Positions 1-49,050 of a stretch of DNA of 49,050 nucleotides are shown here, piece by piece; position 1 is the first letter of the stretch, and each line of letters opens with the position of its first letter. The stretch spans positions 1-49,050 of the forward strand of contig NZ_JAUYRO010000097.1 in assembly GCF_030696805.1 (NCBI RefSeq), given 5' to 3'. The position numbers and the translations under genes are program-made. The notes below the pieces were generated by a model. It was not told where the DNA came from and did no database searches. It worked only from the letters and a program-made list of their open reading frames with translations. Origin of the DNA: Methyloversatilis sp. (GTDB taxonomy: Bacteria; Pseudomonadota; Gammaproteobacteria; Burkholderiales; Rhodocyclaceae).

Positions 1-611
1 GTGGTCTGCAAAGCGACATTCGGCCGCCCCTCGACCGGCGGCATGCGCGCGGTGATCCGGTAGCGCGGCCCGCGGCAAGCCGTACTGCCGCGGCGACCGC
101 AGCCCGTGCCGTCCTCGAATTCACCCATGTATTCGATGATGTATTGCGGCGGGGTGTCTGCGTCACCCACCATGCGGACTTTTGCATCGGAATCGACTTG
201 CCCCCACCATGCAGTCGCTTGGCTCCACTGCGTCGCGGAATCGTTCCAGCGTTCGGTGTAGGCAGGTGCGACCGGCGTGCTCTCCGAACCACCCTCGCCA
301 CCTTCCCCACCGCTGGGCGGCGTCGGGGCGGCAATGGCACACAGCGGTGGCGTTCCGCCGGGCAGGCAGTACAAACCGTTGCTGTTGGTGACTGTCGTCG
401 TGACAGTGATGCTCGCCTCGGCTTCGCGCAGCGCCGATTCGACCGCCTGGAAAGCCAGGCTGCGGTCGTACATGTTGGCGCCCATCTTCTCCTGCATGCT
501 GGTGCCACGAATACTCGCCAGCCCGAGCAGGGTCATGACGATCAGCATCACCAGCGCGACCAGCAGGGTGGCGCCGCGCTGCGAGCGCAGATCAGGATGT
601 CGTGCACTCAT
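1..611 (-). CDS. pilX: Type IV pilus minor pilin PilX (3' end cut off by window edge)
   Basis: Minor pilin of the type IV pilus assembly-priming complex. The N-terminus has a short basic leader ending SQRG, then ATLLVALVMLIVMTLLGLAS as the inner-membrane helix, followed by a PilX_N-type stretch (QEKMGANMYDRSLAF, then AVESALREAE). As in other PilX proteins the mature residue 5 is not glutamate, unlike the neighbouring pilins. A low-complexity Ser/Gly/Glu segment lies near residues 95-105. The ATG (609-611) overlaps the pilW stop by 4 bases (ATGA), which fixes the start and implies translational coupling. About 203 codons are visible and the C-terminus lies outside the window. Confidence 0.88.
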   Translation of the reverse strand, partial: MSARHPDLRSQRGATLLVALVMLIVMTLLGLASIRGTSMQEKMGANMYDRSLAFQAVESALREAEASITVTTTVTNSNGLYCLPGGTPPLCAIAAPTPPSGGEGGEGGSESTPVAPAYTERWNDSATQWSQATAWWGQVDSDAKVRMVGDADTPPQYIIEYMGEFEDGTGCGRRGSTACRGPRYRITARMPPVEGRPNVALQT

Positions 612-1648
612 GACACGCGGTTCCTCAAATTCACAACGTGGGAAATGCGCCGTGTAAGCCGGGCGCCCGCCGCATTGGTCGCCGTACCGGTATCCGGTGC
701 ATCGATAACGAGCTCGATCTGGATGGCAACGACTTCGTTCCAACGATTGAGCGCCGTGATGTTCGTAGCCGTCAGGTAATCGCCGCCGGGCAGGCGATAG
801 GTGATCTGCATGTCACGCACGCCTTCGACGATTTCCTGTGCCTCCTGCTCCGCACTGCCGGCGTTGTTGCTGACGCTGACCCGATACAGCGAAGTCGGGC
901 TGTTCGTGTTGCTACCGCGACCGTTGTTGCCGACGAACCAGGCGGCCGCCTGCAGCCGCATGAGCTGCGAGCCCGGCGGAAACACCTTGCGCACGCCCGC
1001 AAGGCCATCGCAGGCCACCGGCGTCCGGAACGCCAGCCCGCTGGAGCAATTACCCGGCGATCCCGCACCAATATCGTGAACGATCGAATTGGTCGACACA
1101 TCAACCGCACTGACCTGAAAAATTGCGCTGTTCTCGAAGTCGCACAGCACAACCAGATCTCCGCTGGCCAGCGTGTGCGGAGTGGCGAGCGTGATCGTCG
1201 ATGCCCCATCATTGTGAGCACTGACCGAAAAGGCGGCCGTACCGCCGTGAATCGCCTCCACTAGATCAGTACCCGACACGCGCTGACCTTCGCCGGTGCC
1301 GATCACCGCAGCAAGCGAGGCCGTCGTGTTGTCAAAACCACGCAACCCGCGAGTGGTGTCAGACCAGTCAGACCAAAACTTCGTAGCGGGATCTTTCAGC
1401 AGATTGACCACACGAGAGCGACCGCCGTTGCAGGAATTGATGCCGACTGCACGCAGGTCACGCGACATCAGCTCAAACGCCATGCGGGTCGATTCCTGGA
1501 TGCGCGACAGCGCTTCGGTAGAACGGTAAGCCTCACGGTTGCTCATCACCATGGCGATGGCACCGGCCGATACCACCAGCCCGAGCACCAGCGTAACCAG
1601 CACCTCGACCAGCGATGTACCGCGCTGGGAAGAATGGAAGATATTCAT
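608..1648 (-). CDS. pilW: Type IV pilus minor pilin PilW
   Basis: Prepilin-like protein of 346 residues. The leader ends QRG and is followed by TSLVEVLVTLVLGLVVSAGA, a class III signal with Glu at mature position 5, then a long C-terminal domain rich in Asn, Ser and Thr. A PilW-type segment (residues about 45-75, ESTRMAFELMSRDLRAVG) follows the helix. It should sit in the inner membrane and then at the pilus tip with PilV and PilX. The ATG overlaps the pilV stop by 4 bases and its own stop overlaps pilX, so it is the third gene of a tightly coupled operon. Length and motifs fit the family. Confidence 0.9.
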   Translation of the reverse strand: MNIFHSSQRGTSLVEVLVTLVLGLVVSAGAIAMVMSNREAYRSTEALSRIQESTRMAFELMSRDLRAVGINSCNGGRSRVVNLLKDPATKFWSDWSDTTRGLRGFDNTTASLAAVIGTGEGQRVSGTDLVEAIHGGTAAFSVSAHNDGASTITLATPHTLASGDLVVLCDFENSAIFQVSAVDVSTNSIVHDIGAGSPGNCSSGLAFRTPVACDGLAGVRKVFPPGSQLMRLQAAAWFVGNNGRGSNTNSPTSLYRVSVSNNAGSAEQEAQEIVEGVRDMQITYRLPGGDYLTATNITALNRWNEVVAIQIELVIDAPDTGTATNAAGARLTRRISHVVNLRNRVS

Positions 1649-2097
1649 ATGCGGACATCCACCTGGAATGTGTGATCGCTCGCCCCGCTGGTCACCCGGC
1701 TATCGTCCCAGCGCACCGTGATGCGGCAGGATACGGGGGTACCTGTGCAGGAAATCCCGCCGCACGAACCAGCGCCGAGATTGTTCGCCAGCCCGCTCAG
1801 CCACTGGTTGATGTCGATGGTCGCCGGCTCGGTACCAGTCGGTATTTCGCACCCGGAAGCTGGTAAGTCGCGGTTGTAGGTGCCGTTGCGCGCCAGCGTC
1901 TGGTTGCTGCGCATGCGTTCGGCAATCGAATAGGCGGCGATCACCGCCGCATTGCGCTCGAAGGCGCTCTGGTTCGCCTTCATCGCCATGGTCTGCATGC
2001 CGGCAATACCGAGCATGCCGAAAGCCAGTACGAACAATGCGACCAGCACTTCGATCAGCGACACCCCCCGCTGCAGCGGACTCGATTGATGCTTCAT
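1645..2097 (-). CDS. pilV: Type IV pilus minor pilin PilV
   Basis: A 150-residue prepilin. Leader MKHQSSPLQRG precedes VSLIEVLVALFVLAFGMLGI, with Glu5 after the cleavage glycine, then a QTMAMKANQSAFERN segment typical of PilV. The start is the ATG at 2095-2097, which overlaps the fimT stop as TGATG; an upstream in-frame extension would put 21 unrelated residues before the leader, so it was discarded. The 3' end overlaps pilW by 4 bases. It probably works with PilW, PilX and FimT to prime pilus assembly. Confidence 0.9.
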   Translation of the reverse strand: MKHQSSPLQRGVSLIEVLVALFVLAFGMLGIAGMQTMAMKANQSAFERNAAVIAAYSIAERMRSNQTLARNGTYNRDLPASGCEIPTGTEPATIDINQWLSGLANNLGAGSCGGISCTGTPVSCRITVRWDDSRVTSGASDHTFQVDVRI

Positions 2098-2756
2098 CAG
2101 CTTCCCTCCACCGGCGTGCTGCCGCCACCCTCTTCCACGGGCGCCACGGTCACTCCGCAATTTGCATCGGTCCCCCGCGCGACCGACATGCGACTGCCCG
2201 ACACCAGCGACACCACCCGCATGTTGCTGCCGCTGAGCGCACCGCTACGGTCGCACACGCGGACTTCCGCGGCCTGCAGCGCGAGCGAATTCTGGCCACG
2301 AGCCATCCCGTCGGGACGAAACGCGATACGGTTACCGGCGGCGGCGAGGTCATCATTCGAAATGAGTTCCAGTGCGTTGCCGGTGATGGCCTGCACTCGC
2401 ACGATGCGCTCGGTGCCGTCTATGGCGCCATTGGTGTTCTCATCGACAAATACCGCCCAGGCCTGCCAGGGCTCGCTGTCTGCGGTCGTCACGCAGCCGG
2501 TGGTTGCGCTGAAATTCACCACACCGTCGGCGGCAGCCGCCCGGCACAGCAGCACGCGCCGCTGGATACGGACCGCCTCGGAACGCGCCAGATTCATGCC
2601 CGACAGCAACTCGTTCGATTCGGCCGTGAGGCGGCTCGACGCGATGAAGCTCTGGAAAGACGGAAATGCGAACGCCGCCAGAATGGCCATCAGGGTGACC
2701 ACGATCATCAATTCGATCATCGTGAAACCGGCGTGCGCAGTGCGAAGACGCGTCAT
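2097..2756 (-). CDS. fimT: Type IV pilus minor pilin FimT/GspH family
   Basis: First gene of the minor-pilin operon. The proposed ATG gives the leader MTRLRTAHAG, then FTMIELMIVVTLMAILAAFA, a classic N-methylated prepilin helix with Glu5. The C-terminal part (residues about 45-200) is a GspH/FimT globular domain with the usual SELLSGMNLARSEAVRIQ-like start. A TTG at 2792 in the same frame would lengthen the leader by 12 residues; neither start has a strong ribosome binding site, so the ATG is chosen by codon preference and leader length. Product 219 residues. Either fimT or fimU could be the right name. Confidence 0.85.
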   Translation of the reverse strand: MTRLRTAHAGFTMIELMIVVTLMAILAAFAFPSFQSFIASSRLTAESNELLSGMNLARSEAVRIQRRVLLCRAAAADGVVNFSATTGCVTTADSEPWQAWAVFVDENTNGAIDGTERIVRVQAITGNALELISNDDLAAAGNRIAFRPDGMARGQNSLALQAAEVRVCDRSGALSGSNMRVVSLVSGSRMSVARGTDANCGVTVAPVEEGGGSTPVEGS

Positions 2757-3107
2757 GGACGGGCTGGACCGGAAAAGGAATTCTGATCTCAACTTACGTC
2801 ATGACAACCTTCGGACGCGAGCCGGCAATGACGAACGGCAGGAACCGGCACCCGAACGGCGCCGCCGCGGCCGGTTGCCGTGACATCCGTCACGACTCCC
2901 GGATCCGCTTGCTATCCGCGCCAGCTGCCGGGTGGGCGCGGCACGTCGAGCGGGCCTGTCTTGCGGTCGGCAGGATCAGGCGCGCTTTTCCTGTTTCCTT
3001 CACCGGTGTGCGTGACCAGCTTGCATCACCAACATGTATCGCCTTCCCGCAGCGTGTTGCACAATCCGGTCGGTCAAATCCGACCATGCCGCCCCCGCAC
3101 CTGCCCC
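2757..3107. other. Intergenic region between divergent fimT and the DUF3422 gene
   Basis: About 350 bases with no convincing gene. It must hold the promoters of the pilin operon (leftward) and of the DUF3422 gene (rightward), but no clear -35/-10 pair was found. A short dyad, GGTCGG (3068-3073) and CCGACC (3080-3085) with a 6-base spacer, lies 22 bases before the DUF3422 start. Confidence 0.4.
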
Positions 3108-4427
3108 ATGCCCGATAAAGACAGCCCCGCCCGAACGCTCGGCCATCTGCCCCAGCACCCACTGCGCTACAAGCTCAACAACGAGGTGCACGCCCGGCCG
3201 CCGGTATCGCTGACCCATCCAAAGCGCGTGTCCTACCTTGCGCTGATCCATGACGGGACGACGGAAGCCAGTGAGCTGCAGCAGCTGCGGGCGCTGGCGG
3301 ACGCCTTTGCCCGACCGTTGCCGGAGGTAGACGGCGGTCACCTGCAGCTCGATGTCGGCGACTTCCTGCTGAAGTGGGAGCGCCACAACGAGTTTTCCAG
3401 CTACGCCTTCTTCTGCACGCCGCGCGCCGACGAAACCGATGCGCGTCACGGCGCGCTGCCGCGCGTGCCGGCCGGCTGGCTGGAGAAACTGCCCGGCTCG
3501 GTAATGGTGGCCACGCACATCGAGCTGCAATCCACCACGGCACTCGGGCCGAAATCCGTGATGGACGGCCTGATCGCCAGCGGGCGCCAGGGCGTGGCCG
3601 CCCAGGTCGCCGACGGTGCGGCGTGGGTGTTCACCGATTTCATGCTGACCGACGGCTGGTCGCGCTACCTGGTGCTCGATGAGCGCCTGACGCCGCGCCA
3701 GGCAGGTCGCACAGTGCAGCGCCTGCTCGAGATCGAAACCTATCGCGTGATGGCCCTGCTCGCCTTTCCGGTCGCCAAGGACGTCGGGCGCCTGCTCGGC
3801 CGGGCCGAAGGCGAACTGGCAGACCTGATGGACAGCATGGGTGCCGCCACGACGCCGGAAGACGAACGCAATGTGCTGTCGCACCTGACCCGGCTCGCTG
3901 CTGAAGTCGAGCGTTCGGTGGCGCGCGCCACCTTCCGCTTCGGTGCGGCGCAGGCCTACTACCGGCTGGTGAACAGCCGCATCGCCGAGTTGCGCGAGCA
4001 GCGGGTCGAAAGCTTTCCGACCATCGGTGAATTCATGGACCGCCGGCTGGCCCCCGCGATCAGCACCTGCGAGGCGATTGCACGGCGGCAGGAAGAGCTG
4101 TCGGGGCGGATTGCCCGCAACTCGCAACTGCTGCGTACCCGGGTGGACATCGAACTGGAGCGCCAGAATCAGGAATTGCTGGGGCAGATGAACCGGCGCG
4201 CGAAACTTCAGATGCGGCTGCAGGAGACGGTGGAGGGGCTGTCCATCGTCGCCATCACGTATTACGCCTCGCAACTGGTGCAGTATCTCGCGAAGGGCCT
4301 GCATGCCTGGCTGCCGGTCAGCCCCGAAGCGATCACCGCGATCTCGATTCCGGTCATCGCCGGGCTGGCTGCGCTGGGGCTGCGCCGCATGCGACGCAAG
4401 CTGGCGGCCGAAGAAGGCACGCATTGA
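3108..4427 (+). CDS. DUF3422 family predicted membrane-anchored protein
   Basis: A 439-residue protein matching the DUF3422/COG4949 family, whose function is not established. Visible features are an N-terminal LRYKLNNEVHARPP block characteristic of the family, a central helical region (residues about 230-370), and two hydrophobic C-terminal segments (about 368-390 and 402-425) that would anchor it in the inner membrane. The start ATG at 3108 follows CTGCCCC; the open frame continues upstream to 2880 but that part looks non-coding. It ends 2 bases before the GNAT gene's ATG, so the two are probably co-transcribed. Confidence 0.82.
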   Translation: MPDKDSPARTLGHLPQHPLRYKLNNEVHARPPVSLTHPKRVSYLALIHDGTTEASELQQLRALADAFARPLPEVDGGHLQLDVGDFLLKWERHNEFSSYAFFCTPRADETDARHGALPRVPAGWLEKLPGSVMVATHIELQSTTALGPKSVMDGLIASGRQGVAAQVADGAAWVFTDFMLTDGWSRYLVLDERLTPRQAGRTVQRLLEIETYRVMALLAFPVAKDVGRLLGRAEGELADLMDSMGAATTPEDERNVLSHLTRLAAEVERSVARATFRFGAAQAYYRLVNSRIAELREQRVESFPTIGEFMDRRLAPAISTCEAIARRQEELSGRIARNSQLLRTRVDIELERQNQELLGQMNRRAKLQMRLQETVEGLSIVAITYYASQLVQYLAKGLHAWLPVSPEAITAISIPVIAGLAALGLRRMRRKLAAEEGTH

Positions 4428-4429
4428 TC

Positions 4430-4879
4430 ATGCCGACACTGCGTCACGCCACCCCCGCCGACGTGCCCGGCCTGTGCGCCCTGCTGGCGCAACTGTTCGC
4501 GCAGGAGGCCGAGTTTGTTGCCGATGCGGCGACGCAGGCGCGGGGTCTGCAGCGCATCCTCGAGGCGCCGGACAGCGGCGACATCCTGGTGCTCGCCGAA
4601 GATGGCTGTCCGGTCGGCATGGTCAGCCTGCTCTACCTGACCAGCACCGCGCTCGGCAGCCGCGTTGCGTTGCTGGAAGACATGGTGGTGCAGCCCGGCC
4701 AGCGCGGGCGAGGTTGCGGCAGCCGGCTGCTCAAGGCCGCGATCGACTGCGCACGGCAACGCGGATGCCGCCGCATCACGCTGCTGACCGATGGTCACAA
4801 CCTCGATGCGCAACGCTTCTACCGGCAGCATGGATTCGCAGGCTCGGACATGAAGGCGATGCGCCTGATGCTCGACTGA
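4430..4879 (+). CDS. GNAT family N-acetyltransferase
   Basis: A 149-residue single-domain GNAT acetyltransferase that should transfer acetyl from acetyl-CoA to an unknown amine. The acetyl-CoA-binding motif A is visible as QPGQRGRGCGSRLL (about residues 86-99), followed by a DGHNLDAQRFYRQHGF motif B region. A TTG at 4424, overlapping the DUF3422 stop and better spaced from AAGAAGG, is an alternative start adding two residues. Substrate cannot be predicted from sequence. Confidence 0.82.
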   Translation: MPTLRHATPADVPGLCALLAQLFAQEAEFVADAATQARGLQRILEAPDSGDILVLAEDGCPVGMVSLLYLTSTALGSRVALLEDMVVQPGQRGRGCGSRLLKAAIDCARQRGCRRITLLTDGHNLDAQRFYRQHGFAGSDMKAMRLMLD

Positions 4880-4956
4880 CGCGCAGGCCACATGCCGCTG
4901 CATCCGTATTGCGACGCGCTGCGTAGGGTGTTCAACAGGGCAATCAGGGAAGGATC

Positions 4957-5640
4957 ATGGGCCGCAGCGCACCGTTTGCGCGGACATTCCCGATCGTCGT
5001 CCTGTCGACATTTGTCCCCATGAACCCGATGTCATCCGACACCGTAGCGCGTATCCCTTCGTCTGACGACGAGGCGCTGCTGTGCGCACTCATCGGGCGC
5101 ATGGGCGACGGCGACGAGGCTGCGCTCGGCTCGCTGTACGACCGCACGGTGCGCCGCGTGTACGGCCTCGCGCTGCGCATCACGCGCAACCCGCAGGTCG
5201 CCGAGGAAGTTGCCGAAGAAGTGTTCTGGCAGGCGTGGCGACAGGCCTTGCGCTTTGACGCCGCGCGCGGCAACCCGATGGCCTGGCTGATGACGATGAC
5301 GCGCAGCCGCGCACTCGACGCGCTGCGCCGCAACGATGACGCAGAACTGCACCCGGAGCCGGAAATATTGATGGCGGTCGAAGCCGCCTGCGAAGGCGAC
5401 CCGCAGAACCTGCTCGAAGCCGTACAAAGGCACCACGCACTGCACGCCGCACTGGAATCGCTCGACGTGCTTCCGCGACAATTGCTTTCACTGGCCTTTT
5501 TCCGCGGACTGACACATGAGGAGATTGCCGTTCAGTCCTCCCTGCCGCTCGGCACCGTCAAATCACATATCCGGCGCGCGCTGAACGCGCTGGGAAAGGT
5601 ACTTCCGCCAGACATGGGCGCACTGGATACCCACGCATGA
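4957..5640 (+). CDS. ECF-type RNA polymerase sigma factor
   Basis: Sigma-70 family extracytoplasmic-function factor of 227 residues. Region 2 spans about 60-125 (LYDRTVRRVYGLALRITRNP, then a FWQAW and DALRR segment) and region 4 about 165-210 (LPRQLLSLAFFRGLTHEEIA, then SSLPLGTVKSHIRRAL). The ATG at 4957 has an excellent AGGGAAGGA site (4946-4953); later ATGs at 5020 and 5029 lack one. The stop overlaps the next ATG (ATGA), coupling it to the cupin gene, its likely regulator, in the manner of RpoE-ChrR pairs. The inducing signal is unknown. Confidence 0.88.
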   Translation: MGRSAPFARTFPIVVLSTFVPMNPMSSDTVARIPSSDDEALLCALIGRMGDGDEAALGSLYDRTVRRVYGLALRITRNPQVAEEVAEEVFWQAWRQALRFDAARGNPMAWLMTMTRSRALDALRRNDDAELHPEPEILMAVEAACEGDPQNLLEAVQRHHALHAALESLDVLPRQLLSLAFFRGLTHEEIAVQSSLPLGTVKSHIRRALNALGKVLPPDMGALDTHA

Positions 5641-6476
5641 GCACGCCGCCGCTCTCACCCGACGACGACACGGGCGACACGCTGCAGCACCTGCTGGCTG
5701 CGGCGCTCAAGCCGGTAGAACTCGAACAGGCACGCAGCGACGCCCTGCGCAGCCGCCTGCTGGCGCGCGCCCGCGACAGCGTGCAGGCACAGGCGCACCA
5801 CACCCGGATACGCGCCAGCGAAGACGGCTGGACGCGCGTGGTCGATGGCGTGCGCGCAAAACTGCTGAACGAAGGCGCGAGCACGCGCTCGGTGCTGGTC
5901 GAGTTTGACCCCGGCGCCGCGTTGCCGATGCATCGACATCACGAACACGAACAGTGTCTGGTGCTGCGCGGCGACCTGCAGATGGATGACATCGACATCC
6001 GCGCCGGCGACTATCACGAAGCGCCGGCCGGCAGCCGCCATGGGCGCGTGCGCTCGAACGGTGGCGCGCTGATCTATCTGCGCGGCGTGTCGCTCGGCCA
6101 CACCGGCCGCGTGATCCGCGACATGGTCACCGCCTGGCTGCCCAGCCGCGGCAGCGCACCGCACACGATACGAGCCGGCGAAGGCATGTGGTCCGACCTG
6201 TCACCCGGCGTGCAGGCCAAGCGGCTGTTCGACGGCGCTGACGAAGCGTCGATGCTGCTGCGCGTTGCACCCGGCGCCCGGGTGCCGAAGTCACTCGCCG
6301 CGGCCGAGGGCGAATATCTGGTGCTCGAGGGCGAAGCATTTGTCGGCGACACCCTGCTGCGCGCCGGCGAGTACGACTACGCACACCCCGACGCCGACGA
6401 CTTCGAGCTGAGCAGCGACGTCGGCGCGCTGTTCTACCTGCACGCCAAGGTGGCACAGGCGCTGCGGACAAACTAA
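5637..6476 (+). CDS. Double-cupin protein, ChrR-like putative anti-sigma partner
   Basis: A 279-residue protein with two cupin domains. The first (about 80-150) carries metal-binding residues in MHRHHEHEQCLVLRG and a later His in AGSRH; the second (about 190-275) keeps the fold pattern but lacks the HxH pair, so it is probably metal-free. The N-terminal 75 residues are helical and could bind the sigma factor, but the zinc-binding His/Cys pattern of ChrR-type anti-sigma domains is not visible. Translational coupling to the ECF sigma gene is the main argument for an anti-sigma role; this is inference. Confidence 0.72.
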   Translation: MSTPPLSPDDDTGDTLQHLLAAALKPVELEQARSDALRSRLLARARDSVQAQAHHTRIRASEDGWTRVVDGVRAKLLNEGASTRSVLVEFDPGAALPMHRHHEHEQCLVLRGDLQMDDIDIRAGDYHEAPAGSRHGRVRSNGGALIYLRGVSLGHTGRVIRDMVTAWLPSRGSAPHTIRAGEGMWSDLSPGVQAKRLFDGADEASMLLRVAPGARVPKSLAAAEGEYLVLEGEAFVGDTLLRAGEYDYAHPDADDFELSSDVGALFYLHAKVAQALRTN

Positions 6477-6598
6477 AACCGCGCCAGTGCTTGCCCCTTC
6501 GCAGGAGCGGACCCTGTCCGCGATACGCACATCCGGTCAGCGACCAGCCGATGCTCCGGGGCGCTTATCGCCGCAGGGCCGCGACATGCGCAGGTGCG

Positions 6599-7960
6599 TC
6601 ACTCCAGTTCGCGCAATTTTGTGAAGGCTTCTTCTATGCGCTCGACCGGAATGATGGTCAGGCCGTCGATCTTCTGTTTCGGAGCGTTGGCTTTCGGGAT
6701 CAGCGCATGCGTGAAGCCCAGCTTGGCGGCTTCGCGCAGGCGTTCCTGTCCGCGCGGTGCCGGGCGGATTTCGCCGGCCAGGCCGACTTCGCCGAAGGCA
6801 ACCAATTTTTGCGGCAGCGGACGATTTTTCAGCGATGACACGATGGCCAGCAGCACCGCGAGATCGCCCGCCGGCTCGCCGATCTTCACGCCACCGACCG
6901 CGTTGACGAACACGTCCTGATCGGCGCACACCACGCCGGCGTGCCGGTGCAGCACAGCGAGCAGCATGGCCAGCCGCGCCGCATCCAGCCCGACCGTCAG
7001 CCGGCGCGGATTGCCGTGTGCGCTGTCCACCAGCGCCTGGATTTCGACCAGCAGCGGCCGTGTGCCTTCCTGCGTCACCATCACGCAAGAACCTGACACC
7101 GGCTGGCCGTGATGAGACAGGAACATCGCCGACGGGTTGGACACGCCGCGCAGTCCGCGCTCGGTCATGGCGAACACGCCCAGTTCGTTCACCGCGCCAT
7201 ACCGGTTCTTGAACGCCCGGATCAGGCGGAAGCTGGAACTGGTTTCACCTTCGAAATACAGCACCGTGTCGACGATGTGTTCAAGCACTCGCGGCCCGGC
7301 CAGCGTGCCTTCCTTGGTGACATGGCCGACCAGGATCAGGCTGTGCCCGGCCTGTTTCGCTGCCCGCGTGAGCTGCGCCGCGCACTCGCGCACCTGCGCA
7401 ACGGAACCGGGCGCGGAGGTGAGCTGTTCCGAATAGACGGTCTGGATCGAATCGACCACCACGACGCGCGGCCGGGTGTCGTTCAGCACGGCGCCGATCT
7501 TTTCCAGATTGATTTCCGCCAGCAACTGCAGGCCGGACGGGTCAAGCGCGAGGCGCTGGGCGCGCAGCGCCACCTGCTCGCCCGACTCCTCGCCGGTGAT
7601 GTAGAGCGTGCTCACCCGCGAAGCGAGCTGGGCCAGTGCCTGCAGCAGCAGCGTCGACTTGCCGATGCCCGGGTCACCGCCGATCAGCACCACGCCACCG
7701 GGCACCAGCCCGCCGCCCAGCACGCGATCGAATTCCTCCAGCCCGGTTGCCAGGCGCGGTTCGTCACGCGGCCGGATGTCGGCCAGCGTCTGCACCTGCG
7801 CAGTACCAGCCAGAGAGGCAAAGCGGTGCGCACCGGCGCCCTGCTCCGCAACGGTTTCGACCAGCGTGTTCCAACCGGAACAACCCAGACATTGACCCGC
7901 CCACTTCGGGCTGGTGGCACCGCATTCGGTGCAGGAATAGACGCTCTTTGCCTTGGCCAT
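6599..7960 (-). CDS. radA: DNA repair protein RadA
   Basis: RadA (Sms), a RecA-like ATPase that processes recombination intermediates, 453 residues. An N-terminal C4 zinc finger uses Cys 10, 13, 24 and 27; Walker A is GGDPGIGKST (94-103); the RadA-specific motif appears as KNRYG rather than the usual KNRFG; a Lon-protease-like domain fills the C-terminus (about 270-453). The ATG sits 6 bases after the alr stop, so alr and radA form an operon. Length is normal. Confidence 0.96.
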   Translation of the reverse strand: MAKAKSVYSCTECGATSPKWAGQCLGCSGWNTLVETVAEQGAGAHRFASLAGTAQVQTLADIRPRDEPRLATGLEEFDRVLGGGLVPGGVVLIGGDPGIGKSTLLLQALAQLASRVSTLYITGEESGEQVALRAQRLALDPSGLQLLAEINLEKIGAVLNDTRPRVVVVDSIQTVYSEQLTSAPGSVAQVRECAAQLTRAAKQAGHSLILVGHVTKEGTLAGPRVLEHIVDTVLYFEGETSSSFRLIRAFKNRYGAVNELGVFAMTERGLRGVSNPSAMFLSHHGQPVSGSCVMVTQEGTRPLLVEIQALVDSAHGNPRRLTVGLDAARLAMLLAVLHRHAGVVCADQDVFVNAVGGVKIGEPAGDLAVLLAIVSSLKNRPLPQKLVAFGEVGLAGEIRPAPRGQERLREAAKLGFTHALIPKANAPKQKIDGLTIIPVERIEEAFTKLRELE

Positions 7961-7966
7961 CGCGGC

Positions 7967-9157
7967 TCAGCGCACCGCAACCAGAGGCGGCGCCTCACTG
8001 GCGCCCGTTCTGGCGTCGGTTCCGGCTTCGGACAAGTCAGCCACGCCGACCTCGACCGCCGGCACGCGCAGCGCGAGCGCGCACACCAGTTCGTAATTGA
8101 CCGTACCGGCCGCGGCGGCCACTTCGTCAAGCGTCACGTACTCGCCCCACAGTTCGACCACGCTGCCCAGCCCGGTGGCCGGCAGATCGGTCAGGTCAAC
8201 CGCGATCATGTCCATCGACACCCTGCCGACCAGCCTGCTGCGCACGCCGTCCACCGCCACCGGCGTACCGCTTGGCGCATGGCGCGGGTAACCGTCGGCA
8301 TAACCGCAGGCAATCGTGCCGATGCGCATCGCACGTTCCGCGGTGAAGGTGCCACCATAGCCGATGCGCTCGCCGGGCTGCAGGTGCTGCACCGAAATGA
8401 TGCGCGCCTCGAAGCGCATCACCGGCTTGAGACCGATGTCCGCCGCGCTGGCATATGCCGTGGCCGGACTGGCGCCATACAACAGGATGCCCGGGCGCAC
8501 CCAGGTCGCGTGCGTCTGCGGAAAGCGCAGCAGCGCTGCCGAATTGGCCAGCGACACCGGTCCGTCGAAATTGCGGACAAGCGGCGCAAAGCGCGCCAGT
8601 TGAGCTTCGACGCCGCGCTCGCCATCGGCATCGGCGAAGTGGGTCATCAGTCCGACGGGGCCGGCGTGCGGCCAGGCGCGCAGCCGATCCAGCGCGGCGA
8701 GTGTGCAATCCGGCGTGATGCCGAGCCGGTTCATGCCGGTATTCACCTTCAGGAACAACGGAATGCGGGCATCCGCAGGCAGTGCGACCGATTCCAGCCA
8801 GTCGAGCTGGTCCATCGTATGCACCACGACCGACAGCCGGCGTGCCGCGATTTCAGGCAGGTCGTGCGGGCTGAAGAAGCCTTCGAGCAGCAGGATGGGT
8901 TGCCGGATACCGGCTTCGCGCAGCCGCACTGCGTCTTCCAGATCGAGCAGCGCGAAGCCGTCAGCCAGCGTGCTCAGCCCGCGTGCAATGCGCGTGATGC
9001 CATGACCGTAGGCGTTGGCCTTGATGACCGCCCACATTTTTGCCCCGCCCGCCAGCTCGCGGGTGCGCAGATAGTTGTGGCGCAAGGCGTCGAAGTCGAT
9101 GCGCGCATGGATCGGGCGGAACAGCGGAAAGGGAGCGGTGTGGGACGGGCGCGACAT
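7967..9157 (-). CDS. alr: Alanine racemase
   Basis: PLP-dependent interconversion of L- and D-alanine for peptidoglycan. The 396-residue protein has the Schiff-base lysine in VIKANAYGHG (Lys46 from this start) and the C-terminal RIGYGGTF segment carrying the second catalytic tyrosine. The ATG at 9157 was chosen; an in-frame TTG at 9166 would add three residues and no strong ribosome binding site separates them. Forms an operon with radA. In related bacteria lplT often sits next to alr-radA; here a LysR gene lies between them and lplT is on the other strand. Confidence 0.95.
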   Translation of the reverse strand: MSRPSHTAPFPLFRPIHARIDFDALRHNYLRTRELAGGAKMWAVIKANAYGHGITRIARGLSTLADGFALLDLEDAVRLREAGIRQPILLLEGFFSPHDLPEIAARRLSVVVHTMDQLDWLESVALPADARIPLFLKVNTGMNRLGITPDCTLAALDRLRAWPHAGPVGLMTHFADADGERGVEAQLARFAPLVRNFDGPVSLANSAALLRFPQTHATWVRPGILLYGASPATAYASAADIGLKPVMRFEARIISVQHLQPGERIGYGGTFTAERAMRIGTIACGYADGYPRHAPSGTPVAVDGVRSRLVGRVSMDMIAVDLTDLPATGLGSVVELWGEYVTLDEVAAAAGTVNYELVCALALRVPAVEVGVADLSEAGTDARTGASEAPPLVAVR

Positions 9158-9259
9158 GAAGGGCAACGGAGGGCAGGAAATCAGCGAAGCCGCGAATTCT
9201 ACTATCCGGCGCCGGCCGGCATCCGTTTCGACTGTACCGAACAGATGCCGGGCCGGGTT

Positions 9260-10165
9260 TCAGCGCCCGCTCTGCTTCGCCAGACGCACCGATGCAAACT
9301 CGCCGAACTGTTTGGCCATGTAGGTGCGGAAGCGCTCCGACGGATAGAGCAGCGCCATGTGACGGATCAGCCGGGGACGCAACGGTACGGCGACCAGCAG
9401 TCCGAGGCTGGTTTCATGCCGGATGGCGGCACGCGAAAGGATGGCGTAGGCCAGACCGCGTTCGAGCACGCCCTTCACCGACGACAGCCGGTCGAGTTCG
9501 AATGCCAGCGGAAGCTTGGCCGGATCGACACCGCCCCGTGACAGGTAGTCTTCGAGCAGCGCGCGTACGCTGCCCGCATCGCGGCCCGCGCACGGGTGCT
9601 GCAGCAGGTGCTCCGGCGTGACCTCGTCCAGTCTGGCCAGCGGGAAATCCGGTGCGCAGACGACCACCAGCTCATCTTCGGCGCACGGTTCGACCATCAC
9701 CTGCGCGCCACCGCGACCCAGACCTTCGACGATGCCGATGTCGAGCACGCGCTCGTCCACCATGTCCTCGATCACGCCCGGGTTGTCCACGGTAAGCCGC
9801 GGCACCACGTTCGGATGCGCAATGCGGAACGCTGCCAGCACCGGCGGCAAGTGGTATTCCGCCACTGTTGGCGTGGCGCCGATCAGCAGGTGACCACGCA
9901 GGTCACTTGCCATTTCCTGCAGTTCGTTTTCGAGCGTCGCGAACAGGTCGAGGATACGGTCGGCGTAATCCTTCACCTTCAGACCTTCCAGCGTCAGCGT
10001 CACGCGGCCGTGGGCGCGCTCGAACAATCGGGTGCCGAAATGTTCCTCGAGTTGCTTGATCTGGAAGGTGACGGCGGGCTGCGTCATCTGCAGCAGTTCT
10101 GCGGCGCGGGTAAAGGACATCTGGCTCGCCGCTGCGTGAAACACCTCCAGCCTTCTATCAGGCAT
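9260..10165 (-). CDS. LysR-family transcriptional regulator
   Basis: A 301-residue LysR-type regulator with the N-terminal winged helix-turn-helix (about 14-42, MSFTRAAELLQMTQPAVTFQ) and a periplasmic-binding-fold effector domain (about 90-295). The start at 10165 is backed by AGAGGGA just upstream; a longer frame to 10234 adds 23 non-family residues. It is divergent from lplT with a 246-bp gap that contains a GTTGAC/GTCAAC dyad. Effector and targets cannot be told from sequence; it is not obviously CysB or CbbR. Confidence 0.88.
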   Translation of the reverse strand: MPDRRLEVFHAAASQMSFTRAAELLQMTQPAVTFQIKQLEEHFGTRLFERAHGRVTLTLEGLKVKDYADRILDLFATLENELQEMASDLRGHLLIGATPTVAEYHLPPVLAAFRIAHPNVVPRLTVDNPGVIEDMVDERVLDIGIVEGLGRGGAQVMVEPCAEDELVVVCAPDFPLARLDEVTPEHLLQHPCAGRDAGSVRALLEDYLSRGGVDPAKLPLAFELDRLSSVKGVLERGLAYAILSRAAIRHETSLGLLVAVPLRPRLIRHMALLYPSERFRTYMAKQFGEFASVRLAKQSGR

Positions 10166-10211
10166 TTTTCCCTCTTTATAAGTGACGCTCGCCCTCGTGG
10201 TTATAGACCAA

Positions 10212-10231
10212 GTTGACGCTCGCAGGTCAAC
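10212..10231. promoter_or_regulatory. Candidate LysR operator dyad
   Basis: GTTGAC (10212-10217) and GTCAAC (10226-10231) form a perfect 6-8-6 inverted repeat 47 bases upstream of the LysR start, between it and the divergent lplT. Position and symmetry suit an autoregulatory operator; no binding data. Confidence 0.4.
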
Positions 10232-10411
10232 CAAAATGTAAGGTCAAGCGGCTTTTCAGGACGGCCGATACGGCCCTCGCGGGTGCTGCATTGCATCAGC
10301 GGAAAGCAGTGTAACAGCGCCATGTCACGTCATCTGGACAGTGCGGGCTTCGTGGTATAAAGGCGCACTTTTCGCGCAGGGCCGGCGTGCAGTTCCGGCA
10401 CACAACGCCCG

Positions 10412-11677
10412 ATGCCTCTCGGCTTCTACATGATAATGGCCGCGCAGTTCTTTTCTGCGCTCGCCGACAATGCATTGCTCGTCGTAGCCATCTTCGTGCT
10501 GAAAGATGCGCTGGCACCCGACTGGCAGATACCTCTCCTCAAGCTGTTCTTCACCATTTCGTACGTGCTGCTTGCCGCCTTCGTCGGTGCGCTGGCCGAT
10601 TCGATGGCCAAGCGCCGCGTGATGCTCATCAGCAACGGCATCAAGGTCGTTGGCTGTGCGCTGATGTTCTGGCATGTGCATCCGCTGCTCGCCTACGCCG
10701 TGGTCGGCCTGGGCGCCGCATCCTATTCGCCGGCCAAGTACGGCATCCTGACCGAGTACCTGCCGCACCGTCTGCTGGTGGTCGCCAATGGCTGGATCGA
10801 AGGCCTGACGGTAGGCGCCATCATTCTTGGCGTGCTGCTGGGCGGTCTGCTGATCGATCCGTCGCTGAGCGCGCGACTGCTGGCGATCGATTTGCCCTTT
10901 GTCGATACCGGCCTGGACACCACCGTTGAAATCAGTCTGATGCTGGTCGGCCTGCTCTATGTACTGGCCGGCATCTTCAATCTGTTCATTCCGGACACCG
11001 GCGTGCCGCTCAAACCGCTCAACAACAGCCCGGCCGCACTGATCGCCGATTTCAGCCACAGTTTCAAGGCCTTGTGGCGGGACAAGCTGGGGCAGATTTC
11101 GCTTGCGGTGACCACACTGTTCTGGGGCGCCGGCGCGACGCTGCAGTTCATCGTGATCGACTGGGCAGACCGCGCACTGGGCATGGGCCTGTCGCAGGCG
11201 TCGAAACTGCAGGGCGTGGTGGCAGTGGGCATTGCCATCGGGGCCATCATGGCAGCAAGACGCCTCACGTTGCGCGGATCGGTGCGGGTCATCCCGCTGG
11301 GCATTGCGATGGGGCTGCTGGTGCCGCTGATGATCTACGTGACACAGCTGTGGGTGGCGGTGCCGATCCTTATCCTGATCGGCGCCTGTGCCGGTTTCTT
11401 CGTCGTGCCGATGAATGCGCTGCTGCAGCACCGCGGCCACATGCTGATGGGCGCGGGTCACTCGATTGCGGTGCAGAACTTCAACGAAAACCTGTCCATC
11501 CTGATCATGACCGGGCTGTACGCCGCGCTGCTCGCCGCCGGCTTGTCGGTGTTCGCCGTGATGGTCATGTTCGGTCTGTTCGTCGCCGCCACCATGTTCA
11601 TGGTCGGCAAGTGGCACAAGGCCAACCAGCGCAAGCGCGACGATGTGTCGCTGCTCGACGACGGCTTCAGCCACTGA
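10412..11677 (+). CDS. lplT: Lysophospholipid transporter LplT (MFS)
   Basis: Major-facilitator membrane protein of 421 residues that flips 2-acyl-lysophospholipids into the cytoplasm for re-acylation. The N-terminus AAQFFSALADNALL and the ASYSPAKYGILTEYLP loop are signature LplT segments; about twelve hydrophobic segments are visible. In enterobacteria it pairs with the acyltransferase Aas; no aas gene is adjacent here. The ATG at 10412 lacks a clear ribosome binding site but nothing better is available. It converges on the uracil-DNA glycosylase gene with 39 bases between. Confidence 0.92.
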   Translation: MPLGFYMIMAAQFFSALADNALLVVAIFVLKDALAPDWQIPLLKLFFTISYVLLAAFVGALADSMAKRRVMLISNGIKVVGCALMFWHVHPLLAYAVVGLGAASYSPAKYGILTEYLPHRLLVVANGWIEGLTVGAIILGVLLGGLLIDPSLSARLLAIDLPFVDTGLDTTVEISLMLVGLLYVLAGIFNLFIPDTGVPLKPLNNSPAALIADFSHSFKALWRDKLGQISLAVTTLFWGAGATLQFIVIDWADRALGMGLSQASKLQGVVAVGIAIGAIMAARRLTLRGSVRVIPLGIAMGLLVPLMIYVTQLWVAVPILILIGACAGFFVVPMNALLQHRGHMLMGAGHSIAVQNFNENLSILIMTGLYAALLAAGLSVFAVMVMFGLFVAATMFMVGKWHKANQRKRDDVSLLDDGFSH

Positions 11678-11716
11678 CCGCCCGGCCTCCACTGCCCTGC
11701 TTCCCGGCCCGACGGC

Positions 11717-12529
11717 TCAGCGCGGCGCCAGCGCGGCCCGCGCGAAACACAGGTCTTCCCATGCCTTGGCCTTGTCCTGGGGGCTGCGAAGCAAGTAGGC
11801 AGGGTGATAGGTGACGACCACCGGAATGCCGGCGCGGTCGAACAGGCGTCCACGCGCCGCGTTGATCTTCACTTCGCCGCCGAGCAAGGTTTGCGCGGCC
11901 GGCCGGCCCAGTGCCACGATGATGCGTGGCTGGATCAGTTCGATCTGCCGCTCGAGATAGGGCTGGCAGGTGGTCATCTCGACCGCTTCCGGCGTACGGT
12001 TGCCCGGTGGCCGGCATTTCACCGCATTCGCGATGTACACATTCCGCCCGCGCGCCAGACCAATGGCGGCAAGCATCGCATCGAGCAGCTTGCCCGCCTG
12101 ACCGACGAAGGGCTCGCCGCGCAGGTCCTCTTCGGCACCCGGCCCTTCGCCGACGAACAGCCAGTCGGCTGCGCGGTCGCCGACGCCCGGCACCGCCATC
12201 GTGCGGCGTTCATGCAGCGCACAGGCGCGGCAGGCGCCGATCGCGGCTTCAAGTTCATCCCAGTCCATACCGTCTGTTGCCACGCGCACCGGGGCCGGCG
12301 CAACGACCGGCGAGGCAGTCGGCATTACCGGCGGTCGTGCTGCTGCAGCGGGCACGGCGAGCCGCTCGCGACCAGGGGCTGCGGCGACCACGTCCGCGGC
12401 ATCGGACACGCCAGCGGCGGCCGCGTGTTCTTCCGCTGGCGGGCTGTCCCCACCCGCTTCGGGCGCATCGCGCAGGCGCCAGAGCGGCGCCAGACCCATC
12501 TCCCTCAACACGGATGCACGCCGGTTCAT
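11717..12529 (-). CDS. Uracil-DNA glycosylase, family 4 (iron-sulfur)
   Basis: Removes uracil from deaminated DNA. The 270-residue protein begins with an 85-residue Ala/Pro-rich tail, then the family 4 domain: Cys100 and Cys103 (GACRACALH) and later cysteines in NAVKCRPPGNRTP and TTCQPYL for a [4Fe-4S] cluster, motif 1 GEGPGAEED, and motif 3 HPAYLLR near the C-terminus. The ATG at 12529 overlaps the rimI stop as ATGA and has GAAGG nine bases upstream; the ATG at 12538 is possible but directly abuts that site. Third gene of tsaB-rimI-udg, a common bacterial arrangement. Confidence 0.93.
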   Translation of the reverse strand: MNRRASVLREMGLAPLWRLRDAPEAGGDSPPAEEHAAAAGVSDAADVVAAAPGRERLAVPAAAARPPVMPTASPVVAPAPVRVATDGMDWDELEAAIGACRACALHERRTMAVPGVGDRAADWLFVGEGPGAEEDLRGEPFVGQAGKLLDAMLAAIGLARGRNVYIANAVKCRPPGNRTPEAVEMTTCQPYLERQIELIQPRIIVALGRPAAQTLLGGEVKINAARGRLFDRAGIPVVVTYHPAYLLRSPQDKAKAWEDLCFARAALAPR

Positions 12530-13086
12530 CGACGCCATCCTTCATTCATGCCTTCGATCATCGTGTGACTCGATCCCGCGCGAACACCCGCACGCCAGCG
12601 CTCGCCCAGTTCCGCACTCATCACGATGGCGTCCTCACGCCCGTCGAGCGCCGGGTAATAGCGCGGACGACGGCCGATCGGCTGGAAGGCGGCGGCGTCG
12701 TACATCGCGCGCGCCGCAAGATTGGACGGACGGACTTCGAGAAACATGCGTTCGGCACCGTAAAGAGCCGCCTCGCGCGCCAGATGGTCGAGCATCAGGC
12801 GGCCCAGACCGCGCCGCTGCCTGTCGCCGGCGACGCTCAGATTGAGCAGATGCGCTTCGTCGAGCACGCACATCATCACCGCATAGGCGACCAGCACGCC
12901 GTCCTGATACAGCACGCGGCAGCAATAGCCGGCGATCAGCGAATCGGCGAAGTTCATCCGTGTCCACGGGAAGTCGTACAGCGTGCTTTCCAGTCGGGCC
13001 ACCTCGTCCAGGTCACTTTCACGCATCGGCGCGAAAGCGCGCTGCGCCTGTTCAACGGGCGGTACGGAAGGCGCAGCCGTTTCCAT
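12526..13086 (-). CDS. rimI: Ribosomal protein S18-alanine N-acetyltransferase RimI
   Basis: GNAT enzyme that acetylates the N-terminal alanine of ribosomal protein S18. The acetyl-CoA motif GDRQRRGLGRLML lies near residues 87-99, and RPSNLAARAMYDAAAF is the typical RimI C-terminal region. The ATG at 13086 overlaps the tsaB stop (TGATG); a GTG one codon earlier is possible. The C-terminus has about 25 extra residues that overlap the start of the glycosylase gene. 186 residues. Confidence 0.93.
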   Translation of the reverse strand: METAAPSVPPVEQAQRAFAPMRESDLDEVARLESTLYDFPWTRMNFADSLIAGYCCRVLYQDGVLVAYAVMMCVLDEAHLLNLSVAGDRQRRGLGRLMLDHLAREAALYGAERMFLEVRPSNLAARAMYDAAAFQPIGRRPRYYPALDGREDAIVMSAELGERWRAGVRAGSSHTMIEGMNEGWRR

Positions 13087-13781
13087 CACGCGCGGCCACC
13101 CGCAGCAAGGCGTTCGGCGGTGGTCTGCGCCACCTTGTCTCGCACATAGATCGGCGACGCCAACGCAGCGTCGATGCCTTCACCGGCCGCCAGACGCAGA
13201 CAACCCAGACGGCCGATCTGCCGCGCATGCGCGGTCAGGCCGGTATCGATCGCACCCAGATCCGCGACCCATGGAAGTCCGGCAACCCCGGCAAGCGCGA
13301 ACCCGCTGCCGCAGCCCTGCCACGACGCCAGGTCGCCGTCGGGCCTTTGCAGCCCGGCCGGCGGGCTCACCCGAATCTTCGACAGCCCCGACACGTCGGC
13401 ACCGCGCACTTCATAGCACGCGCTGTACACCTCGCTCATGCGCGCATCGACGCAGACGCATCTGAATCCGTCTCCTGCCGACAGCGCCAGCGCTTCGAGT
13501 GTCGGAACGGCCACCAGCCTGACGCCGCTGCCGACCGACAAACCCTGGGCCACCGACACGGCAAGCCGCAGGCCGGTGAAACTGCCCGGCCCGGCGCTGA
13601 ACGCGATGCCGTCGAGCTGCGGCAGCGTCAGTCCGCTTTCGCCCAGCAGTTCGGTCACCCATGGCAGCACGAAGCGGGCGTGCGTGCCGGGTGTGCCGCC
13701 TTCGCGCACGAGCACCTCATCGTCAAGCAACAGGGCGACCGAGGCGGTTTCGGACGATGTTTCAATCGCAAGCAGCTTCAT
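13086..13781 (-). CDS. tsaB: tRNA threonylcarbamoyladenosine biosynthesis protein TsaB
   Basis: Scaffold partner of TsaD in the t6A37 tRNA modification complex. The 231-residue protein opens with MKLLAIETSSETASVALL and carries SAGPGSFTGLRLAVSVAQGL, both diagnostic for TsaB. It starts the operon tsaB-rimI-udg. Length is typical for the family. Confidence 0.96.
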   Translation of the reverse strand: MKLLAIETSSETASVALLLDDEVLVREGGTPGTHARFVLPWVTELLGESGLTLPQLDGIAFSAGPGSFTGLRLAVSVAQGLSVGSGVRLVAVPTLEALALSAGDGFRCVCVDARMSEVYSACYEVRGADVSGLSKIRVSPPAGLQRPDGDLASWQGCGSGFALAGVAGLPWVADLGAIDTGLTAHARQIGRLGCLRLAAGEGIDAALASPIYVRDKVAQTTAERLAAGGRA

Positions 13782-13921
13782 TCCTTACGGCGATTCGATG
13801 TTAAAGCGCATGATTGTAGGGTGTTCCGGCGTGTCCGGCCCGCTCTGCCGCTTCAAGTAAAGCGCTTTCCGAGCCGTTCATTGCGGCGTTATCGTTAACC
13901 CCCGGAAGGGGCTTTGTCGTC

Positions 13922-15496
13922 ATGTTTCTGCCGACCGAAGGACTGGACAAGATGCGCGTCGTCATTGCCGACGCGAATCAGGTCGTCCGTACCTGGCTGC
14001 GCACGCAACTGTCGCAGGCCGGCGTGAAGCATGTCGCCATGGCCGGAACCGCCGGCGATCTGCTGCGCCAGTGCTCCGCCACGACGCCTGACGTCGTGCT
14101 GTGCGACCACAACTTCGGCGAAAAGCATGATGGCCTGCGCACCCTCGAAGAACTCCGGCTGAACAACATCCTCCCGCTGTCATCGGTATTCATCATCGTC
14201 ACCGGCGAACGTCTGCGCGCGCGCGTCGTGTCGGCAGCCGAATTCGCCCCGGACGATTACCTGCTCAAACCCTTCACCTCCGGCCAGCTGGCCGAACGCC
14301 TGGAGCGGGCAGTCGAAAAGAAGCTCGCGCTGAAGGCCGTCTTCGTCGAAATGGCCCAGCGCAACCTGCCGGGCGTGATACTCGAATGCGACCGGGTGGT
14401 CGAACGTACGCCGCGCTATGCGCTGGACGCGCTGCGCATCCGCGCAGAAGCGCTGATCGCGCTGGGCCGACTCGATGAAGCGAGCGAAATCTATCAGGCC
14501 ATCATCGCCCGCAACTCCGTGCCCTGGGCGCGCATCGGCTATGCAATGGTGCTGCGCGAGCGCGGCGAGGCGCGCGAAGCCGCCGAGATGGCGGCACAGA
14601 TCAGCGAAGAGTTTCCGGATTTCATGGGTGTTTATGATTTCCTCGGCGAATTGCACGAACGCAACGGTGAGCTCACCGAAGCGCGCACCTTCTACGAACG
14701 CGCCGATTCGATCGCGCCGGACAATCTTCGGCGGCTGCGCAGCCTGGGCGAAATCTGTCTCGAACTGGGCGATGTCGGGCAAGCCGCGACCGTCATGCGG
14801 CGGGTGGTCGAGCGAACCGAAGGCACGTCGCTGAGCTGTACTGAAGACCACCTCACGCTGATCAAGAGCCTCGTCGGGCTTGACGATACGGATGCCGAAA
14901 TCAATCAGCGCATGAAGGAAATGCGCACCATGCTGGGCGACAGCGAACGTGCCGCCGTGCTGTCCGACGTCATCGAGGCGCGCAGGTTGAGTCGCAACGG
15001 CGATGAGGAAGGCGCGCGTCGCGCCATCGACCAGGCGCTCAAGACCCATGAACAACTGCGCACACCGGACACGCTCGCCACGACGGAACTGGCCGAAGCC
15101 TGTCTGCAAACCGACCGCCAGGACGCGGCCGAGAAACTGATCAGCACATTGCCCGACACGCCCGGTGTGCTGCCGAACCGGCTGAAGCGCCAGTCACAGT
15201 CGGCGCGTGATCGTGCCAAGGTTGCGGCAGCGCAGCTTGAAGCCGAGCGCGCCGAAGGCCCCGACCTCGAGCACATCGAGGCCGAACTGACGCGGCTTGG
15301 CACACTGATCAAGCGGCTGGATGTGACCTGGGACGACGCGCTCGCGACGGACGCGCGCAATATCCTGATTGACGCCTTCACGCTGGCTCCGCGCGAGCGC
15401 AGCGTCATCGACGCGCACATCCACTACAACAGGGTGGCGCAGAAGCACGGCTTCGAACGGCACAAGCCGACGGCGCGGGTCAGCAGTCCGGGATGA
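13922..15496 (+). CDS. Response regulator receiver fused to TPR-like repeats
   Basis: A 524-residue protein with an N-terminal CheY-like receiver (about 11-130) and a long helical part with tetratricopeptide-like repeats (about 150-420), but no DNA-binding or enzymatic output domain. The phosphorylation site is Asp62 (VVLCDHNFGE), with acidic pocket residue Asp17, Thr94 and Lys116 conserved. The output is therefore probably protein-protein interaction. No kinase gene is adjacent. A second good start is the ATG at 13952 with AAGGA upstream, giving 514 residues; the first has GGAAGGGG. Partner and pathway unknown. Confidence 0.85.
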   Translation: MFLPTEGLDKMRVVIADANQVVRTWLRTQLSQAGVKHVAMAGTAGDLLRQCSATTPDVVLCDHNFGEKHDGLRTLEELRLNNILPLSSVFIIVTGERLRARVVSAAEFAPDDYLLKPFTSGQLAERLERAVEKKLALKAVFVEMAQRNLPGVILECDRVVERTPRYALDALRIRAEALIALGRLDEASEIYQAIIARNSVPWARIGYAMVLRERGEAREAAEMAAQISEEFPDFMGVYDFLGELHERNGELTEARTFYERADSIAPDNLRRLRSLGEICLELGDVGQAATVMRRVVERTEGTSLSCTEDHLTLIKSLVGLDDTDAEINQRMKEMRTMLGDSERAAVLSDVIEARRLSRNGDEEGARRAIDQALKTHEQLRTPDTLATTELAEACLQTDRQDAAEKLISTLPDTPGVLPNRLKRQSQSARDRAKVAAAQLEAERAEGPDLEHIEAELTRLGTLIKRLDVTWDDALATDARNILIDAFTLAPRERSVIDAHIHYNRVAQKHGFERHKPTARVSSPG

Positions 15497-15552
15497 ACCT
15501 GAAAGCTCCGTTGATCGGCGCCGAGGGGATTACAGCAAGACGTGCCAGCGGC

Positions 15553-16437
15553 TCAAGTCGACGAAAATGCCGCGGCCGGGACAAATCGGGCCTGCGCACC
15601 TGACCACCAGGCGGCAACATCGCGATTCAGCCTGCCGGTCTCGACCTGTGGCGGTGGATTGCCGCGTCGGTCGAGCCGATCGAGATCAGGCTGTGCGCCA
15701 GACACCCCACCCGCCAGCCGACCGCCGGCGATGAACTGAACACCGGCGCTGCCGTGATCGGTTCCGGCACTGAGGTTTTCCGCCGCGCGACGACCGAATT
15801 CCGAGCGTGTCATCAACAGCGTGTCGGACCAGCGGCCCGACGCCTGCAACGCCGCGCGCAGCACCGACATCGTCGCGGCGAGTCGCGCCAGCAGACGGGC
15901 ATGCACCTCGGGCTGGCGCTCGTGCGTATCGAAGCCGTGCAGTGCAAGGTGCAGCGACTGCAGCGGCGCGCCGGACACGATCTGCTCAAGCGCCTGCGCG
16001 AGTAAGGACTGGGCGGGTAAATGGGCGAGTAAAGATTCCGGAAAATTCTCAGCGGCGTCCGCCGACGGAAAGTCGGGCAAGGCAGCCTGCATGAGCTCGG
16101 CCGCACGGTGGTGCGACAGGCTCGCCTCGGCGCTGCCCACGCCATGCACGACCGTCAGTTCGCCGGCCGACCACAGCGGCATCAGGGGCTGCAGCGCCGG
16201 ATGCAGCGCGTTGCGCTCATCAAGCGGCAAGCAGCTTTTTAGGTCGATCGCAATGGTCGGCCTGAGTGCGGTGTAGCGTGGATCGGAAAGGGGGATGACG
16301 GTATTGAGACCGTCGTTGCCGCCGACCAGATCAATCACGATCAGCAGCCGGCCGCAGGGGGCTGCTTCGGCAGCCCCGATGCTCCCTCCGGCCAGCGGCG
16401 CTGCAGCGGCGCATTGCAGGAAATGACGTCTGTCCAT
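15553..16437 (-). CDS. DUF1501 family Tat-exported protein, short form
   Basis: A 294-residue member of the DUF1501/COG4102 family, phosphatase-fold proteins of unknown role. A Tat signal is visible (MDRRHFLQCAAAAPLAGG), followed by LLIVIDLVGGNDGLNTVIP and a DTLLMTRSEFGRRAAEN block with a later GTDHGSAG, which are family landmarks. Family members are usually near 380-420 residues, so this one is short. DUF1501 genes usually travel with a DUF1800 gene, which is absent here. The frame continues upstream to 16512 but the Tat signal places the start at 16437. Two small exported proteins lie just upstream on the same strand. Confidence 0.8.
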   Translation of the reverse strand: MDRRHFLQCAAAAPLAGGSIGAAEAAPCGRLLIVIDLVGGNDGLNTVIPLSDPRYTALRPTIAIDLKSCLPLDERNALHPALQPLMPLWSAGELTVVHGVGSAEASLSHHRAAELMQAALPDFPSADAAENFPESLLAHLPAQSLLAQALEQIVSGAPLQSLHLALHGFDTHERQPEVHARLLARLAATMSVLRAALQASGRWSDTLLMTRSEFGRRAAENLSAGTDHGSAGVQFIAGGRLAGGVSGAQPDLDRLDRRGNPPPQVETGRLNRDVAAWWSGAQARFVPAAAFSST

Positions 16438-16468
16438 CGGTCGTCGGGGAGATAGGCGGGGTATTTGG

Positions 16469-16807
16469 CTAACGGTCCGGCTTGTCGCGGTAGAGCTCGC
16501 GCGATGCGTCACGGATATCGCGCCGCAGCTGCCGCCGCTCTTCCGGCGTCAGCCCGGGGCCGCGCTGGTCACCGTAATTGGCACGGCGGGCCGCTGTCGG
16601 ATCCTCGCCGTCGAAACGGCGCATCGGCGGCAGCTCACCGCTGGCGGGCATGATGCGTTCCATGTACTGGCCGCCGACGAAATCGCGACGTCCGACCGGT
16701 TCGCCCCCAGCGGCCTCGAACGTCGTCGAAACAATGACCGCCGCGCCCATACAGGAGCACAGCACGGCACGCCGCCGTCGTACGCTGCTCAGGTCTGCAC
16801 CCATCAT
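16469..16807 (-). CDS. Small exported protein of unknown function
   Basis: A 112-residue protein starting MMGADLSSVRRRRAVLCSCM, with a basic stretch and a hydrophobic segment that could be a signal peptide. The C-terminus is charged (LTPEERRQLRRDIRDASREL) and resembles a motif seen in small proteobacterial envelope proteins. The start at 16807 is supported by AAGGAG nine bases upstream. It lies 22 bases after another small exported protein and 31 bases before the DUF1501 gene, so the three are probably one operon. Function not recognised. Confidence 0.65.
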   Translation of the reverse strand: MMGADLSSVRRRRAVLCSCMGAAVIVSTTFEAAGGEPVGRRDFVGGQYMERIMPASGELPPMRRFDGEDPTAARRANYGDQRGPGLTPEERRQLRRDIRDASRELYRDKPDR

Positions 16808-16829
16808 TCTTGTTAGCTCCTTGCCGTCG

Positions 16830-17159
16830 CTACTGTTCAACTGCGGCACCGCCCGGCGCTCGCGCCATTGGCCCGATGCGACCCGGATTGTAGAGGTAGA
16901 GACTGGCGCGGTGAAGTGCGTACTGCCGAGCCAGATGTGCCGCCTGATCCTTGCCCTGCGCCACATCCGACGATGCTGTACCTGCCCCATCCCGCTTCAG
17001 GGTATCCGATGAGCGGGCCGGAATGGGTTCAAAGGGTGTCTGCACTTCGACTTTCGCCGCACCACCCGCCTGCACCAGGGGCAACATCGCACTGGCCGCC
17101 GACGCGGTAAACGATGCGCTGCAGAGACACGCGCCAACCATCACTCCGAACCCTTTCAT
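16830..17159 (-). CDS. Small secreted protein of unknown function
   Basis: A 109-residue protein with a clear Sec signal peptide (MKGFGVMVGACLCSASFTAS, cleavage near ASA). The mature part ends in a Tyr-rich helix (ARQYALHRASLYLYNPGRIG). The ATG at 17159 has AGGGAGG six bases upstream. First gene of a presumed three-gene operon with the next small protein and the DUF1501 gene, divergent from ompR across 181 bases. Family not recognised. Confidence 0.65.
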   Translation of the reverse strand: MKGFGVMVGACLCSASFTASAASAMLPLVQAGGAAKVEVQTPFEPIPARSSDTLKRDGAGTASSDVAQGKDQAAHLARQYALHRASLYLYNPGRIGPMARAPGGAAVEQ

Positions 17160-17340
17160 CACTGCCTCCCTGTGGCGTTTCCCGCCTTGACTGGTTGATG
17201 GACGAAGCCTGGACATCCGCTGTTAGCCGGATGTGAGCAGACCGCCACGGTTTGTAAGCGCACGTTAACGCCTGCGGTGCCGCTTACATGCGCTCACCGG
17301 CAGATTGAATACTGCAGACCCGCTCGGGTAGCATCACGCC

Positions 17341-18069
17341 ATGGAAGAAAAAAAACGCAAGGTCCTCATCGTCGACGACGACGCCCGTCTGCGCGCCCTG
17401 CTCGAGCGCTACCTCGGAGAACAGGGGTTCGCGGTCAAGGCCGTGGCCGACAGCACGCAGATGGACCGCGCGCTGGCGCGCGAACTGTACGACCTCATGG
17501 TGCTCGACCTGATGCTGCCCGGCGAAGACGGCCTCGCCATCTGCCGCCGGCTGCGTGCCCAGGACAACACGATCCCGGTGGTCATGCTGACCGCCAAGGG
17601 CGACGAGGTCGACCGCATCGTCGGTCTCGAAATGGGGGCCGACGACTACTTGCCCAAGCCCTTCAACCCGCGCGAGCTGGTCGCCCGCATCAATGCAGTG
17701 CTGCGCCGGCAGGCACCGAAGCCCCCGCCCGGCGCGCCGGCGCTCGACGAACGCGTGGTGCACTTCGGCCAGGTCGAGGTCAATCTCGCCGCGCGCACGC
17801 TGACCCGCGATGAGCAGGAGCAGGTGCTCACGACCGGCGAGTTTTCGCTGCTCAAGGTGCTGCTCGAATCGCCGCGCGTGCCGCTGTCGCGCGACAAGCT
17901 GATGGAACTGGCGCGCGGCCGCGAGTATGACGCTTTCGATCGCTCGATCGACGTCCAGATGTCGCGCCTGCGCAAGCTCGTCGAAGACGACCCCGCCAAG
18001 CCGCGCTACCTGCAGACCGTGTGGGGCTTCGGCTACGTATTCGTACCTGACGGTACACGGCATGCCTGA
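17341..18069 (+). CDS. ompR: Two-component response regulator OmpR
   Basis: OmpR-type transcription factor of 242 residues. The receiver domain (about 6-120) has acidic residues VDDD (11-14), phospho-Asp56 (VLDLMLP), Thr84 and Lys106; the winged-helix effector (about 140-237) ends YLQTVWGFGYVFVP. Followed by envZ, which confirms the pair. The intergenic segment holds a strong hairpin that may reduce kinase expression relative to the regulator. Confidence 0.95.
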   Translation: MEEKKRKVLIVDDDARLRALLERYLGEQGFAVKAVADSTQMDRALARELYDLMVLDLMLPGEDGLAICRRLRAQDNTIPVVMLTAKGDEVDRIVGLEMGADDYLPKPFNPRELVARINAVLRRQAPKPPPGAPALDERVVHFGQVEVNLAARTLTRDEQEQVLTTGEFSLLKVLLESPRVPLSRDKLMELARGREYDAFDRSIDVQMSRLRKLVEDDPAKPRYLQTVWGFGYVFVPDGTRHA

Positions 18070-18082
18070 TCACGCCCCTGCG

Positions 18083-18109
18083 GCAGCCGGTCACACTTCG
18101 ACCGGCTGC
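18083..18109 (+). terminator. Hairpin between ompR and envZ (attenuator or mRNA stabiliser)
   Basis: A perfect 10-bp stem, GCAGCCGGTC (18083-18092) and GACCGGCTGC (18100-18109), with a 7-base loop. A short T run follows only after ten GC-rich bases, so it is a poor intrinsic terminator and more likely a partial attenuator or processing barrier. Confidence 0.5.
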
Positions 18110-18126
18110 GCGCCGGCGTTTTACCC

Positions 18127-19557
18127 GTGGTAAGGCGCACGCGTCGCCGCGGCAGGTTCGCCCGGCTGACCAGTCAGGCCCTGCGCGCGCCGCTGCGCCG
18201 ATTTCCGCTGCTGCCGCGCACATTGCTGGCGCGCACTTTCCTGCTGCTGGCCGGCCTGCTGACCGCCTCGGTACTCGCGTGGTCGGGCATCTACGCCTGG
18301 CTGGAGCGCGCGCCACGTGCGCAGCAGGCGGCGCAGATCATCATCAGCGTCATCAACCTCACCCGTGCTTCGCTGGTCAGCGCCGACCCGCAGCGACGCG
18401 TCGAACTGTTGACCGACCTGTCGATGCGCGAAGGCCTGCGCATCTATCTCGACGGCGACATTCCGGGTTTCGACCCGATCCCCGGCGACCGCTCCCTGGC
18501 TGCCATCGAGGACGAACTGCGCAAGCGGCTCGACCCGCGCACCCGCATTGTCGTATCGCGCGGCATCCAGACCGGACTGTTTGTCAGCTTCAGCATCTCC
18601 GACGGCGAAGGCCTCGACGATTACTGGCTCATGCTGCCGCGCAACCGCATCGAGCGCCCGCTGGCGCTCGAAGTGGTCGGCTGGGGCACCGCCGCGCTGC
18701 TGCTCGCGCTCGGGGGCGCCTTCCTGATCGTGCGCCGGGTGACCCGGCCGCTGTCGGCGATGAAGCGCGCGGCCCGCGCGATCGGTCGCGGCGAGCGCCC
18801 CGCTCCGCTGCCCGAACACGGCGCCGAGGAACTGGCCGAAGTGGCGCATGCGTTCAACCAGATGGCCGACGATCTGGCGCGCATGGAAGACGAGCGCGCG
18901 CTCATTCTGGCCGGCATTTCGCACGACCTGCGCACGCCGCTGACCCGACTGCGGCTCGACATGGAAATGGCCGGGCTTGACCCGGACACGGTGCGCGACA
19001 TGAGCGCCGACATCGATGACATGGACAAGATCATCGGCCAGTTTCTCGACTTCGCCCGCATGACCACCGGCGAAGAACCGGTCGAAGGCGATCTGGCCAG
19101 CCTCGTGCTGGAAGCGGCCCAGGCCTACACCCGGCACGGCTTCGCGGTCAGCGCAGCGCGGCTCGATCCGGTGCCGGCCTTGCGCTTTCGCCCGCTCGCC
19201 ATCCGCCGTTGCCTGAACAATCTGATCGACAACGCGCTGCGTCACGCCGGTGAAGACAAGCCTATCGAACTGTCATGCGTGGTGGACGGACCGGTCGCCT
19301 GCATCGACGTGAGCGACCGCGGCCCGGGCATACCGCCCGAGCAGATCGACCGTCTGAAGCGGCCCTTCACGCGACTGGACAATTCGCGCACCGGACAGAG
19401 CGGCGCCGGACTGGGTCTGGCCATCGTCGAGCGCACCTTGCGTGCGCACGGCGGCCGGTTCGAACTGCTGCAGCGCGAGGGCGGCGGGCTGATCGCCCGC
19501 CTGCAACTGCCGCTGACCCCACCGGCAGCAGCCAGCCGTGACCGGCAGAATCAGTGA
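18127..19557 (+). CDS. envZ: Sensor histidine kinase EnvZ
   Basis: Inner-membrane kinase of 476 residues paired with OmpR. Two membrane segments (about 33-54 and 183-203) bracket a periplasmic domain; a HAMP linker follows, then HisKA with the phospho-accepting His266 in ISHDLRTPLTRLR, and an HATPase_c domain with NNLIDNALRHA, DRGPGIP and a GAGLGLAIVE loop. The only usable start is GTG at 18127; the frame is open back to the ompR stop but contains no ATG or GTG. The 3' end overlaps the convergent SapC-family gene by 7 bases. Confidence 0.93.
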   Translation: MVRRTRRRGRFARLTSQALRAPLRRFPLLPRTLLARTFLLLAGLLTASVLAWSGIYAWLERAPRAQQAAQIIISVINLTRASLVSADPQRRVELLTDLSMREGLRIYLDGDIPGFDPIPGDRSLAAIEDELRKRLDPRTRIVVSRGIQTGLFVSFSISDGEGLDDYWLMLPRNRIERPLALEVVGWGTAALLLALGGAFLIVRRVTRPLSAMKRAARAIGRGERPAPLPEHGAEELAEVAHAFNQMADDLARMEDERALILAGISHDLRTPLTRLRLDMEMAGLDPDTVRDMSADIDDMDKIIGQFLDFARMTTGEEPVEGDLASLVLEAAQAYTRHGFAVSAARLDPVPALRFRPLAIRRCLNNLIDNALRHAGEDKPIELSCVVDGPVACIDVSDRGPGIPPEQIDRLKRPFTRLDNSRTGQSGAGLGLAIVERTLRAHGGRFELLQREGGGLIARLQLPLTPPAAASRDRQNQ

Positions 19558-20339
19558 ACGCTGCCTGATTCGGTCGCCGTGACAGTCGCATCATCGGCCG
19601 CTGCGGCCGGTGCGTCACCGCCGCGCTGCGCCGTGCGGTCCAGCAGCACGCGCAGATGGCCGAGCGACAGCAGTTGCGCATAGACCAGACCCATCCAGCC
19701 GCGGCGGAACAGATCGACCGCCGCCGCCGCCGACAGTGATTGCAGCTTCGCTTCGTCGATCACCCACAGCCCATCGAGGCGGAACTTGCGACCGTCCTTC
19801 AGTTCGGCCATCGCGCTCATTTCGTTCAGCAGGCCAAGCTGTTCGACCTCGCGGCAGAACTCCGCCGTGCGCTGCGCCTCGTTCTGGTAACCCTGCACGA
19901 ACGCCAGCGCATTCTTCAGGAAGGGCGTTTCGGCGCCGTTCTCGTCAAACAGTCGTTCGCCCTCTTCCTTGTTGAAGCCCGGAAACTGTTCGTCCATGCA
20001 CACCAGCAGCTTGTCGGGGGCCGTGTTGTCCTGCACCGCGACGAAAGGGTAGCGGCGCACGAAGGCGGGCACGTAGCGTGCGTCCCACTTGCCTTCGTCG
20101 TTCAGATAGAGGTTTTCCGCGTCGCGCAGACCGAGCAGCGCCACCGGTACCAGACCGCCCGGCAGCCGTGCGAACACGATCGGGTACTCGCGCGCCACAT
20201 CGCCGAACTCGACCAGCGCCAGCGGCACGCAGTTGGTGCTCGCGGCGAAACGCAGGTTGTCCTGCGGCTTCAGGTGAAGGTCACGGTGGGTGTCGCGGTT
20301 CAGAACGACCACACTGTCGTAGAAAAGCAGCGTTTTCAT
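19551..20339 (-). CDS. SapC family protein
   Basis: A 262-residue member of the SapC (PF07277) family, named after a Campylobacter surface-layer gene; no biochemical role is firmly known. The N-terminus MKTLLFYDSVVVLNRDTHRD and the central FARLPGGLVPVALLGLRDAENLYL block support the assignment. The start at 20339 has GGAAGGATTTCA immediately upstream; a longer frame to 20642 lacks family similarity. No signal peptide is visible. Divergent from the haemoglobin gene, convergent with envZ. Confidence 0.8.
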   Translation of the reverse strand: MKTLLFYDSVVVLNRDTHRDLHLKPQDNLRFAASTNCVPLALVEFGDVAREYPIVFARLPGGLVPVALLGLRDAENLYLNDEGKWDARYVPAFVRRYPFVAVQDNTAPDKLLVCMDEQFPGFNKEEGERLFDENGAETPFLKNALAFVQGYQNEAQRTAEFCREVEQLGLLNEMSAMAELKDGRKFRLDGLWVIDEAKLQSLSAAAAVDLFRRGWMGLVYAQLLSLGHLRVLLDRTAQRGGDAPAAAADDATVTATESGSVH

Positions 20340-20507
20340 TGAAATCCTTCCGGTGGATGGGAGTGCGCCGGGGCAGATTCTATGCCGCCCGCTCGGGCCG
20401 CCGCGCGAAAAACGACCGCGCGATGCCCAAAGTCCGGCAGGCCGGAGCGATATAAAATCACGCTTTGAGGCCACCACCGGTAGCCGACTGAACACGCTCA
20501 CCACCCC

Positions 20508-20909
20508 ATGACACAGACCCAACCCGCCAGCACCACCTTCTACGACCACATCGGTGGCGCCCCCGCCGTGCGCACGCTGGTCGATCGCTTCTACGAGCTG
20601 ATGGACACGCTGCCCGAGGCCTACGGCATCCGCAAGCTGCATCCGGCCGACCTGTCCGGCTCAGCCGAAAAGCTCTACATGTATCTGTCCGGCTGGCTCG
20701 GCGGCCCGCAGCTGTACATCGAAGCCTACGGCCACCCGCGCCTGCGCGCGCGCCATCTGCCCTTCACGATCGGCGAGGCGGAACGCGACCAGTGGCTCAT
20801 GTGCATGCGCATGGCGATGGAAGAAGTGCTGCCGCCGGACGATTCCAACGCGCAGCTTTACGGCGCGCTGGCTGACCTGGCCGACCACATGCGGAACATG
20901 GCCGGTTAG
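20508..20909 (+). CDS. Group II truncated haemoglobin
   Basis: A 133-residue 2-over-2 globin that binds haem and handles O2 or NO. The proximal haem ligand should be His83 in RARHLPFTIGEAERDQWL, with the group II marker Trp96 in the same helix and Tyr29 at the B10 position. Length is typical. It is a single gene divergent from the SapC-family gene; no FNR-type box was found in front of it. Confidence 0.92.
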   Translation: MTQTQPASTTFYDHIGGAPAVRTLVDRFYELMDTLPEAYGIRKLHPADLSGSAEKLYMYLSGWLGGPQLYIEAYGHPRLRARHLPFTIGEAERDQWLMCMRMAMEEVLPPDDSNAQLYGALADLADHMRNMAG

Positions 20910-21147
20910 CGACCGTCGGCAGGCCTGCCCGTCGGGGGAGGGAACTCCAGCCGGCTAACCGATGGCGCTCGCCCGCCGCGCCGCAGCGAACCTGGCCTAT
21001 CGAAACATCTGTGCGAAGGCTGCTCCGCATCCGTGCCTCGCCTCATCGGGCAAGGTGGCGCAGGATGCTGGCGAGTATCTGCGGCACGCGTTGCGGGTCG
21101 CGGCCGATGTCCTGCAACAGCGCGTCGACCGTCGCCTTACCCGGCGC

Positions 21148-21579
21148 TCACAGCCCGCCATGGGCCGACCAGAAAGCGGCCGGCGTCACAATGGCATAAC
21201 GATCCGCCAACGCGAGCAGGTCTTTGTCGCCCGTCACAAGGTAGTGAGCGCCCGAGGTATTCAGCGCGGCGAGCAGGGTGGCCAGTACCGGCTGGTCGTT
21301 CCCATAGCGAAGGTCCGGTTCGAGACTTGGCAGCGGTTCGATGACTTCGGCCTGGATCGAAAGCACATCGACGAGGTCGTCGATCTCCGTCGCCGTCAGG
21401 CCATGGCGATGCTCGAGGCGTGGCAGCACGCGCCGCAATTCTTCCAGTATGTATATAGAGAGCACCACGTCCACCGAACCGTGGCGCCACGCGGCCAGTA
21501 TCTTGCCCGGCAGGCTGCCCGGATACGCAATGCCCGACAGCAGCACGTTGGTGTCGAGCACGACCCGCAGCGTTGCCAC
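21148..21579 (-). CDS. PIN-domain toxin (putative ribonuclease)
   Basis: A 143-residue PIN-domain protein, predicted Mg-dependent RNase and toxin of the upstream antitoxin. The acidic residues are visible: Asp9 (VVLDTNVLLSG), Glu46/47, Asp95 and Asp118/120 (VTGDKDLLAL). It resembles the COG1569 group. The start is GTG at 21579, six bases after the antitoxin stop and without its own ribosome binding site, so translation is likely coupled. After its TGA the same frame stays open for another 34 codons. Confidence 0.85.
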   Translation of the reverse strand: MATLRVVLDTNVLLSGIAYPGSLPGKILAAWRHGSVDVVLSIYILEELRRVLPRLEHRHGLTATEIDDLVDVLSIQAEVIEPLPSLEPDLRYGNDQPVLATLLAALNTSGAHYLVTGDKDLLALADRYAIVTPAAFWSAHGGL

Positions 21580-21585
21580 GAGGTC

Positions 21586-21879
21586 TCAGCGCCGGGTGGC
21601 CGAAGAACCTGCCTGCACCCGGTCTTGCGCGATGGCGGCGTCGATCTCGGCCATCCCTTCCGCTTCCGGCACGCCGGCAAAGCCGCCCTCGATGCGCTGG
21701 CACAGTGCGTCGAAGCGGCTCTGCATACGGCGGATGCGCTCGAACAGGCGGGCGTCGACCAGCGCTGCCACGGGCTTGCCGTCCTTGTTGATCACGATGC
21801 TGTCGTGGCGGTACTGCACCTGATTGAGCATCTCGCCCAGATTCTGCCGAAAACTCACTGCACTCGTTTCGGTAATCAC
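21586..21879 (-). CDS. Phd/YefM-family antitoxin
   Basis: A 97-residue antitoxin with the Phd/YefM DNA-binding N-terminus (ITETSAVSFRQNLGEMLNQV, then DSIVINKDGKPVAALVDARL) and a C-terminal helix that should wrap the PIN toxin. The GTG start at 21879 is supported by GGAGGGGG directly upstream. A 22-bp palindrome starts 18 bases before the gene and is a natural site for autorepression. Confidence 0.87.
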   Translation of the reverse strand: MITETSAVSFRQNLGEMLNQVQYRHDSIVINKDGKPVAALVDARLFERIRRMQSRFDALCQRIEGGFAGVPEAEGMAEIDAAIAQDRVQAGSSATRR

Positions 21880-21896
21880 GCCCCCTCCATTGCTAT

Positions 21897-21918
21897 GACC
21901 ATCATGATCATGATGGTC
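21897..21918. promoter_or_regulatory. 22-bp perfect palindrome, candidate toxin-antitoxin operator
   Basis: The half-site GACCATCATGA (21897-21907) is followed directly by its exact reverse complement (21908-21918). It lies between the antitoxin ribosome binding site and the upstream region, where Phd-family antitoxins bind to repress their own operon. Confidence 0.55.
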
Positions 21919-22186
21919 CGGCCCTCGTTGAGAATCAAGTGAACTTCAGGCATGTAGATGAACAGATCCGGGAGCCAACGGCACCGTGTATCAGCTGTCC
22001 ATCTCGCATCACCCCCGAATTTTCGTTCGACTTCGCCCGGCTCCGAGCCTGCTTTGCGCGGAATCGGAAGCGGACATCCACCACTCACCCGCGCCTTACG
22101 AGCGCGACGGGTGTGGGCGGGCTGGCGTCAGCGGGTGAAGGCGTCCGGGATGCTGACGACAGCGTCGGCGCGCCATTCAGCTAACC

Positions 22187-22200
22187 TTGATCAACATCAA
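22187..22200. promoter_or_regulatory. Perfect FNR/ANR-type box
   Basis: TTGAT CAAC ATCAA matches the FNR consensus TTGAT-N4-ATCAA at all ten defined positions. It lies 89 bases before the TonB receptor start and next to a Fur-like sequence, suggesting oxygen-responsive control of the receptor and the downstream cytochrome. Confidence 0.6.
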
Positions 22201-22202
22201 AC

Positions 22203-22221
22203 GCAAATCATTCTCATAAGC
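22203..22221. promoter_or_regulatory. Fur-like site
   Basis: GCAAATCATTCTCATAAGC; read on the minus strand it contains TGAGAATGATT, close to the Fur box core. It begins two bases after the FNR-type box and precedes a TonB-dependent receptor, a classic Fur target. Match is partial. Confidence 0.45.
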
Positions 22222-22289
22222 TTACTTTTGTATAGATCTATTGATCAGGCGAGCCAGCGCATGCCAGCCAGCCCCTTACGGAGACTGTC

Positions 22290-24371
22290 ATGCCCCTGCA
22301 CCCGCCCCTGCGCGCTGCCGCACCCCCTATCGCGATCGCATTGCTGTGCGCCTTTCCCGCCGCACAGGCCGCGGACGCCGACAAGATCCTTCCGTCCGTC
22401 ACCGTGACCGCTACGGGTTACGCCATGTCCGACAACGAAACACCGATCGCCACGACGGCGCTCGATCGCACCGAACTCGACCGGCGCGGCAGCGCAAACG
22501 TGGGCGAAGCGCTGCGCGGCGAGCCGGGCATTGCCGTCGCCTCGGACAGCGCCCAGGGACAGAACCCGGTGATCCGCGGGCTTGGTCGCGACAGCATCGT
22601 GCTGCTGGTCGATGGCATGCGCTTCAATTCCGCGCAGCCGGCCGGCGCCATCGCCTCGTTCATGTCGCTCGGCCTGGCGGAAATGGTCGAAGTGGTGCGC
22701 GGCGGCGCATCGGTGCTCTACGGAACCGGTGCACTGGGCGGCGCCATCAATGTGCTGTTGCCGCAGGCGAAGTTTGTCGATGGCGCGCGCATCGATGCCG
22801 GCGCCCGCTTCGACAGCGCCAGCGAAGGCCTGCGCGGCACCGCGGTCACGAATATCGGCCATGGCGATCACGCGCTGATGATCGGCGTGTCGACAGCCCG
22901 CATCGGCGACTACGACACGCCGGACGGCAAGGCCGCGCGCACCGGCTACGATTCCGATGCGCTGATCGGCCAGTACCGCTTCCGCATCGACGGCGAACAG
23001 CAATTGCGCGTATCGGCCCAGCTGCATCGCGACGAAGACGTGTGGTACCCGGGTTCGACCCGGCCGCACCCGAGCAATCCCGCCAGCCGCAGCACCACGG
23101 TGCGCTCACCCGGGCAGGAACGCAGCCTGTTCGAACTGGGCTACAGCCTGCAGGCCGGCGGCGACCGCCCGCTCAACCTTGATGTGCGCCTCTACCGCCA
23201 GAACATGCAGCGGCAGATCTTCGCCTACGCCAACTGGCTCGGGCGCGACATCGTCACCACCCGCGTGGACTTCGAAACCGACGGCTTCGACGCCCGCGGC
23301 GACTGGCTGGTCCATCCGCAACATCTGTTGTCGGCCGGCGTGAATGCCTGGGAAATGCGCGCCGACCCGAACCGGCAGATGGCGGCAGCGCCGGCCTTCG
23401 CGACCTTCGCGGAGAACGCACCCTTCGATGATGCACGCGTACGCGCCATCGGCGCCTATGTGCAGGACGACATGCGTTTCGGTGCGCTGAACGTGCTGGC
23501 CGGCCTGCGCCATGACAAGGTCACGTCCGACGCTGACAGCATGAGCAACGGCGCACGCACGACCGGGCTGGCCGGCGCGGACAGCGCACTTTCGGGCAGC
23601 CTGGGCGCGATCTACCGCATCACGCCGCTGCTGCGTCCCTACGCCAGCTATGCCCGCGCGTTTCGCGCGCCGGGCATGCGAGAGCGCTACGAATCCGGCC
23701 TGCGCGGCGACGGTTACTTCTACGCCGGCAGCCCGGAGGTCGAAGCGGAAAAGGCCGACCAGTTCGAACTGGGCATCAAGGGCAGCAGCGACGATTTCGC
23801 CTACAGCCTGTCGGCCTATCACAACCGCATCGACAACTACCTGACCGGCCGCATCCTGAGCGGTGCCGAAGCGATCGCCGCCTGCGGTGGCCCCAATGCA
23901 GCGAACTGCAAGAAGAACGTGAATCTCGGTTCGGCGACGATACGCGGCATCGAAGCATCGCTGCGCTGGCAGATCGCGCGCGGTCACTGGCTGAGCGCGG
24001 CGTATTCAGCGCTGCGCGGCGACAACGACGACCTCGACGAACCGCTGTTCCAGATGCCGGCCGACGAGCTGTCGCTGGGCTGGACCGGCAAGGTGCTCGA
24101 TGCCGTGCGGGCCGACTTCACGCTGCGCCTGGTCGACCGCCAGGACCGCGTGGCCACCGTCTTCACGCGCGGCGCGGAAGATGAAACCGCGGGCTTCGTC
24201 ACCGCGGACGCCGGTTTCACCATCCCGCTCGAGCGCTCGCAAAGCCTGCGCGTGGCCGTGCGCAACCTCGCCGACAAGACCTATCACGAACACCTCGCCG
24301 ACGGCCTGTCCGGACAGGAACTGCGCGCCGTGGGCCGTTCGCTGCAGGTGAGCTGGCGCGGCAGTTTCTGA
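22290..24371 (+). CDS. TonB-dependent outer-membrane receptor
   Basis: Outer-membrane gated channel of 693 residues for an iron or haem-type ligand. A signal peptide ends near AAQA (residue 27), a TonB-box-like SVTVTATG follows, then a plug domain (about 50-155, with VIRGLGRDSIVLLVDGMRF and VEVVRGGASVLYGTGALGG), and a 22-strand barrel ending in Phe (VSWRGSF). The Fur-like and FNR-type sites upstream agree with metal- and oxygen-dependent expression. A cytochrome c'-like gene follows after 69 bases. The exact substrate cannot be assigned. Confidence 0.9.
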   Translation: MPLHPPLRAAAPPIAIALLCAFPAAQAADADKILPSVTVTATGYAMSDNETPIATTALDRTELDRRGSANVGEALRGEPGIAVASDSAQGQNPVIRGLGRDSIVLLVDGMRFNSAQPAGAIASFMSLGLAEMVEVVRGGASVLYGTGALGGAINVLLPQAKFVDGARIDAGARFDSASEGLRGTAVTNIGHGDHALMIGVSTARIGDYDTPDGKAARTGYDSDALIGQYRFRIDGEQQLRVSAQLHRDEDVWYPGSTRPHPSNPASRSTTVRSPGQERSLFELGYSLQAGGDRPLNLDVRLYRQNMQRQIFAYANWLGRDIVTTRVDFETDGFDARGDWLVHPQHLLSAGVNAWEMRADPNRQMAAAPAFATFAENAPFDDARVRAIGAYVQDDMRFGALNVLAGLRHDKVTSDADSMSNGARTTGLAGADSALSGSLGAIYRITPLLRPYASYARAFRAPGMRERYESGLRGDGYFYAGSPEVEAEKADQFELGIKGSSDDFAYSLSAYHNRIDNYLTGRILSGAEAIAACGGPNAANCKKNVNLGSATIRGIEASLRWQIARGHWLSAAYSALRGDNDDLDEPLFQMPADELSLGWTGKVLDAVRADFTLRLVDRQDRVATVFTRGAEDETAGFVTADAGFTIPLERSQSLRVAVRNLADKTYHEHLADGLSGQELRAVGRSLQVSWRGSF

Positions 24372-24440
24372 TCCTGCGTGCGGGCGGCCGTGCCGGCGGC
24401 CCGCCATCCTTCACTCCATCACCCCATCGACACATCCATC

Positions 24441-24938
24441 ATGAAAACACTCCGACGCCTCGGCTTCACCACCTTCTGCTGTGCCGCAGCCGCCCTGTTC
24501 GTGACCGTCGCCCTGCCCTCGGCCGCACACGACGCCCGCCACGCGCCCGCCGACGCCATCGACGCGCGCCACCCCATTCCGCTGAACGCCGCCGAACGCG
24601 CCTTCCTGCTGGCCGAAATGCGCGAATTCCTCGCGGCGACCCAGCGCATTCTCGCCGCCAGTCAGGCCAACGACATGAAAGCCGTCGCCGAGGCCGCCTC
24701 CAGCGTCGGCCTGAAGGCGCACAAGGACGACTTCGCCAACCCCAATTCCATGGTGCAGGACATCCGCAGGAAGGCACCGCCCGCCTTCCTGCCGCTGGGC
24801 CGCACCACCCACGCCGGCTTCGACGAAATCGCCGACATCGCCACGACGATGGGCGACAAGGATGCCGTGAATCAGCTGCTGGCAGCGAACCTGCAGAACT
24901 GCGTCGCCTGCCACGCGGGCTACCGCATCGCGGATTGA
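24441..24938 (+). CDS. Cytochrome c'-like periplasmic haem protein
   Basis: A 165-residue exported protein. The signal peptide (about 1-29) is followed by a mostly helical domain and a single C-terminal haem c site, Cys154-Val-Ala-Cys157-His158 with AGYR after it; a C-terminal CxxCH followed by YR is the cytochrome c' pattern. The start at 24441 is chosen because it begins the signal peptide. Likely co-transcribed with the TonB receptor. It may bind NO or serve in electron transfer; overall similarity to true cytochrome c' could not be tested. Its last codons overlap the artificial tail of the truncated hsdS frame. Confidence 0.75.
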   Translation: MKTLRRLGFTTFCCAAAALFVTVALPSAAHDARHAPADAIDARHPIPLNAAERAFLLAEMREFLAATQRILAASQANDMKAVAEAASSVGLKAHKDDFANPNSMVQDIRRKAPPAFLPLGRTTHAGFDEIADIATTMGDKDAVNQLLAANLQNCVACHAGYRIAD

Positions 24939-26155
24939 CGCGCGGGCCTGCTGGCGTCCTTCGGGGCGCGGCAGGGGTCGGGCAAGGCGCTTTTCAGGGT
25001 GAGGCCGGGGCTGTCGGTCGCGCGTCCGATATCCGTGAGGTGTCCCGGATACCACTGACCAGAAGCCTTCCGATACATCAGCCGGGCTTCACTTCTGCGG
25101 CGGGCGCGAATGGCTCTCGACATACTGGCGAAGCACGCCGTCATGGGCGACTGCCACCCCTCGCCCGTCGACTTGAACAAGTAACTTCCTGTTCTCCGAC
25201 TTCGGTCGCCGGCGCAGCGCCCCCGGCGGCGCTGATCGAAGGCATGGCACGCATCGGCTTCGGCATCACCCACGTCTATGGTCTGACCGAAACCTACGGC
25301 CCGGCCGGAGTGCAGGAAAACCTGTCCGAACAGATCCGCCTCAACGGCCGTCAGGGCGCGCGCTACCCGATGCAGGAAGGCATGACCGTGCTCGACGCGG
25401 GCACGCTTACCGAAGTGCCGGCCGACGGCCACACCATGGGCCAATTCCCAGTGCTCAGGAATATCGCCGAGCCAGGGGATGCCGGAGGGTTTGAGGGGGA
25501 CGGAGGGGTCGAGGCCGCGGGTGACGGCGCGGTGGATGATGGCCTGCTTCTGTTCGTTAAGCAGCGCAATCACCTTCCGCTTCCCCCGGATCGCTCGTTC
25601 CAGCCGCCCGTTCGCCCAGTCCAGAAACCGCACAATCGCCACCTGCTCGTCGGGTGGGGGAAGCGGGATTGGTGCGTCAAGAAACGCTGTGTCGGTCAGC
25701 TGTAGTCGGGAAATCCAGACGCCCTTCGACCTGACCTGTAGCTCCCAGTGGATCGCTGACGAACGGACCAACTCGTGCAGAAACCGGGGATTGATCTGCG
25801 CTGAAGGACGGCTCCGATAGACGCTGTAAGCGGTGCTGATGATTCCATGATGCTGTGACACGCCCAATCCGCCGCCCCACGCCCAGAGAATGTTGATGAC
25901 TAAGTCGCCAGGCCAGCACAACTTGTGACCAGCGTAGGACTCCGCCTTGAACATCGTCACATTGGCGCTGCTGCGAGGCACCACTCCGCGAGCGGAGCTA
26001 ACGGTGAGAAGCTCCTCTCTGCCGGTCTTTGACCGTTCGTCGATGGTGGCCAAGTAGGATTTGCCACGCTTGGTCACCCAATGCCCCGGCACCTGCCCGA
26101 GCCACAACAGCCCCGACTCCTTGTACTCCGCATACGGCTTGAGGTCGGCGATCAT
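24920..26155 (-). CDS. hsdS: Type I restriction-modification specificity subunit HsdS, truncated and fused to foreign sequence
   Basis: The first 239 residues are a genuine HsdS: target-recognition domain 1 (about 15-160), the conserved PIPLPPPDEQVAIVRFLD and helical spacer (to about 210), and the first residues of the second half (SGIPWLGDIPEHWEL). At about 25439 homology stops. The remaining 172 codons are antisense to the acyl-CoA synthetase fragment and unassigned sequence, and overlap the cytochrome gene's 3' end, so they are not a real domain. Target domain 2 is gone. Some half-length S subunits still work as dimers, so function is uncertain. The ATG overlaps the preceding stop (ATGA). 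Confidence 0.8.
   Translation of the reverse strand: MIADLKPYAEYKESGLLWLGQVPGHWVTKRGKSYLATIDERSKTGREELLTVSSARGVVPRSSANVTMFKAESYAGHKLCWPGDLVINILWAWGGGLGVSQHHGIISTAYSVYRSRPSAQINPRFLHELVRSSAIHWELQVRSKGVWISRLQLTDTAFLDAPIPLPPPDEQVAIVRFLDWANGRLERAIRGKRKVIALLNEQKQAIIHRAVTRGLDPSVPLKPSGIPWLGDIPEHWELAHGVAVGRHFGKRARVEHGHAFLHRVARALTAVEADLFGQVFLHSGRAVGFGQTIDVGDAEADACHAFDQRRRGRCAGDRSRRTGSYLFKSTGEGWQSPMTACFASMSRAIRARRRSEARLMYRKASGQWYPGHLTDIGRATDSPGLTLKSALPDPCRAPKDASRPARQSAMR
25201..25440 (+). pseudogene. Fragment of an AMP-dependent acyl-CoA synthetase gene
   Basis: About 80 codons on the plus strand encode AGAAPPAALIEGMARIGFG, THVYGLTETYGP, then RYPMQEGMTVLDAG and EVPADGHTMG. These are the ATP/AMP-binding core motifs (YGLTE) of an acyl-CoA synthetase (AMP-binding family). 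Nothing before or after continues the gene: the left end stops near 25205 and the right end meets hsdS sequence near 25440. It is a dead internal scrap of a gene normally about 540 residues long. Confidence 0.82.
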
Positions 26156-27978
26156 GGCTGGCCTCCCGTCAACAGGTCAGCGGGGTTCCAGATGCGCTCG
26201 GCGATCTGCCGGTAGAGCTGACTGCGGCTTTCGAGGTCGGCTTTGTTGAATTCGGCCCGCGCCACGAACGGAAGGCCGCTCTGCTCCATGAAGCGGAGGA
26301 AGCCTGGGTTGCGGTCATAGCACTGAGCGTGCAACGAGCGCGCCAGCAGGTTCTGGGTGTTGTAGTGCGGTAGTTTCTCGGCGTAGGTGAGGTCGCCGTA
26401 GCTGGCGTTGAAACTCTTTGGTAGAAGCAGCAGACCGCCAATGCGGTTGCGGTGCTCGCCGAAGTCAGCGGGATGGCCGAACTCGGCGGTGTGGCGTTCG
26501 GCATGGTCGGCCCAGATGTGCTCCACTTCGTAGCGGGTTTTGCCCTCGCTCACGTAGTCGAGATAGCGCGAGGGTTGGCCGGACTGCGTTTCCACATAGT
26601 CGGTGAGGCGGGCCAGGATGCGGTGCAGGGGGTAGCGGTTCTGCTGGTGCATCCGCAAGCGGTCGTTGCTGGCGAAGGTCTCGCCTTCCTTGCCAAGGAA
26701 CTCGTGCAGCTTGTGGGCAAGGGCATCGGCCGCAAGGCCGCGAATGTCACGCATCACCACGAACATGGCGTACTGCATGGTCGAGTAGGCGATGGTGCGG
26801 AAGTTCCACAGCCGCCACGTGAGCAGGATGTCGAGATACTGCGCCACGAGGCCGACCTTGCGGACGACCACCGGCTCGCTGTCGTCGGGACGTAGCGGCG
26901 CGAGCAGGAGCATATATTGCAAGGTGAAGCCCTGCTGAGCGTTGTAGAGCACGTGCTCCAGGCCGGGCACGGGCTCCTGCGCAGCCTCGATGAGCCGCAG
27001 GTATTGCCGGCTGTAGAAGTCGAAGTCGCGGTCGATGAAGCGGTAGAAGTCGTCGCTCTGCTTGAGGCCCACAGTGTCGGCGGCGTCGCGCAGCCAGCGG
27101 TGAAACTCGGTGCCGATGCGGTCGAAGTCCTCGGGCTTTGCGCCTTTCTTGCGCTCGCGGATCTTGGTGGCGTGCTGACTGCGGAACCACGCCTTGAAGC
27201 AATCGGATTCCACTTCCTTGCCCGCACCGTTGAGTTCGCGGATGCGGTCGCGCCAGCGAGTGTTGGCGCTGGTGCGCTTGGCCTCGTCGATGTTGGCGAG
27301 CAGGTAGCCTTTGAGCATGTCCGTGGGGCTGAGCGAGAGCCCGCGGTCGTTCATGGTCTCGAAGATCGTGTAGGCGTCGTCGTCTGAGTACGCGGTTATC
27401 TCGACGAGGTGGACGTTCTCCAGCAGCCAGTCGATGAAGTAAGGCAGTGCTGCTTCGCGCAGTTCCTCGGGGAAGCAGGTTTCGAGGTCGCGGTAGCGCT
27501 GCACGAGATTCTGTACCGACTCGGGGCGATCGGTGACGTCGAAAGGCTGACCGTCGTAGAGCGCCTCCATTGCCTGGGTGCGCTCATCGACATGGAGGTT
27601 GAAGGACTTCTGGTCGAACTTCTCGGAGAAGATCAGCTCGTCCACATTCACCTGCTTCGTCTGGTCCTTTTGCAGGTTGCGGAGGAGGATCAGCAGCAGC
27701 GTGAGACTGGTAAGCCGCTGCTGCCCGTCCACAATGTAGCCGACGCTTTCCTTCTTGCTGATGATGATGGAGCCGAGAAAGTAGTGGGGATAGTCGGCGA
27801 CCTTGCTGCGCGGGTGCGCAGGCTGATACTCCTCCAGAAACTTGTCGCTCAGGTCGTCCACGAGTTCGCGGATCTGCTTCTCGTGCCACTTGTATTCGCG
27901 CTGGTAGTAGTCGATGGAGTACTTCACTCCCTTGAGCAGTTCGCGAACTGTCTTGGCCTTGCCGAGAATTTCTCTCAC
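26152..27978 (-). CDS. DUF262 and DUF1524 domain protein (GmrSD-like)
   Basis: A 608-residue protein with an N-terminal DUF262 domain (about 10-260; signature DGQQRLTSL, residues 84-92, of the ParB/Srx-like nucleotide-binding fold) and a C-terminal DUF1524 HNH-type nuclease domain (about 480-560; YEVEHIWADH, then HRNRIGGLLLLP and FNASYGD). This architecture is that of the type IV restriction enzyme GmrSD, where DUF262 hydrolyses NTP and DUF1524 cuts modified DNA. The GTG start at 27978 overlaps the preceding stop (GTGA) with GGAG upstream; the frame open to 28197 is only antisense to the neighbour. Encoded between a nuclease gene and hsdS. Confidence 0.88.
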   Translation of the reverse strand: MREILGKAKTVRELLKGVKYSIDYYQREYKWHEKQIRELVDDLSDKFLEEYQPAHPRSKVADYPHYFLGSIIISKKESVGYIVDGQQRLTSLTLLLILLRNLQKDQTKQVNVDELIFSEKFDQKSFNLHVDERTQAMEALYDGQPFDVTDRPESVQNLVQRYRDLETCFPEELREAALPYFIDWLLENVHLVEITAYSDDDAYTIFETMNDRGLSLSPTDMLKGYLLANIDEAKRTSANTRWRDRIRELNGAGKEVESDCFKAWFRSQHATKIRERKKGAKPEDFDRIGTEFHRWLRDAADTVGLKQSDDFYRFIDRDFDFYSRQYLRLIEAAQEPVPGLEHVLYNAQQGFTLQYMLLLAPLRPDDSEPVVVRKVGLVAQYLDILLTWRLWNFRTIAYSTMQYAMFVVMRDIRGLAADALAHKLHEFLGKEGETFASNDRLRMHQQNRYPLHRILARLTDYVETQSGQPSRYLDYVSEGKTRYEVEHIWADHAERHTAEFGHPADFGEHRNRIGGLLLLPKSFNASYGDLTYAEKLPHYNTQNLLARSLHAQCYDRNPGFLRFMEQSGLPFVARAEFNKADLESRSQLYRQIAERIWNPADLLTGGQP

Positions 27979-29090
27979 TTTGCCGCTCCATCGTTCTTGC
28001 GCATCTTCGTCCGCTTCGCTGACTTGCTCGCAGGCTTGGCCCTGGCCTGCTCCGGCGCGTTGAGGGCGTAGAACTCGTGCAGCTTGGCCGCGAGCAGTTT
28101 CTTGTCGGGCAGTTGGGTCTGGTACTCGGCGATCAAGGCCGGCGAGAGCGATCGACTGAGGGCGTATTCCACCACCTCGTTGTCCTTCGAGGCGCACAGC
28201 AGCAATCCGATCGCCGGGTTCTCGTGCGGCTTGCGCGCGTCGCGGTCGAGGGCCTCGAGGTAGAAGTTGAGCTTGCCGAGGTGCTCGGGCTGAAAGGCGG
28301 TGACCTTCAATTCAATCGCCAGGAGACAGTTGAGGCCGCGGTGGAAGAACAACAAATCGAGCGCGAAGTCCTGGCCGCCGACTTGCACCGGGTATTCGGA
28401 GCCGACGTAGCAGAAGTCGCGCCCCAGTTCGGTCAGGAAGCGTCCAAGATTCCGCAACAGCGATTGGTGCAGGTCAGCTTCGGAATGCTCGCCGGGCAGG
28501 GCCAGGAACTCGAGGAGGTAGACGTCCTTGAAATGGCTGGCGGCCGCAGGATGCAATTCTCTCAACGCTGTTGAGAGTTTTGGAGGACTCAGTACCGCCC
28601 TCTCGAAGAGGGCAGCATCGAGCTGTCGCGCCACTTCTCGGACCGACCAACGATTCTGCGTCGCCATCCGCAGGTAGAACTCGCGCTCCTCGGATCTCTT
28701 CGAGCGGCTGAGGATGTGCAGATGGGAAGACCAGGGCAAGTCTCTCAACAGCGGTGAGAGTTCTGCATCGTCCCGGTAGGCGACGAAGAACTGCCGCATG
28801 CGCCAGAGATTCTGCGGCGAGAAACCGCGCAGGCCAGGCTCGCGCTGCGCGATCCAGGCAGCCAGTTGCACGACCGTGCCCTTGGCCCAGCCGTCGGCCT
28901 CGATCTTCCGGTGTAGATAGTCACCGATGCGCCAGTAGAGTTCGATCAACCCGGTGTTCACCGCCCGCGCGGCCTGCTGGCGAGCGGCCCGGATCAACTC
29001 GACGATCTCGTCGAAGGCGCGCTCGACCGGCGCCTCCACCGTGGCCTTCGAGCGTGCCGAATTGCCTTGTCCGGCGGAGGTGTTTTTCAT
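27975..29090 (-). CDS. DUF1016 / PD-(D/E)XK nuclease domain protein (YhcG family)
   Basis: A 371-residue protein with an N-terminal DUF1016 winged-helix part (about 25-190, including LYWRIGDYLHRKIEADGWAK and FSPQNLWRMRQFF) and a C-terminal PD-(D/E)XK nuclease domain (about 200-340) whose active-site residues are Asp245, Glu260 and Lys262 (FALDLLFF and LLAIELKV). Such genes are often inside type I restriction loci and their exact role is unclear. Starts within the hsdM stop (ATGA) and ends within the DUF262 gene's start. The C-terminal tail is basic, Lys/Ala-rich. Confidence 0.9.
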   Translation of the reverse strand: MKNTSAGQGNSARSKATVEAPVERAFDEIVELIRAARQQAARAVNTGLIELYWRIGDYLHRKIEADGWAKGTVVQLAAWIAQREPGLRGFSPQNLWRMRQFFVAYRDDAELSPLLRDLPWSSHLHILSRSKRSEEREFYLRMATQNRWSVREVARQLDAALFERAVLSPPKLSTALRELHPAAASHFKDVYLLEFLALPGEHSEADLHQSLLRNLGRFLTELGRDFCYVGSEYPVQVGGQDFALDLLFFHRGLNCLLAIELKVTAFQPEHLGKLNFYLEALDRDARKPHENPAIGLLLCASKDNEVVEYALSRSLSPALIAEYQTQLPDKKLLAAKLHEFYALNAPEQARAKPASKSAKRTKMRKNDGAAK

Positions 29091-31390
29091 GCTTCGGCAT
29101 TCACCTTCAGCAACCCATCAAGCAAGCCCTCCGCCTCTTTCTCGATGGCGAGGATGTCGGCGCTGATCTCTTCCAGCGTACGCAGGGGCTGCGGCTTGTA
29201 GAAGTGGCGCGTGAAGCTGATTTCGTAGCCGATCCGGGTGGCGTCTTCCTTGATCCAGGCGTCGGGCGTGTAGGGCAGCACCTCGCGGCGGATGAAGGCT
29301 TCGATGCCGCCCTCTTCCAGCAGCGGCACCTGTTCGGTGTCGCGCAGGTCGGAATCCGGCTCGTATTCGACGACGGCGGGCTTGCCATCGACGGTGGCCT
29401 CGAACAGGCCGCGCAGCGGGTCGGCCTTGACCTTGCCCGGCTTGTGCACCCTGGCGATGACGGGCGCCGCGGTGTCGACGCGCCAGCTCACGGCCTTCAG
29501 AATCTGCTTCAGATCGGCAGCGGCGAGCTTGATACCGGCCTGCTTGAGCGCGGCGTCGATGCGGTCGCGGAACAGGTTGTGGTCTTCGAACAACGCTTCA
29601 CCCAGTGACGCTCGCAGCATGTTGGCGACTTCGACCAGGCGGCCGTCGCGCTCCCATGTCTTCGGGTCGAGCAGCTTCTTGCGCTTCTTCTCGGGCAGGC
29701 CCTTCTTCGCGCCGCCGTCCTCATCGTCGCCCTCGTCCTCATCATTACCCCAGTCGGCCAGGCGCTGCTCCAGGGAGGCCGACACATTGGCAAACCCGGA
29801 GAACAGGTCGTCGCCGAACTCATCGACCAGCGCCGCGCGGATGTCTTCGTCGCCGGACGTGAACCGCAACGTGTCGATGGCCTTGAGCGTGAGCTGGCTG
29901 TGCAGGCGCAGCGGGCGCTCGACCGTCACCTTCCAGTAGCCGAAGGCCGCGTTGGGGAAGATCTTCGATTCCGGGGTCTCCTTGAAATCGAGGAAGGTGC
30001 GGCTGATGCGGTCGATGTCGTCGGGCGACAGTTCGCAGTTCTTCTTGCCGAGGTTCTTGCGCAGCGGCTTGAACCACTGGCTGGCGTCGATGAGCTGCAC
30101 CTGCCCTGTGCGGTGCGCGGGCTTTCGGTTCGACAGCACCCACACGTACGTGGCGATGCCGGTGTTGTAGAAGAGGTTGAGCGGCAGCGCGACGATGGCT
30201 TCGAGCCAGTCGTTTTCGATCAGCCAGCGGCGGATATTGCTCTCGCCCTGCCCCGCATCGCCGGTGAATAGCGACGAGCCGTTATGCACCTCGGCGATGC
30301 GGCTGCCCAGCGCCGACTTCCCGTTCATCTTCGAAGCCATGTTGGCCAGGAAGAGCATCTGCCCGTCGCTTGAGCGCGTGACCAGCGACAGTTCCTCGCC
30401 CGCGTGCATCACCTTGAAGCGCGGGTCGCGCATGCCGTCCTTGCCGCCCATCGCCTCCAGGTCCTTCTTCCAGCTCTTCCCGTAAGGCGGGTTGGCGATC
30501 ATGAAGTCGAATTCCTGCGCGGGAAAAGCGTCGTGCGCCAGCGTGGACCATTCCGCGCCACCCACGATGTGGTCCGCGCTATCGCCCTCGCCCTTCAGCA
30601 GCATGTCGGCCTTGCAGACCGCGTAAGTTTCCGGGTTGATCTCCTGACCGTAGAGCAGACTTCTGACCTGCTGGCCGCGCCGGTCGCCGATGGCGGTCAG
30701 CGTCTCTTCGGCCACGGTGAGCATGCCGCCGGTGCCGCAGGCGCAGTCATAAAGCAGATAGGTGCCCGAGCGGATGTCGGCCTCGATCGGCAGGAACACC
30801 AGGTTGGCCATCAGGCGCACCGCGTCGCGCGGCGTCCAGTGCTCGCCCGCCTCTTCGTTGTTCTCTTCGTTGAACTTGCGGACGAGCTCCTCGAACACCG
30901 TGCCCATCGAGTGGTTGTCGATGCCGGCCGGCGAAAGATCGATGTCGGGGTCGAGAAACTTGTTGATCAGCGTGCCGATGGCATCAGCCTTCGACAGCGT
31001 CTGCAACTGGTTGCGGAATTTGAAGTTGTCGAGGATGTCCTGAACGTTCGGCGAAAAGCCGTCCAGGTAGTCCTCGAAGTCGGCCAGCAACTGCTGCTGG
31101 CTGCCGCGCGACTTGAGGTCGCGCAGCGTAAACCTCGACGTGTTGTAGAACGCCTGCCCCGCCGCCGCACAAAGCGCCGCCCGCTGCTCGGTGATGCCGG
31201 CGTCGTCGAGCATCTTGCGGGTACCGAGTACCTGCTGCTTCGTCGGCTCGAGCACCGCATCCATCCGCCGGATGACGCACATCGGCAGAATCACGTCCGG
31301 GTACTTGCCCCGCTTGAAGAGGTCGCGCAGGACATCGTCGGCGATGCCCCAGATGAAGGAAACGATCTTGTTGTGGGTTGCTTGGTCCAT
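29087..31390 (-). CDS. hsdM: Type I restriction-modification DNA methyltransferase HsdM
   Basis: N6-adenine methyltransferase of 767 residues. The N-terminal HsdM_N helical domain (about 5-165) is followed by the SAM-binding motif YDCACGTGGM (Asp215) and the catalytic NPPY (300-303, NPPYGKSWKKD). The C-terminus is longer than in short HsdM proteins and contains an acidic stretch (about residue 590, DEDEGDDEDGG). The start at 31390 (MDQATHNKIVSFIW) is preceded by non-family sequence and has no strong ribosome binding site. It heads a four-gene operon with hsdS at the end; no hsdR is present in the window. Confidence 0.93.
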   Translation of the reverse strand: MDQATHNKIVSFIWGIADDVLRDLFKRGKYPDVILPMCVIRRMDAVLEPTKQQVLGTRKMLDDAGITEQRAALCAAAGQAFYNTSRFTLRDLKSRGSQQQLLADFEDYLDGFSPNVQDILDNFKFRNQLQTLSKADAIGTLINKFLDPDIDLSPAGIDNHSMGTVFEELVRKFNEENNEEAGEHWTPRDAVRLMANLVFLPIEADIRSGTYLLYDCACGTGGMLTVAEETLTAIGDRRGQQVRSLLYGQEINPETYAVCKADMLLKGEGDSADHIVGGAEWSTLAHDAFPAQEFDFMIANPPYGKSWKKDLEAMGGKDGMRDPRFKVMHAGEELSLVTRSSDGQMLFLANMASKMNGKSALGSRIAEVHNGSSLFTGDAGQGESNIRRWLIENDWLEAIVALPLNLFYNTGIATYVWVLSNRKPAHRTGQVQLIDASQWFKPLRKNLGKKNCELSPDDIDRISRTFLDFKETPESKIFPNAAFGYWKVTVERPLRLHSQLTLKAIDTLRFTSGDEDIRAALVDEFGDDLFSGFANVSASLEQRLADWGNDEDEGDDEDGGAKKGLPEKKRKKLLDPKTWERDGRLVEVANMLRASLGEALFEDHNLFRDRIDAALKQAGIKLAAADLKQILKAVSWRVDTAAPVIARVHKPGKVKADPLRGLFEATVDGKPAVVEYEPDSDLRDTEQVPLLEEGGIEAFIRREVLPYTPDAWIKEDATRIGYEISFTRHFYKPQPLRTLEEISADILAIEKEAEGLLDGLLKVNAEA

Positions 31391-31739
31391 CAGTCGGGGA
31401 GGTTCGTCATGTACGTGGTGAGGTGGGGTGGCGCTTTCGTAAAGACTACTTGACGAAGGCTGCTGACGTTTCTTTTTGGGTATGAACCTGTGTATTAGGT
31501 CGTGCCGACATTGGGAGTGAGAGGTTCGATCTAGCTCGCTGGGCAAAGTCATCTCGAATGAGAAAAATAGGGGTGCAATTTATCACCCCGCGTTCTTGTA
31601 TTCGTGCTCGGCCACCCATTGCAAATACACACAAATTACGCGTATCTTCATCGCACTGCGATCGTACTCAAAAGAATATACGGAAAAATTCTGCCCCTAT
31701 TTTCCCCTCTGATATTCACGATCTGCCGCCTGTCTCTAG
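31391..31739. other. AT-richer upstream region of hsdM
   Basis: About 350 bases without a convincing gene. Base composition is clearly more AT-rich than the flanking core genome. It must carry the promoter of the hsdM operon, but no -35/-10 pair stands out. Confidence 0.4.
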
Positions 31740-32048
31740 TTATTTACCTTGCAAGGCTTGAAAAAGACACTCTGAACGTGCCGCCTCCGCTGCTTTTACC
31801 GCTTTCGAAGCATTAATATCGGCGCCAATCGCTGCTGATCTTGTGACCTCCGCTAACCCGAATGCTTGCTCTGCGTATTCCGCAGCATCCGATGCATCAG
31901 TTGCGATCGATATTAATTTGGCGTTCAAACTGTCGATCTTTTGAATCGCGATAAGCATGAGTATTAGTACGAGCGTTCTATAGGAAAATACTAACGCCGT
32001 GCGATAGCGTTCTAACAATAGATTCACCAGGATCATCTTCATTCCCAT
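31740..32048 (-). CDS. Small putative membrane protein, hypothetical
   Basis: A possible 102-residue protein. One hydrophobic segment lies near residues 18-36 (ALVFSYRTLVLILMLIAI), followed by an Ala-rich, probably coiled-coil tail (ATDASDAAEYAEQAF and onward). The pattern is protein-like, yet no good ribosome binding site marks the start: ATGs at 32048, 32042 and 32036, or a GTG at 32075, are possible. It lies in AT-rich island DNA between hsdM and the SEC-C gene. Family not recognised. Confidence 0.35.
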   Translation of the reverse strand: MGMKMILVNLLLERYRTALVFSYRTLVLILMLIAIQKIDSLNAKLISIATDASDAAEYAEQAFGLAEVTRSAAIGADINASKAVKAAEAARSECLFQALQGK

Positions 32049-32203
32049 GACAGAATAGCCGATGGATCGCTCCACAAGCTACGAGAAATGGGCCGACCAT
32101 AAATATCCGTATCCTTCCGCGTATCATGACTTGTCCTGCGTGGCAATAGAGGAAAGACAACGAATACTCACTCGAAGGTAGAAGACTTATTCGTGGTCTG
32201 TCC

Positions 32204-32239
32204 CCGATTGTTCGCCGATTGTTCGGCCCCCGATTGTTC
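32204..32239. repeat. Three short direct repeats of CCGATTGTTC
   Basis: CCGATTGTTC occurs at 32204-32213, 32215-32224 and 32230-32239, in a 280-base stretch with no recognised gene downstream of the SEC-C gene. Could be protein-binding repeats or slippage; role unknown. Confidence 0.45.
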
Positions 32240-32327
32240 CGCGGATAGCAGACCATAAATTAGCCGTTAAAACCGATATAAAGGCCGTACAAATAATATC
32301 TGGTCGGTCAACAGTACCTACGAGCAC

Positions 32328-34661
32328 TCAACTGCCGTGACACCTTTTGAACTTTGCTCCGCTCCCGCACGGACACGCGGCATTCCGTCCTATCTTTTTG
32401 CTTTTGACAGCAGGGATGACATTCTTTCGCCGATTGAGATTGACTGAACGCGCGGGGTTAGCCATTCGCGCGGCATCTTCATATATGTGGGCGTTTTCTT
32501 CCGTTCTCTCTGTCGGGGTGTGGACTGCGAAAGACTGCGCCGAAGAGTAACTTCCATCGGCACTAACTTCTGCCACGATGCCGACGACGTTGGACGCCTT
32601 GACGGTAAGCGCAGCTGCGCTGGCCTTGTTATTCACCTTGGTCCAGTCAATTGGGTGGTCATGCCTTAGAAGCCAAACGAAGAACGCTCCACCATCACCG
32701 GACAGAATGAAGTAGCGAGCGGGATGCTGGTTCAGAGTTTGTCGAAGGTCGGACAGCATCTTGGCCAGATTATTCCGGCCTTCCTCGCCTAGATCACGGA
32801 TATGGCTCTCCGCCGAAAGCCACCCGCGCGCTCGGGTTGCGTCTAGCGCCCCAAGCAACTTCAGCACCTCAGCCGGGAAGTCTTGTGTAGGAAACGGCCC
32901 GTTTTCCCAGTCATCACCCTCGAAGCTTCTGTCGACGATGTCGCTCATGCCATCCCAGATAAGCATGCTCGCCTTGCCACCCTTCAACTGCTCGGCAATG
33001 TCATGATCGAAACGGTTCTTCTTCAGATACGCGCCCAAGTGGTCAAACTCGTCGAAAAGATGAGACTGGCGCATCCCCGCCACGGCTTGTCGCACCTCCA
33101 TGTAATGGGCGAACTCGCCGGGTGTAGGCAGGAGTCGCTTGAGTACAAACAGATCGTCGATGGACAACGAAACGAAGGCATGCCTTCCAAGTAGCGGCTC
33201 AACCTGCGGCAGTTCCTTGCAGTATGCTGAAAAGGGCGAGAACGACTCAACGGTCAACCCAATCGGCACCATCACTCGGTATTCGGAACGGCGGACAAGG
33301 CCGCATTCTTCGTATTTGCCGTCCACCAGGCGATAGAGAGACACTTCATCCGCGGAATTCAGATAATTGAAGAAGCGCTCGCACTGCTTGTACGCCTTGA
33401 GCACCAAGTCCTGAACGGATTGGACGTGGCGGTCGAAATCAAGCGCTGGCGATGCAATGGTGGCGGCCGCACCAGCCTTGGCCTCAACTAAAAGCAGCAC
33501 GTCATCTACCAAGATTAGGGCGTCGTTCTCGGACCATTGCTTACTGACCGGATTCTTGTAGTAGATCTCCTGGAGGACTGTGGCGCTTGGGAGCTGAGCG
33601 ACCAGAATGTCGGCGAAGGCAGCTTCGCTCATCTTCCTCTGACGATCCTCAAACGTCTTCTTGTATTCCGGTTTTCGCTGCAGCAGATTGTAAAGAAGCG
33701 CGCGATACCCCGCATCGCGGGCGAAACACGGGTCGACGGCATAGTAGTCTGCCCCAAGCTGAATCAATGGTTTCTTCCGGGCGGGCAATGTCCGGTAGGG
33801 GGTCCCCGCAAAATCGCCCGCAGCGAAGAACTCCGTTTCTTCTCCGCGCTGATACGCTAGGTCCGCTAGCAGCGTTGGCGGTAGCTTCGTGTGACGGCTT
33901 ACGTTGGTGATGCCGCCCCGAAACATGTCATCCATTGCCCGCTCGGTGGCTTTCGCCTGTTCCGCATTGGCTGCAACCCATTCCTCCATGACGTCTTCCA
34001 AAGGCTTATCCTGTGCCGCAGCGAAGGCCTGAGCTGCCTCAAACTGCTTCATGATCGCCATAGAAGCGTCGGCATGCCCTGAACGCGTGGCGTCAGCCAT
34101 GGCCTGGAAGCCTTCCGCAATATCGGCGGCACCAACGCCATACACTTCTTGTAGGACATCATTGTGAGGCGCCAGAACGTAGCGGTAAAACTCGCGCTCC
34201 AAAACCTGGTAGCGGTTCCCACGCATCATGACCCAAGTGGATTTCGCGTGAAATTCAATATCGGCAGTGGCGGGACCGAAGATGCCATCTTTGGTACCAG
34301 CAGACGTGGCCATTGCGAAAAATATGGCCTGCTCTCGCAGTTTGCGGCCAAGCTCAAACAGCTCTGCGCAACGAGCTTCGTCGAATGTCATTTCCGCAGG
34401 AGCAGCATCTGCCGCGAGAACCGCGTGCACATACTCCAGCAAGAACTGGTTTTCGTTAATCAGTTCATCTGGGGCGTCCGTTTCGCACTGCCCCTCGGCG
34501 GCGCTTTGATCTGCCATCGCTTTCATCATGTACTGGGCATAGATGTAGCCGAGCAAATCATGCGGAGGCATAGCAACAATTAGTTCGCGGATGCGAGCGG
34601 AACCGGCTTCCATGTCCTTCAACAAAGAAGCGGTGACCTCATTTAGTTTTTTTTCGTCCAA
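32328..34661 (-). CDS. Large protein with PD-(D/E)XK-like motif and C-terminal SEC-C zinc motif
   Basis: A 777-residue protein of unrecognised overall family. The C-terminus is a SEC-C metal-binding motif (Cys763, Cys765, Cys774, His775; NAACPCGSGAKFKRCHGS), which often makes such genes be mislabelled as SecA-like. Near the middle, Asp380 and Glu393-Ala-Lys395 (NDALILVDDVLLLVEAKAG) followed by a helix with regularly spaced Leu and Gln fit a NERD/PD-(D/E)XK nuclease core. The N-terminal 300 residues are helical. The TTG start at 34661 has GGGAGA upstream. Its place in an island beside restriction genes suggests defence; this is inference. Confidence 0.72.
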   Translation of the reverse strand: MDEKKLNEVTASLLKDMEAGSARIRELIVAMPPHDLLGYIYAQYMMKAMADQSAAEGQCETDAPDELINENQFLLEYVHAVLAADAAPAEMTFDEARCAELFELGRKLREQAIFFAMATSAGTKDGIFGPATADIEFHAKSTWVMMRGNRYQVLEREFYRYVLAPHNDVLQEVYGVGAADIAEGFQAMADATRSGHADASMAIMKQFEAAQAFAAAQDKPLEDVMEEWVAANAEQAKATERAMDDMFRGGITNVSRHTKLPPTLLADLAYQRGEETEFFAAGDFAGTPYRTLPARKKPLIQLGADYYAVDPCFARDAGYRALLYNLLQRKPEYKKTFEDRQRKMSEAAFADILVAQLPSATVLQEIYYKNPVSKQWSENDALILVDDVLLLVEAKAGAAATIASPALDFDRHVQSVQDLVLKAYKQCERFFNYLNSADEVSLYRLVDGKYEECGLVRRSEYRVMVPIGLTVESFSPFSAYCKELPQVEPLLGRHAFVSLSIDDLFVLKRLLPTPGEFAHYMEVRQAVAGMRQSHLFDEFDHLGAYLKKNRFDHDIAEQLKGGKASMLIWDGMSDIVDRSFEGDDWENGPFPTQDFPAEVLKLLGALDATRARGWLSAESHIRDLGEEGRNNLAKMLSDLRQTLNQHPARYFILSGDGGAFFVWLLRHDHPIDWTKVNNKASAAALTVKASNVVGIVAEVSADGSYSSAQSFAVHTPTERTEENAHIYEDAARMANPARSVNLNRRKNVIPAVKSKKIGRNAACPCGSGAKFKRCHGS

Positions 34662-34679
34662 AACTATTCTCCCGTACTA

Positions 34680-35353
34680 TCAGTTGCTCTTACCCATGAT
34701 CACCGTTCTGCGGCGCTTAGCAACCAACTCCGATGCCGTGCGCAGTGAGTCATCCTGAGTGTGAACCGTAGCGGATAAACATTGCCACGGTCTTGTGTGC
34801 CGTCGGCGCCATGCCCACCTTGACTGGAATGCCCGAGTTAAAGATGTCGGCGGCAGAGCGGTTACGAAAGGCGTGTGTGCCGGAGTGTTGCCCCAGCGGC
34901 CTTGGGCCCGGCTCCAGCCACAGCAACACTCACCTTCGGTGAGAGTCTTGGTCGGGCCATTTGGTGAGGGCAGGACGTAGGGGTAGCCGTCCCGGCGTGC
35001 TGGGCTTGTTACGTACGTTGGAGTAGTCCTCCATGAACTTCAGACACAACTCCTTGATCGTCGGGCCTTGCGTGCCGCTGTCTTGCCGGCAGCAGGATCG
35101 CTCCCCTCACGCAACTGAGTCATCCATTCCTACGCCGGCGATGGGTCTTTTCGACCGTCAGCTCCCCGTCCTGGCCAAAGGCACGCTCAAGGCGCTCGTC
35201 CGCGTTCGTGCGTCACTGGCGCACGAACACCTTACGGCCCGAGGTTGTAATCTTGTATAGGGAGTTAGTCACCAGCGTCTCCCGTAGTTTGATGGCATGC
35301 GTCTGAGGTTTTACCGCATCGACTGCGGACTTGGTGAGCCTGAGTTTTGCCAT
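34680..35353 (-). pseudogene. Degraded tyrosine recombinase (phage-type integrase)
   Basis: On the minus strand the start MAKLRLTKSAVDAVKPQTHA reads as the arm-binding N-terminus of an integrase and stops after TSGRKVFVRQ. Downstream pieces in shifted frames read RTNADERLERAFGQDGELTV, then CLKFMEDYSNVRNKPST, then THAFRNRSAADIFNSGIPVK with ending TAHKTVAMFIRY, then VHTQDDSLRTASELVAKRR. The 674-base span is about half a normal integrase gene, so there are frameshifts, a stop and internal deletions. It borders the serine-cycle genes and marks the right end of the island. Confidence 0.75.
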
Positions 35354-35364
35354 GATGAATGGTG

Positions 35365-35400
35365 AAAAGAAAAGGCCGCCCGAGGGCGGCCTTTTCTTTT
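35365..35400. terminator. Bidirectional intrinsic terminator after ftfL
   Basis: A 16-bp stem with an AAAAGAAAA/TTTTCTTTT base and GGCCGCC/GGCGGCC core closing a 4-base CGAG loop (35381-35384). T-rich tails exist on both strands. It lies 14 bases after the ftfL stop. Confidence 0.9.
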
Positions 35401-35414
35401 CGGGGATGCTCAGA

Positions 35415-37088
35415 TCAGAACAACCCCGACACCTTGCCGTGGTCGTCGATGTCGATCTTCTCTGCGCTCGGCACCTTCGGCAGGCCCGGCATGGTCATCA
35501 TGTCGCCGCAGACGGCGACGACGAAGCCGGCGCCGTTGGCCAGGCGCACTTCGCGCACGTTCAGGGTGTGGCCGCTGGGGGCACCCTTGGCGTTGGCGTC
35601 GGCCGAGAACGACATCTGGGTCTTGGCCATGCACACCGGGAAGTGGCCGTAGTCGGCATTCCAGCCCTCAAGCTGCTTGCGCGCGGCGTCGGCGAAGGTC
35701 ACTGCACCGGCGCCGTAGATCTTGGTGGCGATGGTGGTGATCTTGTCCTGCAGCGTGGCGTTGGCGTCATACACGAAGGTGTGCTGGCCGGGCGCGTTGT
35801 CGCAGATGTCGGCGACCATGCGGGCCAGTTCTTCGGCGCCGGCACCGCCGCTCGCCCAGTGGCGGGCGATGACGAACTTGCCGCCGAGGGCTTCGATGCG
35901 GCTCTTCAGCAGCGCGATTTCGGCGTCGGTGTCGAAGGTGAAGTGATTGACCGACACGACGCACGGCAGGCCGTAGTGCTCCTTGATGTTCTTCAGGTGG
36001 CGCTCGATGTTGCAGATGCCCTTTTCGAGCGCGGCCAGGTTTTCCTGGTTCAGCTCTTCCTTCTTCACGCCGCCGTGGAACTTGAGCGCGCGGATGGTGG
36101 CGACCAGCACGACGGCAGCGGGGTTGAGCCCGGCCATGCGGCACTTGATGTCGATGAACTTTTCGGCACCCAGGTCGGCGCCGAAGCCGGCTTCGGTCAC
36201 GACGTAGTCGGCCATCTTCAAACCGGCCTTGGTCGCGGTGACCGAATTGCAGCCGTGCGCGATGTTGGCGAACGGGCCGCCGTGGATGATGGCCGGGTTG
36301 TTTTCCAGCGTCTGCACGATGTTCGGCTTGATCGCGTCCTTCAGCAATGTGGCCATGGCGCCCTGCGCCTTCAGGTCGCTCGCATACACCGGCTTCTTGT
36401 CGCCCATCGTGTAGCCGATGATGATGCGGCCGAGGCGTTCCTTCAGGTCGGACAGCGAACCGGCCAGACACAGGATGGCCATCACTTCGGAGGCCACCAC
36501 GATGTCGTAGCCATCTTCGCGCACGAAGCCGTTGGCGGTGCCGCCCAGGCCGATGGTGATCTTGCGCAGTGCGCGGTCGTTCATGTCGACCACACGCTTC
36601 CACTGGATGAGGCGCGGGTCGATGCGCAGCTCGTTGCCGTGGTTGATGTGGTTGTCGATGAGCGCCGACAGCAGGTTGTGCGCGGCACCGATGGCGTGGA
36701 AGTCACCGGTGAAGTGCAGGTTGATGTCTTCCATCGGCACGATCTGGGCGTAGCCGCCGCCGGCCGCCCCGCCCTTCACGCCGAACACCGGCCCGAGCGA
36801 TGGTTCGCGCAGGCAGATCATGGTTTTCTTGCCGATGCGGTTCAGCGCATCACCCAGACCGACCGTGGTCGTGGTCTTGCCTTCGCCGGCCGGCGTCGGG
36901 CTGATCGCGGTGACCAGGATGAGCTTGCCGTCCGGGCGGTCCTTCAGCGTGTTCAGGTATTCGAGCGACACCTTGGCCTTGTAGTGGCCGTACGGCTCGA
37001 TCGCGTCTTCCGGGATACCCAGCTTGGACACGACCTCGCTGATGCGCAACATCTTGGCCTGCTGTGCAATTTCAATATCGGATGCCAT
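35415..37088 (-). CDS. ftfL: Formate--tetrahydrofolate ligase
   Basis: ATP-dependent joining of formate to H4F to give 10-formyl-H4F, the entry of one-carbon units into the serine cycle. The 557-residue protein carries the P-loop [11 protein letters not shown] (65-75) and [20 protein letters not shown], both family signatures. Last gene of the mtkA-mtkB-ppc-mcl-ftfL series; the 96-bp gap before it contains a TATATATAT run that might supply an extra promoter. FchA and MtdA, encoded on the other arm, convert its product to methylene-H4F. Ribosome binding site weak. Confidence 0.96.
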
Positions 37089-37184
37089 ATCGGTTTTTTC
37101 CGTGTAGTCGAGATGTGGTCATGAATCGGATGCGGGCGCGACCGGCGAGTGCCGATGCGCGCCCCCTCTATATATATGCAGCGA

Positions 37185-38162
37185 TCAGGTCGCCGCGGCG
37201 ATGCTGTCGGCCTTGGCGATCAGCGCTTCGGCCATGCGGATGCTGGCGATGTCGATCAGGCGCCCGTCGAGCGACACCGCACCGCGACCTTCCTTCGCCG
37301 CCTGGGCCATCGCTTCGAGGATGCGGCGGGCCTTGGTCACTTCGGCAGCCGACGGCGTGTACACCGTGTTTGCCAGTTCGATCTGCGACGGGTGGATGGC
37401 CCACTTGCCTTCGTAGCCCAGCACTGCGGCGCGATTCGCGGCTGAAATATAGCCGTCCGGATCGTTGAAGTCACCAAACGGGCCGTCGATCGGGCGCAGA
37501 CCGTAGGCGCGGCAGGCCACCATCATGCGCGTCTGCGCGGCGTGCCACGGGTCGGTCCAGAAGGCCTGGCGGTTGCCGGCTTCGTCCTTGTCGCTCAGCA
37601 CGACGCTGTCCTTGTTCACGCCGCCGATCACGGTCGTGCGGGCACGCGTCGAGGCGGCGTAGTCGGCGACGCCGAAGCTCATCGCTTCGAGGCGCTTCGA
37701 CGACTGGGCGATCGCTTCCACATTGGCCATGCCAAGCGCGGTTTCGATCAGCACTTCGAAGCCGATGCGCTTGGTGCGCTTCTTCGCCGCTTCGATCTGC
37801 GTGACCATCATGTCGACCGCGTACACGTCCGCCGCCACACCGGCCTTCGGGATCAGGATCATGTCCAGGCGCGGGCAGGCTTCGACGATGTCGACCACGT
37901 CGCGGTACATGTAGTGGGTGTCGAGACCGTTGATGCGCACCATCATCGTCTTGGTGCCCCAGTCGATCTCGTTCAGGCCCTGGATGATGTTCTTGCGTGC
38001 CTGTTCCTTGTCATCCGGTGCAACCGCGTCTTCGCAGTCGAGAAAGATGATGTCGGCGGCTGACTTGGCGGCCTTTTCGAACATGCCCGGGTTGGAACCC
38101 GGGACGGCGAGTTCGGAGCGGTGCAGGCGCGGTGTGGCTTGTTCGATGATTGTGAAGCTCAT
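37185..38162 (-). CDS. mcl: L-malyl-CoA lyase (CitE-like)
   Basis: Cleaves malyl-CoA to acetyl-CoA and glyoxylate, the C4-splitting step of the serine cycle. The 325-residue protein is a HpcH/HpaI-CitE TIM-barrel enzyme with SELAVPGSNPGMFEKAAKSA and FLDCEDAVAPDDKEQAR as N-terminal family motifs, including the metal-binding acidic residues. It follows ppc and malate thiokinase, which supports malyl-CoA rather than citramalyl-CoA as substrate. GGAGGAGACATCC is a strong ribosome binding site before the ATG. Confidence 0.93.
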   Translation of the reverse strand: MSFTIIEQATPRLHRSELAVPGSNPGMFEKAAKSAADIIFLDCEDAVAPDDKEQARKNIIQGLNEIDWGTKTMMVRINGLDTHYMYRDVVDIVEACPRLDMILIPKAGVAADVYAVDMMVTQIEAAKKRTKRIGFEVLIETALGMANVEAIAQSSKRLEAMSFGVADYAASTRARTTVIGGVNKDSVVLSDKDEAGNRQAFWTDPWHAAQTRMMVACRAYGLRPIDGPFGDFNDPDGYISAANRAAVLGYEGKWAIHPSQIELANTVYTPSAAEVTKARRILEAMAQAAKEGRGAVSLDGRLIDIASIRMAEALIAKADSIAAAT

Positions 38163-38231
38163 GGATGTCTCCTCCGTTGATGGTGTGAATGTTGAATGAA
38201 TGGTTCAAAACGATGAACAGGGCGCACCCGG

Positions 38232-40988
38232 TCAGCCGGTGGCGCCGAAACCGGCGGCCACGCAGTTGATCGACAGCAACAGCGCCTTGCGGAATTCCTC
38301 CTTGCGAGCCGCGTCGTCGGTCTGGCGGTAGGCGCGCAGCAACCCGATCTGCTGCCGGCTGACCTGATTGACCACCGGCAGGCGGTTACCGAGCTTCTGA
38401 CGATAGTCGGGGAAACGCTCGGCCAGCGTGCGCGAACCGGACAGCCGAAGGATCTGGCTGCAGGTGATTTCGTGCTCGCGCACGATCATGCCGAACACCT
38501 CTTCGCGCACCCCGGCGTCGGCCACCAGCAGGCTGTATTCGCGCGCCAGTTCGAGATCGACTACCGCAAGCGTCTTTTCGACCTCGTCGACGATCAGCCG
38601 GAACAGCGGCGATTCGTTGAACATGCGCGCCAGCAGTGCTTCGCCGCTGGCCCCGCGCACGCGGGTGAAGTTATCCAGACTGGAGCCGACGCCGAACCAG
38701 CCGGTGATCAGGTGGCGGTTCTGCGCCCACGCGAACACCCACGGAATCGCCCGCAGCTCGGACAGCGAACGCGCGCCGAAGCGACGCGCCGGGCGCGAGC
38801 CGATGTTGAGCAGCGAAATTTCGTCGAGCGGGCTGGCTTCCTGGAAGTAGCTCACCAGCCCGGGGTGACCGATCAGGTTCGCGTAGGCGGCGTGTGCGGC
38901 GCCGGAGAGGGCTTCGAGCGCGTCGTCGAATTCGGCCACCATCGTGATGCCGTCACTGCGTCCGGACTTCAGCGCATGGTCGAACACGCTGGCCGCCAGC
39001 AGTTCTAGGTTGAATGCAGCCGTGCCCTTGTTCGCATACTTCGAAGAGATGACCTCACCCTGCTCGGTCAGGCGGAAGATGCCCTGGATCGAGCCGGCCG
39101 GCTGCGCCGCGATGGCGCGCCCGGCCGGCACGCCGCCGCGGCTGACCGAGCCGCCGCGGCCGTGGAAGAAGGCGATCTTCACGCCGGCTTCCGTGCCGAC
39201 CGAAGTCATCTTCATCTGCGCCTTGTACAGCTCCCAGTTCGACGACAGGAAGCCGCCGTCCTTGTTCGAATCCGAGTAGCCGATCATCACTTCCTGCACA
39301 CCGCCGAGCGCGCGCACCGAACGCTTGATCAGCGGCATGGCCAGCAGCTCGCGCATGATCGCCGGCGCGCGACGCAGGTCTTCGATGGTTTCGAACAGCG
39401 GCATGATGGGCAGCGCGCAGCGTTCGACGCCGCCCGGGTCCGCGTACAACCCGGCTTCCTTGGCCAGCAGATAGACGCCGAGCACGTCTGACACATTGCG
39501 CGTCATGCTCAATATGAAGCTGCCGAAGGCGTCGCGACCCAGGCGCGGCCGCAGTTCGGCGATCAGGCGGAACAGGCCCAGCGTTTCGCTGGCCACCGCC
39601 GGCAGTTCGTCGAAGTCGCGCGGGCCGCTGCGCGGCTGTGCCAGTTCGGCGAGCAGCCAGTCGCGCCATTCAGGGCCGGTCTGCTCCGGCGCCGGCGTAT
39701 CGGCCGGCTCGCCGCGGCCGGCGCGCCACAGCGCTTCCAGCGTCTGGGTGACGCGGGTGGAGTTTTCGCGCAGGTCGAGTCGCACGGTGCTGAAGCGGAA
39801 CACCTCGACCTCGCGGCGAACCGGGCGCACTTCGCTGTCGGCCAGCGCGGCCAGACCGCATTCCGCCAGGCCGGTTTCCAGCGTGCGCAAGTCGGCGATC
39901 AGGCGTTCGGCCGATTCATAGCCGTGACGCGCGCTGGCGTCGTTCGACTCGCCCAGCGCATCGGCAATGCTGTCGTCGAGCCGGGCCAGCATGCACACCA
40001 GGAACTGGCGGAACGGCTCGCCCGGATTGCGCGCCGCGATCGCATTGCCGTCGCTGCGTTCTTCGAGCGCCAGCGTCAGCGCGTCGCGGAAGTCATCCGG
40101 CAGCGCAAGTGCCGCCTCGGTCACCGACAGGCTGCGCACCAGATCGAACACGCTTTGCCGGTGACGACGCAGCGCCGCCAGCCGGCATTCGGTCAGCGCG
40201 CCGCGCGTGATGGCGTTGGTGACGAAGGGGTTGCCGTCGCGATCACCGCCGATCCACGAACCGAATTCCAGGAAACCGGGCAGCCCGGCTTCGTCGGCGC
40301 CGAAGTGCTCGGCCATCGCCTCATCGGCGCGTGCCAGCACATCGGGCGCGACGTCGAACAAGGTTTCATTGAAGAAGTGCAGGCCCCAGGCAATTTCCTG
40401 CGACACATTGGGCTTTTCAAGGCGCAACTCGCCGGTCAGCCACAACAGTTCGATTTCATTGCGAAGCGTGCCTTCGAGCCCGGTGCGCTCACGCGGTGTC
40501 CAGCGCGGCGATTCGAGATCGATCAGCAGGCGGTAGATGCGACGGTGCCGTTCGAGCACGGTCACCCGCTTGGCTTCGGTCGGATGGGCGGTCAGCACCG
40601 GCCGCACCTTGAGGCCGGCGAAGGCGGCGCGCACCGCGTCGGCGCTCAGCCCGGCCTTGCGCGCCGCAGCAAACACGTGGGCGAAAGTGCCGGGCAGACA
40701 TTCGCGTCCCTGCAGCCGCTCGACTTCGCGGCGCTTGCGCATCCCGCCGTTCTGTTCGGCGATCGACAGCAACTGGAACAGGATGCCCTGCGCCTGGATG
40801 GCGCGGCCGAGCATCTGCGGCGACAGCCCGGCGCCCGATGTGCCGCCGGACAGCACGTTCAGCAATTCGGGATGATGGCGCTGGACCACATCGCGCAACA
40901 GCGCGAACAGCAGGTCGACGGCCTTCTCGGAAAAACCAGGCCCCGAAGCGTCGGACGACGCCGGGACGGAAACGGGATCACTCACCAC
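38232..40988 (-). CDS. ppc: Phosphoenolpyruvate carboxylase
   Basis: Fixes bicarbonate onto PEP to give oxaloacetate. The 918-residue enzyme has the catalytic His135 in VLTAHPTEAKR and the glycine-rich loop FHGRGGSVSRGG; the C-terminus ends FGATG, a variant of the common NTG ending. The start is GTG at 40988 with GAAGG upstream (a second GTG follows directly). Placed between malate thiokinase and malyl-CoA lyase, it is probably the serine-cycle isoform. Length is normal. Confidence 0.95.
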   Translation of the reverse strand: MVSDPVSVPASSDASGPGFSEKAVDLLFALLRDVVQRHHPELLNVLSGGTSGAGLSPQMLGRAIQAQGILFQLLSIAEQNGGMRKRREVERLQGRECLPGTFAHVFAAARKAGLSADAVRAAFAGLKVRPVLTAHPTEAKRVTVLERHRRIYRLLIDLESPRWTPRERTGLEGTLRNEIELLWLTGELRLEKPNVSQEIAWGLHFFNETLFDVAPDVLARADEAMAEHFGADEAGLPGFLEFGSWIGGDRDGNPFVTNAITRGALTECRLAALRRHRQSVFDLVRSLSVTEAALALPDDFRDALTLALEERSDGNAIAARNPGEPFRQFLVCMLARLDDSIADALGESNDASARHGYESAERLIADLRTLETGLAECGLAALADSEVRPVRREVEVFRFSTVRLDLRENSTRVTQTLEALWRAGRGEPADTPAPEQTGPEWRDWLLAELAQPRSGPRDFDELPAVASETLGLFRLIAELRPRLGRDAFGSFILSMTRNVSDVLGVYLLAKEAGLYADPGGVERCALPIMPLFETIEDLRRAPAIMRELLAMPLIKRSVRALGGVQEVMIGYSDSNKDGGFLSSNWELYKAQMKMTSVGTEAGVKIAFFHGRGGSVSRGGVPAGRAIAAQPAGSIQGIFRLTEQGEVISSKYANKGTAAFNLELLAASVFDHALKSGRSDGITMVAEFDDALEALSGAAHAAYANLIGHPGLVSYFQEASPLDEISLLNIGSRPARRFGARSLSELRAIPWVFAWAQNRHLITGWFGVGSSLDNFTRVRGASGEALLARMFNESPLFRLIVDEVEKTLAVVDLELAREYSLLVADAGVREEVFGMIVREHEITCSQILRLSGSRTLAERFPDYRQKLGNRLPVVNQVSRQQIGLLRAYRQTDDAARKEEFRKALLLSINCVAAGFGATG

Positions 40989-41090
40989 GATGGACCTTCG
41001 CTGGTCGAGGTTGGGCGCTGCCCGCCGGACCGGAGCGGCCCGACGGACAGTGCAGCGCAGCGGATGGCGCCTGGATCAGACGTCGTTCGA

Positions 41091-41978
41091 TCAGAGCTTG
41101 GCCATCATGGCGGCGACGGTCGTGCCCAGTTCGCCCGCACTCGGGGCGACCGACAGACCGTAGGAACGCATGATTTCCGACTTCTCCGCAGCCGAATCAC
41201 CGGCTGCCGAAATGATGGCGCCGGCGTGACCCATGCGGCGGCCCTTCGGTGCCGTCAGGCCGGCGACGTAGCCAACCACCGGCTTGGTCATGTTTTCCTT
41301 CACCCAGGCCGACGCTTCCGCTTCCTGCGGGCCGCCGATTTCGCCGATCATCACGACCGCCGTCGTGTCCGGATCTTCCTGGAACTTCATCAGGTGATCG
41401 AGGAAGGACGAGCCGTTGATCGGGTCGCCGCCGATGCCGACCGAGGTCGACACGCCGATGCCCAGCGCCTTCATCTGCGCCGCCGCTTCATAACCCAGCG
41501 TGCCCGAGCGCGACACGATGCCGACCGTGCCCTGCTTGTAGATATGACCCGGCATGATGCCCAGCATGGCCTGGCCCGGGCTGATGATGCCGGCGCAGTT
41601 GGGGCCGACCAGCAATGTGCGGCGTTCTTTCGGATAGCGCATCAGGTAGCGCTTGACGCGCATCATGTCCTGCGCCGGGATGCCATCGGTGATCGAGCAC
41701 ACGAGCTGGAGGCCGGCATCGGCCGCTTCCATGATGGCATCGGCGCAGAAGGCCGGCGCCACGAAAGTGATGCTGGCTTCGGCACCGGTCGCTTCGACCG
41801 CTTCGGCCACCGTGTTGAACACCGGCTTGCCCAGATGGGTCGAGCCGCCCTTGCCCGGCGTGACGCCGCCGACCACATTGGTGCCGTACTCGATCATTTC
41901 CTTGGCGTGGAAGCTGCCTTTGTCGCCGGTGAAACCCTGGACGATGATCTTGGTTTTTTCGTTGATCAGAATGCTCAT
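41091..41978 (-). CDS. mtkB: Malate--CoA ligase (malate thiokinase) alpha subunit
   Basis: SucD-like subunit of 295 residues that carries the phospho-histidine (about His251, in GRRMGHAGAII) and binds CoA through its N-terminal Rossmann domain (MSILINEKTKIIVQGFTGDK). With MtkA it makes malyl-CoA from malate, CoA and ATP. By sequence alone it could be succinyl-CoA ligase; the serine-cycle neighbourhood decides for malate thiokinase. AAGAGGATTTAGAT precedes the ATG. Confidence 0.92.
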   Translation of the reverse strand: MSILINEKTKIIVQGFTGDKGSFHAKEMIEYGTNVVGGVTPGKGGSTHLGKPVFNTVAEAVEATGAEASITFVAPAFCADAIMEAADAGLQLVCSITDGIPAQDMMRVKRYLMRYPKERRTLLVGPNCAGIISPGQAMLGIMPGHIYKQGTVGIVSRSGTLGYEAAAQMKALGIGVSTSVGIGGDPINGSSFLDHLMKFQEDPDTTAVVMIGEIGGPQEAEASAWVKENMTKPVVGYVAGLTAPKGRRMGHAGAIISAAGDSAAEKSEIMRSYGLSVAPSAGELGTTVAAMMAKL

Positions 41979-42024
41979 ATCTAAATCCTCTTGTGCATCG
42001 GTTATCCGCTACGCGCCGCCCGCC

Positions 42025-42092
42025 GAGCCGCCCCAAGGGCGAGCGCAGCCCCCTCGGGGGCAGCGAACGAAGTGAGCGTGGGGTCCTTTTTT
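42025..42092. repeat. GC-rich intergenic element with hairpin between mtkA and mtkB
   Basis: The 117-bp gap holds a GC-rich sequence containing the dyad GCCCC (42048-42052) CTCG GGGGC (42057-42061). A T run lies only on the plus strand, so for the leftward mtk transcript it is not a terminator. Similar dispersed intergenic elements are common in betaproteobacteria; it may adjust mRNA stability. Confidence 0.5.
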
Positions 42093-42095
42093 TTC

Positions 42096-43271
42096 TCAGC
42101 TCGCTGCGTGGGCGCGTGCCGCTTCGACCGCCTTCTTCGCTGCCTCGGTGAGCGAACTGGCGCTGATGATGGGCAGCCCGCTTTCGCGGATGATGCGCTG
42201 CCCCTCTTCCTCGTTCGTTCCGGCCAGACGAACGATCAGCGGCACCGTGATATCGATGTCGTTGCACGCCTGAACGACGCCCTGGGCGACCCAGTCGCAG
42301 CGGTTGATACCGGCGAAGATATTGACCAGGATGGCCTTGACGTTCTTGTCCGACAGCACGAGGCGGAAGGAATTGGCCACGCGCTCGGGCGAGGCGCCGC
42401 CGCCGACGTCGAGGAAGTTGGCCGGTGCGCCGCCGGCGTACTTGATGGTGTCCATCGTGGCCATGGCCAGACCGGCACCGTTGATGATGCAGCCGATGTC
42501 GCCTTCCAGACCCACATAGTTCAGGTTGTGCTCGGCCGCCTGCACTTCGCGCGGATCTTCCTGCGACGGGTCACGCATGTCGGCCACGGCACGCTGACGG
42601 AACATCGCGTTGTCGTCGAACGACATCTTGGCGTCGAGCGCCAGTACGCGGTCGTCCTTGGTCACCACCAGCGGGTTGATTTCGACCATGGTCGCGTCGA
42701 GATCGCGGAAGGCGCGATAGGCGCCCATGATCGCGGTGACGGCACGCGATACCTGCTTGATGTTCAGCTTCAGGCCAAAGGCGATCTGCCGGGCCTGGAA
42801 GGCCTGCAGGCCGACCGCCGGCTCGACCACGACCTGCATGATCTTTTCCGGTGCGGTGTTGGCCAGTTCCTCGATGTCCATGCCGCCTTCGGCCGAGGCG
42901 ATCACACGAACCCGCTCGGCCTTGCGATCGAGCACGATGCCCAGATACAGCTCGCGTTCGAACGGCTCGGCGACTTCGACGTAAACACGTTGCACCGGCT
43001 TGCCTTCAGGGCCGGTCTGCACCGTAACAAGACGCTTGCCGAGCAGTTCGCGAGCCGCCGCATCGACCTCGTGATAGGTCTTGCACAGCTTGATGCCACC
43101 TGCCTTGCCGCGCGCCCCTGAGTGCACCTGTGCCTTCACCGCCCAGTGCCAGCCGCCCAGTTCCGTCGCCGTATAGACAGCCTGATCCGGGCTGTAGGCC
43201 ACGCTGCCGCGCGGCACCGGAACTCCGAAACCGGCCAGCAGCTCTTTCGCTTGGTATTCGTGAATGTCCAT
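42096..43271 (-). CDS. mtkA: Malate--CoA ligase (malate thiokinase) beta subunit
   Basis: SucC-like subunit of 391 residues with an ATP-grasp domain (about 1-240; [20 protein letters not shown] at the start) and a C-terminal CoA-ligase domain ([20 protein letters not shown]). First gene of the leftward serine-cycle arm, reading away from glyA. GAAGG lies six bases before the ATG. Assignment as malate rather than succinate thiokinase is from context with mcl and ppc. Confidence 0.92.
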
Positions 43272-43543
43272 GCTTCACCTTCTGTCAGATTGAATTCAGA
43301 GGACTGTTTGACGTCGTATCACCGGCAGCCGACCTTCGGGCAGCGCGGAGGTCCGGAACGCAAACCTATGGATTTGATTATGGATGAGGCTGTTTGAATT
43401 AAGCTTCACTTATACTTATCCCGGCGATAAGAAAGTCCGATACGACGGCTTGCGTTCGTACGATATAGTTGATTTGTCTTGTTTTAGTTCACGCGCCAAC
43501 GCCCGAAACCGGGCCAGACGCTCACTTCCCCGAAAGGCATCCC
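43272..43543. promoter_or_regulatory. Shared divergent promoter region of mtkA and glyA
   Basis: A 272-base gap between the two arms of the serine-cycle locus, with AT-richer segments (43370-43415 and 43460-43495). It contains a LysR-type dyad, the palindrome TCGTACGA (43456-43463) and a TATAGT (43464-43469) suited to a rightward -10. In methylotrophs such as Methylobacterium, the LysR regulator QscR controls equivalent operons; a comparable control here is inferred. Confidence 0.55.
43415..43431. promoter_or_regulatory. Candidate LysR-type (QscR-like) binding dyad
   Basis: CTTATC (43415-43420) CCGGC GATAAG (43426-43431), a perfect 6-5-6 dyad whose core fits the LysR box T-N11-A (T43417 to A43429). 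It lies 113 bases before glyA and 144 before mtkA, placed to act on both. Confidence 0.5.
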
Positions 43544-44797
43544 ATGTTTGACCCGAAACAGACCATCGCCCATTCCGATCCCGAACTGTGGGCCGCCATG
43601 GAGGCGGAGTACGCACGCCAGGAACACCACATCGAGCTGATCGCGTCGGAAAACTACGCCAGCCCTGCGGTCATGGAAGCGCAAGGTTCGGTACTGACGA
43701 ACAAGTACGCCGAGGGTTATCCGGGCAAGCGCTACTACGGTGGCTGTGAGTTTGTCGACGTTGCGGAACAGCTGGCGATCGATCGCCTGAAGGCGCTGTT
43801 CGGCGCCGAATTCGCCAACGTGCAGCCGCACTCGGGCTCGCAGGCCAATGCCGCTGTATACATGTCGATGCTGCAGCCGGGCGACACGATCCTGGGCATG
43901 TCGCTGGCCCATGGCGGTCACCTGACGCACGGTTCGTCGGTGAACTTCTCCGGCAAGATCTACAAGGGCGTCGCCTACGGTCTGGATCCGGAAACCGAAG
44001 CGATCGACTACAAGCAGGTCGAAATGCTGGCGCATGAATACAAGCCGAAGATGATTGTCGCAGGCGCGTCGGCCTATTCGCTGCACATCGACTTCCAGCG
44101 CTTCCGCGAGATCGCCGATTCGGTCGGCGCCTACCTGCTGGTCGACATGGCCCACTATTCCGGCCTGATCGCTGCCGGCCTGTACCCGAGCCCGATCGGT
44201 ATTGCCGACTTCGTCACCTCGACCACGCACAAGACGCTGCGCGGCCCGCGCGGTGGCGTGATCATGGGCAAGGCCGAATTCGAAAAGCCGATCAACTCGA
44301 TGATTTTCCCGGGCATCCAGGGCGGTCCGCTGATGCACGTCATCGCGGCCAAGGCCGTGGCCTTCAAGGAAGCGGCAACGCCGGAATTCAAGGCTTACCA
44401 GCAGCAGGTGCTGAACAACTCGCAGGTGATGGCCGAGACGCTGGTCGAGCGCGGCGTGCGCATCGTGTCCGGACGCACTCAGTCGCACCTGTTCCTGGTC
44501 GACCTGCGTGCCAAGAACGTGACCGGCAAGGAAGCGGAAGCCGCCCTGGGGCGCGCCCACATCACGGTGAACAAGAACGCCATCCCGAACGACCCGCAAA
44601 AGCCGTTCGTCACCAGCGGCATCCGCATCGGCAGCCCGGCGATGACGACCCGCGGTTTCAAGGAAGCCGAGGCGAAGCAGGTTGCCAACCTGATCGTCGA
44701 TGTACTCGAAGCACCCAACGACGACGCCGTGATCGCGCGTGTCGTCGCTGACGTCACCCGGTTGTGCACCGCACTGCCGGTATACGGACGCAAATAA
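43544..44797 (+). CDS. glyA: Serine hydroxymethyltransferase
   Basis: PLP enzyme that adds the methylene group of methylene-H4F to glycine to give serine, the C1 acceptor step of the serine cycle. 417 residues, with the PLP lysine at about 230 ([14 protein letters not shown]) and N-terminal [15 protein letters not shown]. The ATG at 43544 follows AAAGG; the frame extends to 43469 but the first 25 residues are not family-like. Heads the rightward arm of the locus. A second, housekeeping glyA elsewhere is possible. Confidence 0.96.
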
Positions 44798-44888
44798 GGA
44801 CTGACCGTGAGCGCCATGAACGCCACCAAGGAATTCCCGATTTCAGAACCTTCAAGACTTAGAAACATTCATTTCAGGAGATTGACAT

Positions 44889-46076
44889 ATGCGTATCGCA
44901 GGCCGTAACCATCTGTACGTGCCGGGCCCCACCAACACGCCGGAGCGCATCCTGCGTGCCATGGTGGTGCCACAGGAAGATCATCGCTCGCCCAGGTTTC
45001 CGGAATTGACATTGTCGGTTCTGGCGGACCTGAAGAAGGTGTTCAAGACCACCGAAGGCACCATCGTCACCTTCCCGGCATCGGGCACCGGCATGTGGGA
45101 AGCCGCGCTCACCAACACCCTGTCGCCGGGAGACAAGGTGCTGTGCTCGCGCTTCGGCCAGTTCAGCCACCTTTGGGCCGACATGGCGCAGCGCCTCGGC
45201 TTCGAGGTGCAGGTCATCGACACCGAATGGGGCACCGGCGTGCCGTACGACAAGTACGAAGAAATCCTGCGCGCCGACAAGGAACACAAGATCAAGGCCG
45301 TGCTGGCGTGCCAGAACGAAACCGCCACCGGCGTGTCGAGCGATATCGGCAAGGTGCGCAAGGCCATGGACAACGCCGGTCACCCGGCGCTGCTGATGGT
45401 CGATACCGTCAGTTCGCTGGTGAGCATCGACTTCCGCATGGAAGAGTGGGGTGTCGACTGCACGGTTTCGGGTTCGCAGAAGGGCTTCATGCTGCCGGCA
45501 GGCATGGGTATCCTGGGCATGAGCTCGAAGGCGATCAAGGCGATGGAAGGTGCGACCTCGCGCCGTTGTTACTTCGACATCGGCGACATGCTGAAGAACA
45601 ACGCAACCGGCTACTTCCCCTACACGCCGTCGATTCCAATGCTCTACGGCATGCGTGAAGCGCTGGACACGATTTTCGAGGAAGGCCTGGAAAACATCTT
45701 CGCCCGCCACGAATACCTCGCCAGCGGCGTGCGCGCCGCGGTGCACGACGGCTGGAAGCTCAAGCTGTGCGCCCAGGCGCCGGAGTGGTACTCGAACACC
45801 GTCAGCGCCATCCTGGTGCCGGAAGGTTTCGACGCCGCCAAGGTGATCAGCAATGCCTACGCACGCTACAACCTGTCGCTGGGTGCAGGCCTGTCGAAGG
45901 TGGCCGGCAAGGTGTTCCGTATCGGCCACGTCGGCGACCTGAACTGCCTGTCGCTGATGAGCGCGATTGCCGGTGCTGAAATGTCGATGCTCGACAATGG
46001 CATCAACGTGACCCCGGGTTCCGGTGTCGCGGCCGCCTCGACCTGGTGGCGTACCCATACGCAGCAGGTAAAGTAA
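44889..46076 (+). CDS. sga: Serine--glyoxylate aminotransferase
   Basis: PLP-dependent class V aminotransferase of 395 residues: serine plus glyoxylate gives hydroxypyruvate plus glycine, linking the two halves of the serine cycle. The N-terminus GRNHLYVPGPTNTPERI and PLP lysine 198 (SGSQKGFMLPAG) are diagnostic. CAGGAGATTGACAT precedes the ATG. The 91-bp gap after glyA holds a short frame with its own ribosome binding site. A strong terminator follows the stop. Confidence 0.95.
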   Translation: MRIAGRNHLYVPGPTNTPERILRAMVVPQEDHRSPRFPELTLSVLADLKKVFKTTEGTIVTFPASGTGMWEAALTNTLSPGDKVLCSRFGQFSHLWADMAQRLGFEVQVIDTEWGTGVPYDKYEEILRADKEHKIKAVLACQNETATGVSSDIGKVRKAMDNAGHPALLMVDTVSSLVSIDFRMEEWGVDCTVSGSQKGFMLPAGMGILGMSSKAIKAMEGATSRRCYFDIGDMLKNNATGYFPYTPSIPMLYGMREALDTIFEEGLENIFARHEYLASGVRAAVHDGWKLKLCAQAPEWYSNTVSAILVPEGFDAAKVISNAYARYNLSLGAGLSKVAGKVFRIGHVGDLNCLSLMSAIAGAEMSMLDNGINVTPGSGVAAASTWWRTHTQQVK

Positions 46077-46106
46077 GGGCCCGCCGTCTTTTTACCCCTC
46101 TTGAAC

Positions 46107-46130
46107 GGCCGGGTTCGCCCGGCCTTTTTT
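46107..46130 (+). terminator. Intrinsic terminator between sga and hprA
   Basis: GGCCGGG (46107-46113), TTCG tetraloop, CCCGGCC (46118-46124) and six T (46125-46130): a textbook terminator 30 bases after sga and only 28 bases before the hprA start. Confidence 0.88.
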
Positions 46131-46158
46131 GCATTTACAAACACTGCGAGGAAAAAGC

Positions 46159-47109
46159 ATGTCGCAACACGTCGTGTTTCTGGACCGTTCGACGCTCAAG
46201 GCCACCGTACGTCGGCCGTCGTTCGAGCACACCTGGGAAGAATACGAGACCACCTCCCCCGCCCAGGTGGTCGAGCGCCTGAAGAATGCGACTGTGGCCA
46301 TCACCAACAAGGTTGCGTTGCGCGGCGACGTGCTTGCGCAGTTGCCGAACCTGAAGATGATCGGCGTCGCCGCCACCGGCTACGACGTGATCGATGTACC
46401 GGCCTGCCGCGAACGCGGCATCACGGTGTCGAACATCCGCAATTACGCGGTGCACACCGTGCCGGAACATGCGTTCGCGCTGATCCTCGCTCTGCGCCGC
46501 AGCATCCTCGCCTACCGGCAGGACGTGGAGCGCGGCCGCTGGCAGGAAGTCGATCAGTTCTGCTTTTTCGATCATCCGATCCATGACCTGTTCGACAGCA
46601 CCATCGGCATTTTCGGCGAAGGCGCGCTCGGTCAGGGCACGGCGAAGATCGCGCGCGGCTTCGGCATGAAGGTGCTGTTTGCCGACCACGAAGGTCCGAA
46701 GGCGCCGGGCGTGGAATTCACGCCGGTCGAGCAGGTGCTCGCCGAGTCCGACATCATTTCGCTGCACTGCCCGCTCACCGCGGACAGCCGCAATATGTTC
46801 AGCATGCCGCAATTCAGGAAGATGAAGCGCAGCGCCATCCTGATCAACACGGCGCGCGGCGGCCTGGTGCATGAAGAAGATCTGGTGACCGCACTGAAGG
46901 AAGGCGTCATCGGCGGCGCCGGCTTCGACGTGCTGACCAAGGAGCCGCCGAAGGAAGGCAACCCGCTGCTCGACCTGCGCCTGCCCAACTTCATCCTGAC
47001 GCCGCACGTGGCATGGGCGTCCGACGGTGCCATGCAGTTCCTGGCCGACCAGTTGATCGACAATGTGGATGCCTACGTCAAGGGCAGCCCGGTCAACACC
47101 GTGACCTGA
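46159..47109 (+). CDS. hprA: Hydroxypyruvate reductase (D-2-hydroxyacid dehydrogenase family)
   Basis: NAD(P)H-dependent reduction of hydroxypyruvate to D-glycerate. 316 residues with a Rossmann domain (GIFGEGALGQGTAKIARG), catalytic Arg in LINTARGGLV, then a conserved Glu, and the catalytic His in ILTPHVAWAS. The nucleotide motif reads GEGALG rather than GLGxxG. The start at 46159 has GAGGA seven bases upstream. It follows a terminator, so expression needs read-through or a promoter inside the short gap. Confidence 0.94.
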   Translation: MSQHVVFLDRSTLKATVRRPSFEHTWEEYETTSPAQVVERLKNATVAITNKVALRGDVLAQLPNLKMIGVAATGYDVIDVPACRERGITVSNIRNYAVHTVPEHAFALILALRRSILAYRQDVERGRWQEVDQFCFFDHPIHDLFDSTIGIFGEGALGQGTAKIARGFGMKVLFADHEGPKAPGVEFTPVEQVLAESDIISLHCPLTADSRNMFSMPQFRKMKRSAILINTARGGLVHEEDLVTALKEGVIGGAGFDVLTKEPPKEGNPLLDLRLPNFILTPHVAWASDGAMQFLADQLIDNVDAYVKGSPVNTVT

Positions 47110-47170
47110 AAACCGTTCGCAGCGCCCCGTGCAGGCGGCGCCGCGTTCATCAAGACAGCGAGAGACGACA

Positions 47171-48031
47171 ATGAAAAAACTGCTCTATCAATTCGATACC
47201 GATGAACATCCGTCGGTGTTCGACAGCGTGGTGTGCCACGACGGCGGCACCGATCACGTGATCGGCTATGGTGGCGTGCATCCGCACAACGTCGGTGCCA
47301 TGGTCGACGGCGCCATTTTCACGCGCGCGCCGAAGGACAAGAAGAACACGGCCATCTTCATCGGCGGCAGCAACATGGCCGAAGGCGAAGCCCTGTTCAA
47401 GGCGGTGAAGAAGAAGTTCTTCAGCAACTTCCGCGTGTCGGTCATGCTCGACAGCAACGGTTCGAACACCACCGCGGCCGCCTGCGTCGCGTGGATGGGT
47501 CACCGTGGCCCGTTGAAGGGCAAGAAGGTCGTCATCCTCGGCGGTACCGGCCCGGTCGGCACGCGCGCCGCCGTGATGCTGGCCAGCGAAGGTGCAACGG
47601 TCACGCTGGTGTCGCGCAAATTGGCCACCGCGGAAGACGCGGCGAAACAACTGAAGGCCTCGTTCAACCTCGACGTCGGCATTGCCGAGGCGGCGGACAA
47701 TGACGCGCGCGGTCGCGCGATCGAAGGCGCGAACATCGTCATCGCAACCGGCGCAGGTGGCATCCAGCTGCTCGAAGAGCGTCACTGGAAGGACAACCCG
47801 ACGCTGGAAATGATGGCTGACGCCAACGCCACGCCGCCGCTCGGCATCGAAGGCATCGACATGATGGACAAGGGCGCGGTCAAGCACGGCAAGATCGTGT
47901 TCGGTGCCATCGGTTTCGGTGCGCTCAAGATCGCACTGCAGCGCGCCTGCGTGGCCAAGCTGTTCGAAAGCAACGACATCACGCTGGATGCGCCGGAAAT
48001 CTACGCGATGGCCAAGACGATGGTGGGCTGA
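47171..48031 (+). CDS. mtdA: Methylene-tetrahydromethanopterin/tetrahydrofolate dehydrogenase MtdA
   Basis: NADP-dependent methylene-H4F (and methylene-H4MPT) dehydrogenase typical of methylotrophs. 286 residues, with KKLLYQFDTDEHPSVFDSV at the N-terminus and the NADP site VVILGGTGPVGTRAAVML (about 117-134). The ATG at 47171 is preceded by GAGAGACGACA. Separated from fchA by 3 bases, so the pair is translated together: FchA and MtdA interconvert formyl-, methenyl- and methylene-H4F. Confidence 0.95.
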   Translation: MKKLLYQFDTDEHPSVFDSVVCHDGGTDHVIGYGGVHPHNVGAMVDGAIFTRAPKDKKNTAIFIGGSNMAEGEALFKAVKKKFFSNFRVSVMLDSNGSNTTAAACVAWMGHRGPLKGKKVVILGGTGPVGTRAAVMLASEGATVTLVSRKLATAEDAAKQLKASFNLDVGIAEAADNDARGRAIEGANIVIATGAGGIQLLEERHWKDNPTLEMMADANATPPLGIEGIDMMDKGAVKHGKIVFGAIGFGALKIALQRACVAKLFESNDITLDAPEIYAMAKTMVG

Positions 48032-48034
48032 GCA

Positions 48035-48664
48035 ATGACCATGATCAAGGACAAGCCGGTCACCACCTTCCTCGACGAACTGGCCAGCAGCGCACCGACG
48101 CCGGGCGGCGGCAGCGCTGCGGCCATCATGGGCGGCATGGGCGCAGCGCTGGTCAGCATGGTGTGCAATCTGACCATCGGCAAGAAGGCATACGCGGAAG
48201 TCGAAGGCGACATGAAGGACCTGCTGGCGCAAGCCGAAGGCCTGCGTGCCACGCTGACCGATTTCATCCGCGCCGACGTCGAAGCGTTTGACGGCCTGAT
48301 GGCCGCCTACGGTCTGCCGAAGGACACGGACGAGCAGAAGACTGCGCGTTCGGCTGCGATCCAGGACGGCCTGAAAATGGCCACCGACGCTCCGCTGGCC
48401 TGCGCCCGCGCCTGCGCCGACGTGATCGCGCTCAGCCTGATCGCTGCCGAAAAGGGCAACAAGAACGTCGTGTCCGACGCCGGTGTCGCCGCACTGGCCG
48501 CCCAGGCGGCGCTGCGTTCGGCAGCGCTGAACGTCGACATCAACGTGCCCAGCATCAAGGACGCCGATTTCGCCGCTTCACGCCGCGCCGAAACCGATGC
48601 CCTGCTGGCCAGGTGGGTGGCCGAAGCCGACCGCGTGGTCGAGGTGGTGAAGAGCAAGCTCTGA
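48035..48664 (+). CDS. fchA: Methenyltetrahydrofolate cyclohydrolase FchA
   Basis: Cyclodeaminase/cyclohydrolase-family protein of 209 residues that interconverts 10-formyl- and methenyl-H4F. The family motif SSAPTPGGGSAAAIMGGMGA lies at about 18-37, followed by an all-helical body. It follows mtdA by 3 bases, the standard pairing in serine-cycle methylotrophs. ATG at 48035 chosen; another ATG two codons later is possible. A terminator follows 18 bases after the stop. Confidence 0.95.
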   Translation: MTMIKDKPVTTFLDELASSAPTPGGGSAAAIMGGMGAALVSMVCNLTIGKKAYAEVEGDMKDLLAQAEGLRATLTDFIRADVEAFDGLMAAYGLPKDTDEQKTARSAAIQDGLKMATDAPLACARACADVIALSLIAAEKGNKNVVSDAGVAALAAQAALRSAALNVDINVPSIKDADFAASRRAETDALLARWVAEADRVVEVVKSKL

Positions 48665-48682
48665 GTCTTATCCTTCGCCATC

Positions 48683-48712
48683 AAGGGGCGCCTGCGGGCG
48701 CCCCTTTTTTTT
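48683..48712 (+). terminator. Intrinsic terminator after fchA
   Basis: AAGGGGCGCC (48683-48692), TGCG loop, GGCGCCCCTT (48697-48706), inside a run of eight T (48705-48712). Ends the rightward serine-cycle arm. Confidence 0.92.
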
Positions 48713-48754
48713 CGGGCGGGAACAAAAGATATCGGCGTTGAATCGGGGGCGGAT

Positions 48755-48865
48755 GTTGGGCATCGCTGCGCTCACCCCAACCTACGGCTGCTCGGCCAAA
48801 AATGGAGGCCGGGGTTGGCCGCCGAATCACCGTCGTAGGTTGGGCTGAGCGCAGCGATGCCCAAC
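48755..48865. repeat. Long inverted repeat downstream of fchA
   Basis: A 32-base arm at 48755-48786 is the reverse complement of 48834-48865 with one mismatch, around a 47-base loop. The arm begins GTTGGGCATCGCTGCGCTCA. Could form a large hairpin; the arm sequence looks like a dispersed intergenic repeat of proteobacteria. Confidence 0.8.
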
Positions 48866-49050
48866 AACAACACGCCACACGCGCCTCACCGACACCCCAC
48901 GCAATCGCCCACCGATCCGACCCGCATCCACCCGTAGGTTGGGCTGAGCGCAGCGATGCCCAACAACAACACGCCACACGCGCCTCACCGACACCCCACG
49001 CAATCGCCCACCGATCCGACCCGCATCCACCCGCAGGTTGGGCTGAGCGC
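48834..49050. repeat. 99-bp tandem repeat running off the window
   Basis: Units start at 48834, 48933 and 49032, exactly 99 bases apart. The first two look identical; the third begins with one change (CGCAGGTT for CGTAGGTT) and is cut by the window end. Each unit begins with the inverted-repeat arm and continues with a C-rich tail. No gene is supported here, although 99 being a multiple of 3 keeps one minus-strand frame open. Confidence 0.85.

What the first reader, a model, noticed from the sequence alone, without database searches (positions are those of the whole stretch)
24920..31390. Four-gene overlapping operon hsdM / DUF1016 nuclease / GmrSD-like / hsdS, with no hsdR
Seen: each of the three junctions is a 4-base start/stop overlap (29087-29090, 27975-27978, 26152-26155), so the proteins are made in coupled amounts. 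Known: HsdM and HsdS form a methyltransferase; GmrSD-type proteins cut modified DNA; DUF1016 proteins carry a PD-(D/E)XK nuclease domain. Inference: the nuclease work of the missing HsdR may be supplied by the DUF1016 and/or DUF262-DUF1524 proteins, giving a composite defence system; or hsdR was lost in the rearrangement at the hsdS end.
Basis: partly seen in the sequence, partly recalled or inferred. Interest (0 to 1): 0.75.

Follow-up and report, generated by a model that had tools for sequence, protein, structure and literature searches.

The report
Truncated type I restriction operon
A bacterial DNA-defence operon that carries two extra nuclease genes has lost its main cutting gene and half of its target-recognition gene where it meets a broken metabolic gene; relatives keep the cutting gene, so this looks like a damaged copy of a known kind of locus rather than a new system.

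Summary
In detail: hsdM, DUF1016, GmrSD-like and hsdS lie on the minus strand with three 4-base overlaps and no hsdR. hsdS stops at the start of its second recognition domain (about 25,440) and runs into an internal piece of an acyl-CoA synthetase gene that a same-genus genome has intact in the same neighbourhood. Of 80 GmrSD-like loci kept by one scan, 37 have hsdM upstream and hsdS downstream: hsdR is seen in 26, in 17 of 17 with at least 5.5 kb after hsdS, and the other 11 end within 1.4 kb of hsdS. Searches of the own genome found no detached hsdR of this family. GmrSD genes inside type I loci are in print (RloF, TgvAB). The GmrSD-like gene may well work alone: two Opitutus MAGs keep it (93% identical) between hsdM and hsdS stubs, and five loci with 5 kb on both sides show no labelled type I gene. 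Best reading: a type I locus with two embedded defence genes that lost restriction. A half-HsdS methylase may remain. The exact four-gene order was seen in two relatives only, both cut off after hsdS.

The parts
29087..31390 (-). hsdM, type I N6-adenine methyltransferase subunit, 767 aa, uninterrupted; NPPY motif present in the sequence
   Evidence: N6_Mtase 1.3e-51, HsdM_N 5.3e-22; PADLOC MTase_I 1.8e-254; 86.5% identical to L021 HsdM over 765 aligned residues
27975..29090 (-). DUF1016 / YhcG PD-(D/E)XK nuclease-like protein (PADLOC PDC-S02), 371 aa, uninterrupted; D245, E260, K262
   Evidence: in 27 aligned sequences D245 27, E260 24 (D in the other 3), K262 26
26152..27978 (-). single-chain GmrSD-like protein (DUF262 + DUF1524), 608 aa, uninterrupted; DGQQR 84-88, E484, E486, H487, N511, N524
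   Evidence: these residues conserved in at least 97% of 80 sequences; HEC-06 7.9e-37
25439..26155 (-). 5' half of hsdS: first target-recognition domain, central conserved region and about 16 residues of the second repeat
   Evidence: PADLOC Specificity_I residues 5-239 on profile 4-241 of 448; alignment with relatives; 90% identical to L022 over 225 residues
24920..25438 (-). 3' part of the 411-aa ORF, not HsdS; would add about 170 unrelated residues to the half-HsdS if translated
25204..25447 (+). internal remnant of an acyl-CoA synthetase (AMP-binding) gene, with a 24-base gap against the intact gene; both ends of the gene missing
   Evidence: 85% identical over 268 columns to part of a 574-aa ORF in same-genus genome G379; AMP-binding 3.5e-6, under the Pfam cut-off
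29087..29090 (-). hsdM/DUF1016 overlap ATGA
27975..27978 (-). DUF1016/GmrSD overlap GTGA
26152..26155 (-). GmrSD/hsdS overlap ATGA
25448..35353 (.). variable segment (about 9.9 kb) between the acyl-CoA synthetase remnant and the conserved right flank; holds the hsd operon and a 777-aa SEC-C gene
   Evidence: same-genus stretches L115 and L116 match the window from 35354 and 35372 onwards at about 96%; apart from a 92-base match in L115 (32152-32241, 82%) they show no match of 60 bases or more inside the segment

Best explanation
This is a probably acquired type I restriction-modification locus with two embedded defence genes (DUF1016/PDC-S02 and a single-chain GmrSD-like, type IV-type nuclease) at a variable chromosomal site. 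Shown: the 3' half of hsdS is missing, no hsdR of this family was found in the genome, and the DNA beyond the break is a remnant of an acyl-CoA synthetase gene that a sister genome has intact in this neighbourhood. Inferred: one or more insertion/deletion events at this edge removed hsdR, the 3' half of hsdS and most of the synthetase gene, so type I restriction should be off. Inferred: the GmrSD-like protein works on its own as a modification-dependent nuclease against phages with modified bases, with DUF1016 as a second module of unknown mechanism. HsdM with the half-HsdS may still methylate a palindromic target as a half-S homodimer, as reported for the truncated S subunit of NgoAV, or may be inactive because of the foreign tail.
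For: hsdR seen in 26 of 37 M-G-S loci, 17 of 17 with at least 5.5 kb after hsdS, the other 11 cut off by contig ends (strict rule 24 of 34 and 15 of 15). Own genome: HSDR_N hits only in C27 and C76, each with its own hsdM; the HsdR of the G081 locus (GmrSD 89% identical) finds only C27, at 27% identity. hsdS ends at the second repeat. Beyond it lies an internal part of the synthetase gene that G379 has intact between stretches matching the window on both sides. G376 has an AAA ATPase gene at this site. Autonomy: L018 and L019 keep an uninterrupted GmrSD (93%) between stubs of hsdM (103 aa) and hsdS (101 aa); of 24 loci with no type I gene labelled on the same strand, five have at least 5 kb on both sides and none on either strand (L047, L077, L080, L087, L097); the type I / no type I label needs at least 12 changes on the tree. 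Precedent: TgvAB protects with HsdR mutated (PMC11411939 passage).
Against: No function was tested. The exact M-DUF1016-G-S order with a visible tail was not found. L172 (hsdM-DUF1016-hsdS) shows about 5.5 kb after hsdS without a labelled hsdR. hsdM, DUF1016 and GmrSD are uninterrupted with low pairwise dN/dS to relatives, which fits recent loss but also continued use. Misassembly at the break cannot be excluded without reads. In L018/L019 the GmrSD genes differ at only 11 of 1830 bases (dN 0.0042, dS 0.0122), so nothing is shown about selection, while the hsdM stubs differ at 33 of 309, which is unexplained; the hsdS stub has a 1-base shift near its end. In print, tgvAB alone protected 10- to 100-fold less than the whole cluster against several phages.
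Confidence: 0.8

Rival explanations
1. Composite system: HsdM plus half-HsdS mark self, and the DUF1016 and/or GmrSD-like protein supplies the cutting that HsdR normally does.
For: Four coupled genes, conserved nuclease residues, no hsdR. SspE, a DUF262-DUF1524 protein, works with a separate DNA-marking system (passage in PMC8713573).
Against: M-G-S relatives have hsdR wherever more than 1.4 kb after hsdS is visible. GmrSD relatives occur without labelled type I genes, and in L018/L019 with M and S reduced to stubs. hsdS is broken by a remnant of another gene.
Confidence: 0.06
2. Orphan methyltransferase: HsdM plus half-HsdS is an active solitary methylase with a palindromic site, kept for regulation, with the nuclease genes as passengers.
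For: The half-HsdS holds the first recognition domain plus the central region. Truncated S subunits of EcoR124I, EcoDXXI and NgoAV act as homodimers (PMC3874165 passages). HsdM is uninterrupted.
Against: The ORF adds about 170 unrelated residues. The 2013 review says no such homodimers are reported outside type IC. No methylation data.
Confidence: 0.25
3. The break is an assembly artefact and the true locus continues into an intact hsdS and hsdR.
For: Draft genome of 123 contigs, contamination estimate 2.53; relatives with a visible tail have hsdR.
Against: The DNA beyond the break belongs to this neighbourhood in a sister genome and both outer flanks are syntenic. No hsdR of this family found in the own genome, 99.97% complete by the tool's estimate.
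Confidence: 0.06

Closest known systems
TgvAB embedded in the type I RM operon of Vibrio cholerae VPI-2 (PMC11411939; abstract, passages and section 10 seen)
   Same: GmrSD-family type IV restriction genes inside a type I operon; proposed to complement type I restriction against phages with modified DNA
   Different: TgvAB is two proteins in a five-gene operon that has hsdR; here one fused GmrSD-like chain and DUF1016 lie between hsdM and a truncated hsdS, and hsdR is absent
RloF of Campylobacter jejuni (as described in PMC4619093 passages; Miller 2005 not read)
   Same: DUF262 protein encoded within a type I locus
   Different: lies between hsdS and hsdR, not between hsdM and hsdS
GmrSD family, including single-chain Eco94GmrSD (PMC4619093 passages; PMC4437046 start of abstract in a search listing)
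   Same: DUF262 + DUF1524 in one chain, DGQQR and E/D-H-N-N residues
   Different: no direct sequence comparison with those enzymes was made here; modification dependence untested
PADLOC candidate PDC-S02 (DUF1016/YhcG)
   Same: profile match over residues 17-348
   Different: a candidate name only; no mechanism was recognised in the listings of the searches made
NgoAV truncated HsdS (PMC3874165 passages)
   Same: hsdS broken after the first recognition domain
   Different: here the ORF continues with about 170 unrelated residues, and the type I family is not shown to be IC

Membership tests
Functional type I restriction-modification system | HsdM methyltransferase subunit | tested here: met
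Functional type I restriction-modification system | HsdS with two target-recognition domains | tested here: not met
   about 239 residues, one domain
Functional type I restriction-modification system | HsdR translocase/nuclease of the same system | tested here: not met
   not adjacent; none of this family found in the own genome
GmrSD family (type IV-type) | GmrS/DUF262 domain with DGQQR | tested here: met
GmrSD family (type IV-type) | GmrD/DUF1524 domain with E/D-H-N-N | tested here: met
   GmrSD_C 8.9e-7, 29.3 bits against a cut-off of 23; E486, H487, N511, N524 conserved
GmrSD family (type IV-type) | cleavage that depends on base modification | not testable with these tools
   needs biochemistry or plaque assays
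TgvAB | two-protein system, both needed | tested here: not met
   one fused GmrSD-like gene; its neighbour is DUF1016, not a second DUF262 protein
PDC-S02 (DUF1016) | profile match over most of the protein | tested here: met
   PDLC04795 6.4e-128, residues 17-348 of 371
Composite HsdR-replacing system | conserved without hsdR across relatives | tested here: not met
   M-G-S order: hsdR in 26 of 37, 17 of 17 with enough sequence; undecided for the exact four-gene order

The most novel reading that the evidence does not exclude
The operon now works without HsdR: HsdM with a half-HsdS makes a palindromic-target methylase, and the coupled GmrSD-like and DUF1016 nucleases are gated by that methylation, a restriction system rebuilt from embedded accessory genes after hsdR was lost.
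Probability: 0.05. Interest if true: 0.7.

Novelty: new member of a known kind. Interest (0 to 1): 0.3.

Why it matters
It looks like an embedded type IV-type gene that has outlived the type I system carrying it, and relatives (L018, L019) keep a GmrSD gene between hsdM and hsdS stubs. That makes it testable whether type I operons carry independent defence genes rather than partners. The window itself is a degraded locus.

Tried and rejected
Detached hsdR in the own genome: searched with HSDR_N and with one relative's HsdR; only two other type I systems found. A second copy of the rearranged segment or of the synthetase piece in the own genome: none. Identical words of 10-20 bases shared by the two segment edges, direct or inverted: none. 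tRNA genes in the window: none. Solved structures: four DUF262 or SspE matches, best 1.6e-9, for the GmrSD-like protein; none for DUF1016. Selection on GmrSD after loss of M and S (L018 against L019): too few differences. Plasmids: 74 records match part of the operon, and all 20 rows shown lie over hsdM only; 11 hold GmrSD-like relatives, all under 60% identity. A paper on DUF1016 in type I loci: none recognised in the listings (those papers were not opened; the library is partial).

Rows and choices to tell: the strict rule left out L022, L035 and L078 (GmrSD or hsdS ORF starts overlap the neighbour) and L018/L019 (stubs); one search recounts with a looser rule that still leaves out L018/L019. 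The 5.5 kb limit, the 40 loci and the labels were my choices. In one search, L093 was labelled 'none' although one search found an hsdR-like ORF near it; 12 rows labelled unknown were not counted in the changes; L026 (GmrSD split in two ORFs) was left out. Of the 24 loci without same-strand type I genes, L032 and L079 have them on the other strand, and L060 and L095 have small hsdM-like ORFs. ORF labels come from profiles built here; distant HsdR or HsdM may be unlabelled. Of 46 genomes with DUF1016 hits, stretches were taken from the own genome (two places) and 18 others. L072 has hsdM in two ORFs. The DUF4062 match of L053 is under its cut-off.

Full report
What is there. Four minus-strand genes, hsdM (31390-29087), DUF1016 (29090-27975), GmrSD-like (27978-26152) and hsdS (26155-), are joined by ATGA, GTGA and ATGA overlaps. 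Pfam confirms N6_Mtase/HsdM_N, DUF1016_N/YhcG_C and GmrSD_N/GmrSD_C; PADLOC adds type I specificity, PDC-S02 for DUF1016 and HEC-06 for the GmrSD-like protein. Nuclease residues are conserved: DGQQR and E486/H487/N511/N524 in at least 97% of 80 GmrSD-like sequences; in 27 DUF1016 sequences D245 in 27, E260 in 24 (Asp in the other 3) and K262 in 26.

The hsdS end. The 411-aa ORF is HsdS for about 239 residues: first recognition domain, central region and the start of the second repeat. From 25447 down to 25204 the DNA is, on the other strand, an internal piece of an acyl-CoA synthetase gene. In the same-genus genome G379 (L116) that gene is a 574-aa ORF lying between stretches that match window 19313-21219 and 35372-40159; G379 shows no match to the window's 22162-24980 in the stretch taken. 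G376 (L115), also same genus, matches 22162-24980 at 97% and 35354-41842 at 96%, and has a 572-aa AAA ATPase gene in between. So the site varies, and the window's segment of about 9.9 kb (25448-35353) stands where sister genomes have other DNA. The synthetase remnant in its home neighbourhood and the syntenic outer flanks make a misassembly unlikely, but no reads were seen.

hsdR. HSDR_N finds two other loci in the genome, C27 and C76, each with its own hsdM. The HsdR of the G081 locus, whose GmrSD is 89% identical, finds only the C27 protein, at 27% identity. C76 reads hsdR-hsdM-DUF1016-hsdS (cut by the contig end), so this genome has a second type I locus with DUF1016 right after hsdM and a 4-base overlap there.

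Relatives. One scan of genome contigs confirmed 345 stretches and kept the best 80. 37 have hsdM upstream and hsdS downstream; 26 show hsdR, 17 of 17 with at least 5.5 kb after hsdS, and the 11 without it end 0-1353 bases after hsdS (the strict rule gave 34, 24, and 15 of 15). All five of the 80 in the order hsdM-hsdS-GmrSD have hsdR (L031, L037, L042, L045, L074). A search of 369 genomes of the class found GmrSD relatives in 9 and DUF1016 in 46, the own genome counted in both. Of 20 DUF1016 stretches taken, 9 are type I loci and 7 of these show hsdR. The other two are L173, cut off in hsdS, and L172, where about 5.5 kb after hsdS hold no labelled hsdR but the contig ends 1.3 kb upstream of hsdM. 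Three more from related genomes (L121-L123) show hsdR. Among the 80, two share the M-DUF1016-G-S order (L023 with a RhuM gene before hsdS; L072 with hsdM in two ORFs), and both contigs end within 133 bases of hsdS. A Fic gene (L052) and a gene with a sub-threshold DUF4062 match (L053) sit between hsdM and GmrSD elsewhere, so that position takes different genes.

Is the GmrSD-like gene independent? In L018 and L019 (Opitutus MAGs) hsdM is a 103-aa stub of its first ~82 and last ~20 residues, and hsdS a 101-aa stub of its first ~54 residues and a piece from near its end. GmrSD between them is uninterrupted, 93% identical to the window's, with ATGA at both junctions. Against L020 both deletions are multiples of three (my reading), but the hsdS stub has a further 1-base shift, so its last residues differ. 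The two GmrSD copies differ at 11 of 1830 bases, so I count one event; the hsdM stubs differ at 33 of 309 bases, which I cannot explain. Of 24 loci without same-strand type I genes, seven have at least 5 kb on both sides; L032 has type I genes on the other strand and L026 a split GmrSD, which leaves five, one of them, L047, next to a DEAD/ResIII helicase gene. On a quick tree the label type I / no type I needs at least 12 changes, with labels set by hand. This supports independence without proving it.

Known ground. PMC4619093 (passages) reports type I genes as the most frequent defence neighbours of GmrSD homologues and cites RloF. PMC11411939 (abstract, passages, section 10) shows TgvAB inside a type I operon, active against phages with hypermodified DNA also when HsdR is mutated; tgvAB alone protected 10- to 100-fold less than the whole cluster against several phages, for which the authors suggest unbalanced expression. 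PMC3874165 (passages) describes truncated HsdS proteins acting as homodimers in type IC systems. Payne et al. 2024 on embedded defences was seen only as cited by others.

Verdict. The composite reading is not supported and the simpler alternative is. How the retained genes act is inference: GmrSD-like as an independent type IV-type nuclease (likely), DUF1016 as a second module (mechanism unknown), and HsdM plus half-HsdS as a possible solitary methylase (uncertain).

Noticed in passing
L018 4882-7324 and L019 9693-12135: hsdM and hsdS reduced to stubs of 103 and 101 aa around an uninterrupted GmrSD gene, ATGA junctions kept; the two hsdM stubs differ far more than the two GmrSD genes.
   Followed up: partly
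window 32328-34661: 777-aa protein with a C-terminal SEC-C motif beside the operon, in a stretch of lower G+C (0.48-0.57) than the flanks; the matches seen cover only its C-terminal end.
   Followed up: no
L115 7393-9111: Same-genus genome G376 has an AAA ATPase gene (AAA_21/AAA_15) at the site where the window has the hsd segment, which suggests a defence hot spot.
   Followed up: partly
L179 743-6100: A second type I locus of the own genome, hsdR-hsdM-DUF1016-hsdS (cut by the contig end), whose DUF1016 start also overlaps the hsdM stop by 4 bases.
   Followed up: partly
L023 4586-5623, L052 8168-9367, L053 2728-3849: RhuM, Fic and possible DUF4062 genes sit inside related type I operons next to the GmrSD gene.
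   Followed up: no
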